From NCBI RefSeq assembly GCF_001411805.1, contig NZ_CP007214.1, positions 1 to 64,000 on the forward strand: DNA of 64,000 nucleotides. The letters are read 5' to 3'. Positions 1-64,000 of this stretch are shown here, piece by piece. The stretch comes from Burkholderia plantarii (GTDB lineage Bacteria > Pseudomonadota > Gammaproteobacteria > Burkholderiales > Burkholderiaceae). Position numbers and translations under genes: made by a program. The notes beneath the pieces were generated by a model that was not told the origin of the DNA, made no database searches, and saw nothing but the letters and a program-made list of their open reading frames with translations. Positions within the stretch are counted from its first letter, which is position 1. Each line of letters opens with the position of its first letter.

Positions 1-45
1 TCACATTTCACAAAAAATATCTTATGATGCGGCGTGACAACCAGA

Positions 46-61
46 TTCTCCACGTGGAGAA
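46..61. promoter_or_regulatory. parS-like palindrome upstream of parA
   Basis: This is a perfect 16-bp palindrome, TTCTCCACGTGGAGAA, with a CACGTG core, 40 bp before the parA start. Many ParB centromere sites are palindromes with a CACGTG centre. Its place at the head of parAB suggests a ParB binding site or a partition-operon operator. The function is inferred; I noticed no second copy in the window. Confidence 0.5.
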
Positions 62-100
62 CTCCTGGTTCGACTATGCCAGTTGATTAAGGAGAGCCGA

Positions 101-784
101 ATGGGATTGGTGTTCGCAGTCGCAAATCAGAAAGGTGGCGTCGGTAAAACGACCACGACGATGAATCTTGCCGGGGCGTGCGTGGCGGAGGGCTACAAAG
201 TCTTGGTCGCCGACGCAGACGATCAGAGGTCCTGCATGAGCTGGGCTGCTACTGCAGGCGACGAGCCTCTTCCGTTCGATGTCGTAAGCCTGTCCGACTT
301 GGACAAAATGATAGGGAGGCAGATAGCGTCACTCGCCGAGAAGTACGACATCACGATTGTCGACTGTCCCCCCAATATTGCCGATTTAACGACCGGTCGT
401 GTGCTGGCTGTCGCCGACGTTACGCTCGTTCCAACCGACGTGTCTCCATTGGAAATGTGGAGCAATCAAGGGATGATCAAACTCGTCGAGCAAACACAGA
501 CAATCAATCCGAACGGAAAGGTTGCGCTTTTTTTAAATAAATTCCAACCTCGTTCAATGCTCAGTGAGCAGATGGTCCGATTGCTGGAAGAGGGAGGGGT
601 AACACTTTTGTCAGAAAAAGTGCCCTATCGAGAGGTGTATCGACAAGCCGCCGCCCTCGGGAGAACGGTCTTCGACGCGAAAGGACTGAGAAATACGAAA
701 GCAGCGAAAGCCGACTTCAAGAATTTGTTTGAAGCTGTTGTCAATCTCCATCAAGGGAATTCTGAGCCAGAGGAGAAAGCATGA
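101..784 (+). CDS. parA: ParA-family partition ATPase
   Basis: This is a ParA/MinD-type ATPase of 227 aa. The deviant Walker A motif KGGVGKTTT lies at residues 12-20, and the Walker B-like strand reads TIVDCPPN. It has no N-terminal helix-turn-helix extension, so it is a short ParA. ParA ATPases move ParB-bound plasmid copies over the nucleoid. I chose ATG 101 because AAGGAGAG at 89-96 is well placed for it; a TTG six codons upstream stays open in frame but is less likely. The stop overlaps the parB start in an ATGA. The parS-like palindrome lies just upstream. Confidence 0.93.
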   Translation: MGLVFAVANQKGGVGKTTTTMNLAGACVAEGYKVLVADADDQRSCMSWAATAGDEPLPFDVVSLSDLDKMIGRQIASLAEKYDITIVDCPPNIADLTTGRVLAVADVTLVPTDVSPLEMWSNQGMIKLVEQTQTINPNGKVALFLNKFQPRSMLSEQMVRLLEEGGVTLLSEKVPYREVYRQAAALGRTVFDAKGLRNTKAAKADFKNLFEAVVNLHQGNSEPEEKA

Positions 785-1827
785 ACGCGAAAGGGAAGTT
801 GGATTTGACGAGCAGGGTCCGAGCCGGTATGGACGATCAGCGGAGGTCGGCGACTGCGCGGCTCGACGCGGCGCAGGTCGTTCAGACGGCGCATCTCGAA
901 GTGGCGGCACAACTGCCAAGTGACGTGGCAAGCAGAATTCCAGGGATCGTCTCGCGCGAGGGCATCACCAGGTCCGATCGCCAATCCGTAAAGATCCGGG
1001 TCGCGGACACAATTCCTAATCCGTACAACCCGCGGGTGTTTTATGACGAAACGACCATCGGCAATCTGGCCGAGTCGTTCGGATCGCAAGGCCAACTTGA
1101 GGCAATCAAGGTTACGCGCTTGCCTCAATTTCCAGACAAGTGGGTGACCATCGACGGCGGCCGTCGGACGCGAGCGGCCGTTCTTCGCGGCGATGAGTTC
1201 ATTGACGCCGAAATTGTCGACGAATCTCTCGCAGCTAGTGCTTTATATCTGCGGGCCTATCACGCGAACAAGGACCGAGACGAGCAGACCGATTTCGACG
1301 ACGCGTACGCTTGGAAGAAGTTGCTGGATGACGGTGTATTTCGCGACCAGAACGAACTTGCGGCGGCCGTGGGCAGCGACCCAAAGCACGTAAGCAAGGT
1401 GCTCCAACTGACGACGCTTCCGAAAGCACTCCTGGAGGCAATGGCAAAAAGGGCCGACGTCGTCCGTCTGTCACACGCGTACAACCTCAAATTGATCTGT
1501 GACCGGGCGGGGGCCGAGGTTGCCGAACGCTGGCTGAAAGAGGTTCTGGACGGTACTGCGAGCGTTCGCAAGCTCGAGCAGGTGGCGGCCGCCGAGCAGA
1601 CGAAGGAGGCCGGGGCAAAGCGCACGAAGGTTCACTACCAGTCGAAGTTTCCATTCCGATCAAATGGCGGTGACGAAATTGGAATGCTGAAGCAGTTTGC
1701 TGATGGACGGACCGAATTGACGCTCACAGGAGTAACGGGAACCGCTCAAGAAGAGCTCGGCGAGAAACTGAAAGAGCTTGTAATGCAGTGGATCGCGGCA
1801 AATCCTCTGAGCGAGTCGCCTGAGTAG
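781..1827 (+). CDS. parB: ParB-family centromere-binding protein
   Basis: This is a 348-aa ParB. The N-terminal ParB/sulfiredoxin-like nuclease-fold domain shows NPYNPR at residues 80-85 and the box-II motif DGGRRTRAA at 125-133. A helix-turn-helix follows at about 189-210. The C-terminal part (about 290-345) probably dimerises. ParB binds the centromere and stimulates ParA. It begins inside the parA stop codon (ATGA), so the two are translationally coupled. The iteron array of the origin begins 27 bp after its stop, the usual parAB-rep layout of betaproteobacterial plasmids and secondary replicons. Confidence 0.92.
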   Translation: MNAKGKLDLTSRVRAGMDDQRRSATARLDAAQVVQTAHLEVAAQLPSDVASRIPGIVSREGITRSDRQSVKIRVADTIPNPYNPRVFYDETTIGNLAESFGSQGQLEAIKVTRLPQFPDKWVTIDGGRRTRAAVLRGDEFIDAEIVDESLAASALYLRAYHANKDRDEQTDFDDAYAWKKLLDDGVFRDQNELAAAVGSDPKHVSKVLQLTTLPKALLEAMAKRADVVRLSHAYNLKLICDRAGAEVAERWLKEVLDGTASVRKLEQVAAAEQTKEAGAKRTKVHYQSKFPFRSNGGDEIGMLKQFADGRTELTLTGVTGTAQEELGEKLKELVMQWIAANPLSESPE

Positions 1828-1854
1828 ATAGCCGAGGGCCTCCGGCCACACAAC

Positions 1855-2373
1855 GCATAAGTTGGGGCGCAAACGGACGTTCACAGTCACGCATACCTTG
1901 GGGCGCTTTTGGCCGCGCCTCTACGCATATCTTGGGGCAAACAGACGGTCGCCGATCGCGCATAAATTGGGGCGCTTTTTGCCACGTCTCCACGCATATC
2001 TTGGGACGAATGGACAGCCGCTAGACGCGCATAAATTGGGGCGGGTCACGTTAGACGTTCAATCCGGAAGTTGCAATCGACATGCAGTAACCACTCGATT
2101 TTTCGCGGAAGTAAGCACGAACAAGGGCGAGCTAGTACGATCGATTAAGAGGGCGCATAAGATGGGGCGCATCTATCTGACCTCCAGCGCATATCTTGGG
2201 GCGACAGGTTAGCCCGCGGTCACGCATAAGATGGGGCGGGTGACCGGCCTTCGTGACGACTCTCCGCTCGTGTAAGCCTCCACGTTCCCTGGGATACGGG
2301 GATCTAGAAGGCAGCCAGGAACGCGCATACGTTGGGGCGGTAGCTGTGATCTGAAGGCCGCATAACTCGGGGC
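1855..2373 (+). repeat. Iteron array, 11 direct copies
   Basis: Eleven copies of a 14-16 bp motif, consensus GCATAwvtTGGGGCG, all on the plus strand. They start at 1855, 1891, 1925, 1960, 1994, 2029, 2155, 2189, 2224, 2325 and 2360. The first six are spaced 34-36 bp apart, about three to three and a half helical turns. The copies at 1994 (GGGAC end) and 2360 (TCGGGGC) are degenerate. These are the expected binding sites for the RepA encoded at 2836. They probably serve in initiation and copy control by handcuffing. Confidence 0.9.
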
Positions 2374-2619
2374 AGAGACTGGGGACGTGCGTCTGCTTTT
2401 TGCACACGATCTGCCGTAGCGAGCCAAAGGCATGAATTTGACCTGTCGGGGGGAAGGTTTTCTTTCTTCTTCGTGGTCGAGAGGTCGCGAAGTGTGGGCA
2501 ACCGAAGGTTGTCCACCGCAGCGAGCTCCTCTACAAGCAAATTAAAAGTAAACGTACCTATAAAAGCAAAGCTAGATGGGAGAATTCCTCTTTCTTATCA
2601 TATGGTTGGCCGTTCTTTC
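2374..2619. other. AT-rich core of the first replication origin
   Basis: No credible gene lies here. The stretch from about 2538 to 2605 is strongly AT-rich compared with its surroundings, and it sits between the forward iterons (1855-2373) and the reverse iterons (2620-2782). That position and composition fit a DNA-unwinding element. This is inference from composition and context only. Confidence 0.5.
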
Positions 2620-2782
2620 GCCCCAGGATATGCGTGGACCGCCCCAAGGTATGCGCAAATGGCCCCGATTTATGCGTGATTCGAGCCCCAACTTATGCGA
2701 AATCCCGCCCCGAATTATGCGTGGATAACTTGTGTTATCCACAGGGTTTATCCACACCCAGCCCCGGCGCCCCGACATATGC
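2620..2782 (-). repeat. Iterons in inverse orientation, 6 copies
   Basis: Six copies of the same iteron on the opposite strand, visible on the plus strand as GCCCCnnnnTATGC. They lie at 2620-2633, 2641-2654, 2662-2675, 2685-2698, 2707-2720 and 2769-2782. The array runs to within 54 bp of the repA start, so RepA bound here could also repress its own promoter, as in other iteron plasmids. The change of orientation relative to 1855-2373 is clear. Confidence 0.88.
2720..2756. other. DnaA boxes of the first origin
   Basis: Two perfect consensus DnaA boxes, TTATCCACA, lie at 2735-2743 and 2748-2756. A one-mismatch box on the other strand (CGTGGATAA) lies at 2720-2728. They sit inside the reverse iteron array just before repA and mark a DnaA-assisted, RepA-dependent theta origin. 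Confidence 0.85.
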
Positions 2783-2835
2783 GTGACGGGCGAGGGTGGC
2801 TATGTTTTAATCCGCGAAACTGAACGAGCACCATC

Positions 2836-3810
2836 ATGGCTGAACCGACGAAACTCAAGGGCAAGTCGAGCAAGTCTGCAGAGCCGAAGTCGGCCGCGAT
2901 ACGGCCGAATGTCGCGAGCCGACTCTTCGAAGAATCGCTGGCCATCGAGCGTGAGGATGCGTTTCGGGCCGGTATGGCCGGCTTTATGGGGCGTGCGCTC
3001 GTGCAAGCGACTTTGCCATACCGCGAGCCTGATCGGGACCTTCCGGTCTGGGGAAGGAGGTCGGGCGAGATGAGCCTGATCATCAAGCCAGGCTACTACC
3101 TTGAGCAGAAGTCGAATCAGCTCGCCAGCATGGGGTACCCCTATGGAACGATTCCCCGGCTACTTCTCGCATGGCTAGGTACGGAAGCGGTGCGCACCAA
3201 AGAACGGCAGCTTGTTCTCGGGAAATCACTTTCCGCGTTCATGGATGCGCTGGGTATCTCGGCTCACACGGGCGGAAAGAACGGCTCCATCACACGTGTG
3301 CGTGAAATGATGAAGCGCCTCTTTGCGTCCGATATGGCTATCGTTCATGGTGGCGGGCCAGCGCCAGGTACGGATTTCGCAACACGCAAATTCAGTATCG
3401 CAGACGAAACCTGCCTCTGGTGGGACCCTCAGGCGCCGGAGCAAGCGGGACTTTGGCAGTCGACGGTCACACTATCCGAACGGTTCTTCAGAGAGATCCT
3501 CGAGGCTCCGGTGCCGATCGATTTGCGTGCGCTGAAGGCGCTACGTCAGTCGCCGATGGCCATCGATTTGTACTGCTGGCTGACGTATCGAAATTTTTCC
3601 CTGCGAGCTCCGACCACGGTTCCTTGGGAAGCGTTGAAACTCCAATTCGGATCGGGCGCCTCTGAGGACAAGAAGTTTCGAGAGACCGTGCGACGAGCAT
3701 TGGTCCAGGTGCTCGAGGTCTATCCGGCGGCGAACGTCAGTCCCACGAAGGCCGGTCTCTACCTGGAGCCCTCCAGGACGAGCGTCCCGCGGGCGATCAA
3801 GATCGCGTAA
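2836..3810 (+). CDS. repA: RepA replication initiator, RepA_C family
   Basis: This 324-aa protein resembles the plasmid RepA family (RepA_C type) of proteobacterial low-copy plasmids. The conserved central stretch has the YREP-DRDLPVWGRRSG segment, then GYPYGTIPRLLLAWL and TEAVRTKER, then a TGGKNGSITRVREMMKRLF helix region. RepA of this kind binds iterons as a monomer to open the origin and as a dimer to limit copy number. Iterons and DnaA boxes lie directly upstream, and one further iteron lies 27 bp past its stop. The ribosome-binding site is weak. Confidence 0.9.
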   Translation: MAEPTKLKGKSSKSAEPKSAAIRPNVASRLFEESLAIEREDAFRAGMAGFMGRALVQATLPYREPDRDLPVWGRRSGEMSLIIKPGYYLEQKSNQLASMGYPYGTIPRLLLAWLGTEAVRTKERQLVLGKSLSAFMDALGISAHTGGKNGSITRVREMMKRLFASDMAIVHGGGPAPGTDFATRKFSIADETCLWWDPQAPEQAGLWQSTVTLSERFFREILEAPVPIDLRALKALRQSPMAIDLYCWLTYRNFSLRAPTTVPWEALKLQFGSGASEDKKFRETVRRALVQVLEVYPAANVSPTKAGLYLEPSRTSVPRAIKIA

Positions 3811-3837
3811 TGCGAAGAGAAAGCAGGCTTCCTCTCC

Positions 3838-3851
3838 GCATATCTCGGGGC
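3838..3851 (+). repeat. Isolated iteron downstream of repA
   Basis: A single GCATATCTCGGGGC sits 27 bp after the repA stop. It matches the iteron consensus except for T-to-C in TTGGGGC, the same change seen in the copy at 2360. It may be the outlying member of the origin set. Confidence 0.7.
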
Positions 3852-4906
3852 AAACGCCTTTCACCACTACTCCATGAGCACCTGGTGCGGCGCTGGGCAG
3901 GCTTCCCACTTGGTCGACGTCGAGATCTACGTGGCACGGCAGGCTGTCAGCGACTCACCTCCTAGTGCCGCAGACAGCCGCCTCGGCCAGGCCAGCGCAC
4001 GGCTCTGATTGAGCGTGTGCGGTGGGCAGCCACAGCGCATTGAGCGCTGCGGCAGTACCCAGGACCTGATCCACAGCGAGATCAACATGGTGGTGTCAGC
4101 TGCCCGCGCTCAAATGCCGCCTGCGGTTGGACCTGGCCCGCGGCTCGCCGAGCGCGCACGTCGCGCAACTGCGGCGACTCGAGTCAGGCTCGCCCCGATA
4201 ACACCACCACGTCCACATCGAGGTCCGTGAACTGCGGCCGGGTAAGCCAGCCGGGCGAGCGCGCACGGTGCCAGCGCATCCTGGTCGACGGTTAGGGTCC
4301 ACGCGGTATGTCCTGGCGGCGGCCAGCAGCCTACATTCTTGTGCCGGCGACGGTCACCTCGGCCAGGCCAGCGTGCGGCTCGTCGAGCACGAACGTCATG
4401 CACCTGCAGCGTGCCGCATCGACGGTGACTCTGGCGGCGCCGCGGCTGCGACCACGTCCACATCGAGGTTTTCATGGCGCCGCCGGACCGTGGCCAGCTC
4501 GGGGCGCCCCCGCGCGTGCAGTGGCCCGACCGGCTGCTTCTCGAGCGCGGGCTACACCGCCGCGGCGCGTCGCCGGCACCGCCACTGGGTGCTTATGCCA
4601 CCGCCGCCGGCCGGCCGCTCGCCGAGCGCGCGCGTGTTGCACTGTAGCTGGGCTTCGAGTGCGCCACGACGGCGAGTCTGCGGCTGGACGGGCTCGCTGA
4701 TGAGGCCGACCTGGCTCCTTGATGTCGTGGTGAACGGCTGATAGCCACACCTTGTTGGCTAGGGGTTAGGAGGGCGCGAGGTCGTTTGAGCGTAGGAATG
4801 AGTCGAAAGACCGTTAGTTGCGTACACTGCCCTTCCTTGCAAAGCTTGGCTGCGTCCGCGGCGCGTTCAGCGAACAGGCGGTCGGCGCGCACACGCGCGC
4901 GTTGAG
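3852..4906. other. Non-coding, degraded repetitive region
   Basis: I find no convincing gene in this roughly 1-kb GC-rich stretch. Short open frames have no recognisable protein, no ribosome-binding site, and overlap each other on both strands. It contains diverged internal repeats. CTCGGCCAGGCCAGCG occurs near 3983 and 4358. CCACGTCCACATCGAGGT occurs near 4206 and 4450. A GCTCGyCGAGCrCG motif recurs near 4141, 4378 and 4617. This looks like decayed, internally duplicated DNA between two replicons. I cannot tell what it derives from. Confidence 0.5.
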
Positions 4907-5065
4907 CCCGGTGCCGGATTTATCCGGTACCGGGTGATTTACGCGCACTTGGCGGTGCGGCGGGCGAAGCCCGTCGCGGCGCTTAGTGCCAGCCGGAGGA
5001 TGGAGACTGCGTCGCGACGCAGTTTCGTCTGCGGGCTTGCCCGCCCCTCTGAGGCGGAGCCTCAG
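4907..5065. repeat. Cluster of four palindromes next to the second origin
   Basis: Four strong inverted repeats occur within 160 bp. 4907-4934 has 12-bp arms with one mismatch around TTTA. 5006-5023 is a perfect 18-bp palindrome, ACTGCGTCGCGACGCAGT. 5031-5044 is GCGGGC-TT-GCCCGC. 5049-5065 is CTGAGGC-GGA-GCCTCAG. No gene is present. They lie just past the DnaA box of the putative second origin, so primase or terminator roles or simple REP-like repeats are all possible. Confidence 0.6.
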
Positions 5066-5105
5066 CTCGATCTAGGGTAGATAGAGATGGGTTCTGACTA
5101 AGCTC

Positions 5106-5153
5106 CGACATTTAACGCCTTCCGACCCCGACATTTAACCGCATTTATCCACA
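5106..5153. other. Putative second origin: DnaA box plus repeats
   Basis: A perfect DnaA box TTATCCACA lies at 5145-5153. Two direct repeats CGACATTTAAC lie at 5106-5116 and 5129-5139. The box is about 155 bp past the stop of the minus-strand rep gene. In IncFII/R1 plasmids the oriR, headed by a DnaA box, lies a similar distance after repA, beyond the CIS element. Origin function is inferred from this match of layout. Confidence 0.5.
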
Positions 5154-5308
5154 GCGCCGCGCCGGCGACACCGGACTCCAGCGCGGAATTGCGGCCGCCG
5201 CGCGCGTTCTTCGGCCGATGAGGGGGCGGCCGCGCTGTCCTGGCCAGCAAGCGGCCGTGCGCCTCCCTCGCGGGGGCGATCGGAAGGCGCTACATAACGT
5301 CAGAGGAA

Positions 5309-6211
5309 TTAGCCTGGCGGGGAGAGCTGGCTGCGCGCGACGCGGAAACACTGATCGCGATCCCAATCAGGGTTCGCTTCCTTCAGCTGGCCGACTCGGA
5401 TCATTACCGCGCGCTCGAATTCGGCATGGTGGTCGGCGCTGGCCAGCGCGTCGCGCGACTTCGCACGTGCTCGTGCGGCCGCGAGTTTGGTCGTGAGCTG
5501 CTCGAGCAGCTGGCCAACGCCGGCCGCACCTGCGCCGCTCTTGCGCTCGCGCTTACGGGCGGCGTCGCGCCGGCGCTGCACACGAAGGTGCGCGCGCGTG
5601 CGCTCGTGGCGCAGCCACTTGCCCAGGCCGAACTGCTCGAAGAGCGCCGGCGAGAGGTAGCGGATCGCGGCCAGGCCGCGGTAGCGCGGCCCCTGCTTGT
5701 CGACCTGAAGCTCGCATTGCGGCCGGCTCTTGACCAGGCGCGCGGTGACCAGGTCGCGCAGCGCGCGCTCGGCGCGCCGAACGGGCAGGCCTGCCTGCTC
5801 GGCGAGATAGGGGAGGGTGAAATCGATCCAGGCGCCCTTGGACGGCACCGCGACGCGGAGCGTGGAGAGGTCGCAGAATTTGACCAGTGCGCGCACCAGC
5901 TGGACGCACGCGACACGGCGCTCGCTGCGCTGTTGCCGACGGCTGCCGTTGGCCGCGTTGAGCGCTGGCAGCCAGGCCTGCGGCGTGTCGAGATAGCGGC
6001 CGAGCCGCAGCTTCAGTTCACGCAGCAGCCGCGGCGAGTTCGCGGGCGCCGGGCAGGGGATGTCCGCAGGCCACACGCGCTCGGGGAGCGCGCCCGTGCG
6101 GCTCGGCGCGTGCGCGACCGACGTCGGCGGCACGTGGCCACCGGCGTCTGGCACTGAACATGGCGCGGCGGCCGGGTCTGCCGGCTGCGAGCGAAGGGGG
6201 AGACGAGTCAC
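5309..6211 (-). CDS. Second replication initiator, IncFII RepA-like
   Basis: This 300-aa protein (GTG start) resembles IncFII/R1-type RepA. About 125-195 looks like a winged-helix region with FTLPYLAEQAGLPVRRAERAL and a LVTARLVKSR continuation. It is followed by LSPALFEQFGLGKWLRHERTRA and a very basic helical segment (RRRDAARKRERK). The N-terminal 60 residues are proline-rich and poorly conserved. GTG 6211 lacks a good ribosome-binding site, which fits expression coupled to a leader peptide as in R1, but the true start could be downstream. A counter-transcribed RNA lies in its leader and an origin-like DnaA box lies past its stop. It is a different family from the RepA at 2836. Confidence 0.68.
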   Translation of the reverse strand: MTRLPLRSQPADPAAAPCSVPDAGGHVPPTSVAHAPSRTGALPERVWPADIPCPAPANSPRLLRELKLRLGRYLDTPQAWLPALNAANGSRRQQRSERRVACVQLVRALVKFCDLSTLRVAVPSKGAWIDFTLPYLAEQAGLPVRRAERALRDLVTARLVKSRPQCELQVDKQGPRYRGLAAIRYLSPALFEQFGLGKWLRHERTRAHLRVQRRRDAARKRERKSGAGAAGVGQLLEQLTTKLAAARARAKSRDALASADHHAEFERAVMIRVGQLKEANPDWDRDQCFRVARSQLSPPG

Positions 6212-6238
6212 GTGGCGTCTTAGCGCGTGACGTTGCCC

Positions 6239-6283
6239 CTAGGCGCCCGGCGCCTCTCGTGCGTGATGGCCACCGCCTGCCAT
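6239..6283 (-). CDS. Possible leader peptide of the second rep gene
   Basis: A 14-codon frame (ATG 6283, TAG ending at 6239) has GAGGA about 8 nt before its start and ends 27 nt before the rep GTG. R1-type replicons use translation of a short leader peptide (Tap) to open the repA ribosome-binding site, and the antisense RNA blocks the leader. Here position and a ribosome-binding site are the only evidence, and the frames do not overlap as in R1. This is speculative. Confidence 0.2.
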   Translation of the reverse strand: MAGGGHHAREAPGA

Positions 6284-6412
6284 TCGCGTGTCCTCGGTGC
6301 TGCGGCGGCCTCTCGCTGGCCGCAGTTTCTCTCTGGGGCGTTCACGCCCGCTGTGCTCTCGTATGTCATCTCGTGTGTTTTTGTCAGTCAAATTTGGTCA
6401 CACAGATGTCGC

Positions 6413-6440
6413 TTGACAGGGCAGTTTCCCGCTCTAGAAT
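6413..6440 (+). promoter_or_regulatory. Sigma-70 promoter for antisense RNA
   Basis: A perfect -35 TTGACA (6413-6418), a 16-bp spacer and a -10 TAGAAT (6435-6440) point away from the second rep gene. No gene follows on this strand. An intrinsic terminator stands about 50-75 bp downstream, so the product should be a short RNA. Confidence 0.75.
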
Positions 6441-6446
6441 CCGAGC

Positions 6447-6524
6447 TTGGTCTGATGTGGCGGCTCGTTTTCCGCTCTGTCGCTAACATCTGTTACGCCC
6501 CGTCTATCCACGGGGCGTTTTTTT
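6447..6524 (+). ncRNA. CopA-like counter-transcribed copy-control RNA
   Basis: This is a predicted transcript of about 78 nt, from the promoter at 6413-6440 to the terminator at 6495-6524. It runs antisense to the leader of the minus-strand rep gene. The 5' part can form a stem-loop: GCGG (6460-6463) pairs with CCGC (6472-6475) around an 8-nt loop, flanked by GATGT (6454-6458) and ACATC (6486-6490). Size, orientation, position and the second stem being the terminator all match CopA/RNAI-type antisense RNAs that set IncFII-like copy number. Function is inferred. Confidence 0.62.
6495..6524 (+). terminator. Intrinsic terminator of the antisense RNA
   Basis: A perfect 9-bp stem (ACGCCCCGT at 6495-6503, ACGGGGCGT at 6510-6518) with a 6-nt loop is followed by a run of seven T (6518-6524). 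This is a textbook rho-independent terminator on the plus strand. Confidence 0.9.
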
Positions 6525-6624
6525 GGTCACGTTCTCTCTCGCCTCCTGTTGATCCGACGGCCAACAACATCCTTCGACGTTGCTTGGCAGTTCAGCGAAA
6601 CCTTCCAGTTCCACACCGTTGTGC

Positions 6625-7962
6625 TCACAACCAATTCCTGGGCGAGTCCGCATCATCGAATTCGGGATCGGCGTATGGGCCTGACGGCGGAGCGGGCGGC
6701 CGATCGGGCGGTGGGATGTCTCGCGGCGCACGGTTTCGGCGCGCGGCGGCCGCCGCCCGTTCCTCGTAGGCGGTCAACGGCAGCGCCGGCATGGTCCCCG
6801 CGCCCACGCGCCAGACCCAGGCGTCGACGTCGCTCTCCTCGATCAAGGTGTCCAGGCTGCTCTGGTAGGACGTCGACGCGTCGGCCGGCACCACGAAGAG
6901 GGCCGTCTCCTTCTCGGCGTCGGTCAGCAGCACGTTGGCGATCGGACTGGTCGTGGCCTGGTTGTAGCGCAGGCACTTCAGGAAGCGGCGCTTCGCCAGG
7001 CTCTTCAGAAGGGTGTGCTCGGTAAGGTTCTCGAACGGAATCCAGTTTTCGGTCGTCAACATCATCGAGACTTCTTGAACCGTCGCCGTGCCGCTCGCCG
7101 ACACGCTCGCCGTGGCGATCACGATCAGGTGCGTGCCTTCGGTGCTGGCCGACATTTCCAGCTCGGCCTTGAAGACCTTCTCGAGACGCTTCTTGGTTTT
7201 TTCATCGAGCATCAAACCGAAGCGGGGCAGGTGCTTGATGACCAGCTTGAAGCCGAAGCGGGTCTTGGCGATCTCCTTGAGTTCGCCGATTACGAGGATG
7301 TAGTGGGGCTTGCCGGCATTGGACGCGCTGATGCGCGCCAAGTGCGCCGCTCGGCGCTGCTCGATCAGATCCTCCTGGTCGAGCACGAACGTCTCAGGGA
7401 TGTAGAGGAGGTCGATCAAGTCGAGCTTCTTCGACTGCTTGCCGGCCGCGGCCTTCAGCAGTTCGCGTCGCACCAGGCTCCAGCCGCGCTTGCCGGCCAT
7501 CGCAGGCGACCAGCGATTGAGGCCGGCTTGCTCCCAGAGGTAGTGGAGGAGTCCCCGGAGCGTGAGCTTCTTTCCGTCCGCCTTCACGCTCTCCGGCTCG
7601 TTACCGGACGGCTCGGGCATTTCGCGCGAGGCGCCCTTAGCCAGCGAGAACCCGAATTTCAGCGTCACCATGCCGCTTTCCGGATCCTCGATGATGGCGC
7701 TGCCGTCGACATCGCCGTAGCCGCTGAGGCCTGCAGGCGGCTCGTAGGAATCGCACAAGGGATCCACCGAGTGCTGGCGGGCGGTGCCGGGCATCCGCTT
7801 GACGATAAAACGATCCTCGAAGCGGGCGATGTACATGGGAATGCCTGGGCTGCGGCAAAGGCAGAGCGGACGCTTCTTCTCGTCGTGCGCGGCCGGCAGC
7901 AACCCAAGGAAGCTGTTGCTCTCACCGTCGAATTCGCGGCCATCCAGTTCGAATCGTTGCAT
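6625..7962 (-). CDS. DUF1173-family plasmid protein
   Basis: This 445-aa protein resembles the DUF1173 family found on conjugative plasmids and integrative elements, whose function is unknown. The typical N-terminal signature is present: PLCLCR near residues 32-37, MYIARFEDRFIVKRMPG, then a conserved histidine and cysteine (QHSVDPLC). The middle (about 120-330) is mixed alpha/beta. The C-terminal 50 residues are proline-rich and probably unstructured. AGGAG lies a few bases before ATG 7962. It is the last gene of the accessory cluster before the second rep gene and may share a transcript with 7976-9045. Confidence 0.7.
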   Translation of the reverse strand: MQRFELDGREFDGESNSFLGLLPAAHDEKKRPLCLCRSPGIPMYIARFEDRFIVKRMPGTARQHSVDPLCDSYEPPAGLSGYGDVDGSAIIEDPESGMVTLKFGFSLAKGASREMPEPSGNEPESVKADGKKLTLRGLLHYLWEQAGLNRWSPAMAGKRGWSLVRRELLKAAAGKQSKKLDLIDLLYIPETFVLDQEDLIEQRRAAHLARISASNAGKPHYILVIGELKEIAKTRFGFKLVIKHLPRFGLMLDEKTKKRLEKVFKAELEMSASTEGTHLIVIATASVSASGTATVQEVSMMLTTENWIPFENLTEHTLLKSLAKRRFLKCLRYNQATTSPIANVLLTDAEKETALFVVPADASTSYQSSLDTLIEESDVDAWVWRVGAGTMPALPLTAYEERAAAAARRNRAPRDIPPPDRPPAPPSGPYADPEFDDADSPRNWL

Positions 7963-7975
7963 GGGGGCTCCTGGT

Positions 7976-8335
7976 CTAGCGCGCGGTGCGCGGCGCCGGG
8001 CCGCTGCGCGTGGTCATGGCGAGCGCGCGATGCGTCTCGAGGTCGCGCGTGTAGCCGGACAAGTTGCTCGTGAAGTCAGGCCGAACGCGGGTATCGACGT
8101 GGGCGTCCGGCGCGCGGCAGGTGCCGGCGAGCGAGTAGGTGCGCCCCTTTGATTCGGAGTGCATGTCGAAGCGCGCGATCGCGACGTCGGACGACAGAAG
8201 CTGGCGCATCGCCGAGATGGGCGCTCCCAACTTCTTCGCGAGTTGGCTCGTCGTGTACTTGACGCCTGGTCGCATCGTCGCAGCCACCTCGGTGACCGTG
8301 AGTGTTGCCCGCGTGGTCTTCGTGCTGCGGTTCAT
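7976..8335 (-). CDS. Small winged-helix-like protein, unknown
   Basis: This is a 119-aa basic protein of unknown function. Residues about 12-60 look like a winged helix: TLTVTEVAATM, then YTTSQLAKKLGAPISAMRQLL as the probable helix-turn-helix, then a short beta hairpin ending in GRTYSL. It may be a DNA-binding regulator. I chose ATG 8335 because GGGGAGG stands just upstream. An in-frame ATG at 8395 forms an ATGA overlap with the preceding gene and would add 20 residues; that start is possible through coupling. Confidence 0.55.
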   Translation of the reverse strand: MNRSTKTTRATLTVTEVAATMRPGVKYTTSQLAKKLGAPISAMRQLLSSDVAIARFDMHSESKGRTYSLAGTCRAPDAHVDTRVRPDFTSNLSGYTRDLETHRALAMTTRSGPAPRTAR

Positions 8336-8391
8336 CGCGGCCTCCCCGGTATTACGTTTGGCGTGTTGATTGCGGGTCATGGTGGCGGTCC

Positions 8392-9045
8392 TCATTCCGA
8401 GCCCGGCGGCACCGGCCCGTACGTCGAACCGCGCGCGAGGTAGGCGAGGACGCGTCGGGCGTCCGTGACTGTCAGCGGATCCATGCTGACCAACACGTCC
8501 GCGCCGTACGGATTCGTGACCCATACGCCCTCATCGCTCACGTAGTCGAAGACGTGCCCGTGGACGTCGACCGACTCGCGGGCTGCCAGTGTTTGAAGGA
8601 ATTGCTCCGGGGTGGGCAACCCAAGCGCAGCCCAGGCGCCCGCGGCGATCGCCGCCTCGGTTGCCTCTCGCCGCTCAGCCTCGGCACGCTGCTCGCCCAA
8701 CTCGGCTTGCACCTCCGCGAGTGCGTCCTCCAGTTCAGCCCGTTCGAGCTGCGCCCAGTTGACCGAGTCCTCGAACGCCTCGCGCAAGGCCGGTACGTCG
8801 GCGAACAGGTGCGGACAGGACAGGTCGCTGTCATCGATCATCACCAGATCCCAAGCGAGGTCCCTGGCTTCCTCGCGCGCTCGTCTGAGCAGGGCTTGGC
8901 GCGCGACGCCCTCGTCGGTCGCAAACATGGCCGTCGCGTAATCGACACGTGCCTGCAGGGCGCGAGCGAACGCCACCGGGACGCCGTCTCGGGGCGGTGC
9001 CATCGTGACGCCACTGGTGAAATGCGTGAATCGAATCCGTTCCAT
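8392..9045 (-). CDS. Hypothetical protein, paralogue of 13488-13817
   Basis: This 217-aa protein is not recognised. Its N-terminal about 75 residues (ARALQARVDYATAMFATDEG, later LFADVPALREAFEDSV) are clearly related to the 109-aa protein at 13488-13817. A probable coiled coil at about 95-135 (ELEDALAEVQAELGEQRAEA) follows, then a mixed C-terminal domain. It has no signal peptide. AAGGAGA precedes ATG 9045. It lies 16 bp downstream of the adhesin gene on the same strand, and the paralogue lies upstream of the adhesin, so the pair brackets it. A role with the adhesin is only suggested by position. Confidence 0.6.
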   Translation of the reverse strand: MERIRFTHFTSGVTMAPPRDGVPVAFARALQARVDYATAMFATDEGVARQALLRRAREEARDLAWDLVMIDDSDLSCPHLFADVPALREAFEDSVNWAQLERAELEDALAEVQAELGEQRAEAERREATEAAIAAGAWAALGLPTPEQFLQTLAARESVDVHGHVFDYVSDEGVWVTNPYGADVLVSMDPLTVTDARRVLAYLARGSTYGPVPPGSE

Positions 9046-9061
9046 ATGTCGTCTCCTTCCC

Positions 9062-12000
9062 TTACCACGTGTAGCCGGCGCCGAAGCCAGCCGCGACGGT
9101 GCCGCGCGAATCGGTCGAGCCGCTCGCCTTCAGGATCCAGCGACCCGCATAGGTCGAGATGCCAAGCGCCATGGCCGACTGGCCGGCATAGGTGCCGCCG
9201 CCGATAGCGACCATGGTCTTGCCGGGTCCGGGTGCCTGCGGCAGATTCGCGATCGCCACGGCCGCTGCGATCCCGCCGTTCGCGTCCTGTCGGTTGTGCT
9301 CGATCTGGTTGGCCAGGCTCGTCACCGAGTCGTTGAGCTGCTGGACGTTGACGGCGTCCGTGGGCGCGACGCCCGGCGAGACGTTGCTGAGCACGCGAGT
9401 CATGCCCGTCGCGGCATTGCCGATCGATACCGAGTTGTCCTTGTCGGCGATGGACCCGGCGCCCAGCGCCACGGAGTTCGCCCCCGTGGCCGTCGCGGTA
9501 TCGCCCAAGGCCACTGCGCTGGCACCGGCGCTCGATGCGCCCACGCCAAGCGACACCGCACGCTCGCCCGAAGCGACCGCCGAGGCGCCGATCGCGACGG
9601 CATCCGCACCCGTTGCGACGGCGCCCACGCCGGTGCTGTTGAAGGCGGCGTACTTGATGCTGGCGGGCGCCGCGTTCGCGGTCGTCTGGCTGAAGCTGGA
9701 CGGCAAAATGGCGCCGAGCTGCGACGAGAGCGAGGTGATCGCGGCCGTGTTGGCCGCGACGGCCTGGTTGGTCGAGAACAGCTGCCCGCCGTTGATGGCA
9801 TCGAGGCTTCCGGCCGACAGCGCACCGGCGGCAACGTTGCGCAGGGATACCGCCGCGCTCGCACCGAGACCGCCGAGGGTCACGCTGAGCTTGGTCGGAT
9901 CGTCGTAGGTCAGCGCGCTCGAGGCGATCGCGCCCACGGTGCCGGCGAGTTGCTGCAGTTGGCCCACGTTGGCCGCGTCGGTGGCGTCGACGCCGGCGGC
10001 GACCCCGGTGATGCGCCTCGGGCCGGCGGTCCCGCTCACGTCGATGCTCGAGCCGCCGGTGCCGGCGCCGATCGTGAGGACCGCGGCGGAGCCGCCGAGC
10101 TGCTGCACCAAGCCGACGGTGCCCGCCTCGAGCTGGCTGGCCAGCGCGGAGACGTTCTGGTTGGTCGCGAAGAGTTGCCGGCCGGTGACCGCATCAGTGC
10201 TGGCCGCGGAGAGGGCGGCGTCGGCGACGTTGGTGAGGGCGACAGGGGCCGCCGCACCGGGCGCGCCGAGCGTGATCCGGGTGTGGGAAGCGTCGTCATA
10301 GCCGACGGCGTTGGCACCGCCCGTGCCGACGCTGGCGACGACGTCGTCCAGTTGCTGCAGGTTCACCGCGTCGGTGGCGCTGGTGCCTGCCGCGACGCCG
10401 GCGAGCCGGCGCGGGCCTGCGGTGCCGGCGATGCTCACGAGCGAGCCGCCAGTGGCCGCCCCAATGGTGATCGCGCCGTTGGATGCCCCGGTTGTTTGCT
10501 GCGTGAGTCCCACGGTGCCGGCCGAAAGTGCTGTGGAGAGATTCGCCAGACTGTTAGTTGCGTTTGATATTCCGGTAGAGAGCGAGGTCAGGGACGAGCC
10601 CGTGCTGGCGGCCAGATCCGAGAGGGCCGCGGCCGTGGCCGTTGCCGCCGCGTTGGTGGCATAGAGCTGCCGGCCGGATACGGCGTCAGTGCTGACGGGC
10701 GAGAGTGCGCCGTCGGCGACATTGGTCAGCGCAACGGGCGAGCCGGCACCACCGAGCGTGACGCGCGTATGGGACGCGTCGTCGTAGCTGATGCCGCTCG
10801 CGGCTGCACCGCCGGCCGCGGCCGCCACGGCATCGAGCTGCTGCAGGTTGACGGCATCGGACGCGTCCGTACCGGCCGCGACGCCTTTGAGCTGGCGGGG
10901 GCCGGCCGTTCCGGTGAAGTCGATGGCGTCGCCGCCCGCGCCGGCGCCGAATGTCAGGATGCCGCCGCCGGCGGCACCCGCCCATTGCACGAGACCAACG
11001 GTTCCCGATGCGAGCCCGGACTCAAGCGCCTGCAGATCGGTATTGGTTGTGGCGACCCCGGTCGAGAGCGACGCAACCGATTGGCCCGTCGACGTCGAGA
11101 GCGATGCGAGCGCGGCCGCGCCGGCGGTCGACAGGCTGCTGACCGCGGTGATGTTTCCGGCGAGAGCGCTGGACAGCGAGGTCATCGACTGGGACATGCC
11201 CGTCGATAGCGAGGTCAGCGCAGAGCCGGTCGCGCTCGACAGCGCGGAGACCGTGCTGGAGGTACTCGCGAGGCCGGCCGCGGTGCCCGTCGAGAGGCTG
11301 GCGATCGCGCTCGCGTTGCCGGCGACCCCGGTGGAGAGCGACGCCAAGCCGGCCGCCGTACCCGTCGAGAGGTTAGCGATTGCGCTCACGTTGCCGGAGA
11401 CCCCGGTGGAGAGCGACCCCAGGCCAGCCGCCGTACCCGTCGAGAGGTTGGCGATCGCGCTCACGTTGCCGGCGACCCCGGTGGAGAGCGACGCGAGGCC
11501 GACCGTGGTACCCGTCGAGAGGCTGGCGATCGCGCTCACGTTGCCGGAGACCCCGGTGGAGAGCGACCCCAGGCCAGCCGCGGTGCCCGTCGAGAGGCTG
11601 GCGATTGCGCTCACGTTGCCGGCGACCCCGGTGGAGAGCGACGCGACCGACTGTGTGACGCCGGTCGAGAGCGTGCCGACAGCCTGACCGACCTGGTACA
11701 GCTCGGACCCGTTGACGGCGTCGAGACTGGTTGCCGTGACCGCGCCGGCCGAGATATTGGACATCTGGCGAGGCGAAGCCGCGGTACCGAAGCTCACCAC
11801 ACCGTTGGTGCTCGTACCGGCGACTGCATAGTCCTGGCCGGCAACGTTGATGGTCGAGACCGTATGCGGTGCGCTCGTGCTCGAGCCCGAGCCGATCGCG
11901 ATATCGCGGGGATTGAGGGCGATGGTGTGATTGCCGATCGCGACGCTCTGGAGACCGAGCGCGCTCGCGGCTGTACCTAGGGCGACGGCGTTCGCCGCCG

Positions 12001-12754
12001 ACGCGCTCGCCGTCGTGCCGATCGCGAGCGCGCCCCCTCCGGGGCTGCCGAGCGATGCCGCATTGGCGCTCGTTCCGATCGCGATGTTGTTGCTGGTGAC
12101 CCCGCCAGCAGAGTCAGTGCCCGCGTTGGCCGCGCTACCAATGGCAATGCCCGCCTGGCCAGTTGCGGCCGCGCCCGGCCCGAGCGCGGTGGCGCCAGTG
12201 CCCAAAGCGGTGGCCGCGGCGCCGAGGGCAATGGCACTGACGGCCGTTGCCGATGCAGCTGAGCCGATCGCCAGCGCGTTGCTTGCCGTGTTGGTCTGCG
12301 TGACGGCCGCGAAGGCGCCGTTGCCGATCGCGACGTTGCCCATGCTGACGCCGTTGCCGGTGGCCACCCCCGCGTTTGCGCTGTTGCCGATCGCGACGTT
12401 CTCGAGGCCGACCGCCGATGCGGTGGATCCGATCGCCGTGGAATTCCCGCCCGCGGCCGTGTTGCTTCCGATGGCGACGCCGCTCGAGTCGGCGCTCACC
12501 GCAGCGCCAATCGCGATCGCGTTCGCTGCCGACGCGGTGGCGAGATAGCCGATCGCGGTCGACGCGAGGCCGAGCGAGCTAACTTCGTTACCGATCGCGA
12601 TGGAGTCGTCGCCGCTTGCCTGCGCGTTCGTGCCAGTCGCGATGGCCTGATTGCCCGTCGCACCGTCTGCGAATGCGGCACCAGAAGTGGAGGCAAGCGT
12701 CGCCGCGATCGCTATCGAGATACCCGTCCGTTTGGGTCGTTTCATCACTTTCAT
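9062..12754 (-). CDS. BpaA/YadA-type trimeric autotransporter adhesin
   Basis: This is a 1230-aa type Vc secreted adhesin. A signal peptide (cut after AFA near residue 29) is followed by a long head of YadA-like AIG-x-x-A repeats (about 30-330, with a further block near 1050-1130), necks (SLDAVNGSQLYQ-type, e.g. DAVNGSELYQVGQAV), and a stalk of LSTG-rich coiled repeats. The C-terminal about 70 residues form the YadA-like membrane anchor, ending in aromatic YTW. Such proteins trimerise, insert into the outer membrane and bind host cells, matrix or each other. The usual extended ESPR-type signal is absent. It may aid host contact or donor-recipient aggregation. Start is ATG 12754; ATG 12745 is an alternative. 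Confidence 0.92.
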   Translation of the reverse strand: MKVMKRPKRTGISIAIAATLASTSGAAFADGATGNQAIATGTNAQASGDDSIAIGNEVSSLGLASTAIGYLATASAANAIAIGAAVSADSSGVAIGSNTAAGGNSTAIGSTASAVGLENVAIGNSANAGVATGNGVSMGNVAIGNGAFAAVTQTNTASNALAIGSAASATAVSAIALGAAATALGTGATALGPGAAATGQAGIAIGSAANAGTDSAGGVTSNNIAIGTSANAASLGSPGGGALAIGTTASASAANAVALGTAASALGLQSVAIGNHTIALNPRDIAIGSGSSTSAPHTVSTINVAGQDYAVAGTSTNGVVSFGTAASPRQMSNISAGAVTATSLDAVNGSELYQVGQAVGTLSTGVTQSVASLSTGVAGNVSAIASLSTGTAAGLGSLSTGVSGNVSAIASLSTGTTVGLASLSTGVAGNVSAIANLSTGTAAGLGSLSTGVSGNVSAIANLSTGTAAGLASLSTGVAGNASAIASLSTGTAAGLASTSSTVSALSSATGSALTSLSTGMSQSMTSLSSALAGNITAVSSLSTAGAAALASLSTSTGQSVASLSTGVATTNTDLQALESGLASGTVGLVQWAGAAGGGILTFGAGAGGDAIDFTGTAGPRQLKGVAAGTDASDAVNLQQLDAVAAAAGGAAASGISYDDASHTRVTLGGAGSPVALTNVADGALSPVSTDAVSGRQLYATNAAATATAAALSDLAASTGSSLTSLSTGISNATNSLANLSTALSAGTVGLTQQTTGASNGAITIGAATGGSLVSIAGTAGPRRLAGVAAGTSATDAVNLQQLDDVVASVGTGGANAVGYDDASHTRITLGAPGAAAPVALTNVADAALSAASTDAVTGRQLFATNQNVSALASQLEAGTVGLVQQLGGSAAVLTIGAGTGGSSIDVSGTAGPRRITGVAAGVDATDAANVGQLQQLAGTVGAIASSALTYDDPTKLSVTLGGLGASAAVSLRNVAAGALSAGSLDAINGGQLFSTNQAVAANTAAITSLSSQLGAILPSSFSQTTANAAPASIKYAAFNSTGVGAVATGADAVAIGASAVASGERAVSLGVGASSAGASAVALGDTATATGANSVALGAGSIADKDNSVSIGNAATGMTRVLSNVSPGVAPTDAVNVQQLNDSVTSLANQIEHNRQDANGGIAAAVAIANLPQAPGPGKTMVAIGGGTYAGQSAMALGISTYAGRWILKASGSTDSRGTVAAGFGAGYTW
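11270..11645 (-). repeat. Five tandem 75-bp repeats in the adhesin stalk
   Basis: Near-identical units are spaced exactly 75 bp apart, with GTTGCCGG landmarks at 11315, 11390, 11465, 11540 and 11615. They encode 25-residue LSTGVxGNVSAIA + LSTGTxxGL units. Such arrays can gain or lose copies by slippage or recombination and so change stalk length. Confidence 0.9.
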
Positions 12755-12823
12755 TACAATCCCCGCTTACATCGAGATCCCGGCTCACGGGACGTTCACA
12801 CCTGCGCAAGCAGGCCCTTGGTG

Positions 12824-12865
12824 CCCTCTGTTCCTGTCCTCCGCCAAGATTCCGGGAACAGAGGG
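12824..12865. repeat. Hairpin between the adhesin and the upstream gene
   Basis: An 11-bp perfect inverted repeat (CCCTCTGTTCC at 12824-12834, GGAACAGAGGG at 12855-12865) with a 20-nt loop lies directly past the stop of the 12874 gene. On the minus strand it lacks a T-run, so it is not a standard terminator there. On the plus strand TTCTTTT follows. It could pause transcription or stabilise mRNA ends before the adhesin. Confidence 0.5.
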
Positions 12866-12873
12866 GGTTCTTT

Positions 12874-13491
12874 TCAGTTCGAGCCCGCCGGCGCCGATCC
12901 GCCGGCAGCGGGCGCCGAGACGCTCGCGTCGGCCTGCAGGCTCTGGCCGCGGTCGATGAGCAGCAGCAGCGCGTCCTCGTTACCGGCGGCTGCGGCGCGC
13001 CGCACAAAATCCCGTCCGATGGCTTCCTTCTGCGCCCGGGTCATGCCCACCGAACGCGGGTAATCGCGCGGCGCAATCGCGCCCCGCATCAAGGCACGCC
13101 CCACCAGGTACATGGCGCCCGGCTCGCCGGCGTCGGCTTGTGAGGCGAGCAGGCCTGGGTAGTCCGTTTCGAAGCGCGCGCCGAGCCAGGTCGCCGCGCC
13201 GGGATTGCCTGCCCGCATGGCCGCCTCCATGCTCGGCCGCACCGCGCGGTCGGCGAGATAGCGTGGCAACGGCGATTGGGAGAGCCCCTGCATCAACATG
13301 AGGCCCGCGAAGGTGGCAAGGATCACGACGCCCGCGCGATCGCGAACAGAAGGGTTCGGATTCACGAGAAAGAGTGTCTTGGCCGGCCACTGAATCGACG
13401 CAGCGGCTTGGCGGCGGGCCAAGGCTCGCGCGCGCGACGCATCAGTACCGTATCGCCAGGCGAAGCAGAGGCGCGTGAAGGTAGCTTTCAT
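12874..13491 (-). CDS. Membrane-anchored protein with Sel1-like segments
   Basis: This 205-aa protein is of unknown function. A basic N-terminal cytoplasmic segment precedes one membrane span at about 53-72 (AGVVILATFAGLMLMQGL). The remainder should be periplasmic. Two stretches, AMRAGNPGAATWLGARFE and ADAGEPGAMYLVGRALM, followed by AAAAGNEDALLLLIDRG, look like Sel1/TPR-type helical repeats. The tail is Ala/Ser/Gly-rich. It starts in an ATGA overlap with the stop of the preceding gene. It belongs to a chain of coupled genes from 14769 down to 12874 upstream of the adhesin. Confidence 0.6.
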   Translation of the reverse strand: MKATFTRLCFAWRYGTDASRARALARRQAAASIQWPAKTLFLVNPNPSVRDRAGVVILATFAGLMLMQGLSQSPLPRYLADRAVRPSMEAAMRAGNPGAATWLGARFETDYPGLLASQADAGEPGAMYLVGRALMRGAIAPRDYPRSVGMTRAQKEAIGRDFVRRAAAAGNEDALLLLIDRGQSLQADASVSAPAAGGSAPAGSN

Positions 13492-13817
13492 CGTGAAGAC
13501 TCCAGGAGGTGAGGGGTGGGATCGTTGGCGGCAGCGGCGGTGACAGCGGCACTGACGGCCGGAGGCTGTTGACGAACGCTGGCCACCGCCTGTTCAAAGG
13601 CGGTGCGCAGCATCGGCACGTCGCTGAACAGCGCGGGGCATTCGCAAAGGTCGGCCGGATCGAGCGCGCGGGTGCGGCCAAGCGCCATGGCGTGCTGGCG
13701 TGCCTTGGTCAGGTACTCGTGCCATGCCGCGGAGCCGGCGTCCGTGGTGCAGGTCGCGTAGGCGTAGCTCACGCGCGCCTCGAGGGCACGGGCCAGATGC
13801 GAGAGCGGGCGATTCAT
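13488..13817 (-). CDS. Hypothetical protein, paralogue of 8392-9045
   Basis: This 109-aa protein is not recognised. Its sequence parallels the N-terminal region of the 217-aa protein at 8392-9045: ARALEARVSYAYATCTTDAG against ARALQARVDYATAMFATDEG, and ALFSDVPMLRTAFEQAV against LFADVPALREAFEDSV. It lacks that protein's coiled coil and C-terminal domain. It starts in an ATGA overlap with the DsbD-N-like gene and ends in an ATGA overlap with the next gene. It has no membrane segment. Confidence 0.6.
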   Translation of the reverse strand: MNRPLSHLARALEARVSYAYATCTTDAGSAAWHEYLTKARQHAMALGRTRALDPADLCECPALFSDVPMLRTAFEQAVASVRQQPPAVSAAVTAAAANDPTPHLLESSR

Positions 13818-14299
13818 CGCGGCGCTCCGGACTGGTCAGCGGCGCCACCGAGCAGCGCCGCGGCGATCACCGGAAACGTCCGATGCATCGGCGGGTAACA
13901 GATCTCGTTCGTCGCGCACCCCTGGTACGTGACGGTCAGTTCGAACATCTCGCTGGCGTTCACGGGCACGCGCAGCGTTGCAGCGTGCTCGAAGACCTCG
14001 ACGGGGTGGCCCGCGATCGCATCCGGCACCATGCGGCCGGGGCCGCGCTGGATCGCGCCGAGCCGCGCCAATTCGTCGTCGCTCGTGACGTGGAAGCGAT
14101 CGCCGTACAGCCGGTAGCCGTCGGCGATCGCGAAATGGAGGACGACCGCGCCCGGCGCCTCGGTCATGCGCACACGGAACGCCTGATCTGGCTGCAGAAA
14201 TTCGGGCGCATCGGCGCAAGCGGCGCCGGCGAACGCGAGCGCGGCCGCCACGATCATGTGGGGCAGCAGCTTGGGGAGACGGGCGAGCCACGCGATCAT
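13814..14299 (-). CDS. DsbD N-terminal-domain-like periplasmic protein
   Basis: This is a 161-aa exported protein. The signal peptide runs to about residue 30 (VAAALAFAGAACA). The mature part resembles the periplasmic alpha domain of DsbD: an immunoglobulin-like fold with FLQPDQAFRVRM, the Y-R-L-Y turn, and the C-terminal YQGCATNEICYPP in which two cysteines would be the redox pair. DsbD-alpha passes electrons to DsbC and similar partners. The transmembrane and thioredoxin domains are missing, so this is a stand-alone domain. It could serve the DsbC and TraF thiol proteins of the transfer system. ATG 14299 overlaps the previous stop (ATGA), so I prefer it to upstream in-frame ATGs. Confidence 0.75.
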   Translation of the reverse strand: MIAWLARLPKLLPHMIVAAALAFAGAACADAPEFLQPDQAFRVRMTEAPGAVVLHFAIADGYRLYGDRFHVTSDDELARLGAIQRGPGRMVPDAIAGHPVEVFEHAATLRVPVNASEMFELTVTYQGCATNEICYPPMHRTFPVIAAALLGGAADQSGAPR

Positions 14300-14769
14300 C
14301 GCGAACCCCGCCGGCGGCATGTTGCGTCGAGCCACGACACAAATCGAACGAACGGGAGCGTGAGGAAGCCCCAGAGGTAGATGAGGCCCGCATGCAACAC
14401 GGTTTGCACACAGACTTGAGGTCCCATGTGGGTGCCAGCGATCCGCAACGAGGCAAATCGGATGGAATACCAGGCCAGTCCGACCAGAGCGACGCCGTAT
14501 ACGCACAACCCGAAGTTCTTCATGGCTCGGCGAGCGCCGAATAACAGCTCCCAATCCGCGTCGTGACCATTGAGCGCACGCATTGCGGGCGCCCAGAAAG
14601 TAAAGGCGATCGCGACCGTAGCGCCGATCGGCAAGATTTCGTCTGAGAACCAGTCACTGTCCGCGCTCGCGATCGGCACGAGCAGAACGCTGGTGGCGAT
14701 GACAAGCAGCGCGAATGCGATGAGCACGTGGGCGGGCTCGACAGGCCGCGGGACGGGTCGTGATCGCAT
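14296..14769 (-). CDS. Polytopic inner-membrane protein, unknown
   Basis: This 157-aa protein has about four hydrophobic spans (near residues 15-35, 48-65, 85-102 and 115-140). The N-terminus is basic and arginine-rich. I recognise no family. I chose ATG 14769 because GGAGTG stands upstream; an ATG 45 bp further up is possible. Its stop overlaps the start of the DsbD-N-like gene (ATGA), so the two are co-translated. A membrane partner for the stand-alone DsbD domain is conceivable, but the protein lacks the paired cysteines expected of a DsbD transporter. Confidence 0.55.
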   Translation of the reverse strand: MRSRPVPRPVEPAHVLIAFALLVIATSVLLVPIASADSDWFSDEILPIGATVAIAFTFWAPAMRALNGHDADWELLFGARRAMKNFGLCVYGVALVGLAWYSIRFASLRIAGTHMGPQVCVQTVLHAGLIYLWGFLTLPFVRFVSWLDATCRRRGSR

Positions 14770-14879
14770 ACGTGGCACTCCTTCAATCCAATAGAAATTC
14801 GGGAAAAAGGCCAACCGGCACCGCCGGTTGGCTCGAAAGAAACGCGGGGTAGGTGAGCCGCGTCTCTGGGGTAAACGGA

Positions 14880-15278
14880 TTACTGGCCGATGCCTCCCTT
14901 GGCCACGTCGGTGGTCTCGGCAAAGGTGTATTTCTTGACCGTGCCGTTGTCGTCGAAGAGCACGGTGAGGGTCTTCTTGCGCACATCCGCGCCGTGCGCG
15001 AACGCACCGACGATCGGCACGAAGTTGATGGCGTGCGGCGTCGCGTGAGCGAGCTCGTAAGTCCAGATCTCGAGCCCGGAATCGGTGAACGTGGTCTTGT
15101 TGGGCGAGCCGAACGTGTCCTGCACTTCCTGCTTTGTGGTCTTGCCCTCCTGGATCTGCGCCCGGACGCTCGACTGCGAGGTGGCCTCGAGCCGCTCGTT
15201 ACCCGTGGTGGCGCAGCCGGCGAGCACGACGGCGGCGCCGATGGTCGTGATCAGAAGCGTTTTCTTGGCGAATTTCAT
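14880..15278 (-). CDS. SmpA/OmlA (BamE)-like lipoprotein
   Basis: This is a 132-aa outer-membrane-type lipoprotein. The signal peptide has the lipobox LAGC, with the acylated cysteine at residue 22. The mature domain resembles the BamE/SmpA fold: an IQEGKTTKQEVQDTFGSPNKTTF helix and turn, then a YELAHATP strand and a beta hairpin. Chromosomal BamE helps assemble outer-membrane proteins. A plasmid copy near a very large trimeric autotransporter could aid its insertion, though related lipoproteins do other jobs. GAGG precedes ATG 15278. Confidence 0.75.
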   Translation of the reverse strand: MKFAKKTLLITTIGAAVVLAGCATTGNERLEATSQSSVRAQIQEGKTTKQEVQDTFGSPNKTTFTDSGLEIWTYELAHATPHAINFVPIVGAFAHGADVRKKTLTVLFDDNGTVKKYTFAETTDVAKGGIGQ

Positions 15279-15323
15279 GGTCTGCCTCGTTGCGTTATCG
15301 ATGGTGGAAAGTTCGTCTGCTGC

Positions 15324-15743
15324 TCAGTCAAAATGCCCCGCGCGCAGCTGCGCCTCGCGGAACCGGTACTGCCATTCGTTCATGTGCCGGCGCACCTGCA
15401 GGTCGATGTAGCTCACGTAGGGCTGCACGCAGGCCCACAGCGCCGTCACGGCAATGCCAGTCAGCACGTACATCCGGATCCAGTCGCCCGGAACGAACGT
15501 GATCGGCCGGCCGAGATCCAGGCGGTTGGCGAGCAGCTGCGCCCACAAGAAGAGGGCGGGCGCCCACGCAAGCCAACAGAGCACGACCAGACGCGCCAGA
15601 TAGCGAAAGGCCCAACTGATCTCGATGCGAAGCAGCCGGGGGCTCGTCCACATGCGCCAGCGCGTGTGGCGCAGCTCGGCGCGGTAGAAGTGCGCCGGGT
15701 AGGGCAGAGGGCGAATGCGCGCGCGGCGCCGGAACGGATACAC
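15324..15743 (-). CDS. Two-span membrane protein, unknown
   Basis: This 139-aa protein starts at GTG 15743, which follows a perfect AGGAGG that overlaps the stop of the zeta-toxin gene. It has a basic N-terminus and two hydrophobic spans near 50-75 (WAFRYLARLVVLCWLAWAPALFLW) and 95-115 (MYVLTGIAVTALWACV). A charged, arginine-rich C-terminal segment follows (VRRHMNEWQYRFREAQLR). I recognise no family. The close spacing makes it co-expressed with the zeta fusion gene upstream. Confidence 0.6.
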   Translation of the reverse strand: MYPFRRRARIRPLPYPAHFYRAELRHTRWRMWTSPRLLRIEISWAFRYLARLVVLCWLAWAPALFLWAQLLANRLDLGRPITFVPGDWIRMYVLTGIAVTALWACVQPYVSYIDLQVRRHMNEWQYRFREAQLRAGHFD

Positions 15744-15753
15744 GGGCTGCCTC

Positions 15754-17850
15754 CTATCGCTCGAGCGAATGCTGGTGTTCGTGGGCGTGTCCGGCGTGCT
15801 CGATGTGCTGGTCGTGCTCCTTGACCTGGTGCAGCGCGCTGTCGGCCGAATACTGGATCGCCACCCGCTCGCCCACCTCGACGTCCCGCGAGAGGCGCTC
15901 GCGTGGGTAGACGATTCCGACCGTTTCGCCGATCTTGAGCAGAGCGTGGTTGGACGACTGCGCGAGCACCTCGCCCCGGTACGGGCGCGCCAATTCGCCC
16001 GCATCGCGCAGGATCAGGTTCTGCCGCGCGCCGGCGAGCCCGATGGCGTGCCGTGAGACTTCGTCCGGCACCGCGTCGCGCGGAAGGTCGCCGCGGCGGA
16101 TCTGCGCGGACAAGTCGGCGCGCTCCTGCTCTGCGCCCGGCTCGGTCGAGAGGGCGGTACGCTCGGCGAGCCGGTGGTAGGCGGCATCCAGCTCGGGGAA
16201 GAGCGCGAGCGCCTGATCCCGGCCGAGCGTATCGAACGCCTCGCCCCGCTCGCGGTCGCGGGCTGGATTGGCCTCGGGCCTGCGCGGCGCGCGCGCCACG
16301 CTCACGTCCGGCTCCACGCGTGCCGTGTCGGTGCCGCCAAGCGTCGGCGATTGCCGCATCTTGCCAAGCAGCGCCTGATTGGCGGATTGCGGCTCGCGGG
16401 ACGCGGAGGCGGACGCTTGCCTATCGACATCCAGCGGTTCGACGCCGCCCGGATCAATCACCACGAGGTGCCCGTCGACCACACCGAGGTTGTCGATCCC
16501 CTGGTCGCCCCAGCGGTACCCACGCTTGAGCAGGTCGGCTTCCATTCGCGCGACGTCCTTGGCCTGGACCCCGGCCGTGTCCGCGCGCGGCAGGATCTCG
16601 TAGCGCAGCGCCCCCTCGGTGCCGCTCAGAGTCGATTGCAGCACTTCGGGGATGCGCGGCCTCGCGGCAAGGTCGCCGACACCGAGGCGCACCACCTGCT
16701 TGCCGTCGTCGGCCGCGAGGACGACCGACGAGGCGCCGGCGCCGATCGGTTCGAGCCGACCGATACCCTGCGCCTGCAGCCGCGCCTCGAGCGCAGCAAG
16801 CGAGGGGGACGACGCGATCTGGTGCGCAATGGGATCGGGGACCGGCCCGCCGAGGATGGGCACATCACGAGTCATCGACAGCAGCGCGGCACGCAGATCT
16901 AACGGTGCCGCCGTGCGCTCGCGAGACTCCCGCTCCTCGACTCTCCGCTGAGCAGGCGCCGGCTGGCCTTGACCGAGGCCAAGCCGCTCGCCCTCTGGCT
17001 CCTGCGCCTGCCGCTGTTCGACTGCGAGTTCTCGGCGCAACCCGACCTCTCGCACATCCTGCGTCGGCGCGCCGCGCGCGATACGCAGCGCCATGACGTC
17101 GCCGAGCATCTGGACCAGTTGGCCGGCGTCCTCACGCGACAGCGGGCGATCGCGCTCGGCCCGCACTGTCTCGGCGGCCGCCGGCGCCAGCTGCCAGTCG
17201 CCCTGCCGGAGTTCGTTGCGATAGACCTCGCGATGCCGAAGGTCGAGGATCTGGACGCGGTGGACCGCCTTCTCGCGCTCGAGGAGCGCGATCGTCTCGA
17301 CCATCCCCGCATACGCCTGATCGTGCTGCTCCGGGTTCACGACGCGACCGACGCCCGTCAGGGCGATTTCTCGCTCCGTTCGCAGTTGCGCCCTGGTCAG
17401 CGAGACGTCCTTCGGCATCGCGATGCCGCGCACCTCGACCGCATAGCCGCGCTCGGTAAGCCGCCGTGCAAGGTTGCGGATGCTGTCGGGATTGCGCATC
17501 GTGCCGTCGACGACGAGATGCCGACGAGCGGTCGATGCCGCGTCGGTCAGCCGGCCCGCCCACGCGCCGGCGGCCGCATGGGTAAGGTCCGCCGCGTGCT
17601 GCGGATCGCTCCGTAGCAACTGGCTGTACTGCGGCAGGTTCTCGCGCATGCGATCGGCGTCGATCAGCACTGCGCCGCCGCGGTCACCAAACTCGGCAAC
17701 CGCCTGGCGCGCGAGCGCCGTCTTGCCGGTGCCCGGCTGTCCACCAAGCAAGACAGCGCGCGGGGCAGCCTGCTCACGGCTTGCGTCCAACGCTTCGCGC
17801 TCGACGCGCGCGTACGCCCTCTGGAGGACGAGATCAGGGATGGTTTCCAT
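15754..17850 (-). CDS. Zeta toxin fused to kinase-like and KfrB-like domains
   Basis: This 698-aa protein has three parts. Residues 1-230 are a zeta-toxin/UDP-GlcNAc kinase-like P-loop domain: Walker A GGQPGTGKT at 36-44, LIDADRMRENLP at 62-73, VVDGTMRNPDS at 113-123. Residues about 362-475 look kinase-like: glycine loop GAGASSVV (370-377), D449 with N454, and D-P-G at 466-468 in place of DFG; the usual VAIK lysine seems to be arginine in VVRLG. Residues 622-672 resemble the KfrB/IncP plasmid domain. The tail is His-rich. Zeta kinases phosphorylate cell-wall precursors and stabilise plasmids. The gene 11 bp upstream is an antitoxin candidate. Domain calls beyond zeta are tentative. Confidence 0.8.
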   Translation of the reverse strand: METIPDLVLQRAYARVEREALDASREQAAPRAVLLGGQPGTGKTALARQAVAEFGDRGGAVLIDADRMRENLPQYSQLLRSDPQHAADLTHAAAGAWAGRLTDAASTARRHLVVDGTMRNPDSIRNLARRLTERGYAVEVRGIAMPKDVSLTRAQLRTEREIALTGVGRVVNPEQHDQAYAGMVETIALLEREKAVHRVQILDLRHREVYRNELRQGDWQLAPAAAETVRAERDRPLSREDAGQLVQMLGDVMALRIARGAPTQDVREVGLRRELAVEQRQAQEPEGERLGLGQGQPAPAQRRVEERESRERTAAPLDLRAALLSMTRDVPILGGPVPDPIAHQIASSPSLAALEARLQAQGIGRLEPIGAGASSVVLAADDGKQVVRLGVGDLAARPRIPEVLQSTLSGTEGALRYEILPRADTAGVQAKDVARMEADLLKRGYRWGDQGIDNLGVVDGHLVVIDPGGVEPLDVDRQASASASREPQSANQALLGKMRQSPTLGGTDTARVEPDVSVARAPRRPEANPARDRERGEAFDTLGRDQALALFPELDAAYHRLAERTALSTEPGAEQERADLSAQIRRGDLPRDAVPDEVSRHAIGLAGARQNLILRDAGELARPYRGEVLAQSSNHALLKIGETVGIVYPRERLSRDVEVGERVAIQYSADSALHQVKEHDQHIEHAGHAHEHQHSLER

Positions 17851-17861
17851 GTCGCCCCCGA

Positions 17862-18152
17862 TCAGCTGCGGTCCGCGTTCAGCTGGCGCGCACGCGGCCC
17901 GAACTCGCTCAGCACGAACTGGATCGCCTGGCTATCGTACGGCTGTAGCGCATCGCGCAAGGTAACCAATGCTTTGCGCTCCGCGTCGGCCGCAGTCGCC
18001 CGCTCGATGTCCGGCTGACGCTGCATGTCCTCATGGGCAAGTACGGCCACCTGGTGCGCAATGAGTTGGCCAAGAATTTGACAGGCCACTTCGTAATCGA
18101 CGGATGTCATCATGGTCTCCAACGTTGTGAGAGGTGCGGAAAGGGGAGTCAT
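17862..18152 (-). CDS. Small helical protein, candidate antitoxin
   Basis: This protein of 96 aa (ATG 18152, ATGA overlap with the PLD gene) or 82 aa (ATG 18110, preceded by GGAG) is mostly helical and acidic-to-neutral, with no signal peptide. It is not recognised. It sits 11 bp upstream of the zeta fusion on the same strand, the place and size of an epsilon-type antitoxin (about 90 aa, helical). That role is inferred from context only. Confidence 0.5.
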   Translation of the reverse strand: MTPLSAPLTTLETMMTSVDYEVACQILGQLIAHQVAVLAHEDMQRQPDIERATAADAERKALVTLRDALQPYDSQAIQFVLSEFGPRARQLNADRS

Positions 18153-18778
18153 GGACGATCCTGATAGGGCTGGGATTCGTCCCAAAGCTTCGTCCACGCC
18201 GAGAGCGCCGCCGCGGCCACGGCCGTGTGATGCCAGATGACGAGGACGTTCTCGGCGTTGTGCCGCGCGCCGGCCTCCGTGTAGTTCATGGAGCCGGTCT
18301 GCGTGGTATCGCGATCGGCGACGATGAACTTGTCGTGCATGAGCGGAACCGCGAGATCGATCCGCACCGGGATGCCGGCGGCCGCGAGTTCGGGGAGCTT
18401 TGAGCCGCGGCCGTCGAGTTGAGAGCGATCGAGAACGACCCGCACCTGCACGCCGGCGCGCGCGCGAGCCAGGAGGTGGCTGACGATGTGGCGATTCGTG
18501 AGTTCGTAGGCCGCGACGACGAGTTCGGACTGGGCGCTGTCGATGACGCTGAGCACGAGTGCCTCGCCCTGCCCATCCGGGCAGGTAGCGAACTGAACAG
18601 ACGCACGATCACCGGCCTGGCTGCCCTCGGAGTGGGCAACGCCACCGACATGGCCGTGCAGTGAGTCGGTGAGGTGAGTGACGGACGACGTGATTCCGCC
18701 CAGGCCCGGGCCTGAACCATCGTGCAGGATCAGGTAGCCGGCAACGCAGGCGAAGGCGAGGACGAGCAAGAACTTCAT
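18149..18778 (-). CDS. Exported phospholipase D-family nuclease
   Basis: This is a 209-aa PLD-superfamily protein with a single catalytic HKD motif, H148-x-K150-x4-D155, followed by GSMNYTEAG. A signal peptide or anchor spans residues 1-18. One HKD per chain, as in pKM101 Nuc, implies a homodimeric phosphodiesterase; Nuc is a periplasmic endonuclease. GGAGG precedes ATG 18778, which also overlaps the stop of a small lipoprotein frame (ATGA). Plasmid Nuc proteins are often next to entry-exclusion genes. It may degrade incoming or stray DNA in the periplasm; the role is inferred. Confidence 0.85.
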   Translation of the reverse strand: MKFLLVLAFACVAGYLILHDGSGPGLGGITSSVTHLTDSLHGHVGGVAHSEGSQAGDRASVQFATCPDGQGEALVLSVIDSAQSELVVAAYELTNRHIVSHLLARARAGVQVRVVLDRSQLDGRGSKLPELAAAGIPVRIDLAVPLMHDKFIVADRDTTQTGSMNYTEAGARHNAENVLVIWHHTAVAAAALSAWTKLWDESQPYQDRP

Positions 18779-18912
18779 GCCGGCCTCCCCACGAGACCCG
18801 ACTTTTGGGAGGAAGAGTACGGTGCGCCGCAACCGTAGAAGTCGGCATGACCAGCGCATCCCGCAAGGGAAAGCACCGGAAGCGTGAGCGCAGCAACGAA
18901 CGCGCGCCTCAC
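18775..18912 (-). CDS. Small lipoprotein, possible entry-exclusion protein
   Basis: This 45-aa frame starts at GTG 18912. It has a classic lipoprotein signal: basic start, hydrophobic run, lipobox LAGC with cysteine 19. The mature peptide would be only about 27 residues, with a second cysteine. Its stop overlaps the ATG of the PLD nuclease (ATGA), which supports translation. On pKM101 a small lipoprotein, Eex, is encoded beside nuc and mediates entry exclusion. No sequence match to Eex is claimed. The frame stays open upstream, so the start is uncertain. Confidence 0.4.
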   Translation of the reverse strand: MRRAFVAALTLPVLSLAGCAGHADFYGCGAPYSSSQKSGLVGRPA

Positions 18913-18987
18913 CGCTCGTGGCGGGCGATCGGCACTTGCCGGTGCGTCGAACGATTGCTTGATTTTGTTTTCGAAGAATGACTTGCT

Positions 18988-19009
18988 GCTACGCCTTTTT
19001 GGGCGTAGC
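18988..19009. repeat. Perfect 8-bp hairpin between divergent genes
   Basis: GCTACGCC and GGCGTAGC surround a 6-nt TTTTTG loop, placed between the small minus-strand lipoprotein frame and the plus-strand membrane protein at 19042. No T-run follows on either strand. It may be an operator or RNA structure. Confidence 0.5.
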
Positions 19010-19041
19010 GTCAACACTATCTTCGCCAGAGGACATCGCGC

Positions 19042-19482
19042 ATGAGCCGCTTCCCCGATTACTTGTTTTTGGTAGCTTTCTTGGTCGCCTTCGGTGGACT
19101 GAATCTCATCTTCACGAACATGATCTTTCGGAATTCCGGACGCATTTACGTCCACAGCTCGAGAGTGTTCGTGATCGGGCTTGTCACCGCCGCTGGCTTG
19201 GGCGTGGCGATCGGCTTCGAACCGATGTTCGTCGGCTTGGGAAGCGCTTTCGCCAACATCGTTTGCGTCGGAGTCAGTATCGCGCTCGGGTGCCATCGTG
19301 GCGATATTCGACTTGTGCCGCGGACGGGCCGATATAGTCGTGCGGACGCAGACGAGTTTTTTGATCACCCCACTAATCGCGAGTTTTTCGCACCCAAGCA
19401 CGACTTCCTCGCTGGCTCGATCGCCGACCCGAGTAGCCTCAGCTACCGAATGGAACATGAGTATCGAACCCGTCATCACTGA
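19042..19482 (+). CDS. Small membrane protein, TraS-like candidate
   Basis: This 146-aa protein has three probable membrane spans (about 6-25, 45-62 and 65-85) and a charged C-terminal tail. AGAGGA precedes ATG 19042. It is convergent with traG and overlaps its 3' end by 7 bp. I see no family match. In F-like plasmids the gene after traG is traS, an inner-membrane entry-exclusion protein that acts on incoming TraG. Size, topology and position fit that job, but the strand is opposite and the link is inference. The overlapping minus-strand frame lacks these features. Confidence 0.55.
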   Translation: MSRFPDYLFLVAFLVAFGGLNLIFTNMIFRNSGRIYVHSSRVFVIGLVTAAGLGVAIGFEPMFVGLGSAFANIVCVGVSIALGCHRGDIRLVPRTGRYSRADADEFFDHPTNREFFAPKHDFLAGSIADPSSLSYRMEHEYRTRHH

Positions 19483-22400
19483 TCTCCAGTAGGCCGGCCA
19501 GGCCCATTTTTCAATTGGTCTTGGAAGTTATGTTGAGGTGAGGGCGAGGTGGCGGGTGATTTCCCGCTCTCCTGACCGCCAAACGCGGACGGTCTCTGTG
19601 CGCCGTCGACAATTGGCAAATTGGCTGAATCCCCGACCCGCTCCGGCGGAGGCATCGCGTCTGTAGACCCGGCCGCCACGACAGGTGACGCCGAGGCGTT
19701 CACCTTGTGCGATGCCGCGGACGGCGGCCGGTCGACAACTGCACCGGCTGCCGCAGTTGCCTCGCCTACGTTCCCGCGAGGTGCCTCAGCTTGGCCCACC
19801 TCGACAATCTTGATGTCCGCGTCGGATAGTTTCTGCGGATTCATGCCGTGCGCAACGTCCCCGGGTACCTGCTGCGAGCCAGCATTTGGCGCATTGCGCG
19901 ACCCGCCGCCAGCATTTTCGAGGCTCTCTCTCCTTGCAGCCGCGCGGTATGCATCCGACCTCGCGGGCAAGGCGCGCGCCGCGTCATTTTCCGGCTCCGT
20001 TAACCTCTGCATTGCGTCCGGAAGGTCGACCTTCTCACGGACCCGAGTCAATGGACGTTCGGCGTCGTTACCGATGCGGCTTTCCATCGCATCAACACGA
20101 TCGTGCGCATCCCGTACGACTCGCGGTGCCAGGGTGTTTATCTCTACGGGCGTCGTATCAGTGCTGCCCACATTGGTAGCCATCCTTTCGAAACTCGCTG
20201 CGACATCGGAGCGCGGCGTACCTGCTCCCTGACTGACTACGGCGCGTTCTGTCGTGGGCAGGCGGCCGCCATTTAGCGCTCTCGTGGGCACAGCGGAGTT
20301 CTGGCGCAGGATCTCCCGCGTAGCCGAGTCGTCCGAGATGAGCTGTCTCAACTGGGTCTCGGGGAGGGTCATCATTCGGCTGTAGCTCATGCCGTTGCGC
20401 GTGGCGACGTCACGTAGATGCGCCGGGGTAAGCAGATTCTGTGTTTGCTCGAGACGCGAGACTTGTTGAGTCGAGCCTCTCTGACGAAGATCCGATGAAC
20501 GGGACGTATCCGCCGAATCGCGCATTCCCGAGGACGCTTGTTCGGTCAGGGAGGCTGACTGCTCGTTCCGCGCATGCTGCCCGGATTCTTCAGCAGTAGC
20601 CTCCGAGTGGGTTTGAGAGCCTTCCCGACTGATCTGTTCGCTCGAGGTCTCGCCCTCTTGACTGGTGCGCTGATCGGCGAACCGTTGGGTATCGCTGTTC
20701 ACGAAGCGCTGCGCGTATCCCCCACCCAGATCGAGGTCAAAGCCGAGCTTGCCGCCGAATCCTCCACGGCCCTCTCCCTCGCCGGCGATAGCGGCCGCGG
20801 CGCGAGTCTTGCTTCGATACCCATTACGCAGCGCTTCGATTTCTGTCGGAGACTTGCCGAGTGCCGTCGCGCGACGCACCAAGTCTTCTTCTTTCTGCAG
20901 GTCATATACTTCGCTGTTCGTTGATGCACTGCCGGCCCCCGCGGGCGTACTGCTCTGCCGGGTGGTTGGCGTACCGGCACGTCCATTGGAAGTCTGCCCT
21001 GGCGTTCCGGCAGTCTCAGCATTCGCCGGATTTCCTTCACCAAAGGACTTATCTGCGCCCAAACCGGCTCGAGCATCAGCTCCAAGGCGCCAGTTCGTCT
21101 CTCCTGACGTTGAATGCTCGTAGCTGTCGGTCGCCTGCTGCTCGACCGCCCGTCGACGATCAGTCGCCTCGGTCTGGGAGCCTCTCGTGCCACTACTCGC
21201 GTCGTCGCTACTTCTCTGGGTCGTCGCTCTATCAGAGCTATTTCCAACTGTATTGGTCGTAGAGGCTACCCGCTCGGAGCCCGCGAACGTAGAACTCGTT
21301 CGGCTGGCCGAGATGCCTGTCGATGTGTCGGTGCCGAGGGAACGTTCCGTCGCGCTCTGCGCCGTCGCGCCGAATCCAAAACTGCTCTGAGAGTCGCTGC
21401 GCGTGATAAGCCCGTTGGCGAAGTTCGTGAACGACGAACCCGTGCCCTGCTCGACGGTCACGGACCCGGCCCGATAGAGACCCGAGGTGTCGTATTTGTT
21501 CGCCGAGATCACATTGCGCGTCGAGTTGCCCACCGACGAATTGTCCAGGTGGCTATTACCGATGTTCTCGTCACCTTGGGCCTGCTGGCCGCCGATCTGC
21601 TGAGCCGGCGTCGTGAAGGCCCCTGTCGCCAGCGAGGCGAGGCGCTCTGCGCTCCAACTCGCGACATTGATGATGCCCCACGCGATGACGGGAGTCGTAA
21701 CGATCATGTAGCCGAGCAAGGCTTGTTCGTCTAACAACGTGCTGCTGAACTTCGGTGCCATTCCAAACGGAACGCCAGCCTGCAGTGACATTGCCAGCAT
21801 CTTGCTCCGCAGGTGGATCAACGAAAGCCCGTTGAGCATCGCGAAGATCACCGGCCAGAGCCCAATCCACAGGAGGATCTTGGCGTATGCCCCGAGGGTT
21901 CGCTTTGCCGCGTCTCCCCCGCCGATCAGGGAAAGGACGAGCACAATCGGAAACAAGGCATAGAGGATCGCCTCGATGTAATTGCGATACGTGGGCAGCG
22001 CTTCCTTCGCAAGAATCATCGTGGTCGTCATCGATCCGTTGGCGGCCACACCGGCCTGCGCCGAGCTGATCAGCGCGTTCACCTCGGCAACGCGGCCCGG
22101 GTCATTGAGCATCGCCGGCAGCTCGGCACCGGCTTGACGCCAGACGTTGTTGAACATCGCTTGGCGCAGCGCCGACGAAGCGTTCTGCGACGATTGCAGA
22201 ATGAAGCCGTACGAGTCGCCAATCGCGTTGACAAATGCCGCCTTGGCGGCCGACGCGTCGCTGATATCGGGATACATCTCCTTGCCGTAGATCTGCTCTG
22301 CGTTTTGCTCCGCGTCCGTCACGCGGATCAGCAGCAGCGTTCCGGTGGCCGAGCAGGTGTCCGTCGTCGGACTCGCAGTCAGCGTGTTGGTCGTCACGTA

Positions 22401-22994
22401 GCGAGCCGGGCTCGTCTGGGTGAAGACGGTGTTGAACGGATCGGTGCCGCTCATGATCGTTTGGGGGTTGATCGCCCCGTCCTGGATGTCGTAGACGGTG
22501 CATTCCTTGAAGAATTGCATCAAGTCCGCCTGCAGGCCGGGGTCCACGACCTGCGCCTGGTTCACCTTCTGGAGTACCGAGACCCCGAATCCGAGATCGC
22601 CCTTCTGCAGCCCCAACGTGTCCGGCACGCTGAACACCGTCTCGTACGCCTGGGTGAGCGACCTCGACACCGTGGTGCTCGCCTGTGCGATTGCGGCCAG
22701 ATAGGCGGGCACGTGGTCCACCTCGCGGGTGGGCTCGATACCGGTCACGTCCGTGATGAACACGTTCTCGACCGGCGCGACGACCAGCTGGGTCATGAGC
22801 ATCGCGCTCGCGAACCACTTCACGATGTCGGTGCTCTTGCGCCCGATGGCCGCGACGAGCGCGATCAACAGGCCGCTCAGCAGCGTGAAGCGCATCAGGC
22901 CACTGAACGAGCCGCTGCCCATGAAGGATGCGACGCCGTTCAACACGTAGTAGAGCGTGTCGACGTTCCCGTACGTGTCGATTTCCATGTTCAT
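19476..22994 (-). CDS. traG: TraG, mating-pair stabilisation protein
   Basis: This 1172-aa protein has the F-type TraG plan. The N-terminal half has about five membrane spans (near 32-50, 60-75, 335-362, 372-395 and 425-445) around a periplasmic loop, including EVDHVPAYLAAIAQASTTVS. The C-terminal about 700 residues are hydrophilic and rich in Ser, Gln and Thr. F TraG takes part in pilus assembly, stabilises mating pairs through its C-terminal part, and is the target of TraS exclusion. The ATG overlaps the traH stop (ATGA). It is the last recognisable tra gene of the operon. Confidence 0.92.
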   Translation of the reverse strand: MNMEIDTYGNVDTLYYVLNGVASFMGSGSFSGLMRFTLLSGLLIALVAAIGRKSTDIVKWFASAMLMTQLVVAPVENVFITDVTGIEPTREVDHVPAYLAAIAQASTTVSRSLTQAYETVFSVPDTLGLQKGDLGFGVSVLQKVNQAQVVDPGLQADLMQFFKECTVYDIQDGAINPQTIMSGTDPFNTVFTQTSPARYVTTNTLTASPTTDTCSATGTLLLIRVTDAEQNAEQIYGKEMYPDISDASAAKAAFVNAIGDSYGFILQSSQNASSALRQAMFNNVWRQAGAELPAMLNDPGRVAEVNALISSAQAGVAANGSMTTTMILAKEALPTYRNYIEAILYALFPIVLVLSLIGGGDAAKRTLGAYAKILLWIGLWPVIFAMLNGLSLIHLRSKMLAMSLQAGVPFGMAPKFSSTLLDEQALLGYMIVTTPVIAWGIINVASWSAERLASLATGAFTTPAQQIGGQQAQGDENIGNSHLDNSSVGNSTRNVISANKYDTSGLYRAGSVTVEQGTGSSFTNFANGLITRSDSQSSFGFGATAQSATERSLGTDTSTGISASRTSSTFAGSERVASTTNTVGNSSDRATTQRSSDDASSGTRGSQTEATDRRRAVEQQATDSYEHSTSGETNWRLGADARAGLGADKSFGEGNPANAETAGTPGQTSNGRAGTPTTRQSSTPAGAGSASTNSEVYDLQKEEDLVRRATALGKSPTEIEALRNGYRSKTRAAAAIAGEGEGRGGFGGKLGFDLDLGGGYAQRFVNSDTQRFADQRTSQEGETSSEQISREGSQTHSEATAEESGQHARNEQSASLTEQASSGMRDSADTSRSSDLRQRGSTQQVSRLEQTQNLLTPAHLRDVATRNGMSYSRMMTLPETQLRQLISDDSATREILRQNSAVPTRALNGGRLPTTERAVVSQGAGTPRSDVAASFERMATNVGSTDTTPVEINTLAPRVVRDAHDRVDAMESRIGNDAERPLTRVREKVDLPDAMQRLTEPENDAARALPARSDAYRAAARRESLENAGGGSRNAPNAGSQQVPGDVAHGMNPQKLSDADIKIVEVGQAEAPRGNVGEATAAAGAVVDRPPSAASHKVNASASPVVAAGSTDAMPPPERVGDSANLPIVDGAQRPSAFGGQESGKSPATSPSPQHNFQDQLKNGPGRPTGDQ

Positions 22995-24436
22995 TGCGTC
23001 GTCCCCGAGGTCAGGGTCTGGCCAAAGGCGAGCGAGTTACGCAGCGAGGGCGATATGCTGCTGTGGATCGCGCGCTCCATGGATTGAAGCTCCTCCACCA
23101 GCGACCAAGCGTTCGATGTCTGGCGGAAGGCCTCCATGACGACGTCACGTGCCTCGCGCTCGACCGAGTCAATGCTCTCGTTGATGCGCGTGGTCTGGTT
23201 CAACAGCGAGGTGCTGGTGCTGACCGTGCTGTAGCGCGCGATCGCCCGGCGCAGATCCTCGGCTGACCCGCGGATATAGGCTTCCGCGTACTTGGCGGCC
23301 ATCAACGATTGGTAGGTGGCCAGCATCTGATCCGCCACGGCGCTGTTGTTAAGCCGCGTGCCGACCGCGATCATCTTGTAGACCGGCAGGTCGGTCATGC
23401 TCAAGAACTGGAACGTGTCGGTAGGGTTGGCCAGCGCCGACCGGTTCGCAACCGCGTCGACAATGCGCTGCAGCTTCGTCTGAACCAGCGATCTGAAGGT
23501 GGTGAACTGCACTTCCTGGGTGGAGGGGTTAAGGCACTTCGTCGTCTCGTCGCACTGGTAGAGCTGAATGGTGTCCGTGCTCGCGCTGGCCGGGTCATTG
23601 CCCACGAGTTCCTCGACGGTCACGCTGCCAATGCGGGGAAGGAAGACCGGATTGACTTCCGTGCCGTTCGAATCAGAGGGGTTCGGGAAGATCACGGTGC
23701 CAACCAGCGACATCAGGAACTCGCGATCGGACGTGCTCAGGTCCGGCAGCTGGAGCAACGCCTGCCACGTCACGTTGCCGTAGGGCTGCTTAGCCGCGAG
23801 GTTCGGGTTCTGCGCGGTCGCTGTATTGATCGTCGCGGCGGCTTGCGTGGCGTTGTTGCTGGTGTTCGACCAGGCGTCCGTCATGTCCGAATACAGGTTC
23901 ATGAACGGCCCCGTTGTGTCCGCGAGGTTCGCCTGCTCCTTCTTCCAGGTGTCCGGCGTCACGGCATTCACGACGCCCTCGGCCGCCTGACACGAGTCGA
24001 TGTTCATCCGGTTGATGTCCTTGGCGATCGCCTGCAGCGACTGCATGACGTTGTCGCAGGTCGGGCAGAGGTTCTGCAGCGCGAGCTTGAACGCGTAGCC
24101 GAGCGCGTTCGAGCCGATGTTGCGCAGTAGGGCGACGAACTGCTCCTTGTTGATGAAGCTGAACCCGCCGGTGAAGAGATCGATCCCGCCGCAGCCAGCG
24201 CCCCACGACGGCGCCGTCACACTCGCGAGCTGGTAGGTCTTGTGTGGTGTGCGCATGAAGACGCTGCCGCCGCTGTACATGTTCATCGTCTCGCCCTGCA
24301 GGACGCGCGGGCTGGATACGTTGCCCATCGCGTTGATGGAATCGAATACCTGCTGCATCGACATCGCATCGGAGGCGATGGGGCTGAATGCGATCACGCC
24401 AGCGGCGAACGCGGCGACCCAACGGGACGGTTTCAT
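22991..24436 (-). CDS. traH: TraH, conjugative pilus assembly protein
   Basis: This 481-aa exported protein has a signal peptide cut near residue 24 (SDAMS). It matches F-type TraH in the N-terminal LQGETMNMYSGGSVFMRTP region, the PSWGAGCGGIDLFTGGFSFI cysteine segment, and NLCPTCDNVMQSLQ with further paired cysteines. TraH acts in the outer-membrane or periplasmic part of the F pilus machine with TraF, TraW, TraU and TrbC. It is joined to traF by TGATG and to traG by ATGA overlaps. Confidence 0.93.
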   Translation of the reverse strand: MKPSRWVAAFAAGVIAFSPIASDAMSMQQVFDSINAMGNVSSPRVLQGETMNMYSGGSVFMRTPHKTYQLASVTAPSWGAGCGGIDLFTGGFSFINKEQFVALLRNIGSNALGYAFKLALQNLCPTCDNVMQSLQAIAKDINRMNIDSCQAAEGVVNAVTPDTWKKEQANLADTTGPFMNLYSDMTDAWSNTSNNATQAAATINTATAQNPNLAAKQPYGNVTWQALLQLPDLSTSDREFLMSLVGTVIFPNPSDSNGTEVNPVFLPRIGSVTVEELVGNDPASASTDTIQLYQCDETTKCLNPSTQEVQFTTFRSLVQTKLQRIVDAVANRSALANPTDTFQFLSMTDLPVYKMIAVGTRLNNSAVADQMLATYQSLMAAKYAEAYIRGSAEDLRRAIARYSTVSTSTSLLNQTTRINESIDSVEREARDVVMEAFRQTSNAWSLVEELQSMERAIHSSISPSLRNSLAFGQTLTSGTTQ

Positions 24437-25245
24437 CAGAAGAGTTCCCCAGGCTTCGAAGCGGTAAGAACGAAGATGCGATCGACGATGTCCTGGAGCG
24501 ACAGGACGCCTGAGCCGATCATGGCGTGGTCGCCGGTTTCCTTCGACGCGATGAATAGGGCCGGCACTTGCTGCACGCCCCAGATCGCGGCCTGACCGTG
24601 GTCCGCGGTCGGGTTCGGGAAATCCGGAATGCCCTGGCCATCGAGCGACACCGGCAACACGTCGATCCCGTACCGGTCCGCGAGCAAGCGAATGGTGGGC
24701 GCGAGAGCGTGGCAGTACGGGCAGTCATGCCGGAAGAAGAAGATCAACCCATGCTTATCGGCCAGCGCGCGCAGCTGCGCGTCCTGATCGTTATCGCGCG
24801 CCTGGTCATAGGTGTGGACGGCGACATTGTTGGTCGGCCGTTTGAGCGAGTAGTCGAGGTCCGGGTTCTGCCAGACGACGCGCCGCGACACGTCGGCGTA
24901 GGTCGCGCTCTTGGCCATCACATACAGCTCGAGCCGCTTGTACGATTTGACGTTCGTTTCGGTCGGATCCATCGTCGCGATGTCGAGCCGGTGCTTGAGC
25001 GCCTCGCGCATCTCGTCGGCGGTCTTGAACCGGGAGAAGTCGTCGGGGTCCGCCGGCGCGGCCGCACTCGCGATCGCCGGCGCGGCCGGCTTGTCGTCGT
25101 CATCGCAGTACCAGTTGAACTTCGCCTGACCGTCGCATTGCCACGCGGACGGGTAATCGACGCCGTCGGCAATCCCGAGCGTCGGACAAACCGCCGCACC
25201 GGCGAGCGCGGCCGCGATGGCGAGCCTGATGAGTTTTCGCGCCAT
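24436..25245 (-). CDS. traF: TraF, thioredoxin-fold pilus assembly protein
   Basis: This 269-aa exported protein has a signal peptide of about 26 residues. The conserved N-terminal part (YPSAWQCDGQAKFNWYC) precedes a thioredoxin-like domain with GLIFFFRHDCPYC, a CPYC pair at 175-178. F TraF itself lacks an active CXXC, so this copy keeps a redox-competent motif, as in many non-F relatives. It probably helps fold the disulfide-rich TraH, TraU and TraN. I chose ATG 25245 because it overlaps the stop of the previous gene; longer in-frame starts lie inside that gene. Confidence 0.92.
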   Translation of the reverse strand: MARKLIRLAIAAALAGAAVCPTLGIADGVDYPSAWQCDGQAKFNWYCDDDDKPAAPAIASAAAPADPDDFSRFKTADEMREALKHRLDIATMDPTETNVKSYKRLELYVMAKSATYADVSRRVVWQNPDLDYSLKRPTNNVAVHTYDQARDNDQDAQLRALADKHGLIFFFRHDCPYCHALAPTIRLLADRYGIDVLPVSLDGQGIPDFPNPTADHGQAAIWGVQQVPALFIASKETGDHAMIGSGVLSLQDIVDRIFVLTASKPGELF

Positions 25246-25697
25246 CACTGGTCCCCTCGGCTCTCGCGCAGCCGGCCGCGCCAGTACAGCCCGAACGGTG
25301 TCGGTCTCCAGAGCTTTAAGCCCACGAGAAATCCGACTAATACGAGAAAGAAATACGTCTCGCGAAGCACAGCTGCGGAACGGACGGCGAGAGCAGAGAG
25401 CGGGACCTCGATCGTGTGGCTGCGTTCGCAGTGGCCTATCCGTGGTGACGCGTCTTCGCAGATGCGCAGGACAGCAGGCGTGGTTGCGGCCGCCGAACCG
25501 ATTGCGATCTGCCATGCCGCCTGTGAGGACTCGATGAAAGGCGCAGGGCTGAAAAGAGCCACTAGCAACGACAGTGTCGCCAGCGGTTCGAGGATCACGA
25601 CAAAGAGCATTCGACTCAGATAAATCGGAAGGCTTGTAAGCAGCGGGCCAAGCCAACGCGAGGAATCTTCGAAAAAACGCTTAGATGGTGTAGACAT
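25245..25697 (-). CDS. Tra-operon membrane protein, unknown
   Basis: This 150-aa protein has two or three hydrophobic spans: about 22-45, 50-65 with a following amphipathic stretch, and a C-terminal span near 115-132 (TYFFLVLVGFLVGLKLW). Short charged ends flank them. I cannot assign it to a known Tra protein. AAAGAGA precedes ATG 25697, and the stop overlaps the traF start (TGATG). It holds a place where F has small genes such as trbE or traQ. Confidence 0.6.
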   Translation of the reverse strand: MSTPSKRFFEDSSRWLGPLLTSLPIYLSRMLFVVILEPLATLSLLVALFSPAPFIESSQAAWQIAIGSAAATTPAVLRICEDASPRIGHCERSHTIEVPLSALAVRSAAVLRETYFFLVLVGFLVGLKLWRPTPFGLYWRGRLRESRGDQ

Positions 25698-25719
25698 GGT
25701 CTCTTTCTCTCTCGCATAA

Positions 25720-26127
25720 CTAGTGGGCGACAGCGCCAGACGATGCCTGCCTGCCGGCACCGGCACGGTCATCGCCGAGGCCGATCGGCGGGACGCCGTC
25801 TCGGCAGTAATTCATCTGCATGTCGAGCCTTCCGGTGGTTTCGCCGGCCGGGGTCTGCACGCCGCGGATGTCGAACACGACGTCCAGCCGCTTACAGCCC
25901 GCGCGGGGGAGATCCACGATCGGCCGGGCCGAGACATAGACCGGCCCGTTCGCCGTCAGCTGGCGGGTCAGCGAATCGGCCAACGGCCCACGCAGCGCGC
26001 CGTATGACGAGCCGTGGTCGATGGCATCGGCGAGGATCGGCGCCAGCGACGTGTAGCTGCTCGCTGCGGCGAGTTGGCAGAACACCAGCAGCGCGATGCC
26101 GCCAGCGAGGTGGTAGCGGCGGCTCAT
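25720..26127 (-). CDS. Exported tra-operon protein, unknown
   Basis: This 135-aa protein has a signal peptide cut after AAA near residue 23. The mature part has two cysteines (RAGCKRLDVVFDI and MQMNYCRDG) that could form a disulfide, and a likely small beta domain at about 55-110. The C-terminal tail is Gly/Ala-rich. No family is recognised. It starts in an ATGA overlap with the traN C-part, so it belongs to the transfer operon and probably acts in the periplasm. Confidence 0.6.
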   Translation of the reverse strand: MSRRYHLAGGIALLVFCQLAAASSYTSLAPILADAIDHGSSYGALRGPLADSLTRQLTANGPVYVSARPIVDLPRAGCKRLDVVFDIRGVQTPAGETTGRLDMQMNYCRDGVPPIGLGDDRAGAGRQASSGAVAH

Positions 26128-27389
26128 TGGGAAGCTCCCTTGCCGGTGGTCATCTGTTGCTGGATGGTCTGCAGGATCGCGCCCTGATCCACAGCTTTCG
26201 ACTGGATGGAGTTGACGAACTCAGTGAAGTCGATCTTCGAGAAGTCGAGCTGCTGCAGTTGGTCGGCCGTCAGGCCGCTGCAACCGGCGAAGGGCAGGCC
26301 AAGCTGCGCCTTGCCTTGCTGATTCACGATCTTCGCGATCAGCGAGTTGAAGCAGCAGTAGCTTTTCTTCTCCTCAACGCACACGCCAAGCACCTTCGAT
26401 GAGCAACCTTGGGCGTACTGGACGCAGAGATCCTGGCCACGCTTGAGGCTAAGCACCTGCTCGTCCTGCGTGCAGGTCAGCCACGACTCGATCAGCTGGA
26501 TAGCGACTGCGGCGGCGAAGGCATAGGGGTTGAAACTGACGAACTGGAAACCGTTCGCGAAAGAGAACGAGAACTGGAACCCGTATGCGCCGAAGGTGCC
26601 GGCGGAATTGAGCACGTTGGAGGCCCACGCTCCCATTTGATTGAGGCCCGCATTCACGATCGTGCTGTCGACGGTCTGGTAAAGCTCGTCGTAGACGTAC
26701 TTTGAGCCGAGCGCGATGCCCTGCTTCACGGTCGTACCCGCGATCGACAGGCCCGCGCTGACCGCGGCGCCCGTGATTGCATTGTTCGTGTAGGCGCCGC
26801 CGCCACCATTCGTTGTACAGCAGCTCTTGATCTCGGCGCCCCCAAGGACCTTGATCGAGCAGCTGCTGTCGTAGCCCTTGAAGATGTCGATGTTGCCGGA
26901 CGCGTCGACCCCGTAGGCACCCGCCTCGCGCCCCGTCTCGAGGCCGGACACGACCTGGCCGAGCGCGTTATCCGAAGGGCTCGACGAGTTGAAGCAGCCG
27001 GCACCAGGCGCGCACATCGTGTTCGTGCATTGCGTCACTGTCGTCGTGTGCGCGGGCGTGTCGACGCATTGGTAGGTGTACTGCCAGGTGTCGCAGGTGC
27101 TCGGGGACGCGTCGTTGTACGAGAGGCACTGCTGCCCAACCATTCCGCAGCCTTCCTGCCGAAGCGGTGCGCAGTCATCGACGGCATCCGCGGCCTGACA
27201 CTGGTACGTGTCTTGGTAGTTCCAGCAGTCGGCATAGACCGGTATGCCGTTGATGGTCCGGGTGCCGGCGGGCTCGACGCAGGTCTCGCCGGTAAGCTGG
27301 CAGGTTGGGACTGCCTTCGCGGCACCTGGGGCGGCAAGCAAAATCGCCAGCAGCGCGGAACAGAAAAGAGAGCGAAGGGCGATCGTCAT
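26124..27389 (-). CDS. traN: TraN C-terminal half as a separate exported protein
   Basis: This 421-aa protein matches the C-terminal half of F TraN: the NGIPVYADCWNYQDTYQC cysteine region, QQCLSYNDASPSTCDTWQYTYQC, FNSLIAKIVNQQGKAQLGL, then CSGLTADQLQQLDFSKIDF near the end. It is very cysteine-rich. It begins with its own complete signal peptide (LLAILLAAPGAAKA), so it is a distinct exported polypeptide and not a frameshift relic. Full-length TraN is an outer-membrane adhesin that stabilises mating pairs by binding recipient porins. It starts in an ATGA overlap with the N-terminal half. The two probably reassemble in the outer membrane. Confidence 0.85.
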   Translation of the reverse strand: MTIALRSLFCSALLAILLAAPGAAKAVPTCQLTGETCVEPAGTRTINGIPVYADCWNYQDTYQCQAADAVDDCAPLRQEGCGMVGQQCLSYNDASPSTCDTWQYTYQCVDTPAHTTTVTQCTNTMCAPGAGCFNSSSPSDNALGQVVSGLETGREAGAYGVDASGNIDIFKGYDSSCSIKVLGGAEIKSCCTTNGGGGAYTNNAITGAAVSAGLSIAGTTVKQGIALGSKYVYDELYQTVDSTIVNAGLNQMGAWASNVLNSAGTFGAYGFQFSFSFANGFQFVSFNPYAFAAAVAIQLIESWLTCTQDEQVLSLKRGQDLCVQYAQGCSSKVLGVCVEEKKSYCCFNSLIAKIVNQQGKAQLGLPFAGCSGLTADQLQQLDFSKIDFTEFVNSIQSKAVDQGAILQTIQQQMTTGKGASQ

Positions 27390-28684
27390 TGCGCGGCCCT
27401 CTGTTCAAAGGAGGCACACTGGTCGTTCCAACTCGGCGTGCACACGGCAGTGCAGATCTGGTTGATAGTCAGCTGCGCGATCGCCTCACCGCCGCCGACG
27501 TCGCCGTAGCCGCCGATCGCCGCCTGGACCTCGATGGTGTTCACGCCTTCGTGCAGGTACGGGCGGATGTCCGTGCTTGGCGTGACGGTCGATGGGTTGC
27601 CCTCGTAGTGGCTCTGGAAGGTAAAGAAGCTCTGATACTCGGTAAGCCCGCCATCCGCCTTGAACGCCGTCTTGTCGGAACAAACATTCCTGATGCCACT
27701 CGCGCCGAGGTTGCTCACAAAGGTGGCGCCCGCCAACGGTGCGGCAAGATAGCCTTGGCTCCGTGTTCCGGACGTCCCGTCGTTTCCACCGCCGGTGGCG
27801 CCGGGCAGAAGCGCCGGCGCGCACTGCAGCACGCGGCCGCCATCGGGGGCGTCCGAATAGACCGTCACGCCGTTGATGTCCACGCTGCGCAGCGTGTTGT
27901 TGGCCGTGACCTTGCTGAGCACGGCCGTGCCGATCTGGCTTAGGTTCTGGATCGTGAACGACATCGACGCGTACTGCGTAAAGCCGGTGTAGCCGGTGTT
28001 GTCGTGATACCCGGTGTCGGCGCCGAAATTCCACAGTGCCGAGTTTGATGCGAGCCGGGATGCAAACCCGCCACTAAAGCTGCCCTCGAGCACGCCACCC
28101 GATGCGCAATCCTGATAGGGCTCGGTGCAGATCGGGTTGTACACGCGCGTGCATGTGTATGTCTGCGTGCCAACCGCCTGCTCGCAGGTCTCCTGCTTGT
28201 AGGTGGCTGGAACGTTTGACGTCACGTCGTGGCAATCCTGTGTTCCGGTGGTCGTGCCGGGATTGCTGATGGTTCCCGAACTGCCCGTCACGATCGGGTC
28301 GCTCGCGCCGAGGGGCATCTTGTTAGGCGGCTTGTTGGCCAGATAGTTGACCGCATCGCATTCCTGCTGCCAATACGCGCTCGGATTGGCCGGGCGCGTC
28401 GCGCAGTCCGCTTCCTTGCCGGTGCCGGCCGGCCCGAGGGTACCTTGACCGTTGCCATACAGCGGCGTGAGGTCCGCGTCCTGATTGGTGTAGTTCGGAA
28501 CGTTCGATCCACCGGTTGCGATCGTGCCCTTCGCGCTGGTCATGCCCGACGTGCCCACCTGTTGCCCTTCGGCGAACGCGGAGGCCGTCGACGCGCTATC
28601 GGCGAGCGCGCGCACGCCGAAGGCGGCCGTGGCCGTGGCGATCACGAGAGGCGCGAAGCGCGCGAGTTGGGCTCGGATGGCCAT
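27386..28684 (-). CDS. traN: TraN N-terminal half as a separate exported protein
   Basis: This is a 432-aa exported protein with a signal peptide of about 29 residues. The AFAEGQQVGTSGM start of the mature chain and the cysteine pairs around CHDVTSNVPATYKQETCEQAV match the N-terminal half of F-type TraN. In F the middle of this half carries the variable tip that selects the recipient receptor; here that zone would be about 200-370. The chain ends near CTAVCTPSWNDQCASFEQ. I chose ATG 28684 because it forms TGATG with the trbC stop; a GTG one codon upstream is also open. Confidence 0.8.
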   Translation of the reverse strand: MAIRAQLARFAPLVIATATAAFGVRALADSASTASAFAEGQQVGTSGMTSAKGTIATGGSNVPNYTNQDADLTPLYGNGQGTLGPAGTGKEADCATRPANPSAYWQQECDAVNYLANKPPNKMPLGASDPIVTGSSGTISNPGTTTGTQDCHDVTSNVPATYKQETCEQAVGTQTYTCTRVYNPICTEPYQDCASGGVLEGSFSGGFASRLASNSALWNFGADTGYHDNTGYTGFTQYASMSFTIQNLSQIGTAVLSKVTANNTLRSVDINGVTVYSDAPDGGRVLQCAPALLPGATGGGNDGTSGTRSQGYLAAPLAGATFVSNLGASGIRNVCSDKTAFKADGGLTEYQSFFTFQSHYEGNPSTVTPSTDIRPYLHEGVNTIEVQAAIGGYGDVGGGEAIAQLTINQICTAVCTPSWNDQCASFEQRAAQ

Positions 28685-29475
28685 CACTCGACGTCGCCCA
28701 GGGCCGTTAGATAGCGCGCAGCGTCCGATGCAAACGCCGGGCTGTGGTCGACGATCCTGCGCAGCGCATAGGCCGGCGTCACGTCGCCCGACACCGAGAC
28801 GTAGGTCTGTGGCAGCGCGCAGCCGCTGCTGTCGACCTGGCTATCGGCATCGCCGCCTTGCGTGACGACGAACGCCGGCACGCGCTCAACGCGATACTGC
28901 GTGAACGCTTTCGGGTTGACCACGATCCCGCCGGAGGCGAGACCGAGGCGCTGCATTTCCGCCGCCGTCGCCTTCAGCGAGTCGTCCTTGAAGCCTCGAA
29001 AGACAACCGTGCCGCCGGCGACGTGCATCTGCTTGATGAGGCGCACGAGCGACGCGTCGGGCATCGAGAAGCTGGCGAAGGCTACGAACGAGTCGGTCAC
29101 ACGACGCTGCACACGGCCTTCGTAGCGTTTGGCGATCGCCAGCGGATCGGCGCTAGCCGTCGGGAGCGCCGGCGTGGGGATGTTGGGGAAGTCATTGCCT
29201 TCATGAGCCGCCTTGGCCGCGGCGTCGCGCATCTGCTTGGCGCGTTCGCCCTGGATGCGGGCCATCTCTGCATCGATGGCGCCGGTGGCCGGCATCGCCC
29301 CCCGATAGCGCGCGGCGCCGCTCGCGGCCGCATCGAAGGTCGCATGCCGGCCTGCTTCGACGCGTTGCTGCTCCCTCCCGAGCGCGTCCCCCGAAATCGT
29401 CTGTGCCGTGGCGAGGACAGGCAGGATCAAGCTCGCGATCGCCGCAGCGCCGAAGAGGCGATAGGTCGTGTTCAT
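28684..29475 (-). CDS. trbC: TrbC, F-type pilus assembly protein
   Basis: This 263-aa exported protein has a signal peptide cut near residue 24 (VLATA). The C-terminal half is the thioredoxin-like TrbC_Ftype domain: FVAFASFSMPDASLVRLIKQM, GGTVVFRGFKDDS, GGIVVNPKAFTQYRVERVPAFVV. TrbC works with TraW and TraU in F pilus assembly in the periplasm. I chose ATG 29475 because it overlaps the traU stop (ATGA). It precedes the traN N-part, the same order as traU-trbC-traN in F. Confidence 0.9.
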   Translation of the reverse strand: MNTTYRLFGAAAIASLILPVLATAQTISGDALGREQQRVEAGRHATFDAAASGAARYRGAMPATGAIDAEMARIQGERAKQMRDAAAKAAHEGNDFPNIPTPALPTASADPLAIAKRYEGRVQRRVTDSFVAFASFSMPDASLVRLIKQMHVAGGTVVFRGFKDDSLKATAAEMQRLGLASGGIVVNPKAFTQYRVERVPAFVVTQGGDADSQVDSSGCALPQTYVSVSGDVTPAYALRRIVDHSPAFASDAARYLTALGDVE

Positions 29476-30500
29476 TGGGGGAGGTCTCCGAGATTGGCGC
29501 CCTGGCAGCAGTTGCGCTTGCGGAAGATCTCGTAGGCGAAGTCCTCGCCGGTGTACGGGATCATCTTGCCGGCGCCCCAGAGGGCAGAGGTGCGGCCGTA
29601 GGGTTGGCAGCACTGGCCGTTGATCTGGCTGGTTTGCGCAACGGGGTAGAGCATCGTGTACTTGTATTGGGTCTTGTCCATCACGGGCTGCAGGTAGTAG
29701 CCGCACATCGCACCGTCGCCCGTGGTGCCCCACATGAGCCCTTCCCGATGGAGCTTCGCGGTCATGCGCTCGACCAGCAGCGATGACGCCTGCACGGCCG
29801 ACACGTGCGCCTGCACATGGCCGTTGAAGGGATAAATCGAGCCGTTGCAGCCCGCGCACCAGAAGAGCAGGTTGCTGCCAAAGCCAAGCGACGAGAGCAC
29901 GCAGTCGCCGGCGCAGGCGGCCTGCGCGACGGGGCTGCCGAAGAGATAGGTCTCCGGCTCGAGGAGCATCGTCAGGTCGTCGTCGCTCCAGGTCGGGTCG
30001 ACCTCGGTGAGATAGGCGACGTCGAAGCTGCCGGTCTCCATGCAAGGATCATCGAGCAGGATCTCGGTGTAGTACATGACCGGGTCGGTGTACCAGTGGA
30101 CCTGGTAGAAGCTGTGACGGGTGTTGTCCTGCTGCAGGCGTACCTCACCCTCGGGTGCCGAAATGCCCGGGTCGAGCGAGATCCCGCCGAGCGAAACGAA
30201 GCAGTAGGGCGAGCGGGTGACGTCGACGCGCCGCACCGGCTCCCAGAAGCTGAACCGCACGCCGAAGGTGCCATTGCAGAAGCACAGGAATCCGCCCGGG
30301 TTGGACGTGTCGTCCTGACCGTCGCTGATCAGCGTGGCGTCACCGATCGCCATCGGAAAGGCGCACTCCCAGCAGATGTCGGTGACCGGGTTGGCGAAGC
30401 GGCCCACGCACTGGCCAGCGTCAGCCGGCGCGGAGAGCCCAAGGCCGCCCAGCAGCGCGAATGCGAGCACGATCCGGCGCAGCAGGATAATCACGCGCAT
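29472..30500 (-). CDS. traU: TraU, DNA transfer and mating protein
   Basis: This 342-aa exported protein has a signal peptide of about 28 residues (GLGLSAPADA). It is strongly TraU-like: ITDICWECxFPM-type start (VTDICWECAFPMAIG), GFLCFC, FSFWEPVRRVDVTRSPYCFVSLGG, and a C-terminal cysteine cluster (CGYYLQPVMDKTQYKY, INGQCCQPYGR). F TraU is a periplasmic, disulfide-rich protein needed for DNA transfer and partly for pilus assembly. The ATG overlaps the previous stop (TAATG) and the stop overlaps trbC. Confidence 0.94.
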   Translation of the reverse strand: MRVIILLRRIVLAFALLGGLGLSAPADAGQCVGRFANPVTDICWECAFPMAIGDATLISDGQDDTSNPGGFLCFCNGTFGVRFSFWEPVRRVDVTRSPYCFVSLGGISLDPGISAPEGEVRLQQDNTRHSFYQVHWYTDPVMYYTEILLDDPCMETGSFDVAYLTEVDPTWSDDDLTMLLEPETYLFGSPVAQAACAGDCVLSSLGFGSNLLFWCAGCNGSIYPFNGHVQAHVSAVQASSLLVERMTAKLHREGLMWGTTGDGAMCGYYLQPVMDKTQYKYTMLYPVAQTSQINGQCCQPYGRTSALWGAGKMIPYTGEDFAYEIFRKRNCCQGANLGDLPQ

Positions 30501-31540
30501 TAGCACCTCAAGAAGGATTGGAGGTCGAAGACCGGGTATCCACACGCCAAGGTAGTCCAGCCGTACCACGTGACAAAAAACACGGCCGTGAACACCGCCA
30601 CTACGACTATTGCGATCCCCATCCAAAGCAACAACCAGAGCGCCTTCTGCAACAGAGATAAGTCATCCCATTTAGGGCTAGGCGGAACAGATGCGTCGCC
30701 CAATTCCGCCTGCAGATCGGCTGTCACCTGCCGCTCGACAGGCTCATCCATACTGTCCCGGGCACTCTGCGGCTGCGTAGCCGATGCATCTCCGATGACC
30801 GGCATGGCTTCAACGCCGAGATGCACGCGCATGCCACCTTGAATCCGCGCCAGCAGATCCAGTGCGCCTTCCCATGTCAGGTTCTCGACCATGACTTTCT
30901 GGCCGTGAGACGGATAGTCCGGATCACCTGCAACGATGCGGAAGCGGTCAGCCGGCTGCTCCGTGGCATCTGAAGCCACACGTTCCACGGAAATTCGCCG
31001 CACGAAGGTGCCGTAGGCCTCCGCCCTCCAAACGTAGGTCGTCGCGAAGTCGTCGCCGGTCAGGACCAGCTGGTCCTTCGTCACATCGACAACGATTTGC
31101 GCGGTGTCTCGAGGCACGACAACGCTGGACGACGGTGCGTGTCCGACGTCGCCCATCTCCACCGAGGCGACCGCAACCGCATCCTCTCGCCTGCGCGCGG
31201 CTATCTGCGCTTGGCGACGAGCATCGGCGCGAAGCAGTTCGTCTGTCTTCGTCCCCGTCTTGAGGTAAATGCCCTGCGCGGACAGCGACTCGAGAATCGC
31301 GTCCAGCGTCGTATCGCGCTCCATGGCACCGTCGGCCTCGGGGATCGACCGGGCGAGGGCGGTTTTCAGTTCAAAGGGCACGAATGTCGCGTCACCCTCC
31401 TGGACGAAATCGCAATCGAGTCGCCCGGCTTCGAGCTGGATCGCATCCAGCATCGATTGCGTGTGCGATAAGCCCAGATCCTGGCTCACGATGGACACGA
31501 CATCGTGTTGGGTGATATCCACCCGAGCTGATTCGGTCAT
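30500..31540 (-). CDS. Bitopic membrane protein between traW and traU, unknown
   Basis: This 346-aa protein is not part of the known F set. Most of it is a hydrophilic cytoplasmic region, with about 80-110 rich in charged helices and no recognised motif. One strong membrane span follows at about 310-335 (ALWLLLWMGIAIVVVAVF), then a short tail. GGGGGAAC precedes ATG 31540; further in-frame ATGs lie 18 and 36 bp upstream. It has 49 bp of non-coding DNA before it, with an iteron-like site. That is unusual in an operon whose other junctions overlap, and it suggests later insertion. Confidence 0.65.
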   Translation of the reverse strand: MTESARVDITQHDVVSIVSQDLGLSHTQSMLDAIQLEAGRLDCDFVQEGDATFVPFELKTALARSIPEADGAMERDTTLDAILESLSAQGIYLKTGTKTDELLRADARRQAQIAARRREDAVAVASVEMGDVGHAPSSSVVVPRDTAQIVVDVTKDQLVLTGDDFATTYVWRAEAYGTFVRRISVERVASDATEQPADRFRIVAGDPDYPSHGQKVMVENLTWEGALDLLARIQGGMRVHLGVEAMPVIGDASATQPQSARDSMDEPVERQVTADLQAELGDASVPPSPKWDDLSLLQKALWLLLWMGIAIVVVAVFTAVFFVTWYGWTTLACGYPVFDLQSFLRC

Positions 31541-31572
31541 TGCTGTTCCCCCGTACATGTTTGATCGGTCGC

Positions 31573-31586
31573 GCATAAGTTGGGTC
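31573..31586 (+). repeat. Iteron-like site inside the tra operon
   Basis: GCATAAGTTGGGTC matches the origin iteron consensus except for T in place of G near the end. It lies in the short gap between the traW stop and the next gene, about 30 kb from the origin. It could be a RepA site or chance. Confidence 0.35.
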
Positions 31587-31589
31587 CGG

Positions 31590-32255
31590 TTACCGCAGTT
31601 GTGCGGCCGGCTCTTCCTCGAGCAGCAGCTGGTTGCCGCGCTGGCTGATCACAGCCGGCACCCGCGTGATGCCGAACCGCTGGGTGAGACGCCCTTGCTG
31701 GTCGAAGTACACCTGTCGTTTCCACGACTTCGTGAGGTCGAGCCACGAGCCGCCGATGAGGATCGGCTTCACGGCCGCACCGTCGCGATCGGCCAGCGCG
31801 CGAGCCGCCTTGACCTGCGCTGGGTCACGGCCGTCGAAGAACACCAGGCGCTCGTGCAGCGTGACGATGTCGAGTGGATTGATGTGGGTGCCGGCGGGCA
31901 CGATCACGGCTCCCTCGTCGTTCAGAACCGGCTTCGAGTACGTGACGGTTGGATCGATGAGGCGCTGGGCGTACTCGGTCACCGTCGAGACGCCCGGCAC
32001 CGCAGGCATGTCGGTGATGTCCTGCATCGCGCGGCGACGCGCGCGCTGCTCGAGCGCGGCCAGGCCGCCGCTGGCCTGCAGTTGCGCGAGGCGGTGTTTG
32101 AGCATGGCCACCGCATCGTGCTCGGCAATCGGATAGGTCGGGCCGACGACGCCGAGGTCCTCGGAGTGCGCGCCGGCGGCCGCGAGTACCATTGCCGCGA
32201 TGGCAAGCCACAGGCCGGTGCGTGCCATAAGGCCGCCGAATTCAGAAGAGTTCAT
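31590..32255 (-). CDS. traW: TraW, F-type pilus assembly protein
   Basis: This is a 221-aa exported protein; the signal peptide follows an extended N-terminus and is cut near AHSED. TraW features include LGVVGPTYPIAEHDAVAMLKHRL at the mature start, a central RDP-TVTYSKPVL-like segment, INPLDIV, LVFFDGRDPAQV, and the C-terminal GITRVPAVI. TraW acts with TrbC and TraU in the periplasm. ATG 32255, preceded by GGGGAAAG, overlaps the peptidase gene by 14 bp; ATG 32228 is the alternative. Confidence 0.9.
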   Translation of the reverse strand: MNSSEFGGLMARTGLWLAIAAMVLAAAGAHSEDLGVVGPTYPIAEHDAVAMLKHRLAQLQASGGLAALEQRARRRAMQDITDMPAVPGVSTVTEYAQRLIDPTVTYSKPVLNDEGAVIVPAGTHINPLDIVTLHERLVFFDGRDPAQVKAARALADRDGAAVKPILIGGSWLDLTKSWKRQVYFDQQGRLTQRFGITRVPAVISQRGNQLLLEEEPAAQLR

Positions 32256-32742
32256 AGGCTTTCCCCACGATCGCGTCTTGCGCAACGGTGCCGGAGATCG
32301 CATAGCGCGAATCGAGGCTGTTCGGATTCGAGGTGGCGACGAAGTAGTGGCCCGGAGGAATGACGCCGCCCTCGGTCGGGAACAGCGCCATGCCGGCCAG
32401 TGAGAGCGGCTTGGCGTAGCCGATATAGGTGTTGTTGACCCAGACGTCGCGGCCGCTCACCCGCACGACGTCGCCTGGCAGTCCAGCAACGTGCTTCATG
32501 AACGTCACGCCCGCGGGGTACGTGGCGCCACCGTGCCAACGGAACGCGATCGTGTCGCCGAGCCGCGGCACGCGCGTCGTCTTGTCGATGAAGTAGAGGG
32601 TGCCGGGCAGGCTCGTCGACAGGTTGAAGCCGAGCGCGTACCACGGTCGGATTCCCCAACCGAAGCCGGCGGCGACCAGCAGAATGGCAAGCGTGCGCAG
32701 CAGGCGCCGATATCGCAGGAGACGGATCGCGAGCGCGGTCAT
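32242..32742 (-). CDS. S26 signal peptidase of the TraF/TrhF type
   Basis: This is a 166-aa inner-membrane serine protease of family S26. One anchor span lies at about 15-32. The catalytic serine is in STSLPGTLY (Ser44) and the catalytic lysine in FMKHVAGLPGD (Lys83); box E is SNPNSLDSRY. IncP TraF, of the same family, cleaves and cyclises the TrbC pilin. F itself relies on host LepB, so a plasmid-borne peptidase beside traW is a difference from F. It probably matures the TraA pilin or other Tra precursors. ATG 32742 overlaps the trbI stop (ATGA). Confidence 0.88.
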   Translation of the reverse strand: MTALAIRLLRYRRLLRTLAILLVAAGFGWGIRPWYALGFNLSTSLPGTLYFIDKTTRVPRLGDTIAFRWHGGATYPAGVTFMKHVAGLPGDVVRVSGRDVWVNNTYIGYAKPLSLAGMALFPTEGGVIPPGHYFVATSNPNSLDSRYAISGTVAQDAIVGKAYELF

Positions 32743-33110
32743 TTGCTGAGCCTCGTGGCGATCACGGGTGTCACGTCCTGTGCGGACCCCGAGAGGACCG
32801 CGGCCTTGTTCACCACCACGCACCGGCACTCGGCGCCGTATTGCGCGACAGCGTCGGAGAGGTGTTTGGCCCAATCACCGGCCTGCTGGAGCGCAGCGCT
32901 CTTGGCTTCAGGCGTCATGTGAGCAGGATCGCCATCACCGAACTGCTTGATCTGCGTGGCCTGCTCGTCGGTCAGCAGCTTCTGCACGTCGACGACGACG
33001 ATCGGCGCGGCAGCCTCGCTCTGCTGGAAGTAGTCGATCGGTGCATGGATCAACAGGGTGCCGACAGCCGTCAGCAGCCCGGTCAAAATAAGGTCGTAGC
33101 GGATGATCAT
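32739..33110 (-). CDS. trbI: TrbI, F-type inner-membrane protein
   Basis: This 123-aa bitopic protein has an N-terminal membrane span at about 7-24 and a periplasmic domain with IVVVDVQKLLTDEQATQ and CRCVVVNKAAVL, typical of the TrbI_Ftype family. F TrbI influences pilus retraction and outgrowth. It sits between traC and the peptidase with ATGA overlaps on both sides, as in traC-trbI-traW of F. Confidence 0.9.
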   Translation of the reverse strand: MIIRYDLILTGLLTAVGTLLIHAPIDYFQQSEAAAPIVVVDVQKLLTDEQATQIKQFGDGDPAHMTPEAKSAALQQAGDWAKHLSDAVAQYGAECRCVVVNKAAVLSGSAQDVTPVIATRLSK

Positions 33111-35707
33111 CGCGGTTTCCGTTTGTGCTCGATGAGCGCGCGGATCGCATCCTCGGTGGACATGCCACCGTCGCGCAGCCGCTGCATGAAGTTAAAATCC
33201 GGCCCCTTGGTGGTGGCCATCGCAAGGGTGAATTCGTCGGGGATATGGCGCAGCAGGTGTTGCCCCCCGTCCGGGTCGACAAGGACGAACTCGCTGTAGC
33301 GACCTGGGACAGGGGAGAGTGACTTGAGCATCTTCTTCAAGCCGGGCGACAGGTCGATGATGTCGCCACGCTCGATCTGTGCCAGCGTGTCATTGCTCTG
33401 CTTGAGGTGGAATTTCCAGCCCGAGTTATCGAACGCCGCCTGAGTGGCTTTGTTCATACCCGCGTCGGTAATGCCCTGGGTCGCAAAGAAGAAGCTGCCC
33501 TCATATTTCCGGGCGCGTCGGTAGCCCTCTTCGGTAAAGTCCGCCGACTCCTGGTCGTCACCCGCCGTCTGCCATCCCTCGTCCTGAAGAAAGAGCTTCT
33601 TGCGCGATCGCTCGAATCGGTACATCTCATTCGTGACCTGATTCGTGAAGCCCAACATGATCACGGTGCGCAGCTGGGGATCACTGTTAAGGTGCTCGAG
33701 TTCGAGCCCGACGACGTCATTGTTGAGGTTGACGTTAGTCCGTCCATTGACGTACCGCCCGTACACACCGCCATCGCAGAACGGGTCGAGCCTAATGGAG
33801 AGCTCGTACGCAACACGCTCCTTTTGTCCGTTCTGATCTTTCAAACTGAGAAGCGCGTCCCGCACACGTGTCGGGTTACCGTCTGTCCCGTAGTCCTTCC
33901 AGACCATTCGCACGGCCTTGTCCAGCAGCCCACGCTCAAGGTCGGTTATCGGCGATGTCGGGGACACCATCCTCGCAATGATCGGTCGGATGAATTTGAC
34001 TTCGCTGTCGATGCCGTTGTCCGCATCGCTCCCTCCGGTGGAGAACGAATTGACGATGATGTTCGACCCCGGCTTGAAGTCGATGTACTGACCGCCTGCC
34101 ATGGCTATCTGCTTCTCGTAGGAATAGCCCACATCGGTAAGGCGCACGACACCGCCTACAGCGCGAAATGCGGCGATGATCTCGTTCATCAATACCGACT
34201 TGCCGGCTCCGGATGTGCCGTCGACGAAGCCGTTGTAGTTCGTCGAGCTCGAGTAGAGATCGATTGGCGCCGGCGTGCCGCGTCGTCCATAGAACATCAG
34301 ATTTGGATCGCCGCTCGTGCCCGCCCATTCCGCAATCACTGGAGCCATGTCGGTCGCATTGACCGTTGTCTTGGTCGAGATTAGCCGAAGCTTGTTGAGG
34401 TCGTCCCGCAGATCTTGCGTCAACGACATCGGCATCGCCGACAGAAATGTGGTGAGCTGCTGCGTGACCATCGGAAACAGCTTGAACCGCTCAGAGCGCC
34501 AGATACCTCGGGCAGCGGCCACGCAGCGCTCGATCTCCGCGCGGGGCGCAAAGAGCGTCAACGTGTGATATAGCTCGCATATCGAGCCACCCGATTCGAG
34601 CTGAAGCCCGACTGCTCGCCAGTCCCGCTCCTGTAACGAGAGTTCCGGTTGCAACGAAGCCATCTTCGACTTCGCGTTCTGAGCAGCCCGCGCACCGCGC
34701 AGTGCGACACGGGTTTCGACGGCATTCTGGTCGAGTGTCATCACCCCCATGGTGATGAGGTAGGGGCAGGGATATTGTTGGACATCGTTGAACAGCGAGC
34801 CAACGATATTGCCCATCTCCCACAACTCTTTCTTCGACGGATACTGCAGCACGCCGAAGCTGCGCGCCGCGATCCGCTTGTCAGCGTCGCCCCTTTCCTC
34901 CGGCGGCAGACCGAAGAGCAGGTGCTCCGCCTTGACGCGCGCGTGATGGCCAAAGGGCACCAGCTGGTCCCTGACCGGCCTGTCCGGGTCGTATTTCTGG
35001 TCGACGGCTTCGGCTCCATTGCCGAACAGGTACTCGGGGTTGAGGACAGGCCACAGGAAACGGATGAGATCATCCGGCGTCGCGGACCGGCTCGCGAGGC
35101 TCGCCGAGCGCAGCGTCGCACCGACGACTTCGCGCAGGTTCTGCATCTCTTCGCGTGCCTTCCCGTCCTCGCTTGAGCCTTTGCGCACGACCGAGAGCAT
35201 CAAGCGCTTGTCCGTGATCGAATAGTTCTGACCGGGGAAGAGCGGCCGCCCCTGGTTCGCGCGAAGGGCGGCGGCACGACGCTCGGCCTGCTCGAGGTAG
35301 AAGGGCGGGGCCTCGCCCCTATTCGCATACGTGCGGCGCAGATCCACGTACCTGTCCAGGTGCTCCTCGATGAGCGGATCAGCCAGCATCATCCACTGCA
35401 CACCGTGGTTTGCCGGCATGGTGTCGTACAGGCCGAGCAGCGTGCGCGTCAACTCGCTGTCCGCGCCAGTCTGCGGCGCCACGACGAGTAAAAAGCCGAT
35501 GGAACCCACGTTGTAGTACAACTCCGTCGCAGGGTCGTACTGGTCGTAGGGCAGCAGTTGGTGCAAGCCGACGGTATCGATGCGACGCTGGTCGGCGACG
35601 GTCGGCGCCGGCGGCCCGAGATCGTCGTCGGTGCCGAAGACGAACTCCTTCGCCAAGGTCGTCGCGAGGCCGCGCGCGCTATCCACCCACTCCTGGATCG
35701 AGCCCAT
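33107..35707 (-). CDS. traC: TraC, VirB4-type ATPase of the transfer channel
   Basis: This is an 866-aa cytoplasmic or membrane-associated ATPase. The N-terminal TraC-type domain (about 40-450) precedes the RecA-like ATPase domain, with Walker A GTSGAGKS at 497-504 and Walker B KLFLQDEGWQ near 725. A C-terminal segment follows with FHLKQSN and PGRYSEFVLVD. TraC energises pilus assembly and substrate transfer. I chose ATG 35707; the in-frame upstream ATG lies inside traV. The order traV-traC-trbI is as in F. Confidence 0.95.
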   Translation of the reverse strand: MGSIQEWVDSARGLATTLAKEFVFGTDDDLGPPAPTVADQRRIDTVGLHQLLPYDQYDPATELYYNVGSIGFLLVVAPQTGADSELTRTLLGLYDTMPANHGVQWMMLADPLIEEHLDRYVDLRRTYANRGEAPPFYLEQAERRAAALRANQGRPLFPGQNYSITDKRLMLSVVRKGSSEDGKAREEMQNLREVVGATLRSASLASRSATPDDLIRFLWPVLNPEYLFGNGAEAVDQKYDPDRPVRDQLVPFGHHARVKAEHLLFGLPPEERGDADKRIAARSFGVLQYPSKKELWEMGNIVGSLFNDVQQYPCPYLITMGVMTLDQNAVETRVALRGARAAQNAKSKMASLQPELSLQERDWRAVGLQLESGGSICELYHTLTLFAPRAEIERCVAAARGIWRSERFKLFPMVTQQLTTFLSAMPMSLTQDLRDDLNKLRLISTKTTVNATDMAPVIAEWAGTSGDPNLMFYGRRGTPAPIDLYSSSTNYNGFVDGTSGAGKSVLMNEIIAAFRAVGGVVRLTDVGYSYEKQIAMAGGQYIDFKPGSNIIVNSFSTGGSDADNGIDSEVKFIRPIIARMVSPTSPITDLERGLLDKAVRMVWKDYGTDGNPTRVRDALLSLKDQNGQKERVAYELSIRLDPFCDGGVYGRYVNGRTNVNLNNDVVGLELEHLNSDPQLRTVIMLGFTNQVTNEMYRFERSRKKLFLQDEGWQTAGDDQESADFTEEGYRRARKYEGSFFFATQGITDAGMNKATQAAFDNSGWKFHLKQSNDTLAQIERGDIIDLSPGLKKMLKSLSPVPGRYSEFVLVDPDGGQHLLRHIPDEFTLAMATTKGPDFNFMQRLRDGGMSTEDAIRALIEHKRKPR

Positions 35708-35720
35708 GTGTCGTCCCTGT

Positions 35721-36410
35721 TCAGCGATCCGCAGCCGGTGACATCGCGGCCGCGCGGTCGATCGCACCGTCGGGCGTCAAGATGCCCTGCATGACACGGT
35801 CGGCAGGCGACGCGGGCGTCGTGAACGGATCACGCCGCGCTGCTGCGCCGGCATCCTTGGCGTCGCTCGGGGCAGCGGCCGCGGTCTGGCTCAACACCGG
35901 CGGCAACACCGGCTTGAACGCGGCACGGATGCGCGCCTGGTTGTGGGCGATCGACCAGTGGCCAGGGTCGACGACGAGGTACACGTACTCCTGGTCATGC
36001 AGATCCGAATCCGCGTCCTGCCAGGGGGCGAACCAGACACGCAATTCACGGGGCGCCGTGCGTACCGGCGCGCCGCTGTCGAGGGCCCGGGGCAAGATTC
36101 CCGGGGCGGTGGCGCCGGCCATCGGCTTCGCCGAGCCCGAGGCGCGCTCGGCGGGGCTGTCGTCTGCGTAGCTCCCGAGCGTCAGGTTGGTGGTGGCGCC
36201 GCTGCCTGAGTGGACGCGCTGGTCGGGCAGGTTGTGGGCCATGGCGTTGGCGTAGATACCGGACATGCTGTTGCAGAGCACGCCGGCGGGCGCCTTGCAC
36301 GCGAACGACGAGCTGGCGTCGTAGCCCGTGAAGCTGCAGGCGGACAAGGCGAGCACGGCGGTACCAACAACGGTCGTGGCCCGCGCTGCGGCGAGGTAGG
36401 GAATGTCCAT
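35721..36410 (-). CDS. traV: TraV, outer-membrane lipoprotein of the core complex
   Basis: This is a 229-aa lipoprotein. The lipobox is LSAC, followed by the TraV signature of spaced cysteines, SFTGYDASSSFACKAPAGVLCNSM with a SGIYANA continuation. The rest is Pro/Ala-rich with a REL-RVWFAPWQDADSDLHDQ segment typical of TraV proteins from betaproteobacterial MPF-F systems. TraV is the VirB7-like partner of TraK and TraB in the outer-membrane core complex. ATG 36410 stands 2 bp after the dsbC stop. An upstream ATG lies inside dsbC. Confidence 0.9.
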   Translation of the reverse strand: MDIPYLAAARATTVVGTAVLALSACSFTGYDASSSFACKAPAGVLCNSMSGIYANAMAHNLPDQRVHSGSGATTNLTLGSYADDSPAERASGSAKPMAGATAPGILPRALDSGAPVRTAPRELRVWFAPWQDADSDLHDQEYVYLVVDPGHWSIAHNQARIRAAFKPVLPPVLSQTAAAAPSDAKDAGAAARRDPFTTPASPADRVMQGILTPDGAIDRAAAMSPAADR

Positions 36411-36412
36411 GG

Positions 36413-37342
36413 TCACTTCGCCCCCAGCCACTTGTCGATCGCATCGGCGCTCGCGGCGCCCGGCATCACGCGGCCGTCGAGGCTCACCAGGGACGGCGTG
36501 CCGTTGATACCCAGGCTCGCCGCGAGGGCTTCGTTCCGGTCGATCGGGTTCTCGCAGGACGCGAGCTTGGGCTCCACCCGCGCCGGTGCCGGCGTTGCCT
36601 TGCGCTGGCCTGCCGCGCCGGTCATGTCGGAGCCGTGGTCACGCATCCAGCGCGAAAGCGCGACCGGAAGCCATGCATGCCAGGCACCGAGGCGGTCGTC
36701 GGCACACCAGATGCTGATCGCGTGAGCGCGTGCGCGCGGATGGATCGACTCGAGCGGGTACAGGAACCGGTAGATCGTGATGTCCTTGAGCCCGGCAAGC
36801 TCCGCCTCGAGCGAGAGGCAGTACGGGCAGTCCGGATCGTCGAAGATCGCGACCTTTCGGCGGCCGTCGCCATGCACTTCCACGAACGCATCCTGCAGGC
36901 GGTCGGCCGGGAACCGGACCTTCTGCAACGCTTGCTCGAGCGGCACCGTCAGGTCCTGCTGCGTGACCATGTCGAAGAGATGACCGAACAAGAAGTAGCG
37001 GCCGGTGACGTCGGTGTAGGCCACCTTGCCGCCCATCACCACTTCATAGATGCCGGTCGAGGGGGTCGCCGCCACCTCGCGAAACTGCGTGGCCGGATAC
37101 CGGGCATGCAGCGATGCCTTGAGCGCCGCCACGCCCGGGTCGAGATTCGGGTCAGCGGGATTGACGGCCGGCGTGAGCGGTGCCGCGAGCGGGGCAAGCG
37201 GCGTGCTGGTGCCGGACGGGCCTGCGCCCGCTGGCGCGGTGGCGGGCGATGACGCGCGGTTGAGCGCGGTGGGTGCCGTCGTGCAGCCCCATGCCAGACA
37301 CGTGGTCATCAAGAGAGCGAAGGTGAGCTTGGCCTGTTTCAT
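36413..37342 (-). CDS. dsbC: DsbC-like thiol:disulfide isomerase lipoprotein
   Basis: This is a 309-aa exported protein with lipobox AWGC (Cys20), a long Pro/Ala linker, a DsbC-type dimerisation domain (GIYEVVMGGKVAYTDVTGRYF) and a thioredoxin domain with CPYC at 172-175 and cis-proline INGTPSLV. DsbC isomerases correct disulfides in cysteine-rich periplasmic proteins such as TraU, TraH and TraN. A dsbC gene near traV-traC is common in non-F MPF-F systems. Its start overlaps the stop of the DUF5131 gene (ATGA). Confidence 0.92.
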   Translation of the reverse strand: MKQAKLTFALLMTTCLAWGCTTAPTALNRASSPATAPAGAGPSGTSTPLAPLAAPLTPAVNPADPNLDPGVAALKASLHARYPATQFREVAATPSTGIYEVVMGGKVAYTDVTGRYFLFGHLFDMVTQQDLTVPLEQALQKVRFPADRLQDAFVEVHGDGRRKVAIFDDPDCPYCLSLEAELAGLKDITIYRFLYPLESIHPRARAHAISIWCADDRLGAWHAWLPVALSRWMRDHGSDMTGAAGQRKATPAPARVEPKLASCENPIDRNEALAASLGINGTPSLVSLDGRVMPGAASADAIDKWLGAK

Positions 37343-38307
37343 TGGAGCGTCGATGATGAAGAGAAGGGAGAGCGACGGCCGGCGGCGGTGCCTTGTGGCG
37401 CGGGGATGCGGGAAACCCGCGGAATGGGGAAGGCCTCATGCTTGACGCCATCGAGCGTGTTGCCCGCGTGGCGCTTGCCGACGCGTTGCATCCACACCCC
37501 ATCGGGGAAGCAATGAAACATCGTGCCGGCCGCGTAGATAATCTCGGGAGCGGGCCGCCATTCGCCCCACTGCTTGAAGAAGAACGGGATGTCGGCGGCT
37601 GCACACTGGTCTCGCAGCGCCCGAATCCAGTCCGGGTGAACCGACCGCGCCAGGAGGCCGGTTTCGCCGCCGGCAATGACCCAGTCCACGCCAATGCGGT
37701 AGCGGTCGAGCTGCGGCAGGTCGACCCCGTAGTGGTTCGGCCACGCGAGGTAGCGGCGCAGGTCGATGGCGCCCAGCATCGGCTCGATCGACAGGAAGCG
37801 AACGCTCGCGCGAATGGAGAGAAGCTTCGGGATGTCGCGGTCGGCTTCGGCCTGATCGACCACGGTCGCACCGAGCCACACGTTCTCGGGAATGCCCAAC
37901 GGGAACATGTCCTGGAGCATCGCGGCCGCGTTACCGATCCGCTTCGTGAGCAGCTGCCAGTCCAGGTGTGGCGTGGCCAGAATCAGGTCGGCCAGGTCAC
38001 GACGCCATTCGGCCGGTACCTCGTTGTCGAACACGTCGGACAGTGACGAACAGAACACCCGCCGGCGCCGGCCGTACTTGGCGAAAAACTTGTTGTGGGC
38101 GCGGTTCCATCGAACAGGAGCGGCCCATGTCGAGGCTGCAGTGCGCCGCCGCGGCGCGCCCGGCCCCCAGTTCTTGGCGGTGCCGCCACCGAAGCGACGG
38201 TTGCGGCGCTCGGCGTAGCAGTTCGCGCAGCCGGGGCTCACGGCCGTGCAGCCTTCCCACGCGCTGAATGTGGCGTCGGTCCAGCCGATGTCGGTTGTCT
38301 CGCTCAT
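37339..38307 (-). CDS. DUF5131 (phage Gp37/Gp68-like) three-Cys protein
   Basis: This 322-aa protein is of the DUF5131/Gp37-Gp68 family. The three-cysteine motif C-x6-C-x2-C lies at residues 20, 27 and 30 (GCTAVSPGCANCYAE), which could hold an iron-sulfur cluster as in radical-SAM-like enzymes. Later motifs include CSSLSDVFD, LDWQLLTKR, FLSIEPMLG and WVIAGGETG, conserved in this family of phages and plasmids. Its reaction is unknown to me. Family members often pair with a three-Cys-motif partner; here the neighbours are a cytosine methyltransferase and an HNH nuclease, all joined by ATGA or GTGA overlaps. It is not part of known F tra operons. Confidence 0.85.
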   Translation of the reverse strand: MSETTDIGWTDATFSAWEGCTAVSPGCANCYAERRNRRFGGGTAKNWGPGAPRRRTAASTWAAPVRWNRAHNKFFAKYGRRRRVFCSSLSDVFDNEVPAEWRRDLADLILATPHLDWQLLTKRIGNAAAMLQDMFPLGIPENVWLGATVVDQAEADRDIPKLLSIRASVRFLSIEPMLGAIDLRRYLAWPNHYGVDLPQLDRYRIGVDWVIAGGETGLLARSVHPDWIRALRDQCAAADIPFFFKQWGEWRPAPEIIYAAGTMFHCFPDGVWMQRVGKRHAGNTLDGVKHEAFPIPRVSRIPAPQGTAAGRRSPFSSSSTLQ

Positions 38308-40328
38308 GCCAGCCCTCCAGGCGAGGGGAGGGAAAGAGCAACAGCGACCGAGCGCACCCACACGGGTGTCGACGACAGCCGGAACGTCTCGCCGCTCTCG
38401 GCGAGCAGCAGCGTCGTGCCCATGACCTCGGCTATTGCCTCGGCGGCCTCGGGCGGTACCGCGTTGCCGATTCGCTCGCGCCACGCCTGATCGGATAGGC
38501 CGTCGAGTAAAAGGTATTCCTCCGGCTCGACGAGCGACTGCAGGACGGCGAGATCCAGCGTCGTGAAGGGTCGATGCCAGGTGCCATCGAGCGCGCGGAT
38601 GAACGCGACGAGCTTCGCGTTGAGTGCAGGCAATCTTGGATCGGCAACAGACCATCGGCCGTTGTCGTGGCCCGCAGCCGCCGAAACAGCGCCGCTGGGC
38701 TCGCTCCAACCGACCACGCCGTAATGTCCACCGGTCAGGTAGGCATCGCCGCGCTCGCGGCGCATGCCCGGGCGCGGATCGGCGACAGCGAAAGCACCCT
38801 GGCCGCTATCGCTGCGCGCGATGACCGTGCCTGCCGGCTCATCGAAGCCGGTGACGCGATACTTGCCTGCGCCCTCGAAGCAGCTGCCCGAGCGTGGGTC
38901 GGCTACCGCATAGGCGCCCTGGTCGTCGCCGCCGATGACGGTGCCGGCGTGGCCGGTCCACTCCGTCACCTTGTACTTGCTGAAAAGCGGGCCGGCCGGC
39001 GGTCGCGGGTCCGCGACACCACCACCGCCCGAGACCTTGAAATCGCCCGTCACCGTGCCGGAGTGCGTGTCCCACGGCGTGATCCGATAGGCGTTCTTGT
39101 GGTATTCAGCCGTGGCGCGCGGATCCTGAACGCACTGGCCGGTACCGTGCGCGCTGGTGACAGCGCCAGCGGCATCGGTCCACGGGATGATGCGAAATTC
39201 GTTGTTGTGCTTCGCCGGGCCAGCGTGGCGCGGATCGGCGACGCTGTAATAGCCCTGGCCCGGGGTCTGCTGGCCGGCGATCGTCCCGCTGTGTTCATCC
39301 CACGGGAGCACGCCGTAGGCGTGGCCGTCGTTCCACTTGGTGCTCTGCGCAAACCTCGCATCGGCCACGCTGAATGCGCCGTTCGTCGGCAGCGACTTGC
39401 CAGCGACGGTGCTGGCCGGCTCGGCCCAATCGACGACACCGAGGTGGCCGCCGCGACGCTCGGGAACGATGAGGTAGTCGCGGAGCTGGCCGTTCTCAAC
39501 TGCAAGTTTGTTCAGGCTTCGCCAATCGCTGCCAGCTTCGACGAAGGCCAAGCGCACCCAGGTCTTCCACTGCAACGAAGGGATGCGGTGCATGGGGCCG
39601 GCCGCCGGATCACCCGGCAGCGGCATGCGGCCGAGCAGGGTGCCCACACCCTGCAGGCGGTTCTGCTCCGGCTCGTACAGGAACGCCGGCACTTTCGCGG
39701 CGTGCCGAGCGACCTTCAGATAGCGCTTTCGGCTTTGTGCCATACCGCGCTTGGCGATCTTGCCGCAGTCGTGCGTCGTGTCGGCAGTGACATACCCGTA
39801 GTGCTGAAACAGTTGGTCGATCTGGCTGAGAAGGTGGCTGGCGCGCGTCGCGAGCCGCGGGACGTTCTCGAACACGATCAGCTCGACCGGGTCGTCTTTC
39901 CAGGCCTCGCACATGAGCCAGACGCAGCGCAGCGTCAGCTCATTGAGCGCCTGGTACTTCGGCGTGCGGCTGAGCGTCTCCGACAGCAGCCCCGACGCGC
40001 CCTTGCACGGCGACGAGATGAACACGCAATGCGGATGCTCGTGGCCGGCAGCGGCGCGCACGTCGGCGGCCGTCGCTTCCTTCCAGCCGGTCGGCGGCGG
40101 GGCGCCGTGGAATGCGGTGTACTGTTCGCGCGTGAACAGATCCATCACCGTACAATCAGTGCCGACGAGCGTGCGGAAATCGCGCGCCGCAGCCGGATCA
40201 TTGTCGATGCCGCCGATGCAGCGCCACGTCGCCGTCATCGCGCCGACGCGCGACACCGCCTTCTGGAACCCCTTGGCGCCCCCACCGAGTCCCGCGCAGA
40301 AGCTGAACACGTTGTAGATGCGGTTCAT
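38304..40328 (-). CDS. C5-cytosine DNA methyltransferase with internal repeats
   Basis: This 674-aa protein has the C5-methyltransferase motifs in order: motif I FCAGLGGGAKGF (10-21), motif IV SSPCKG (106-110, PC catalytic cysteine), motif VI FENV (153-156), motif VIII QSRKRY (198-203) and a C-terminal RIGNAVPP (motif X). Between VIII and X, where the target-recognition domain lies, residues about 296-565 hold seven repeats of the type W-x-E/D-x-x-G-T-V ... V-A-D-P-R. The protein probably methylates plasmid DNA. It could protect transferred DNA from restriction or mark self against the HNH nuclease upstream. ATG 40328 overlaps the HNH stop (ATGA). Confidence 0.88.
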   Translation of the reverse strand: MNRIYNVFSFCAGLGGGAKGFQKAVSRVGAMTATWRCIGGIDNDPAAARDFRTLVGTDCTVMDLFTREQYTAFHGAPPPTGWKEATAADVRAAAGHEHPHCVFISSPCKGASGLLSETLSRTPKYQALNELTLRCVWLMCEAWKDDPVELIVFENVPRLATRASHLLSQIDQLFQHYGYVTADTTHDCGKIAKRGMAQSRKRYLKVARHAAKVPAFLYEPEQNRLQGVGTLLGRMPLPGDPAAGPMHRIPSLQWKTWVRLAFVEAGSDWRSLNKLAVENGQLRDYLIVPERRGGHLGVVDWAEPASTVAGKSLPTNGAFSVADARFAQSTKWNDGHAYGVLPWDEHSGTIAGQQTPGQGYYSVADPRHAGPAKHNNEFRIIPWTDAAGAVTSAHGTGQCVQDPRATAEYHKNAYRITPWDTHSGTVTGDFKVSGGGGVADPRPPAGPLFSKYKVTEWTGHAGTVIGGDDQGAYAVADPRSGSCFEGAGKYRVTGFDEPAGTVIARSDSGQGAFAVADPRPGMRRERGDAYLTGGHYGVVGWSEPSGAVSAAAGHDNGRWSVADPRLPALNAKLVAFIRALDGTWHRPFTTLDLAVLQSLVEPEEYLLLDGLSDQAWRERIGNAVPPEAAEAIAEVMGTTLLLAESGETFRLSSTPVWVRSVAVALSLPSPGGLA
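38634..39443 (-). repeat. Seven protein-level repeats in the methyltransferase
   Basis: Units of about 35-50 residues end in VADAR, VADPR, VQDPR, VADPR, VADPR, VADPR and VADPR. Each is preceded by an aromatic-acidic W-x-E/D-x-x-G-T-V turn. They occupy the target-recognition region. The DNA repeats are diverged, so the duplication is old. Confidence 0.8.
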
Positions 40329-40771
40329 GCGGCCGCCCCCTCGCTGCTCGGTACAGCCGCTGCTCTGCCGGCGATCGCCGTCTTCTCGAAGTAGAAGACG
40401 ACGGGCACACCGGTCTCCACGATCAGGCCATACTGCTTTGCGATGCGGTAGATAGGGTGGTAAGCATTCAACGAGTTGATGTGGCCGGCCAGCCAAGCTC
40501 GCCATTGCTCGATTGACATCTGCCCCTTGCTGATATTGCAGGGAGGGCAAGCCGGGTTGTGGTTCTCAATGACGTCGCGCTCGGGATGTCGGGCGGGGCC
40601 GCTGACGAGCTTCCACTGGCCGGCAGCGGTCCGCTTCGTCTCAACCGCACGCACTACCGGCTCGACGTGGTCCGCATGCCATCGATCAGCGAGCATCCCG
40701 CCACAGTAGGCGCAGCGCCCGTCGTATTTCAGACGGAGCTGCTGGCGTTGGGCGCTCGTGAGGCGGCTCAC
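40325..40771 (-). CDS. HNH endonuclease
   Basis: This 148-aa protein (GTG start) has a zinc-binding HNH nuclease core: CAYC at about 20-23, then WHADHVEPV with the catalytic histidines, then NHNPACPPCN with the second cysteine pair. The C-terminal 60 residues are a separate helical segment. It overlaps the methyltransferase start by ATGA and the upstream gene by GTGA. It could be the nuclease of a restriction or self/non-self system with that methyltransferase, or an accessory DNA-processing nuclease. The activity is well supported, the role is inferred. Confidence 0.88.
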   Translation of the reverse strand: MSRLTSAQRQQLRLKYDGRCAYCGGMLADRWHADHVEPVVRAVETKRTAAGQWKLVSGPARHPERDVIENHNPACPPCNISKGQMSIEQWRAWLAGHINSLNAYHPIYRIAKQYGLIVETGVPVVFYFEKTAIAGRAAAVPSSEGAAA

Positions 40772-41865
40772 GCTTTGATTCCCGCGAACAAGCGACCAGC
40801 GGCCTGGAAGAACCCTGCGGAACGCGTGTGGCGCGGCTCCGCGACGTGATCCTGACGGGTTACCTTCGAAGCGGCTTCACGCAATTCCCTTGCGTGCCGA
40901 TGCGCGCGCGCCAGCACGGATGCACACTCCACCATCAACGTGCCGTTTTCGTTACGGCTCTCGACCTCATTGCGGCTTGCCCATCCGCGCACGACGTCGA
41001 GATCCACGCCGGTCTGGTGAGCTGCATGGCCCGCCGTGAGCCAGTTCACGGCGTCACCGGAGAGGCCGGATTGCGATTCGCCCCGCGCAGTGTCGCCAGC
41101 GTCGTGTGCTGGCGCCGGACGGATCACGAGCTGGACATGCTCGTACAAATAGGCCTTGCACTTCTTCGCTTGCTCGTTGGGAAGGCCGTTGACTCTGACG
41201 GAGTGTCTGTCGGTTTGGATTTCGATCTGACTGCCGAGCGTCGTGTCGGTGGCGAGCTTCATCATCTTCCCCTCCACTGCGACCGGCGGCTCCATCTCGG
41301 ACGCTGGAGATATCTGCGCCCCGTGATACGAGAGCATCATCGAGATGATGGCGACGTCGATCGGGTCGCCCTTGTCGGCGTGCGAACGGAGCATGGCCGA
41401 GAGTTCGTCTGCCGAGGCAGTCCACCAGCCTCCGCGCCCGGCCGCGCGGCCCTGCGCCATCTTCGTCTTCATGAGATGCGCGCACATGTCGACTGCGGCA
41501 TCATCGAATGCCGCCGCGACGATCACGGGACTCACTTCCGGCGCGTGCGCGCTCGCCTGGGCGTCGGGATCCGCGACTTCCAAGTCCAGACGGCGCGCCG
41601 CGTGCGCTACGTATTCCGTGAAGCCCGCTTGAAAGGGTGGGTTGGTGGCAAACCGCGCTTCGGCGATGGCCCTCATCTTACGAAGTTCCCCCTGCACGAT
41701 CTCTCTGGAGCCGAGCCACCCCACAAGCGCTGCGCCCATCTCCGGCTGCGCATATTTACCGTCCACGTTGCGCTCGAACCTTGGTTCGAGTCCGGCGCGC
41801 TGCGCGCAACGTTGCATCGCCGCCTCGAACGCAGCCACTGTCGTACCGTTCGCTTCTTCATTCAT
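40768..41865 (-). CDS. Unknown protein heading the methyltransferase cassette
   Basis: This 365-aa protein is not recognised. A central stretch, GGWWTASADELSAMLRSHADKGDPIDVAIISMML, has the feel of phage-encoded accessory proteins. Near 290-330 a helix-turn-helix-like segment is possible (NWLTAGHAAHQTGVDLDVV, then RGWASRNEVESRN). No signal peptide or membrane span is present, so it is probably cytoplasmic. ATG 41865 is preceded by GGAGG and lies inside the traB 3' end (8-bp overlap). It is the first gene of the four-gene insert between traB and dsbC. Confidence 0.6.
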   Translation of the reverse strand: MNEEANGTTVAAFEAAMQRCAQRAGLEPRFERNVDGKYAQPEMGAALVGWLGSREIVQGELRKMRAIAEARFATNPPFQAGFTEYVAHAARRLDLEVADPDAQASAHAPEVSPVIVAAAFDDAAVDMCAHLMKTKMAQGRAAGRGGWWTASADELSAMLRSHADKGDPIDVAIISMMLSYHGAQISPASEMEPPVAVEGKMMKLATDTTLGSQIEIQTDRHSVRVNGLPNEQAKKCKAYLYEHVQLVIRPAPAHDAGDTARGESQSGLSGDAVNWLTAGHAAHQTGVDLDVVRGWASRNEVESRNENGTLMVECASVLARAHRHARELREAASKVTRQDHVAEPRHTRSAGFFQAAGRLFAGIKA

Positions 41866-43195
41866 CGGAGTAGCCTCCATCGGTTTCGCGGCCGCCGTTG
41901 GCAAGGCCGTCGTTGATATCGCTGACATCGGAGAGGGCGCCGTTGTATTCCGCGCCTTTCATCACGGCGAACTCGACGACGCGGCCGCCATCGGTTTCAA
42001 TCACCGGAAAGAGTTTTTCGGCAGCCCGGATGTAGTACTGCTTGAGGGAGTCCGCGCCCTGCGAGACCCCGCTGCCGATTGCGGAACGACCAACCTGGCT
42101 TGGATTGACGATCGACGTCGTGCCGAGGGCCGTGGTGTTCAACGTGTTGGCGGATTGGCTGAACGCTTGGCCGATCCCGGACGAGATCCCGGCCAACACC
42201 GACATGGCGAGCGCGGAGCCCGACTTCGAGACGAGGCGGCCCCGAACCCCTTCCTTGCCGTCCTCGCCCATCACGGTGCCCTTGATCTCCATCTCGATGG
42301 TCCGGCCGTTCTTCAAGATGCAGTCGAGCGTCTGGCCGTGCATGATCGTGCGCTCGCTCGAGACGTCTCCGTAGGCAGAGGTCAAGATGCGGCATCCCGT
42401 GATGTCGAGCTTCCGGGCGTTCGGCAAATTGGCGAGATCGAGCACCTCGAGGAAGACGTGCAGCGGGTCGTGCTGCGCCTCCCCACCGGTCGGCGCATCA
42501 ACGCCGTTCATCATGAATACCCGCACAAACGCCGTGGCGGGGATGAACGTCACGCCCTTTTTGCCCTTTGCGTTCAGGCAATCCTGCTGAGCTTGCTTGG
42601 CTTGGTCGATGGGCAACGACGAGAAACGCGGATCGACGCAATCGTCGCCGGCCTTCTTGGGCGTCTCGAAGCTGATGATGTCAAGCTTCGGCGCCGGCAC
42701 CGGCGCGTCGCCTGCAACACCTCGAGCGGCCTGGCCGAACGGCGGGTTGAGGATCGCCCCGGACTTCGCCTGCTGCCCGTTGAGTGGAATCGGCTTGTTG
42801 AGGAGCGCGCGATCGCCTGCCGTAGAAGACGCCGCAGCTGGAGCGCTTGCCGCGCTCGCCGGGCCGGCCTTCTTCTCATCGTCGAACTGCTTCTGCAGGT
42901 CAGCTTGCGCCTGGGCGAGCTTCTTCAGTTTTTCCGTCGCGTCATCCGCCTTGCCATTCGCGGCGGCGAGCTGCTTCTTCAGGTCCGCAACCTGCGCCTC
43001 GGACTGCGCACGCCAGGCGTTCTTGTCGTTCTGGTCCCCGACGTGTGCGAACGGGACTGCCGTGGTCGTCTGCTGCACCCCGTTGCCGTGGCGCGTGAAG
43101 AGAAGACCGACGATGAAAAGGGCCGCCAGAAGACCCATGGCCGCCCAGCTGATGATCTTTTGACGCTTCTTGTTTACCTCGTTCGGGTCAGTCAT
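41858..43195 (-). CDS. traB: TraB, VirB10-type core-complex protein
   Basis: This 445-aa bitopic protein has a cytoplasmic N-terminus, one span at about 15-32, a coiled-coil region (60-110) and an Ala-rich linker. The C-terminal VirB10/TraB beta-barrel domain has FIPATAFVRVFMMNGVDAPTGG, CRILTSAYGDVSSERT, LDCILKNG and KGTVMGEDGKEGVRGRLVSK. TraB spans the envelope, connecting inner-membrane ATPases to the TraK/TraV outer ring. ATG 43195 overlaps the end of traK. Confidence 0.94.
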   Translation of the reverse strand: MTDPNEVNKKRQKIISWAAMGLLAALFIVGLLFTRHGNGVQQTTTAVPFAHVGDQNDKNAWRAQSEAQVADLKKQLAAANGKADDATEKLKKLAQAQADLQKQFDDEKKAGPASAASAPAAASSTAGDRALLNKPIPLNGQQAKSGAILNPPFGQAARGVAGDAPVPAPKLDIISFETPKKAGDDCVDPRFSSLPIDQAKQAQQDCLNAKGKKGVTFIPATAFVRVFMMNGVDAPTGGEAQHDPLHVFLEVLDLANLPNARKLDITGCRILTSAYGDVSSERTIMHGQTLDCILKNGRTIEMEIKGTVMGEDGKEGVRGRLVSKSGSALAMSVLAGISSGIGQAFSQSANTLNTTALGTTSIVNPSQVGRSAIGSGVSQGADSLKQYYIRAAEKLFPVIETDGGRVVEFAVMKGAEYNGALSDVSDINDGLANGGRETDGGYSDE

Positions 43196-43928
43196 GCTCG
43201 CCTCGCTCCCGAACCACGTAGACAATCGTGCTGGCGCCGGCCGGCAGACTGGTATCCTCGATCGCGACGGCGAGCACCCCGGGCGCGTACAGTTCACGCT
43301 CATCGAGCGTCAGGTCGTTGTGCGAGGTGTTCGCGAGGGTGTACGTTTCGCCCACAAGATCGCCGTCGCTGTATTCGCGGACACGAGTAAGCGTCGCCTC
43401 CTTCCAGAGCGGCACGGCTGTCTCTACCGATGTGTACGCGACCTGCGGCGCGGACTGCGCCCCGGACATGGCCAGCATCAGCAACTTCACGTGACGCTGG
43501 AAAGCGGATGCACGAAGGGCGCGGCTCGTGCGCGACGCCGGCGGCTCGATGCGAACATCTTCGGCCGGCCGCGGTCCCGGCACGAGCGTGAGGCGGTAGC
43601 TCACGCCGGCGTCGTCGAAGACGAAGAGCGTGATGGTTTCGTTGAGCGCACTCGGGTTGGATGGCTTGAACCAGAACTGGCTGCCGGCCTGCGTCCAGGA
43701 GAGCGAGCCAGGCACGGTCGGCACCACCTTGGTGATTTGCCGGCCGCCCGACATCGTGAGGAGGTTGTACTCCGCCGCGGACACGGCAACCTGTTGGGCC
43801 TGGCGATCCGCGCCCTTGACCAACGAAATCGCCTTGGCCGGCCCGGCGACGAGCAGCGCAGCGAGCGGCACGACGAGCGGGAACACTAGCCGCGCGATGC
43901 CGCGGCAACGGAGGTGGGATGCTTTCAT
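43188..43928 (-). CDS. traK: TraK, VirB9-like secretin-type core protein
   Basis: This 246-aa exported protein has a signal peptide cut after AKA near residue 33. The N-terminal TraK domain includes NLLTMSGGRQITKVVPTVPG, and the C-terminal domain ends in ELYAPGVLAVAIE and AGASTIVYVV. TraK is the VirB9 homologue in the outer-membrane core, bound by TraV and TraB. ATG 43928 overlaps the traE stop (ATGA). A much longer open frame upstream lies inside traE and is not used. Confidence 0.93.
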   Translation of the reverse strand: MKASHLRCRGIARLVFPLVVPLAALLVAGPAKAISLVKGADRQAQQVAVSAAEYNLLTMSGGRQITKVVPTVPGSLSWTQAGSQFWFKPSNPSALNETITLFVFDDAGVSYRLTLVPGPRPAEDVRIEPPASRTSRALRASAFQRHVKLLMLAMSGAQSAPQVAYTSVETAVPLWKEATLTRVREYSDGDLVGETYTLANTSHNDLTLDERELYAPGVLAVAIEDTSLPAGASTIVYVVRERGEHD

Positions 43929-44536
43929 GATGCCTTCTGCGCGGGAGGTACGAGAGGTTCGATGCCCTTCGTGCCCCGCTGCGCTTCGCGGATATCGAGG
44001 AGCGTGAGGCGCCCGAACAGCGAGATGTCGAAATAGACGACGAAGGCTTTTTGCTCGGTGCTCGTGAGCTTGCCGGAGATGTAGGTGGTGATCGTTGCCG
44101 GAAACTTGACCGACATGCTGCGGAGGTCGACGTCGGCCGATCCTGCGGGCTCGGCGACGCTGGTGACGCCGTCGTGCTTGAGCTGGAGCGCGTCGGCGTC
44201 CCATTGCGTCTTCAACTCGGCGCGACGCCCATCGTTGACCATGGACAGGAGGATTCGCTCGTTGCTTTCGACAGTATTGGGCGACACGCTCTTGGCCAGG
44301 GAGAGCACGTAGGCGGCCTGATCGGCGAGATACTCCTCGTTCGCGTAGCGCGCGCCGATCACGTACGTACCACGCACGGCCGGGGGCATGATCACGACGC
44401 GCTGCGTCACGACCAACCATGCGCAGACGAGCGCGATCACCACGCTCGACGTTCCGTTGACGAGCAGGAGCTTCCTGAAGAACCGGTTGTCGGCGCGCAG
44501 TGCATCTCGCGATTTGGCGGCCTTTTCTGGCGTCAT
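43925..44536 (-). CDS. traE: TraE, VirB5/VirB8-like pilus assembly protein
   Basis: This 203-aa bitopic protein has one N-terminal span at about 28-46 and a periplasmic TraE domain (YLADQAAYVLSLAKSVSPNTV, MSVKFPATITTYISGKLTSTEQKAFVVYF). TraE is needed for F pilus assembly and is structurally VirB8-like. It lies 4 bp after traL and is coupled to traK. Confidence 0.93.
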   Translation of the reverse strand: MTPEKAAKSRDALRADNRFFRKLLLVNGTSSVVIALVCAWLVVTQRVVIMPPAVRGTYVIGARYANEEYLADQAAYVLSLAKSVSPNTVESNERILLSMVNDGRRAELKTQWDADALQLKHDGVTSVAEPAGSADVDLRSMSVKFPATITTYISGKLTSTEQKAFVVYFDISLFGRLTLLDIREAQRGTKGIEPLVPPAQKAS

Positions 44537-44540
44537 GACG

Positions 44541-44828
44541 TCACCCGTTCAATTCACGGATCGCGGAGGGAGGCAGCGCCTTGAGCGTGGGCTGACCGAA
44601 GACCCAATACCCGATGTGGGCAGACATGCCGGGGTGTCGGCCCGAACTGAACTTCTGCCAACCGTAGGCGAGTGCGACGCCGACCGTGACGCCGAGCAGC
44701 ACGTGCCCGAGCATGATTCCACCCACGATGCCGACCATGCCGATGAACGCGACGTCCTTTCGGAAAAAGAGGAATTTCTCCGGATCGTCGAGTCGGCTCG
44801 GGATGTAATGGTTGAGATCTTCTGACAT
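44541..44828 (-). CDS. traL: TraL, pilus assembly protein
   Basis: This 95-aa VirB3-like protein has the TraL start HYIPSRLDDPEKFLFF and a hydrophobic hairpin at about 27-58, then PGMSAHIGYWVFGQP with the usual aromatic end. It assists pilin assembly at the inner membrane. ATG 44828 follows traA by 11 bp. The order traA-L-E-K-B is as in F. Confidence 0.92.
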   Translation of the reverse strand: MSEDLNHYIPSRLDDPEKFLFFRKDVAFIGMVGIVGGIMLGHVLLGVTVGVALAYGWQKFSSGRHPGMSAHIGYWVFGQPTLKALPPSAIRELNG

Positions 44829-44839
44829 GGCAGCGCGGC

Positions 44840-45229
44840 TTAGATCGTCGCCGTGTATTCGCCGTCGATGATGCCGACGATGAGACTCGAGACAATGCCG
44901 ATGCCCGACGGCTGCACGAACGCCCACGTGTCCTTCTTGAACAACGCCATGGCCGTCCCGAAAATGACGCCCCCGAGTGCAAGGATCTTGGCGGGATTTC
45001 CCTTGGCCCAACCTTCGACCGTGGTCGAAGCTTGAGCGTATTCAGCACCGTCCGTTCCGAGCGCGATATGGGCGAACAGAAGAAGGCTCACCGTCGCGAA
45101 TGCGATGGAAGCCGCGAGGATGTGTTGACGGATCTTCGGATCGCCGAGGCTCGCCTGGATGCGATCCTCGAGCGCAATGAGGCGAAGGGCGAAACGGATT
45201 TCGAGCTGCGATACGGCGTTGGCGATCAT
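44840..45229 (-). CDS. traA: TraA propilin (F-type)
   Basis: This is a 129-aa propilin with a long leader, as in F TraA. Probable cleavage after AQA (65-67) would leave a mature pilin of about 62 residues with two hydrophobic segments: PAKILALGGVIFGTAMAL and PSGIGIVSSLIVGIIDG around KKDTW. The N-terminal 30 residues of the leader are hydrophilic. GAGG precedes ATG 45229. In F, LepB cleaves, TraQ inserts and TraX acetylates the pilin. No traX or traQ is visible here, while an S26 peptidase is encoded at 32242. Confidence 0.88.
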   Translation of the reverse strand: MIANAVSQLEIRFALRLIALEDRIQASLGDPKIRQHILAASIAFATVSLLLFAHIALGTDGAEYAQASTTVEGWAKGNPAKILALGGVIFGTAMALFKKDTWAFVQPSGIGIVSSLIVGIIDGEYTATI

Positions 45230-45275
45230 GTGGTCCTCGCGCGGTGTGGGCTGTTGGCCAGGTACTGTTCTTGTA

Positions 45276-45306
45276 GTGCTCGTGCCGTTACGGGCGGCAC
45301 GAGCAC
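45276..45306. repeat. Perfect 12-bp hairpin upstream of traA
   Basis: GTGCTCGTGCCG (45276-45287) and CGGCACGAGCAC (45295-45306) flank a 7-nt loop, 47 bp before the traA start. No T-run follows on the minus strand. It could be an operator, a transcription pause, or an mRNA structure that gives traA a stable 5' end for high pilin expression. Confidence 0.65.
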
Positions 45307-45417
45307 GGTTCAGGGGAGAGAAATTCGTAAAAAAAATCCGAAACTTCACAATCAATTTGCAGTCCTTACTTAATAATTTCCTCCTATTGGAAATGACGAT
45401 TTTGTTAGATGCGCCTT

Positions 45418-45810
45418 TTATCGATCCGCGAAGCGTTGCGGCCCGAACTTGTCGTCAGGAAGCACGGCACACCGCGGCATTGCTGCGGCAGAATGCGCAT
45501 GGCGAACGCGACGCACCACCTTCGTGCCACGTTTGCGCGCTTTGCTGCGATGGGGCACCGCCGGCGGTGTAGTGACAGCTACTGCCGCCGCACGGGCGCT
45601 CGAATAGACCGGCGCGGGAGCGCGCTGCGGAATCGGATCAGGCAGGTGTTTGATCGTCGGTTCGGGGCAGGTTGCGGGCGAGCAAAAGACATACTGGCCA
45701 GCGCCGGGCGCGCCGATCTCGGTCACCGCGTAGTCCGGGAGGCGCGGCGAAGCAGCGCAGGGGTGGGCAAAAGCAGCGGCAACAGCGCAAAGCATTGCGG
45801 CGAGCTTCAT
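45418..45810 (-). CDS. Small exported protein upstream of traA, unknown
   Basis: This 130-aa protein has a signal peptide cut after CAA near residue 20. The mature chain has two cysteines (FCSPATCPEP), a proline-rich middle (about 45-85) and a very basic C-terminal part (RSKARKRGTKVVRRVRHAH). It is not recognised. It starts in an ATGA overlap with the transglycosylase stop and is followed by 188 bp of AT-rich leader before traA. It probably acts in the periplasm in the transfer apparatus. Confidence 0.6.
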   Translation of the reverse strand: MKLAAMLCAVAAAFAHPCAASPRLPDYAVTEIGAPGAGQYVFCSPATCPEPTIKHLPDPIPQRAPAPVYSSARAAAVAVTTPPAVPHRSKARKRGTKVVRRVRHAHSAAAMPRCAVLPDDKFGPQRFADR

Positions 45811-46358
45811 TTAGCGCCCCCGTTCGCCGAGATCGGGGCAGCGGACTGTGCGCGGTATCCAGCGTAGGCGCGCTGAACAAGCCGCACGTACTTGGCTTGC
45901 GCGGCGAGGTTCGAGGAAGCGGGGCCGGCGTTGTAGCAGCCCACGGCGGCCCACGTGGCCCCCTTGCTGCGGATGCAGCTGGCGAGCACCCAAGCGCTCA
46001 GCTTCAAGTTGACGCAGGGATCGAGCAGGTCCTGGCGGGTCACGCCATAGGAGACGAGTTCGGGTAGGTGGATATCGTTGATCTGCGCCGCGCCCCAAGC
46101 TCGATGGCCGCCGGACAGCTTCGGGCCAACTGCCCCGGGCAACCCGCGCGACTCAACCCACGTGATTGCGCGGAGGAGGTCAGGATCCAGCTGATAGAGT
46201 GCGGCCGCGTCAACGAAGGGGTCGCCGTGGCAGGCCGACGCGGCTGCCGGGACTGCGAACATCGCGGCGAGCACCACGGCACCGATGGCTATCACCGGTC
46301 GTTTCGAACGTTCCGTTATGTTAAGGCCGCGACGCAGGCGACCCGCATGGCCGACCAT
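45807..46358 (-). CDS. Lytic transglycosylase, VirB1/gene X-like
   Basis: This 183-aa exported protein has a signal peptide following a basic start and a soluble-lytic-transglycosylase (SLT) domain: catalytic glutamate in AITWVESRG, then GAAQINDIHL and the C-terminal CYNAGP. VirB1-type enzymes open peptidoglycan locally so the secretion channel can pass. F carries a similar gene (orf169) beside oriT at the head of its transfer region, matching this position. The start is uncertain: ATG 46358 has only a weak ribosome-binding site. Confidence 0.88.
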   Translation of the reverse strand: MVGHAGRLRRGLNITERSKRPVIAIGAVVLAAMFAVPAAASACHGDPFVDAAALYQLDPDLLRAITWVESRGLPGAVGPKLSGGHRAWGAAQINDIHLPELVSYGVTRQDLLDPCVNLKLSAWVLASCIRSKGATWAAVGCYNAGPASSNLAAQAKYVRLVQRAYAGYRAQSAAPISANGGAK

Positions 46359-46806
46359 CCGCGACAACTGCAGGGAATAAAAAGGGTAGCGCGAGAAGTC
46401 TGCGCTGCGCACTACCAGGCCGCCTGCTTCCGAGCATCGAGAGCATATGAGTTTCAGGCGGGACGCGAGAGAGAGGCTCGCGCCGAGAGACGTCGTCCGC
46501 GGCGGTTGAGAGTCGCGGCGTTCAAAATGAGAGAAGATGGATTGGGAAAGAAAAACAATCAGCACGCCTCCCGAACGGGCGTGCGTCGACTCGCGTGGCA
46601 GTTCCTCGGCAGAAGAGGAGCCGCAAACCGATGCGTGATCGAATCGGAATCCGTAAGCAACGGACGTAGTTAATGAGTCAATCCCATACGATTGACGTAC
46701 AATACCCTCAGCCACGAGTGGTCTCTCTCAGCTTTAGCCAGCTATGTACTTGTGGTCAGGACACGCCGGGAGCTGCAACTCTCAGCGTGTCCACCGCTAC
46801 CGCGTT
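46359..46806. other. Non-coding stretch at the head of the tra operon
   Basis: No gene is seen in about 450 bp. It holds a minus-strand terminator (46545-46584), an inverted repeat TCAATC-CCATAC-GATTGA (46678-46695) and an imperfect hairpin with 8-bp outer arms (GGACACGC 46759-46766, GCGTGTCC 46785-46792). The tra promoter should lie between 46358 and 46545, but I find no clear -35/-10 pair. By analogy with F, where orf169 adjoins oriT, this area is one of two candidates for oriT. Confidence 0.45.
46545..46584 (-). terminator. Terminator before the tra operon
   Basis: On the minus strand GCACGCC, a 9-nt loop and GGCGTGC are followed by TGATTGTTTTTCTTT. It would end transcripts of the small gene at 46807-47100 and insulate the tra operon. 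Confidence 0.6.
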
Positions 46807-47100
46807 TTATAAATACACACTAAAACTTTTCACTCCGGGAAATTGATCTCGGATGAACGAGGCAAGAAAATTCAACCCCTTCCAATTGCGCGCTCCGCCT
46901 CGCGCTGCATTCAATAGGTACTTCTTTTTCCCGTCCGCGGATGAGACCTGTAGTTGCCAGCAGAACTCCCCGTCGATCCGCGTGCGAACCGCTGACAGGT
47001 GGTAGGTCGGCTCTGCCTCTAGCAGGACCGTAAGCTCCCGTGACGTTAGCCCTTGCATCTTCCTTCTCGATCTGGAACGCAAAGGGCTAAGTATCGCCAT
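46807..47100 (-). CDS. Small basic protein upstream of the tra operon, unknown
   Basis: This 97-aa basic protein (possibly 83 aa from an internal ATG, MQGLTSREL) is not recognised with confidence. It has a compact alpha/beta look: LTSRELTVLLEAEPTYHL, a strand pair RIDGEFCWQLQVSS, a basic KKKYLLNAARGG segment and a C-terminal helix. Size, charge and position beside the transglycosylase would suit a relaxosome accessory protein or a transfer regulator. That is inference. Confidence 0.55.
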   Translation of the reverse strand: MAILSPLRSRSRRKMQGLTSRELTVLLEAEPTYHLSAVRTRIDGEFCWQLQVSSADGKKKYLLNAARGGARNWKGLNFLASFIRDQFPGVKSFSVYL

Positions 47101-47417
47101 GCCACCTCAATAGTAAATCTCCGCGCAACATATCGCGGATTTATTCTTACAAATCTTTGTTGTGATTATACAGATCGAAGATTTGTTGTCAAAGAACTTC
47201 TTTCAGCGACATGCGCAGCATCGACCAGACAATAGAATCGGACTAATTTATTATGCACATTAATAGCTATTGACAATCATGCTGAAACTTGGAATCGCTG
47301 CCGAGACCTGCCCTCGGTCTCGCGCCAAGGCTCGCAACGGGCAGCAGCAGATTTCGGACCAGTATAGCCAGATGAATCGGATTGCATAACTAGCAAGACT
47401 TCTAGACTTTCGTTGCT
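47101..47417. other. AT-rich non-coding stretch with inverted repeats
   Basis: About 320 bp without a gene, clearly AT-richer than the backbone. Inverted repeats: AAATC-T-CCGCG (47115-47125) with CGCGGATTT (47134-47142), and CAAATCTT (47150-47157) with AAGATTTG (47178-47185). Such composition and repeats fit an oriT or regulatory region, but I cannot identify a nic sequence. It also marks the border between backbone and the nitrilase insert. Confidence 0.4.
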
Positions 47418-48311
47418 TTAAGCGGGATAGTCGCGCGCGAATGTTGCCGTAAGGAACGAAAGCACCGCATTGATCCGCGGCAACCGTTGGAAGTTGACGA
47501 GGGTACTCATCCACACCTCTCGCCTGACGTTGATCTCGTCGAGCAATACCGGGTGTAGTCCAAATCGTTCGGGGCGAGAGAACGCCGGCAGCATCACGAG
47601 ACCCGCGCCTGCAGCTGCCGCAAACATCTGAGAAAGCATGCTGCTCGAGTGAAACGAGTAGGTCGGGTTGGCGACCCCTTCCTCAAGCCATCGGACGATA
47701 TCCAGCTGGATCAACTCGTCGATATAGCCTGCAAATTGGTGTTTTGAAAGGTCCGCGACAGACGCGGGCGTCCCACATCGAGCAAAGTAGTCGTGGCTCC
47801 CGTACAGATGACAGCCGAATTCGCCGATTTTCGTTGCATGTAGATTTTTGCCGGGAGGCTGGAAGAAGCCTAAAAAAACGTCGGCCTCCCGGTGTGTCAC
47901 ACGGACGTCACGGGAGGAAGTCACCAGCTCGATGACGATGTCAGGCGTGGTTCGCTTAAAACGCGCGAATTGCTCGCTGAGGTACAGTGAGGCGATCCCT
48001 TCCATCGTTGCGATGCGGACGATCCCTGAGGGGCTGACCTCGCCCCCTCCTAACTGGCTCGCAGCGGCAAGAACGCTCGCCTCCATCGAAGCAACATGCT
48101 CGAATATCAATCGACCATGTGCGTTTACGCGGTACCCGGTATGGTCCCTCTCGAAAAGCGGTGTTCCCATGTCATGCTCAAGCGCGCTGATCCGTCGACC
48201 TGCCGTGGCATGATCAATGCCGAGCAGGCGCCCCGCTTGCGACAAGCTGCCGGTGCGTGCGAGCACTAGGAACACGCGTAGATGGTTCCAGTTCAATCGA
48301 TTGATGTTCAC
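47418..48311 (-). CDS. LysR-type transcriptional regulator
   Basis: This is a 297-aa LysR-family regulator. The N-terminal winged helix-turn-helix covers residues 4-65 (LRVFLVLARTGSLSQAGRLLGIDHATAGRRISALE). The rest is a periplasmic-binding-like effector domain with DVFLGFFQPP and a C-terminal AAGAGLVMLPAF. I prefer GTG 48311, which follows GGAGAG and gives the normal LysR length. An upstream ATG (48350) would place the operator-like inverted repeat inside the gene. It is divergent from the symporter-nitrilase genes and probably controls them and itself. Confidence 0.9.
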   Translation of the reverse strand: MNINRLNWNHLRVFLVLARTGSLSQAGRLLGIDHATAGRRISALEHDMGTPLFERDHTGYRVNAHGRLIFEHVASMEASVLAAASQLGGGEVSPSGIVRIATMEGIASLYLSEQFARFKRTTPDIVIELVTSSRDVRVTHREADVFLGFFQPPGKNLHATKIGEFGCHLYGSHDYFARCGTPASVADLSKHQFAGYIDELIQLDIVRWLEEGVANPTYSFHSSSMLSQMFAAAAGAGLVMLPAFSRPERFGLHPVLLDEINVRREVWMSTLVNFQRLPRINAVLSFLTATFARDYPA

Positions 48312-48327
48312 GGTCAACTCTCCATCG

Positions 48328-48354
48328 GCACATGCCACAGTTTCACGCATGTGC
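48328..48354. promoter_or_regulatory. Operator-like inverted repeat before the LysR gene
   Basis: GCACATGC and GCATGTGC, perfect 8-bp arms 11 bp apart, lie just before the LysR start in the divergent intergenic region. A second small repeat, GCACA-GGCT-TGTGC, lies at 48361-48374. The spacing suits a LysR recognition site. Confidence 0.55.
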
Positions 48355-48474
48355 AGTTTCGCACAGGCTTGTGCTGTTTTTCTATTTCGTTTATGGGCTC
48401 TATGTTTGTAGACTCACGTCGAGCCGCCACCGAGAGAGATGCGGCTAATCGACAAAAACGATATCTGAGAGAGC

Positions 48475-48825
48475 ATGACCGAAATGTCACACGAACATAA
48501 TGAATGGCGCGACGTTCTCGCGAACTCGCAGTTCCGCACGATCGCTATAAAACGCCGTAATGCGATAGTCGCCGTCGGCGCTTTCGCCGCCGCGTACTAC
48601 TTCGCAATCCCCGCAGTGATTGCCTGGGCTCCAGCTCTGTTCACGATCCGTTTGACGGGTGGATTCAACCTCGGAGTGGCATTCGCAATATCGCAATACC
48701 CTGTCGGCGGGCTGCTATGCTGGGTTTTCATGCGGAGCATGGCGCGACTGGACCGCGAACGCCAAGCGTTCATGAGCGGTCGCGGTACGGGGTCGGACGC
48801 TCGGGAGATGAGTCATGCGCAATGA
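48475..48825 (+). CDS. DUF485 membrane protein
   Basis: This 116-aa protein of the DUF485 family has two membrane spans (about 30-55 and 65-90) with the usual ARTIAIKRRNAIVAVG-like start (QFRTIAIKRRN) and FNLGVAFAISQYPVG. DUF485 proteins are encoded next to sodium:solute symporters such as acetate permease ActP and probably serve them. GAGAGAG precedes ATG 48475. It overlaps the symporter start by 11 bp. Confidence 0.9.
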   Translation: MTEMSHEHNEWRDVLANSQFRTIAIKRRNAIVAVGAFAAAYYFAIPAVIAWAPALFTIRLTGGFNLGVAFAISQYPVGGLLCWVFMRSMARLDRERQAFMSGRGTGSDAREMSHAQ

Positions 48826-50668
48826 TCGCTTTCGCAGCTACGCGGCCGCGCTCGCCTTTGCCTCAGGGCCGGTATACGCCGGCGGGGTATCCGGAATCGT
48901 GCAGCATCAGCGGCTCACGGTCTTGGCATTTGCCATGGTGATTCTAGCGACCATCGCAATTACCGTTTTCGCTTCGCGACGCGCAAACACTGCCGGCGAC
49001 TTTTACACCGCGGGGGGCTCGATAAGCCCGCTCCGAAACGGACTGGCCATCGCTGGAGACTATCTCTCTGCTGCAGCGTTCCTGGGCGCGTCTGGTCTGA
49101 TAGCGCTCTACGGTTTCGATGGAATGATTTATCTCGTCGGTTTCTTTGCGGCCTTCATCCCTGTCCTTCTGTTCGTCGCCGAGCCGTGTCGCAACCTGGG
49201 CCGTTTTACTATCGGTGACGTCTTGGTCGTCCGCAACAGCTACAAAGCTACAAAGGTTGCGTCCGCGCTATCGAGCGTCGTAGTCGCGCTCGCCTACATG
49301 ATCCCGCAGATCGTCGGTGGAGCGGTAATCGTTAGAGCGCTTGTCGGAATCGACTACACCATCTCTGTATTGGCGGTGGGCATATTGATGCTGGTGTACG
49401 TCGGGTGTGGCGGCATGCGAGCCACAACGTGGGTGCAGGTAATCAAGGCCGTGCTCTTGATCGGTGCCTCCTTGATGCTGGTGATCCTTGCATGGATACC
49501 CTTTGGCTTCCACGTTCCAACGTTCATGCAAGCAGTTGTCTCGAGCCCCCTCGTGCAGGCACGGGTTGCCGAAATGGCGGCGGGCGCTTCGTTGACCGGC
49601 GATGCTCTAGGCTGGCGCTTTCTTGAGCCCGGACTCTTCCTCACGAAACCGATCGAGCTATTTTCGCTCGGGCTCGCGCTTGTGCTCGGCACGGCAGCGA
49701 TGCCACACGTTCTCATGCGATTCTTTACGGTTCGCGACGCGACGGCGGCTCGCCATTCCGTGCTTTGGGCGATGTTCGGAATCGGGCTGTGCCATCTTTG
49801 CATCATTGTCATCGGCTTCGCGGCGGCCTACTACGTCGGTGCTGGCAAGATCATGCTTACCGATAAGGGCGGCAACTTAGCTGCTCCGCTGCTTGCGCAG
49901 ACCCTGGCAGGCGGCGCCTCGAGCGTCGCTGGCGATTTAATGCTCGCCTTCGTTGCCGCCGTGGCATTCGCCACGATCGTTGCGGTAATTGCCGGGCTTA
50001 CATTGGCCGCGGCATCCGCCCTCGCTCACGATGTTTACGTGGGGGCCTGGCGAGCCGGCAAGGTAACCGAGGGCGAACAGGTTGCAGCCGCCCGTATCGC
50101 CACGGTCCTCGTAGGCGTCGTCGCGGTCTCCGCCAGCGTTATCGCGCAAGGCCAAAACGTCGCCCACCTTGTTGGTTTGGGATACGCGGTTGCTGCATCG
50201 GCGAATCTGCCCGCGTTGATGATGACGCTGTATTGGCGACGCTGTACGACCCAAGGGGTCCTCGCCGGAATTATTGGCGGAACGCTCGCAGCCGTGGTCT
50301 TGGTTTTGGTGTCTCCCAACATGGGGTATCCCGCGCTCGAGCGTGCAGCAGCCGTTCGGCACATCCAAGAACTGACGGGAAAGCTAACTATAGCGACAAG
50401 TAACAGCGCTCGGGCCGCCTTGAATAGTGAAATTATCCGGGCGCAGACCGTTGTGCAGTCAGTTTCTCCTGCCGCCACGAGTATCGTTGGCCTGCGCGCG
50501 CCTCTTATCGGGCTGCGCAATCCTGGAATCGTCTCTATCCCTATCGGCTTTCTCCTCGTAATCCTCGTTTCGTTATTCACGCGAGATGGTGCATCCGACC
50601 GTCGATGGGGGGAACTCGTTGTTCGGCGGGAGACTGCAATCGGCGCGGCTGTAGCCAGCGAGCATTGA
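48815..50668 (+). CDS. Sodium:solute symporter, ActP-like
   Basis: This is a 617-aa SSF-family transporter with about 13 membrane spans and an N-terminal extension. Typical features are DFYTAGGSISPLRNGLAIAGDYLSAAAFLG, YLVGFFAAFIPVLLF, GGMRATTWVQV, GTAAMPHVLMRFFTVRD and LAAASALAHDVY. A larger loop lies near 505-570. ActP homologues import acetate and other short carboxylates with sodium or protons. With a DUF485 partner and a nitrilase next door, the substrate may be a carboxylate or nitrile related to that enzyme; the substrate is inferred. Confidence 0.9.
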   Translation: MRNDRFRSYAAALAFASGPVYAGGVSGIVQHQRLTVLAFAMVILATIAITVFASRRANTAGDFYTAGGSISPLRNGLAIAGDYLSAAAFLGASGLIALYGFDGMIYLVGFFAAFIPVLLFVAEPCRNLGRFTIGDVLVVRNSYKATKVASALSSVVVALAYMIPQIVGGAVIVRALVGIDYTISVLAVGILMLVYVGCGGMRATTWVQVIKAVLLIGASLMLVILAWIPFGFHVPTFMQAVVSSPLVQARVAEMAAGASLTGDALGWRFLEPGLFLTKPIELFSLGLALVLGTAAMPHVLMRFFTVRDATAARHSVLWAMFGIGLCHLCIIVIGFAAAYYVGAGKIMLTDKGGNLAAPLLAQTLAGGASSVAGDLMLAFVAAVAFATIVAVIAGLTLAAASALAHDVYVGAWRAGKVTEGEQVAAARIATVLVGVVAVSASVIAQGQNVAHLVGLGYAVAASANLPALMMTLYWRRCTTQGVLAGIIGGTLAAVVLVLVSPNMGYPALERAAAVRHIQELTGKLTIATSNSARAALNSEIIRAQTVVQSVSPAATSIVGLRAPLIGLRNPGIVSIPIGFLLVILVSLFTRDGASDRRWGELVVRRETAIGAAVASEH

Positions 50669-50693
50669 CCTATAAAACTTGGAGATATTTCTC

Positions 50694-51728
50694 GTGTCGA
50701 ATCTGCCTGTTGTCAAAGTCGCTGCTGCCCACGTTGCGCCTGTCTTTCTTGACCGAGCGGCGACAGTCGCCAAGACGGTCAGCCTCATTCGTGAGGCGCG
50801 GAGCAATGGCGCCGAGTTGATTGTGTTTCCCGAATCTTACATCCCCGCTTTCCCGGTTTGGGCGTCCTTTTGGGCGCCGATCGACAACCACCAGTTATTC
50901 GAAAAATTCGTCGAGGCAAGCATTTATGCAGACGGCCCGGAGATCGCAGAGATTCGCGCGCAGGCGGAACGCAGTGGCATCTTCGTATCGCTTGGTTTCA
51001 CCGAACGCTCTCGTGCAAGCGTCGGATGCCTGTGGAACTCCAATCTGCTGATCGACGATCGTGGCTCAGTCTTGAATCATCATCGTAAGCTTGTTCCTAC
51101 GTTCTTCGAAAAACTGGTCTGGGCTCCCGGTGACGGACATGGCCTTCGGGTTTCCGACACACGTATCGGCCGGATCGGCGGTCTCATATGCGGAGAAAAC
51201 ACAAACCCGCTCGCGCGCTACACCCTTATCGCTCAGGGGGAGCAAATTCACATTAGCAGTTGGCCAGCACTATGGCCGACACGCCGACCGAAAGTTGGCG
51301 GAAACTACGACAATGTGGCCGCTAACCGCATTCGCGCAGGCGCGCATTCTTTCGAGGCGAAAGCCTTCGGCATCATGTGCGCCGGTTACATGGATACCTT
51401 TATGCGGGATTCCCTTGTAAAGATTGATCCTTCGGTGGGGGACGTCCTCGATGGAAGCCCTCGCGCGGCGACTATGTTCGTCGATCCTACAGGGGCGCCG
51501 ATCGGCGACACGCTCAGCGCTGACGAGGGTATTGCCTACGCGGAAATGAACCTCGCGAAATGCGTCGAGCCAAAGCAGTTTCATGATGTGGTGGGCTATT
51601 ACAACCGATACGACGTATTCAGTCTCAACGTAAACAGAGCACGTCAAGAGCCGATCCGTTGGACTGAAGCGGAAGGGTCGGGACGCTCCGATCCGGTAGA
51701 AAACCACTTCCCAATTCCGATGGCGTGA
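50694..51728 (+). CDS. Nitrilase-family carbon-nitrogen hydrolase
   Basis: This is a 344-aa nitrilase-superfamily enzyme with the catalytic triad in standard contexts: Glu47 in FPESYIP, Lys132 in HRKLVPT and Cys166 in GLICGENTNPLARY. The CGEN(T/L)NP form and length fit true nitrilases, which convert nitriles to carboxylic acids plus ammonia. The start is GTG 50694, with GGAG 10-13 bp upstream. It follows the symporter by 25 bp. Together they could make up a pathway for taking up and hydrolysing a nitrile, under the LysR and LuxR regulators on either side. Confidence 0.92.
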   Translation: MSNLPVVKVAAAHVAPVFLDRAATVAKTVSLIREARSNGAELIVFPESYIPAFPVWASFWAPIDNHQLFEKFVEASIYADGPEIAEIRAQAERSGIFVSLGFTERSRASVGCLWNSNLLIDDRGSVLNHHRKLVPTFFEKLVWAPGDGHGLRVSDTRIGRIGGLICGENTNPLARYTLIAQGEQIHISSWPALWPTRRPKVGGNYDNVAANRIRAGAHSFEAKAFGIMCAGYMDTFMRDSLVKIDPSVGDVLDGSPRAATMFVDPTGAPIGDTLSADEGIAYAEMNLAKCVEPKQFHDVVGYYNRYDVFSLNVNRARQEPIRWTEAEGSGRSDPVENHFPIPMA

Positions 51729-51910
51729 ACGCTGGCTGCTGCACCTCTCAAGACGATTGTTCTCCCACAATCGGACGAACACGCGACCCGACGTAGCACA
51801 TCCGTTTGACATGCAGTGAGCGTCACGGCGAGCCCGAAGCAATTTGGGCTCGCGATCAATCGAAAGAAGACATCGGTTTCTTTAGTATTCCTACGTTCCA
51901 CGGTGGCCCT

Positions 51911-52618
51911 ATGTTTTCACCTATCGATGTTGCCCACGATATCTGCAGTTCCGATAGCTCGGCTGTTGTCTTCGAGAAGCTCGTTGGCTATGCCGAGCAG
52001 CTAGGTTTCGAATACTGCTGCTACGGGTTCAAGTCACCCCTGCCTGTCGGAGGCGAGAATGTGAAGGTATTCGACAACTATCCGAATGGTTGGATGGACC
52101 ACTATCGGCGTATGGGCTACCTGGAAATCGATCCAACCGTAGAACAGGCAATGACATGCCCCCGTACGATTCGATGGCCCAGCTTAGAAGAGTCGAGACT
52201 AAGTGCGTTTTGGCAAGATGCGCGGGATCACGGTCTGAAGGTTGGGGTTGCCCAGTCTTCGTGGTCAGCGCGTGGCGCCTTCGGTCTCCTGTCCCTAGCT
52301 CGCGGCGAGCGCGAGATCGACAACCAAGAGTTTGAACGTCTATCGCTTACGCTCAGTTGGTTTGCGAACGCGGCACATTCGGCGATGACTGTTCATGTCC
52401 TCGACAGCCTCGGCCTCGGGGCTGCGATATCGCTAACGGAGAGAGAGCGCGAGGTATTGCAATGGACTGTTGAAGGGCTGAACGCATCCGACATTTCTGA
52501 AAAGCTCAGTATCTCGGCGTCAACCGTCAACTGGCATATCGGCAAGTTGCTTGCGAAGTTTGGGGCTACCAACAAAGTGCAAGCGGCAGCGAGGGCGGTC
52601 GCTCTCAACCTTCTTTGA
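51911..52618 (+). CDS. LuxR-type AHL-responsive regulator
   Basis: This is a 235-aa LuxR/TraR-family regulator. The N-terminal autoinducer domain keeps the AHL-pocket residues W61, Y65, D74, P75, W89 and G122 (TraR W57, Y61, D70, P71, W85, G113 equivalents). The C-terminal LuxR helix-turn-helix is typical: LTEREREVLQWTVEGLNASDIS, then STVNWHIGKLLAKFGATNK. No luxI synthase is visible in the window, so it is an orphan or solo here. I chose ATG 51911 for its length match; the frame is open further upstream. It may bring the cargo genes or transfer under quorum control. Confidence 0.88.
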   Translation: MFSPIDVAHDICSSDSSAVVFEKLVGYAEQLGFEYCCYGFKSPLPVGGENVKVFDNYPNGWMDHYRRMGYLEIDPTVEQAMTCPRTIRWPSLEESRLSAFWQDARDHGLKVGVAQSSWSARGAFGLLSLARGEREIDNQEFERLSLTLSWFANAAHSAMTVHVLDSLGLGAAISLTEREREVLQWTVEGLNASDISEKLSISASTVNWHIGKLLAKFGATNKVQAAARAVALNLL

Positions 52619-52941
52619 AGGTTTCGAACCTTGGGCAGGACATCGCTATCGAATGACCTCGCCGGAACAGCCAAGCCGAAGGCATCCGCCGCCCACCTAA
52701 AATGTCTCGCAACGACGAGATATGTGAAAATAGCCCACTGATAAAACATATCTCGCTCCCATTCTGAATTGGGCCGTCTGAATGCCCGTCGATACGGTTC
52801 GACCGGGCGGTGTCTTTCGTGATGGCCCTCAGGGCAGTCGAGGCTCCGGTATAGCCTTGGTTATATTTTCGGCAAGCCAAGGCGACGGAGCGGTATGTTT
52901 GTTTTTGGCGCCGATTAATCGAGAGTAGATGTCATCTCGCC
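52619..52941. other. Non-coding gap between the LuxR and Rhs genes
   Basis: About 320 bp with no gene I can support. Composition is AT-richer than the Rhs gene that follows. I see no clear terminator or promoter. The Rhs start has only a weak ribosome-binding site. Confidence 0.4.
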
Positions 52942-55900
52942 ATGACCTCATCGACTCAGCTTCAACCGAAGCCCACCGACGTCTTCGTCTCGCCGCTCGA
53001 CGACATTCATCCTGCTGACATCGATGCCAACCTGAAGGCGCTCGATCGATGGCTCGTGGATGTCAGCGGGGGCGTGCTCACGTTGGATCGCGTCGAAACC
53101 ATCGCGCGTAACGCTCCCGTCCTCGCGAATATCTTCGCTGCGGTCGACCTGGTCGCCGACATCCGCGCGATGATCGACCACGGCGACCGGCGGATCGACC
53201 TGTTCGATTGGGTGAATCTCGGACTGGACCTGATCGGCGTGATCCCGATTCCGATGGGGACCGCTCAGGTCCGCATGGGCGCGCGGCCCATGCTCAAGCT
53301 GCTTCGCGAGGAAATCGCGAAGAACGGCAAGGCCATGGGCGACGCCGCGATGCAGATGGTGCGCGATGGCATCATCACCGCGATCGTCGCCAGCCTGCAG
53401 GCGCGCTACGCCGGTGAAATCGAGACGTTCCTGACCGCGCTGCGCGCCGAGTTGGCTTCCGTGCTGAATGCCGCCGCCGACTATGTCGGCGAGGTGATGA
53501 ACGGCCTGGCCGACCTGTTCGCACACGCGGCCGGCGAACCCTTGGACTACGGCAAGGACATCGACCAGGCTGGCGAGCACCTGAGTGCGGCCGGGCGCAA
53601 CGTCCTCTACAAACCGGGTGAAGCGTTCGACAACATCGGGGCGCTGTTTTACGACGCGGCCAGGGTGGTCGGGAAGGGGACGGTCAACACCGCGACGTCC
53701 GTAGCGAAGTACATCGACTCGGATGCAAGCGCGAAGCTCATGAGCGTCGCCAGTTCGCTGCGGCGGAAGGTGCCAACCGTGCAACAGGCGGTGCGTGGCC
53801 TCGATGGCAACGAAGTGGGCAAGATCGGTTGGCTGATCCTCGTGTGCGAGGAAGGCGTGATGCGCTGGCGCAAGGCCCATCCCACGCCGCAGGCGGTAGG
53901 CGTCCCGTCGAAGGGTACGACGAAAGCGGAGGAACGGCGCGGACAGGGGCCGACCGAGACGCTCGGCGCGACGGCGCCGGCGAAACATCCCGGGCCGAAT
54001 TGCTGCAATTCGACCGGGCCGGTGCCCACGCCTGCCGCCAGTTCGCCGGGCTCGATCGGCTATGCCTTGGGCGACGAGCGGATCGACCACGACGATTTCG
54101 TGATCGACGGGCCGCTGCCGATTGCCTGGACACGAACCTACCGCTCGTTCTTCGATGCGAACGACGAGCAGGGCGAGATCGGGCCGCGGTGGGTCACGCC
54201 GTACACGGTGCGCTTCGACGTGCAGGCGACGAAGCTCGTCTATCACGACTCGGAAGGCCGCAGCCTCGATTACCCCTTGCTGGCAGTGGGCGGCGCCCAC
54301 GATGACCGCGCCGAAAACCTGACGTTGCTGCGCGTCGATGAAACCTGGATAACGCTGACTCGTGGCCACGACGTGCTCGAGGCGTATGAGCGCCATGGCG
54401 ACCGATATCGCCTCGCCTTCATCAAGGATCGGGCAGGCAATCAGGTCACGGCCGAATACGATGGGGCGGGGCGCCTCCACCGCCTGCTCGTGCCGCATCG
54501 ACAGGTCGCGTTCAAACACGACGCTCGTGGGCGAATCGCCGAGGTATTCGAGCACGACGCGGATGGCGAGCGCGTCGGGCGGCTCGCGGCATACGAGTAT
54601 GACGCCGCGGGCGATCTGGTTGCGGCCAGCGACCGGTACGGCAATCGACGTGACTATCGGTACCGTCACCACCTGCTGACGCGCTATACCGACCGCACCG
54701 GGCGCGGCATGAACCTGGAATGGGACGGGACGGATCCGAAAGCGCGCTGCGTGCGCGAGTACCGGGACGACGGCAGCGACGAGGTTCGGCTCGCCTGGCA
54801 CCCGAGCTTCCGGATGGTCGCGATCACTGACGCGCTCGGGGAGGTCACCCGACACTACTACACCATCAAGGGCTATTCGTTCCGGGTCATTCACCCGGAC
54901 GGCAGCGAGGAGTGGCTCTATCGCGACCGCAACGACAAGCTGGTGCAGTACATCCATCGCGACGGCGGCACCGAGTTCTTCGACTACGACGCTCGCGGCA
55001 ACCTGACCCGTCATCAGCGCGTGGACGGCTCGGTAATCGAGATGGCCTACGATCAACAGGACCAGTTGGTCCAGACGATCGACCCGCACGGCCATGCCTG
55101 GGCTCAGGAATACGACGCCGCCGGCAATGTCGTTCTGGCGAGAGATCCGCTTGGGCACGAGACGAAGTACCAGTACAACGGCCAAGGGCTCCCGACAGCG
55201 GTGATCGACGCGAAGGGCGGGAAGAAGTCGCTCGAGTACGACGAGAGCGGCCGCCTGCTGTCGTTCCGGGACTGCTCGGGGAAGACGACGCACTGGACCT
55301 ACGATGCGGCCGGCCGGCTCGTGGAGATGCGAGATCCGGCCGGCACTACGACAAGCTACCGGTACGGCGCAAACGGGCAGCTGGAGGAGATCGTGTCGCC
55401 CGCTGGCGCCGAGCGCATTCAGCACGACGCGGAGGGCCGGCTTCTCGCCGCCACCGATCCCCTGCAGCGCACGACCCGCTACGCCTATGACGCAGGCGGG
55501 CGTGTCATCACGCGCGTTGACGCGCTCGGCCAGCGCCTCGCCTACGGCTACGATCGCCTGGGCCGCCTGGTGCGGCTGACCGATGCGAACGATGCGCCCT
55601 ACACGTTCCGCTACGATCCGGCCGGCCAGCTGGCCGAGGAGACGGAATTCGACGGGAAGACGCGCCTGTATCGGTACGACGAGGCGAGCGGCCGTATGGC
55701 GTCAATCGACGACGCGGGGCGCGTCACCGAACTCGGACAGGACCGCGGCGGGCGGATCTCGCGGCGCAGCTGCGGCGATGACACCGAACAGTACGCCTAC
55801 GACGCGAGCGGCCGCTTGGTCGAGGCCAGCAACCGGTATAGCCGGATCCAGCGCTTCTTCGACCCGGTCGGCAACCTCGTTCGCGAGCATCACGCCTACG

Positions 55901-57624
55901 ACGTGTTCGGCGTGAAGCGCAGCTTTGTGTGGCACCACGGCTACGACGAACTCGGTAACCGCATCAGAACGGTTCGGCCCGATGGTCACGTGGTGGACTG
56001 GCTGCGCTACGGTTCCGGGCACGTCCACGGGATGCTCGTCGACGGCGAGGAGCAACTGCAGCTCGAGCGCGATGATCTGCACCGGGAGGTGAAGCGCACG
56101 CTGTCGAGCCGAATCCAGCAGCTCACGGCCTACGATCCGGCCGGCCGCCTGGCGCGCCAGACGGTCCAGCGCCATCACGCCCCCTGGGCGCTGAGCGCGC
56201 GCCGGTACCGTTACGACGCCGCTGGCCTGCTCACCCAGATCGAGGACAACCGCCGCGGCGCGATCGACTACCGCTACGATCCGGTGGGCCGGCTGATCGA
56301 GGCGATTGGGCCTGGCCAGCGCGAGCGCTTCGCGTTCGACCCGGCCAGCAACATCGTCGATCCCGGCCGGCCGGACACCGCGCGCACGCCGGGAGGCAGC
56401 GTCGGCCGCCGCGAGACCACGCTGCCGGATTCGGTGCCCAAGGTGCTGGGCAACCTGCTCCGGGAGTATGCCGGGACGCATTTCGAGTATGACGTCCAGG
56501 GCAACCTGGTCGAGAAGCGCACGCCGGCCGGCGTTCAGCGGTTCGAATGGGATGGATTCGACCGGATGCGTGCCGCCCACGTGGCGGAGCAGTCACGGCA
56601 GGCCGTGGCCACCTATTGCTATGACGCCTTCGGCCGACGCATCGCGAAGGAGGTGAACGGCGCGAGAACCGTCTACGGATGGGATGGCGACACGCTTGCC
56701 TACGAGTCGGCCGACGAGCGTAGCACTCACTACCTGTACGAGCCCGAGACGTTTGTGCCGATGGCGCAGTACGCTGCCGCGCCGGTGAACGGAATCGAGA
56801 CGCCGACCGCCTCGAGCGCCGACCGCTACACGCCGGAGGATGATCCGCTGCAGCGCGTGCCGACGGCCGAGGCGGCGGCACATCTGGTGTTCTATCACTG
56901 CGATCAGATCGGCACGCCGCTGATGATGACGGATGAGGCGGGCGAGCTGGTGTGGGAGGCGAGCTACCGGGCGTGGGGCGAGGCGCGGGAGGTGATCGAG
57001 CGGGCGTCGGCCGCGGCCGGCATCGACGTCGTGCGGAATCCGCTACGGTTTCAGGGGCAGCAGTTCGATGACGAGACGGGCCTGCACTACAACCGGCATC
57101 GGTACTACGATCCGCAGGTGGGGCGCTTCGTTAACAAAGATCCGCTCGGCCTGGCCGGCGGGCCGAACAATTATCAATATGCCCCCAATCCGCTGGGATG
57201 GATTGATCCTCTTGGCTTGGCGCGTTGTCCGTGCAACTGTGAGCAGGTGCTCGCAGACATGCAAGCAAAGGGCCGAGCGTATGGCTCAAAGTCAGAAACA
57301 CCTGCGGACGGACATCACATCATCCAGCATGCTTCGGTGCCAGAGGGTACGGTCGGGTACTCGTATGGTGGGGCTCCAGCAGTTCAACTGGAAGGGCCCT
57401 CCACTCGCGTCGGATCGGAGCATTACGCAGCTACAACCGTACAACGACAGGCAGGCGGCGGAACTTACGCCGCTGAGCGCAGAATCGGTTACAAGGCGAT
57501 TCGGCGAGCTGGCCTATCCTCTCAAGAGGCGAGATGTCTAATCACCAAACATGTTGACCCATATTTCGAAAAACTTGGGTTCACCGGGGATTCACCGATG
57601 CGAACCGTAAAGAATCGGCGATAG
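52942..57624 (+). CDS. Rhs polymorphic toxin with GHH nuclease-like tip
   Basis: This is a 1560-aa Rhs protein. The N-terminal about 370 residues are a helical region without a PAAR motif. A DUF6531-like entry (IDHDDFVIDGPLPIAWTRTYRS) opens the Rhs core, and YD repeats (GRLxxxxxxxGxxxxYxYD type) run from about 450 to 1290. The core ends in the RFVNKDPLGLAGG and DPLGLA motifs near 1405-1427. The variable tip (1428-1560) has ADGHHIIQH and a late histidine, resembling HNH/Endo VII-type SHH/GHH nuclease toxins. Rhs toxins are delivered to neighbours by type VI or other systems; no VgrG or T6SS gene is in the window. The next gene is the likely immunity gene. Confidence 0.9.
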   Translation: MTSSTQLQPKPTDVFVSPLDDIHPADIDANLKALDRWLVDVSGGVLTLDRVETIARNAPVLANIFAAVDLVADIRAMIDHGDRRIDLFDWVNLGLDLIGVIPIPMGTAQVRMGARPMLKLLREEIAKNGKAMGDAAMQMVRDGIITAIVASLQARYAGEIETFLTALRAELASVLNAAADYVGEVMNGLADLFAHAAGEPLDYGKDIDQAGEHLSAAGRNVLYKPGEAFDNIGALFYDAARVVGKGTVNTATSVAKYIDSDASAKLMSVASSLRRKVPTVQQAVRGLDGNEVGKIGWLILVCEEGVMRWRKAHPTPQAVGVPSKGTTKAEERRGQGPTETLGATAPAKHPGPNCCNSTGPVPTPAASSPGSIGYALGDERIDHDDFVIDGPLPIAWTRTYRSFFDANDEQGEIGPRWVTPYTVRFDVQATKLVYHDSEGRSLDYPLLAVGGAHDDRAENLTLLRVDETWITLTRGHDVLEAYERHGDRYRLAFIKDRAGNQVTAEYDGAGRLHRLLVPHRQVAFKHDARGRIAEVFEHDADGERVGRLAAYEYDAAGDLVAASDRYGNRRDYRYRHHLLTRYTDRTGRGMNLEWDGTDPKARCVREYRDDGSDEVRLAWHPSFRMVAITDALGEVTRHYYTIKGYSFRVIHPDGSEEWLYRDRNDKLVQYIHRDGGTEFFDYDARGNLTRHQRVDGSVIEMAYDQQDQLVQTIDPHGHAWAQEYDAAGNVVLARDPLGHETKYQYNGQGLPTAVIDAKGGKKSLEYDESGRLLSFRDCSGKTTHWTYDAAGRLVEMRDPAGTTTSYRYGANGQLEEIVSPAGAERIQHDAEGRLLAATDPLQRTTRYAYDAGGRVITRVDALGQRLAYGYDRLGRLVRLTDANDAPYTFRYDPAGQLAEETEFDGKTRLYRYDEASGRMASIDDAGRVTELGQDRGGRISRRSCGDDTEQYAYDASGRLVEASNRYSRIQRFFDPVGNLVREHHAYDVFGVKRSFVWHHGYDELGNRIRTVRPDGHVVDWLRYGSGHVHGMLVDGEEQLQLERDDLHREVKRTLSSRIQQLTAYDPAGRLARQTVQRHHAPWALSARRYRYDAAGLLTQIEDNRRGAIDYRYDPVGRLIEAIGPGQRERFAFDPASNIVDPGRPDTARTPGGSVGRRETTLPDSVPKVLGNLLREYAGTHFEYDVQGNLVEKRTPAGVQRFEWDGFDRMRAAHVAEQSRQAVATYCYDAFGRRIAKEVNGARTVYGWDGDTLAYESADERSTHYLYEPETFVPMAQYAAAPVNGIETPTASSADRYTPEDDPLQRVPTAEAAAHLVFYHCDQIGTPLMMTDEAGELVWEASYRAWGEAREVIERASAAAGIDVVRNPLRFQGQQFDDETGLHYNRHRYYDPQVGRFVNKDPLGLAGGPNNYQYAPNPLGWIDPLGLARCPCNCEQVLADMQAKGRAYGSKSETPADGHHIIQHASVPEGTVGYSYGGAPAVQLEGPSTRVGSEHYAATTVQRQAGGGTYAAERRIGYKAIRRAGLSSQEARCLITKHVDPYFEKLGFTGDSPMRTVKNRR

Positions 57625-57632
57625 GAGGAAGT

Positions 57633-57995
57633 ATGGAACGCAAATTGATGGATTATCCGAATTATGCGCCGTTGGTGAAGCATATCTACGGCGAGATGAG
57701 CCAAGGCCATTTTGATGATCTAGTACGCCAAGGTCTCGCTGGGCCGAGCACCGCGTCAGAGTACAAAGCTGCGCTGGACGCCTGTTTGGGTAATGAGGCG
57801 ATGGCACCGATTCCTGATCAAGCCCTGTTGGAAGGGTACGTATTTGAGATCGGTGGGAATGCGCCAGACCAGTTATCTATCGAGGTGCCGATCTTTACGG
57901 ACGATGGGCGCTCGGATGCTTTTGCGGTTTTCCGGGTGAAGAGAGACGAGTCTGCAGAGCCAATACTGTACCTATACGACATATTGATGCCGTGA
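57633..57995 (+). CDS. Probable immunity protein for the Rhs toxin
   Basis: This 120-aa acidic cytoplasmic protein follows the Rhs stop by 8 bp with an excellent AGGAGG ribosome-binding site before ATG 57633. It shows an N-terminal helical part (YGEMSQGHFDDLVRQGLA) and a C-terminal sheet (ISIEVPIF-like, then AVFRVKRDES and ILYLYDIL). I cannot name the family with certainty. Small acidic proteins in exactly this place are the cognate immunity proteins of Rhs toxins. The base composition is lower in GC than the Rhs core, like the toxin tip. Confidence 0.7.
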   Translation: MERKLMDYPNYAPLVKHIYGEMSQGHFDDLVRQGLAGPSTASEYKAALDACLGNEAMAPIPDQALLEGYVFEIGGNAPDQLSIEVPIFTDDGRSDAFAVFRVKRDESAEPILYLYDILMP

Positions 57996-58117
57996 GAAGT
58001 CGCGCTGACCGGCCGTTGGGAAAGATCGAGTAATCGAAACATCACAGGACTCGATCGGCGCGGCAGAAGCCCGCCAGGTCGAGCCCGACTGCGCCGGGGC
58101 GGATTACATCTCGGCCC

Positions 58118-58946
<829 letters not shown>

Positions 58947-59029
58947 TGACATCGGGCCTACGAGGCAACTGGCGAGCACCGAGTCAAACTGCAGCCGCTC
59001 GGCCCCCACACAACATTTGAATACCTGAG

Positions 59030-59509
59030 ATGGCACCGATTAAGCCCGAACCGCCGCATTCGCCACGCAGCCGCCTCACGCTCAAACGCCCGAGTCCTGC
59101 ACCAGCGCCAGCGAGTGCCGCCGAGCTGCCTGAACCCGAGCCGCGAAAGGGGCCGCCCCCGAAACGGGTTCCCTATTTCCCCGATCGCCCTCCGCTCCCG
59201 GTCGAGGCTACCCTGGCTAAGCTCCAGATGCACTTCCCGGTGGCGTTTCCGCCAGAGCCGGCCGCCCCGTTACCTTTGTGCGTGCGGGTCCAGCGCAAGT
59301 TTTGGCGATACTTGGCGCAATACGACATCGGCGAGGACGAATTGGACGCGGCGCTGGCTGTTTGGTGCTCGGCGCCGCGGTACCTGCGAACCATTGTCGA
59401 GGGCGCAACGCGTGTCGACCCCGAGGGCCGACCGGCAGGGCGGGTGCCGGCCGCCAATGCAGCGAATGCGATCGAGCGATTGCACGCCTTGTCGCGTCAG
59501 TCGACCTGA
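59030..59509 (+). CDS. FinO/ProQ-family RNA-binding protein
   Basis: This is a 159-aa basic protein. A disordered Pro/Arg-rich N-terminal half (1-65) is followed by the FinO/ProQ domain: LAKLQMHFPVAF, PLCVRVQRKFWRYL, LDAALAVWCSAPRYLRTIVEG and R-VDPEGRPAGRV. FinO of F protects the antisense RNA FinP and represses transfer. This gene is next to traI, the place of finO in F. It could act on a transfer-control antisense RNA here or on the copy-control RNA at 6447. No finP-like RNA was recognised. The ribosome-binding site is weak. Confidence 0.85.
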   Translation: MAPIKPEPPHSPRSRLTLKRPSPAPAPASAAELPEPEPRKGPPPKRVPYFPDRPPLPVEATLAKLQMHFPVAFPPEPAAPLPLCVRVQRKFWRYLAQYDIGEDELDAALAVWCSAPRYLRTIVEGATRVDPEGRPAGRVPAANAANAIERLHALSRQST

Positions 59510-59781
59510 CTTGGCCACGATCGTTTGACATGACCCTCGCGTCGCACATGCACCGCACCGGTTCCAGCCGATAGCGCCGCCCGAGCCGAGCGCGTACAGC
59601 CGCACTCACGGCGCTGCGCGCGTCTCAGAGGCCTGCCGACGGCGACCATCGCCCGGATGTACTTCGATCGCGAGACGACGCACTACGTGGACGCACCGCA
59701 TACAGCAGGGCGCAGCCCTGCATTCGTGGGAAGTGCCACCCCAGGACGCCCGGCCAACAGCCGCCGGCGGACGTCCCGGGC
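59510..59781. other. Gap between the convergent finO-like and traI genes
   Basis: No gene is seen. Past the traI stop (minus strand) there is an imperfect GC-rich inverted repeat (around 59735-59780), possibly a transcription end without a T-run. Nothing else is evident. Confidence 0.4.
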
Positions 59782-62703
59782 TCAATCTATATCGAACTGA
59801 GTCTGCTGTAGCACCTGCTGTTGCCGCCGAGGCTGCGGCGCTGGATTGGCCGATTGAGGTTGCAGCGAGGCGTTAGCAAGCTGAGCCTCCTCATGCTCAC
59901 GTAGCGTCTGGATCGCGCTCGACTTGTCCTGATGCTGGCTGACTGCCCAGCGGGCGGTCTCGGCACCGGTCGTGTAGACGAGCAGATCGTCAACGGCGCG
60001 GGTGATGCCGACGTAAAAACTGCGGTCACCGAAAATTCGCCGCACGGTCATCGCAATGTCCGATTGTCGGCGTGGGTCGTCAGGGTCACGCCCAAGCTTT
60101 TCGGATGGGATGTGCAGTATGGCCTGCTCGCGCGTCGCGCCCTGGCCAGCGTGGACCGTTACCGCGTAGGCATGATCCCAGTGACGTTGGGCGTCGAGAT
60201 CCCACGGGATCTCCTTTCCGTCCGCGAGACGAAGAACTGCCTGGTTGCCGTGGATGGAAACCACCGTCGCCTCGTGGCCGTTCTTGACCAGTTCGTCTCC
60301 GCGCGTGAAGCGGATGACATCGCGAGCCGCCAGCGCGCGCTCCTCCGAGAGATAGACCTCGACGCGGTTGTATTTTTTCGGCTCCCACTCCATCAGAGAG
60401 CCATCGGCTTTGCGGAGCACAACGATGCCTTCGTCCGGTCGGGTCGCGACGACTGTCATGTATTCGCCTCGGGCCGCGAGGATCTTTTGGTAGTCCCGGC
60501 CGAACCGCACCGTCATTTCCTTCGTGTAATACTGCGCCTCCTTTTGCTTGGCGCGGGTCATCTCGCTTTCCGACCGGAAAATCGTGTGATCCGACTCCTG
60601 CGTATCAAGTTCGCCACGCTCCTGCAACTCGGAACGAATCGCGTTGTTGATGTTGACGCGGTCCTCGTTGAACGGCGTGATGATGATGGTCTCGTTGCGT
60701 CGATCGCCTCGCTCGACGTACCGGCGCGCCAAGTTTTGCACCAGCAGCTCCCCATCGGGAATTTCAATGACGCGGCCGGCTTGCTCGAGAAAATCGAAGG
60801 CACGGGCGTTGCGGCTGAGATCGAGATCGGTCAGCTCCTCGCCGGGCGCCAGGTCTGCGGTACCGACCGTGATCGCCACCGCCTGCTGCAGCTCGGGGTT
60901 TCGCTGACGCTGGATCTGCGTCATGAGCGCCGTCGAGAGGCCCTCGTCCTGCAAGACCTCGAACGGCTTGCCGGCCTCGATCGCCTGCAGTTGCAGCTTG
61001 TCACCGAGCAGAATGACCTTGGCGTCGGCTCGCTCGGCCATTTTGATCAGTCGGGCCATCTGGCGCTGGGCGAGGAACGACGCTTCGTCGACGAGCCAGA
61101 GTTCGGGCTCGCGCTTCATGTCCGGGACGTACTCGCGCAGCAACTTCAGATCGTCCTGCCGGCGCTGCTCGTGGATTTCGAACATCGTAACCGTGTCTGC
61201 ATTGATCCCGCCATCGGCCGCGAGTTGCAACGCGGCCTTGCCGGTGGCCGCCATCCCACGAACGACGTAGCCCCGCTCGAGCGCCACTTGGACGGTGCCC
61301 TTGACCATCGTGGTCTTACCGACGCCGGCGAGCCCCTGAACGCCGGCGATGCGGTCCTCGCTGGTCAGGGCGAGTTCGATCGCCGCTCGCTGGCCGGTCG
61401 TATAGTTGAAAGTCGGGTCATTGCGTTCAGCCCGGGCGGCCTCAACGGCGTGATCAATGCGTGCGCGAACGACGTCGAGCGGCGCGATCGCCGGCGTCGT
61501 GCCTTGCTGAGACAGTGCTTGCTCGACTGTCCAGCGCTCGGTGTTCAGCATTTTCTCGGTGGTGATGTTGCCGTCCGGCAGGTTGACGATCTTGCCGTCC
61601 TCGACCAGTTTCTTGTACGCGGTCAGGATCGCAGCCGGGGAGGTGCGGCCAACGGCGTGCTCGATGGCGGTCTTGACCATGTCGTACCGGTTCAGGACGA
61701 TCTCGCGCTCGCCGAGGTGGGCGGCAGAAAACCGAAGCGCATCAATGCCCGACATTTCGACAACACGGGCATCGGTGCCGGCCTCGCGTGCCTCGTGCGC
61801 CTTCGCCTGGATCGCGCCGTAGTCCAGGCCGACCGACTGCGCGCGCTCGCGCCAAGTCTGGGAGAGCAAGCCGTGGTCGACGTCGCGCTTGCGCTCGCGC
61901 GTGGCGAGCACCGCCCGTTCCTTCTCGGCCGGAGTCGCATTGGCCGGGTCAATGCCGTGCGCCACCAACCACCGATCGCGCGCGGCGGAGCGTTGGCTGA
62001 AGTGCTCGATCTGCTCGCGGGTGACGCCCACCAGCTCGAAGTTACCGTTCTTGTCCGGCGCCGTGATCGCATAGCCGCGCTTCTGCAGCCCGCGCGCGAG
62101 CGAGGCGGTGTAGACGGCGCCGATGACCTTCTGCTGCAGGTACAGCTCGTCGTTGGTGAGCGCACGCCACTCGCCGTCTTCTCGTTGCGTGGCATTGAGG
62201 ATGACAGCGTGCGTATGCGTGTCCGGATCCAGGTCACGACTGGTGTTGTGGCGGAACAGGGCGGCGACGATGTTCCCGGTCTCCTCGGTGATCGTTTCCC
62301 CGTCGACCGTCTTGCGAGCCTGCGCAGCATATTCCTCGATGTACTCGAGTGCTTCCTTGACAGCCTCCTCGTGCGCGAGGCGGACCTGGTGATCTTCGAA
62401 CACCTCGGCGGCGATGCTGACGCTCTTGGGCGCCGAAAACGTCAAATCAATGCCAGGCCGGTGGACCCACTCGGGTTCGCCGTTTTCATCGCGAACGACG
62501 CGGCCCAGCTGCTTGCCAGCAACGCGGCCGGACAGCAGCTCGAAGAATTCCTTCTCGTCCACCTGGCCGTCGAGGCCGAGCGAGGCGGCCCCTTTGCCGA
62601 ACCACTGGGAGCGCTCGAGGCCCTGTTCGGTGGTGTAGTAATTGTCTTTTGAAAAGTAGTGCAGCGCCTGGCCGGCGCTGCCTACGTTGTGCATGCTCAT
62701 CAT
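59782..62703 (-). CDS. traI: TraI/TrwC relaxase-helicase (MOB-F)
   Basis: This is a 973-aa conjugative relaxase. The TrwC domain has candidate catalytic tyrosines Y22/Y23 near the N-terminus, GIDLTFSAPKSVS (84-96), and the HUH metal site H152 with H163-x-H165 (RHNTSRDLDPDTHTHAVILN region). The RecD-like helicase domain follows: Walker A GLAGVGKT (457-464), WLVDEAS (536-542), and late motifs HAYAVTVHAGQG and FYVGITRA. It nicks oriT, stays bound to the 5' end and unwinds the strand for export. At 973 aa it is nearer R388 TrwC than the 1756-aa F TraI. It follows traD by 9 bp. Confidence 0.95.
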   Translation of the reverse strand: MMSMHNVGSAGQALHYFSKDNYYTTEQGLERSQWFGKGAASLGLDGQVDEKEFFELLSGRVAGKQLGRVVRDENGEPEWVHRPGIDLTFSAPKSVSIAAEVFEDHQVRLAHEEAVKEALEYIEEYAAQARKTVDGETITEETGNIVAALFRHNTSRDLDPDTHTHAVILNATQREDGEWRALTNDELYLQQKVIGAVYTASLARGLQKRGYAITAPDKNGNFELVGVTREQIEHFSQRSAARDRWLVAHGIDPANATPAEKERAVLATRERKRDVDHGLLSQTWRERAQSVGLDYGAIQAKAHEAREAGTDARVVEMSGIDALRFSAAHLGEREIVLNRYDMVKTAIEHAVGRTSPAAILTAYKKLVEDGKIVNLPDGNITTEKMLNTERWTVEQALSQQGTTPAIAPLDVVRARIDHAVEAARAERNDPTFNYTTGQRAAIELALTSEDRIAGVQGLAGVGKTTMVKGTVQVALERGYVVRGMAATGKAALQLAADGGINADTVTMFEIHEQRRQDDLKLLREYVPDMKREPELWLVDEASFLAQRQMARLIKMAERADAKVILLGDKLQLQAIEAGKPFEVLQDEGLSTALMTQIQRQRNPELQQAVAITVGTADLAPGEELTDLDLSRNARAFDFLEQAGRVIEIPDGELLVQNLARRYVERGDRRNETIIITPFNEDRVNINNAIRSELQERGELDTQESDHTIFRSESEMTRAKQKEAQYYTKEMTVRFGRDYQKILAARGEYMTVVATRPDEGIVVLRKADGSLMEWEPKKYNRVEVYLSEERALAARDVIRFTRGDELVKNGHEATVVSIHGNQAVLRLADGKEIPWDLDAQRHWDHAYAVTVHAGQGATREQAILHIPSEKLGRDPDDPRRQSDIAMTVRRIFGDRSFYVGITRAVDDLLVYTTGAETARWAVSQHQDKSSAIQTLREHEEAQLANASLQPQSANPAPQPRRQQQVLQQTQFDID

Positions 62704-62712
62704 GGCGCGGTC

Positions 62713-64000
62713 TCAGAAAATGTCGAAGTGGCCATTGGAATCGTCGGGCGCGCTGCCGAAGCCATCCGACTCGCCGCTGGTACGCCCCTGAACTTCGCCC
62801 GTGTCCGCGTCGACGACTTCACCGGACGGGAGCATGATGAGATTGCCCGGCGCGGCACCGGCACCGGCAGCGGCGGAAGCGCAAGCGGCGGAAGCGGCCG
62901 GCGCGGTCGCCGCAGCAGAAGGCGGCGAAGAGGGGACGGGAGGGGCCGATGCCGCCGGCGCCGATTGGACCGCCGCAGCAGTTGAGGAAGACGTCGCCGC
63001 CGGCGCCGGCACGGCGATCTGCGGATTCGGGGCCGCGGACGGCGGGAGCCACAACCCGGAAGCCTGGCGCGGAACGAATGGTGTCGCGATCTGCGCGATC
63101 GGAACGTATCCGTATTTCACGCGCGCGACCGGATAATCGCCCGGCGTCACGAGATAGCCCTCCATATCGGGCAACCGCAAGATCTCGGACGCGAGCACAA
63201 TGTCCCGCAGGTTGCGGCGCGCGAAGACGCTCATGCTGTCGCGACGTTCGTCAATCCCGATGGTCGCGTTTTCCTCCTTTTCATCGATATCGGCCTGGCC
63301 GATCGCATTGACCAATGCCTTTGCCGAGTCTCCATCGGTCACACGCAAGAGCAGCTTGGTTTGGCAGCCCGAGATGATGGTGCGCGCGAGGTGATCGCCA
63401 TAAGTTTCGAAAAGTTGGGAAAAATCCTGAAGTCCGAGCACGAAGCAGCCACCGAATTTGCGTGTTCCGGTGACGGCCATCTTCATGATCTCGAGCTTCT
63501 GCAAGCCCGGTAGCTCGTCGTAGAAATACCAGAAGCGCTCGGCGTGAATCGGATCCAGCGACAGCAGTGCCTGGATCGCGACGTCGCACCACAAACTGAT
63601 GACTGGAAGCAGCGCGGATTTTTGTTCCTCATTGACGGTGATGAACAGCCAAGAGTCATCGTCCTCCTTCTGTGTCCACTCGCGAATCGAGAATGGCTCG
63701 CCCTCGTCATGGAGGAAGCGGAAGCTGTCCAGCTGATTTTGCACGGTCATCTTGAGGCTCATGCCGGTCCGCTCGGTAACGGGATCGACATACGTTGCGG
63801 CCGCCTCGCGAATCAAAAGCGCATGAAGTTCGTCGAGGTTGCTGCGCGAGATCGCTTTATATAGCTCAGCATTCGTTCGCTTGTTTGACTGGCCGAGCGC
63901 GCGTAGTGAATCCTTGAAGACCATCCGAGCCGCGATCGCGAAAAAAGGCTGCGGGTCCTTCGGTGGCAGCGGGATGAGCGCCTCCGCGATGTTGTCGTAA
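62713..64000 (-). CDS. traD: TraD coupling protein, C-terminal part
   Basis: The open frame enters from beyond the window end, so the start, membrane anchor and Walker A are not seen. The visible about 429 residues include SFREW-type IREWTQKEDDD, ALLSLDPIHAERFWYFYDELPGL (Walker B, DE), and GTRKFGGCFVLGLQDFSQL, all typical of F-type TraD/VirD4 coupling ATPases. The C-terminal 120 residues are Ala/Pro/Ser-rich and end in an acidic DDSNGHFDIF-like tail, which in TraD contacts TraM at the relaxosome. Order traD-traI as in F. Confidence 0.93.
   Translation of the reverse strand, partial: YDNIAEALIPLPPKDPQPFFAIAARMVFKDSLRALGQSNKRTNAELYKAISRSNLDELHALLIREAAATYVDPVTERTGMSLKMTVQNQLDSFRFLHDEGEPFSIREWTQKEDDDSWLFITVNEEQKSALLPVISLWCDVAIQALLSLDPIHAERFWYFYDELPGLQKLEIMKMAVTGTRKFGGCFVLGLQDFSQLFETYGDHLARTIISGCQTKLLLRVTDGDSAKALVNAIGQADIDEKEENATIGIDERRDSMSVFARRNLRDIVLASEILRLPDMEGYLVTPGDYPVARVKYGYVPIAQIATPFVPRQASGLWLPPSAAPNPQIAVPAPAATSSSTAAAVQSAPAASAPPVPSSPPSAAATAPAASAACASAAAGAGAAPGNLIMLPSGEVVDADTGEVQGRTSGESDGFGSAPDDSNGHFDIF

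Follow-up and report, generated by a model that had tools for sequence, protein, structure and literature searches.

A phage-related gene cassette within the F-type tra operon of a Burkholderia plantarii plasmid and its possible anti-restriction role

Genes and junctions of the cassette

The DNA analysed here (the window; positions 1 to 64,000 of NZ_CP007214.1) belongs to a conjugative plasmid of the rice bacterium Burkholderia plantarii. In the interval from traB to dsbC it carries four genes, all on the minus strand, which encode ORF1, an HNH endonuclease, a C5-methyltransferase and a DUF5131 protein (Table 1). An earlier note on this DNA had placed four genes with overlapping junctions throughout at this site, and the sequence confirms both points. 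The traB stop (41860-41858) overlaps ORF1, with its ATG at 41865, by 8 bp; the ORF1 stop (40770-40768) shares GTGA with the HNH GTG start at 40771; and the stops of the HNH (40327-40325), methyltransferase (38306-38304) and DUF5131 (37341-37339) genes each share ATGA with the following ATG, at 40328 (methyltransferase), 38307 (DUF5131) and 37342 (dsbC), respectively. The identities proposed for the HNH, methylase and DUF5131 proteins are borne out by their Pfam matches, and the three-Cys character of DUF5131 by the invariance of C20, C27 and C30 in an alignment of the window protein with 60 of 120 relatives. With regard to the flanking genes traK, traB, dsbC, traV and traC, Pfam and NCBIfam matches agree; traB is given in its longest reading, and its annotated relative in another locus (L002) has 445 aa. 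The family scans used slightly different starts for the methyltransferase (724 aa), DUF5131 (307 aa) and ORF1 (386 aa).

Table 1. Positions in the window of the cassette genes, their internal features and their neighbours
Feature	Position	Strand	Evidence or remark
dsbC, downstream neighbour; 4-bp overlap with DUF5131	36413..37342	-	PF13098, PF10411
DUF5131 (phage Gp37/Gp68) protein, 322 aa	37339..38307	-	PF07505 E 2.3e-81; structure model and fold matches
Three-Cys motif C20-x6-C27-x2-C30 of DUF5131	38218..38250	-	invariant in 61 sequences
Putative orphan DNA cytosine-C5 methyltransferase, 674 aa	38304..40328	-	PF00145 E 3e-8; phrog_116 E 3.4e-44; phrog_32684 E 3.8e-104
Array of seven units, 32-46 aa each, residues 291-562	38643..39458	-	between motifs VIII and IX
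Unit 4, 114 bp, missing in frame from sister plasmid	39012..39125	-	comparison with NZ_CP066800.1
HNH endonuclease, 148 aa, GTG start	40325..40771	-	PF01844 E 3.2e-5; phrog_2118 E 1.2e-42
ORF1, 365 aa, no assigned function	40768..41865	-	12 relatives at E<=0.001
traB, TrbI/VirB10 family, upstream neighbour	41858..43303	-	PF03743 E 5.3e-32; longest reading
Promoter-like site TTGACA-16-TATAAT, upstream of tra operon	47165..47192	-	12/12 consensus bases; pattern match only

The four reading frames behave as real genes, since their dN/dS against relatives is low, as under purifying selection: 0.08-0.15 for the methyltransferase, HNH (from L003 and L047, the HNH of L002 being identical to that of the window) and DUF5131, and 0.27-0.32 for ORF1. 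Their co-expression with tra, also suggested previously, is likely, because the frames overlap traB and dsbC and the sole minus-strand sigma-70-like match in a pattern scan of 36000-47500 lies before the operon. The same scan returned minus-strand terminator-like patterns, for instance directly past the promoter-like site (47139-47120) and within HNH (40412-40399), in numbers little above those in shuffles.

The HNH protein conserves C20, C23, W31, H32, D34, H35, N70, C75, C78, N79 and K82 in an alignment of 98 rows; C20, C23, H32, D34, H35, N70, C75, C78 and N79 are each kept in at least 96 of 97-98 rows, as expected of an HNH endonuclease. It weakly matches PADLOC PtuB1 (E 0.0006), and a comparison with PDB sequences gave one weak match (E 0.4). 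A literature search returned no function for the HNH of F-type tra operons, and the available text of a comparison of F operons contains the term HNH 0 times (PMC5102898).

DUF5131 is predicted to adopt a radical-SAM-like fold, the structure model displaying a radical SAM barrel. The protein resembles the NCBIfam family radical SAM mobile pair A (E 4.2e-11), with 42.7 bits against a cut-off of 355, and a PDB sequence search gave no match within the limits used. Radical SAM enzymes such as spore photoproduct lyase and lipoyl synthase are among the closest known systems, although the cysteine spacing C-x6-C-x2-C differs from the canonical cluster motif CX3CX2C. DUF5131 also matches the PADLOC candidate-defence models PDC-M41B (E 2.8e-44) and PDC-M30B (E 2e-43). 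In these candidate systems a partner gene A stands beside the B gene; at E<=0.1 none of the three remaining genes matched an A-partner model, and membership of PDC-M30/M41 is unsupported, only the B models being matched. TcmP, which we take to be a suggested partner of DUF5131, was not found among its scanned neighbours.

ORF1 holds a middle domain of the phrog_8298/16645 kind (residues 131-206 of the 386-aa reading) and, near its C-terminus, a weak MerR-like stretch (E 0.0015). A PADLOC scan of ORF1 and the sister-plasmid genes gave no match.

The methyltransferase and its modular array

By sequence, the methyltransferase is a C5 enzyme of the orphan type: its motifs are intact, and its target-recognition region holds a modular array. 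It carries the stretches SPCKG (residue 106), FENVP (153), QSRKR (198), one around residue 586 and RIGNAVPP (619), which we take to be motifs IV, VI, VIII, IX and X, respectively. C108, E154, R200 and N622 are invariant among 58 aligned sequences, chosen out of 120 proteins and 80 viral loci. Motif IV reads PCK, where PCQ is usual in C5-methyltransferases. A single core with conserved motifs and the catalytic PC, together with several modules between motif VIII (198) and motif IX (586), is what is expected of a multispecific C5-methyltransferase. The family is large, with 5,754 relatives at E<=0.001 among 8,000 candidates scored; searches of PDB sequences with the methyltransferase and with the array gave no match within the limits used. 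Carboxymethylation of the CmoX type was considered and rejected: the available text of PMC12783734 gives an SPPC motif and R350 as hallmarks of this carboxymethyltransferase, while the window protein has SSPC at 105-108 and Asn622 in motif X, N622 being the residue that would correspond to CmoX R350 by way of N374 of M.MpeI.

Across the family, the target-recognition region consists of 4-8 units, each about 40 residues long and exchangeable, with 64 distinct unit orders among 208 proteins, 7 of which are exact copies of others. Among the 2,123 protein pairs that passed a short-word and length prefilter and whose cores are non-identical and >=93% identical, the unit order differs in 1,751. The units probably recognise DNA. 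According to the available text of PMC2413257, a T-[ILV] (TL) dyad is expected in each recognising module of multispecific C5-methyltransferases; here it occurs in 655 of 1,194 units, being present in 536 of 778 middle units, 118 of 208 first units and 1 of 208 last units. An AlphaFold model (mean pLDDT 50.8, array <40) gave no confident array structure.

The closest functional parallel seems to be with the methyltransferases of SPbeta-type phages of Bacillus subtilis (M.phi3T, SPR), which likewise combine one catalytic core with several target-recognising units in a variable region, and are likewise orphan enzymes on mobile elements, with an anti-restriction use described in the available text of PMC12707154. 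Unlike in these enzymes, the 4-8 units of the window family are recognisably related to one another and are swapped, gained or lost among close relatives, and the window enzyme sits within a tra operon. No sequence kinship was detected between the units and either of two phi3T methyltransferases, the unit profile scoring -1.4 bits on phi3T_150 and BLASTP against both yielding weak core pieces only. By analogy, the window enzyme may work like the multispecific Bacillus phage methyltransferases; membership of that family is not borne out by sequence.

Recurrence in tra operons and elsewhere

Within a plasmid collection and 65 Burkholderia genomes, the exact four-gene set was found only in the window and, in identical layout, in one other B. 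plantarii plasmid (NZ_CP066800.1), so that a four-gene system of general occurrence was rejected for the sets searched. Parts of it are more widespread. All 11 HNH places found in the 65 genomes lie inside F-type tra operons, in two slots, and HNH is present in 10 of the 11 traB-bearing genomes and in 0 of the 54 others. HNH precedes DUF5131 in all ten tra blocks read with both genes, one DUF5131 being a fragment. The cassette is one version of a recurring HNH...DUF5131 block with a fixed order and two tra slots. In one genome (G048) the block has moved to another operon, where it occupies the gap between traF and traH and has brought along a piece of a foreign traB; in B. glumae (L003-L005) gene loss is common. 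None of the other tra blocks read contains the methyltransferase. In plasmids of B. cenocepacia and B. ambifaria, where the order is traB-ORF1-HNH-Lar-like-hyp2-dsbC, its place is filled by a Lar-like gene, in which a Lar-like domain is fused to the phrog_8298 domain of the ORF1 type. This assignment was made on the genes of B. cenocepacia and G017, whose similarity to PF14354 (E 1.4e-5 and 2.3e-5; 25.7 and 25.0 bits) is below the Pfam cut-off of 28.6; phrog_599 is matched at E 2.9e-6. The island of the window itself has no Lar-like gene.

The claim of the earlier note that none of the four genes belongs to the F transfer set is only partly right, as several tra operons of Burkholderia regularly contain ORF1-HNH, and relatives of HNH, which are widespread in E. 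coli plasmids, lie between trbC and traN in F-like ones. A single clade of these E. coli proteins with the Burkholderia tra HNH was rejected (AU p 6.7e-6; 51 of 98 rows, with near copies and long branches left out; all trees were quick ones), so that the HNH of E. coli F-like plasmids was recruited separately and HNH joined F-type tra operons at least twice. Independent recruitments at the traB and traF-traH slots are unsupported, one clade not being rejected for either HNH (AU p 0.34) or DUF5131 (AU p 0.14; 47 chosen rows, 95 in the first tree). Beyond Burkholderia, relatives of HNH mostly lie away from tra operons: of 23 non-Burkholderia loci, none showed tra genes within the fetched flanks. 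Among other genera of the family, tra genes accompany HNH at 1 of 5 loci; five HNH loci from genomes already read, including all four tra-operon loci of that set, were not counted twice.

HNH, methyltransferase and DUF5131 all have phage relatives. At 22 of 80 viral methyltransferase loci the fetched 6 kb also contains a DUF5131 gene, and at 1 of the 80 a piece of an HNH relative lies near the methyltransferase. The reciprocal count, a methyltransferase nearby at only 1 of 80 viral DUF5131 loci (the best 80 of 596 from short patterns, with almost no Burkholderia prophages among them), led to rejection of an obligate methyltransferase-DUF5131 pair. The earlier note would have counted a lack of co-occurrence elsewhere as refuting its proposal. 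This refutation did not come about, since HNH and DUF5131 stand together again at the second tra slot and DUF5131 accompanies viral methyltransferases; the full set, however, was seen in two B. plantarii plasmids only.

Possible functions of the cassette

Since the sister plasmids hold a Lar-like gene where the methyltransferase stands here, the anti-restriction role raised in the earlier note seems to fit. The explanation that we put first, tentatively, is that the cassette forms an accessory island of phage-derived genes in an F-type tra operon, directed most likely at restriction and at related obstacles to transfer. Once the tra genes become active, the enzyme would be produced and would methylate plasmid DNA at several short sequences, with one or more array units reading each of them. 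The outgoing strand would then be shielded from a range of restriction enzymes in recipients, and the set of shielded sequences would change as units are gained, lost or exchanged. The methyltransferase may in this way mark plasmid DNA so that the plasmid survives entry to new cells. DUF5131 would probably add or alter a nucleic-acid modification through radical chemistry, HNH would probably cut competing or incoming DNA, and ORF1 might be an accessory or regulatory protein. The available text of PMC12707154 describes as anti-restriction strategies both the arraying of several target recognition domains by mobile elements and orphan modifiers expressed only on cell exit. Also in favour are the frames that overlap throughout, the strong promoter-like site ahead of the operon, the recurrence of the block in tra operons, the reshuffled array units and the purifying selection. 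Observations that count against this explanation are the array without phi3T kinship or a confident predicted structure, the patchy T-[ILV] dyad, the non-obligate association of methyltransferase and DUF5131, the other tra blocks without a methyltransferase, the sub-cut-off Lar similarity and the HNH kin that lie mostly outside tra operons beyond Burkholderia. In one published test of an anti-CRISPR, reported in the available text of PMC11541004, anti-defence genes away from the leading strand region performed less well, which also counts against it.

The same genes could instead form a module for defence or plasmid competition that rides on tra expression and attacks the DNA of phages or rival plasmids, with the methyltransferase, where present, marking self. 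This seems unlikely: the intact HNH catalytic residues, the repeated entry of HNH into F-type tra operons, the two PDC matches of DUF5131 and the weak PtuB1 similarity favour it, but the partner models of the PDC systems find no match on the other three genes, and the methyltransferase cannot be a general self-mark because the other HNH-carrying tra blocks read lack it. Passive phage cargo, in which a homing-type HNH dragged phage genes into permissive tra gaps where they do nothing for transfer, appears quite improbable. The fixed gene order, overlapping frames, low dN/dS and the distribution of HNH, in 10 of 11 traB-bearing genomes and none of the other 54, are at odds with mere cargo, whereas the phage relatives, the slots that vary between plasmids, the block moved with a traB fragment and the losses in B. 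glumae speak for it. HNH and the methyltransferase adjoin, as would a plasmid type II restriction-modification pair; they otherwise travel apart, HNH standing without the methyltransferase in the other tra operons read, and 79 of 80 viral loci showing no HNH relative near the methyltransferase. Such separation is hard to reconcile with a toxic cognate nuclease, and the pair was rejected as very improbable.

Of the anti-restriction explanation, a bolder version, which we regard as doubtful, would have F-type operons repeatedly recruiting a phage HNH, accompanied in Burkholderia by DUF5131 of radical-SAM fold and by a middle gene that can be exchanged, either Lar-like or a methyltransferase; in B. 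plantarii this middle gene would be a multispecific methyltransferase whose unit shuffling lets the donor mark outgoing DNA with changeable methyl patterns.

Plasmid anti-defence genes have been reported chiefly from the leading region, where they act in the recipient, with a notable share in lagging regions as well; the available text of PMC11541004 mentions 'tra operon' and HNH 0 times. Like those leading-region islands, in which anti-restriction-type genes and orphan methyltransferases cluster on conjugative plasmids, the cassette joins genes of these kinds, but it lies inside the tra operon, where a block would be expected to act in the donor, ahead of transfer. Furthermore, with small units that reassort among near-identical cores, the methyltransferase family would lend itself naturally to studies of how DNA methylation targets are set by short protein units.

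The island in the window and its slot in related plasmids

The earlier note had placed four genes with ATGA or GTGA junctions between traB and dsbC, and this anatomy is confirmed: they lie on the minus strand, and every junction overlaps. In the window, traB and ORF1 overlap by 8 bp, ORF1 and the HNH gene by GTGA, and ATGA overlaps occur at the HNH/methyltransferase (MTase), MTase/DUF5131 and DUF5131/dsbC junctions; the gene families were borne out by a Pfam search. For MTase and DUF5131, the starts used match those annotated in the sister plasmid, the longer ORF-finder versions (table) being upstream extensions. Compared with relatives, ORF1 of the window has a dN/dS of 0.27-0.32 and the other three genes 0.08-0.15, and therefore all four look constrained as proteins. 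Ahead of the operon lies a perfect promoter-like site, the sole minus-strand one in 36000-47500 (consensus match only), and minus-strand terminator-like patterns are present too, one directly after this site (consensus matches only).

Divergence from the sister B. plantarii plasmid NZ_CP066800.1 (L002) is very uneven across 39750-41750. In 250-bp bins, it reaches 24% at 41500, 6% at 41250 and 0 to 0.4% from 41000 to 39750 (HNH and the MTase start), a patchiness that suggests recent recombination within the island.

The window sits on contig 3 of a three-contig, 8.08-Mb genome. Among the matches listed, the closest record is Burkholderia plantarii KACC 18964 plasmid p1, which is conjugative (MOBF, MPF_F) and identical in gene order; with 294 matching plasmid records, it alone among the 20 listed reaches 80% coverage or more of the region. 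Four B. glumae plasmids were read; their traB-dsbC slot holds ORF1, sometimes HNH, and DUF5131, the MTase being absent, and one of them carries an additional, different 306-aa gene; deletions are seen in the B. glumae remnants of this gene that lie between HNH or ORF1 and DUF5131. In B. cenocepacia and B. ambifaria, MTase and DUF5131 are both missing from the slot, where ORF1 and HNH are followed by two other genes. The B. cenocepacia version of the first is Lar-like, of restriction alleviation type (PF14354, E 1.4e-5, just below the cut-off; phrog_599, E 2.9e-6), and its protein has a phrog_8298 domain in common with ORF1.

Coordinates of features in the window and at other loci
Feature	Location	Coordinates	Remark
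Trimeric autotransporter adhesin	window	9062-12754	YadA head, stalk, anchor domains
Zeta-toxin/KfrB protein	window	15754-17850	698 aa, both domains
Longer DUF5131 version	window	from 38709	ORF finder
MTase motif IV	window	40002-40010	reads PCK
Longer MTase version	window	from 40550	ORF finder
Promoter-like site	window	47192-47165 (-)
RHS-repeat protein	window	52942-57624	1560 aa
ORF1-like stretches	chromosome, window's own genome (G000)	C2:3311207-3312148, C2:977625-978416	internal stops
DNA cytosine methyltransferase gene	L371, Klebsiella IncHI1B plasmid	9380-10399	~4 kb downstream of HNH relative
HNH relative	L381	9243-9617

Recurrence in F-type tra operons

Among 65 Burkholderia genomes, the window's included, matches (some partial) were found for DUF5131 in 26, the MTase in 10 (E<=1e-30), HNH in 10, traB in 11 and ORF1 in 13. 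All 11 places of HNH lie in F-type tra operons, six in the traB-dsbC slot (the window and genomes G011, G023, G026, G037 and G061) and five in the traF-traH slot (G007, with traH seen in locus L384 on a contig of equal length, G017, G031 and G048 twice). HNH is present in 10 of the 11 traB-bearing genomes versus 0 of the 54 others (hypergeometric 6e-11, relatedness ignored). Where a tra block read holds both genes, DUF5131 follows HNH in the same orientation (10/10: the window, L002, L003, L004, L356-L360 and L362, the last with a DUF5131 fragment); in G061 (L361), the two share one tra operon, about 13 kb apart. The claim that none of the four genes belongs to the F transfer set is not supported for HNH and ORF1, both of which turn up regularly in these tra operons.

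G048 has two such operons, and in one of them the traF-traH block reads traB end piece, ORF1, HNH, Lar-like gene, its neighbour hyp2 and DUF5131. Identity to the B. plantarii type is 72% for the end piece and 38% for the operon's own traB, which suggests that the block left a traB slot, taking along part of traB, and entered another operon.

Outside Burkholderia, an HNH relative (L381) sits between traU and trbC in a distant F-type operon of another genus of the family; the stretches read at the other four non-Burkholderia loci of the same family contain no tra genes. An E. coli F-like plasmid carries a hypothetical gene and HNH between trbC and traN. An 820-bp probe of this pair reached at least 80% coverage in 309 of 5,426 E. 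coli genomes, and trbC-hypothetical-HNH-traN is annotated in all 10 full-length matches among the 15 listed. Of 2,693 plasmid records with HNH relatives, 2,443 are typed as conjugative; the two IncHI-type plasmids read have no annotated tra gene within 5-7 kb on either side of HNH. Among the 27 HNH loci that a pattern search of genomes from named species found, 4 lie in tra operons, all Burkholderia already in the survey count, against none of the 23 non-Burkholderia loci.

A single clade of E. coli and Burkholderia traB-slot HNH genes was rejected (AU p 3.2e-7), also after adding those of the traF-traH slot (AU p 6.7e-6). A single origin of both Burkholderia slots was not rejected (AU p 0.34 for HNH, 0.14 for DUF5131). 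F-type tra operons have recruited members of this phage-type HNH family at least twice.

The methyltransferase, its unit array and DUF5131

The window C5 MTase (METHYLTRANSFERASE) has its motifs in place, and its catalytic residues do not vary across 58 sequences. PCQ is the usual reading of catalytic motif IV in C5 methyltransferases; the lysine of the PCK found here, Lys109, is invariant in the 58 relatives.

Between motifs VIII and IX, the window enzyme carries seven units with lengths of 32-46 residues; across all MTases analysed, the range is 27-47. The sister plasmid has the same units with a few substitutions, unit 4 being cleanly missing in frame (114 bp). The array comparison drew on 208 proteins (that of the window, 7 of named records, 120 database relatives and 80 viral ones; 7 are exact copies), with four units in 2, one of these a cut-off or broken record, five in 57, six in 144, seven in 3 and eight in 2. 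At 62% identity, they comprise 47 unit types in 64 distinct orders; the first three slots have two alleles each, and all eight combinations were found. Among 2,123 pairs whose cores share 93% identity or more without being the same, 1,751 differ in unit order (kinship among sequences ignored); unit exchange outpaces core divergence in this family.

The array position and a T-[ILV] dyad resemble target-recognizing domains. However, the dyad is partial (655/1,194 units; 1/208 last units), no sequence kinship of the units to phi3T enzymes was detected and the predicted structure gave no support for a target-recognizing array. The window MTase is therefore described here as probably working like a multispecific methyltransferase, and not as an established one.

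The MTase family is represented in 36 phage records (31 from Pseudomonas) and 166 plasmid records, pWW0 among them. In 22 of 80 viral MTase loci, a DUF5131 match lies in the flanks (up to 6 kb); 21 of these matches are downstream of the MTase in the same orientation, and two are pieces at the edge of the flank. Additionally, MTase and DUF5131 lie about 3-6 kb apart in four Burkholderia genomes, three of these DUF5131 matches having internal stops. Starting from DUF5131 loci, an MTase is near in 1/80, and the link therefore holds for only some members of the DUF5131 family. HNH is close to DUF5131 in 2/80 viral HNH loci. Temperate phages are probably the source from which the plasmid took its MTase and DUF5131 genes.

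A possible role in conjugation

According to a review (PMC12707154), some mobile elements express orphan modifiers only when leaving the cell, and Bacillus phages array several target recognition domains in one polypeptide. Plasmid leading regions are enriched in orphan methyltransferases, lagging regions also holding a notable proportion of anti-defence genes (PMC11541004), and conjugating DNA can be protected by donor or plasmid methyltransferases (PMC11602122). The island would resemble such anti-restriction strategies but differ in timing: its genes would be expressed alongside those for the pilus in the donor, where the MTase might methylate several sequences, and this methylation could protect the DNA in recipients.

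The sequence work shows the anatomy, recurrence, module exchange and constraint of the island; roles for HNH, DUF5131 and ORF1 we infer. The earlier interpretation was half right: the four-gene set is one local version of a real, recurring island, for which an anti-restriction role is plausible.
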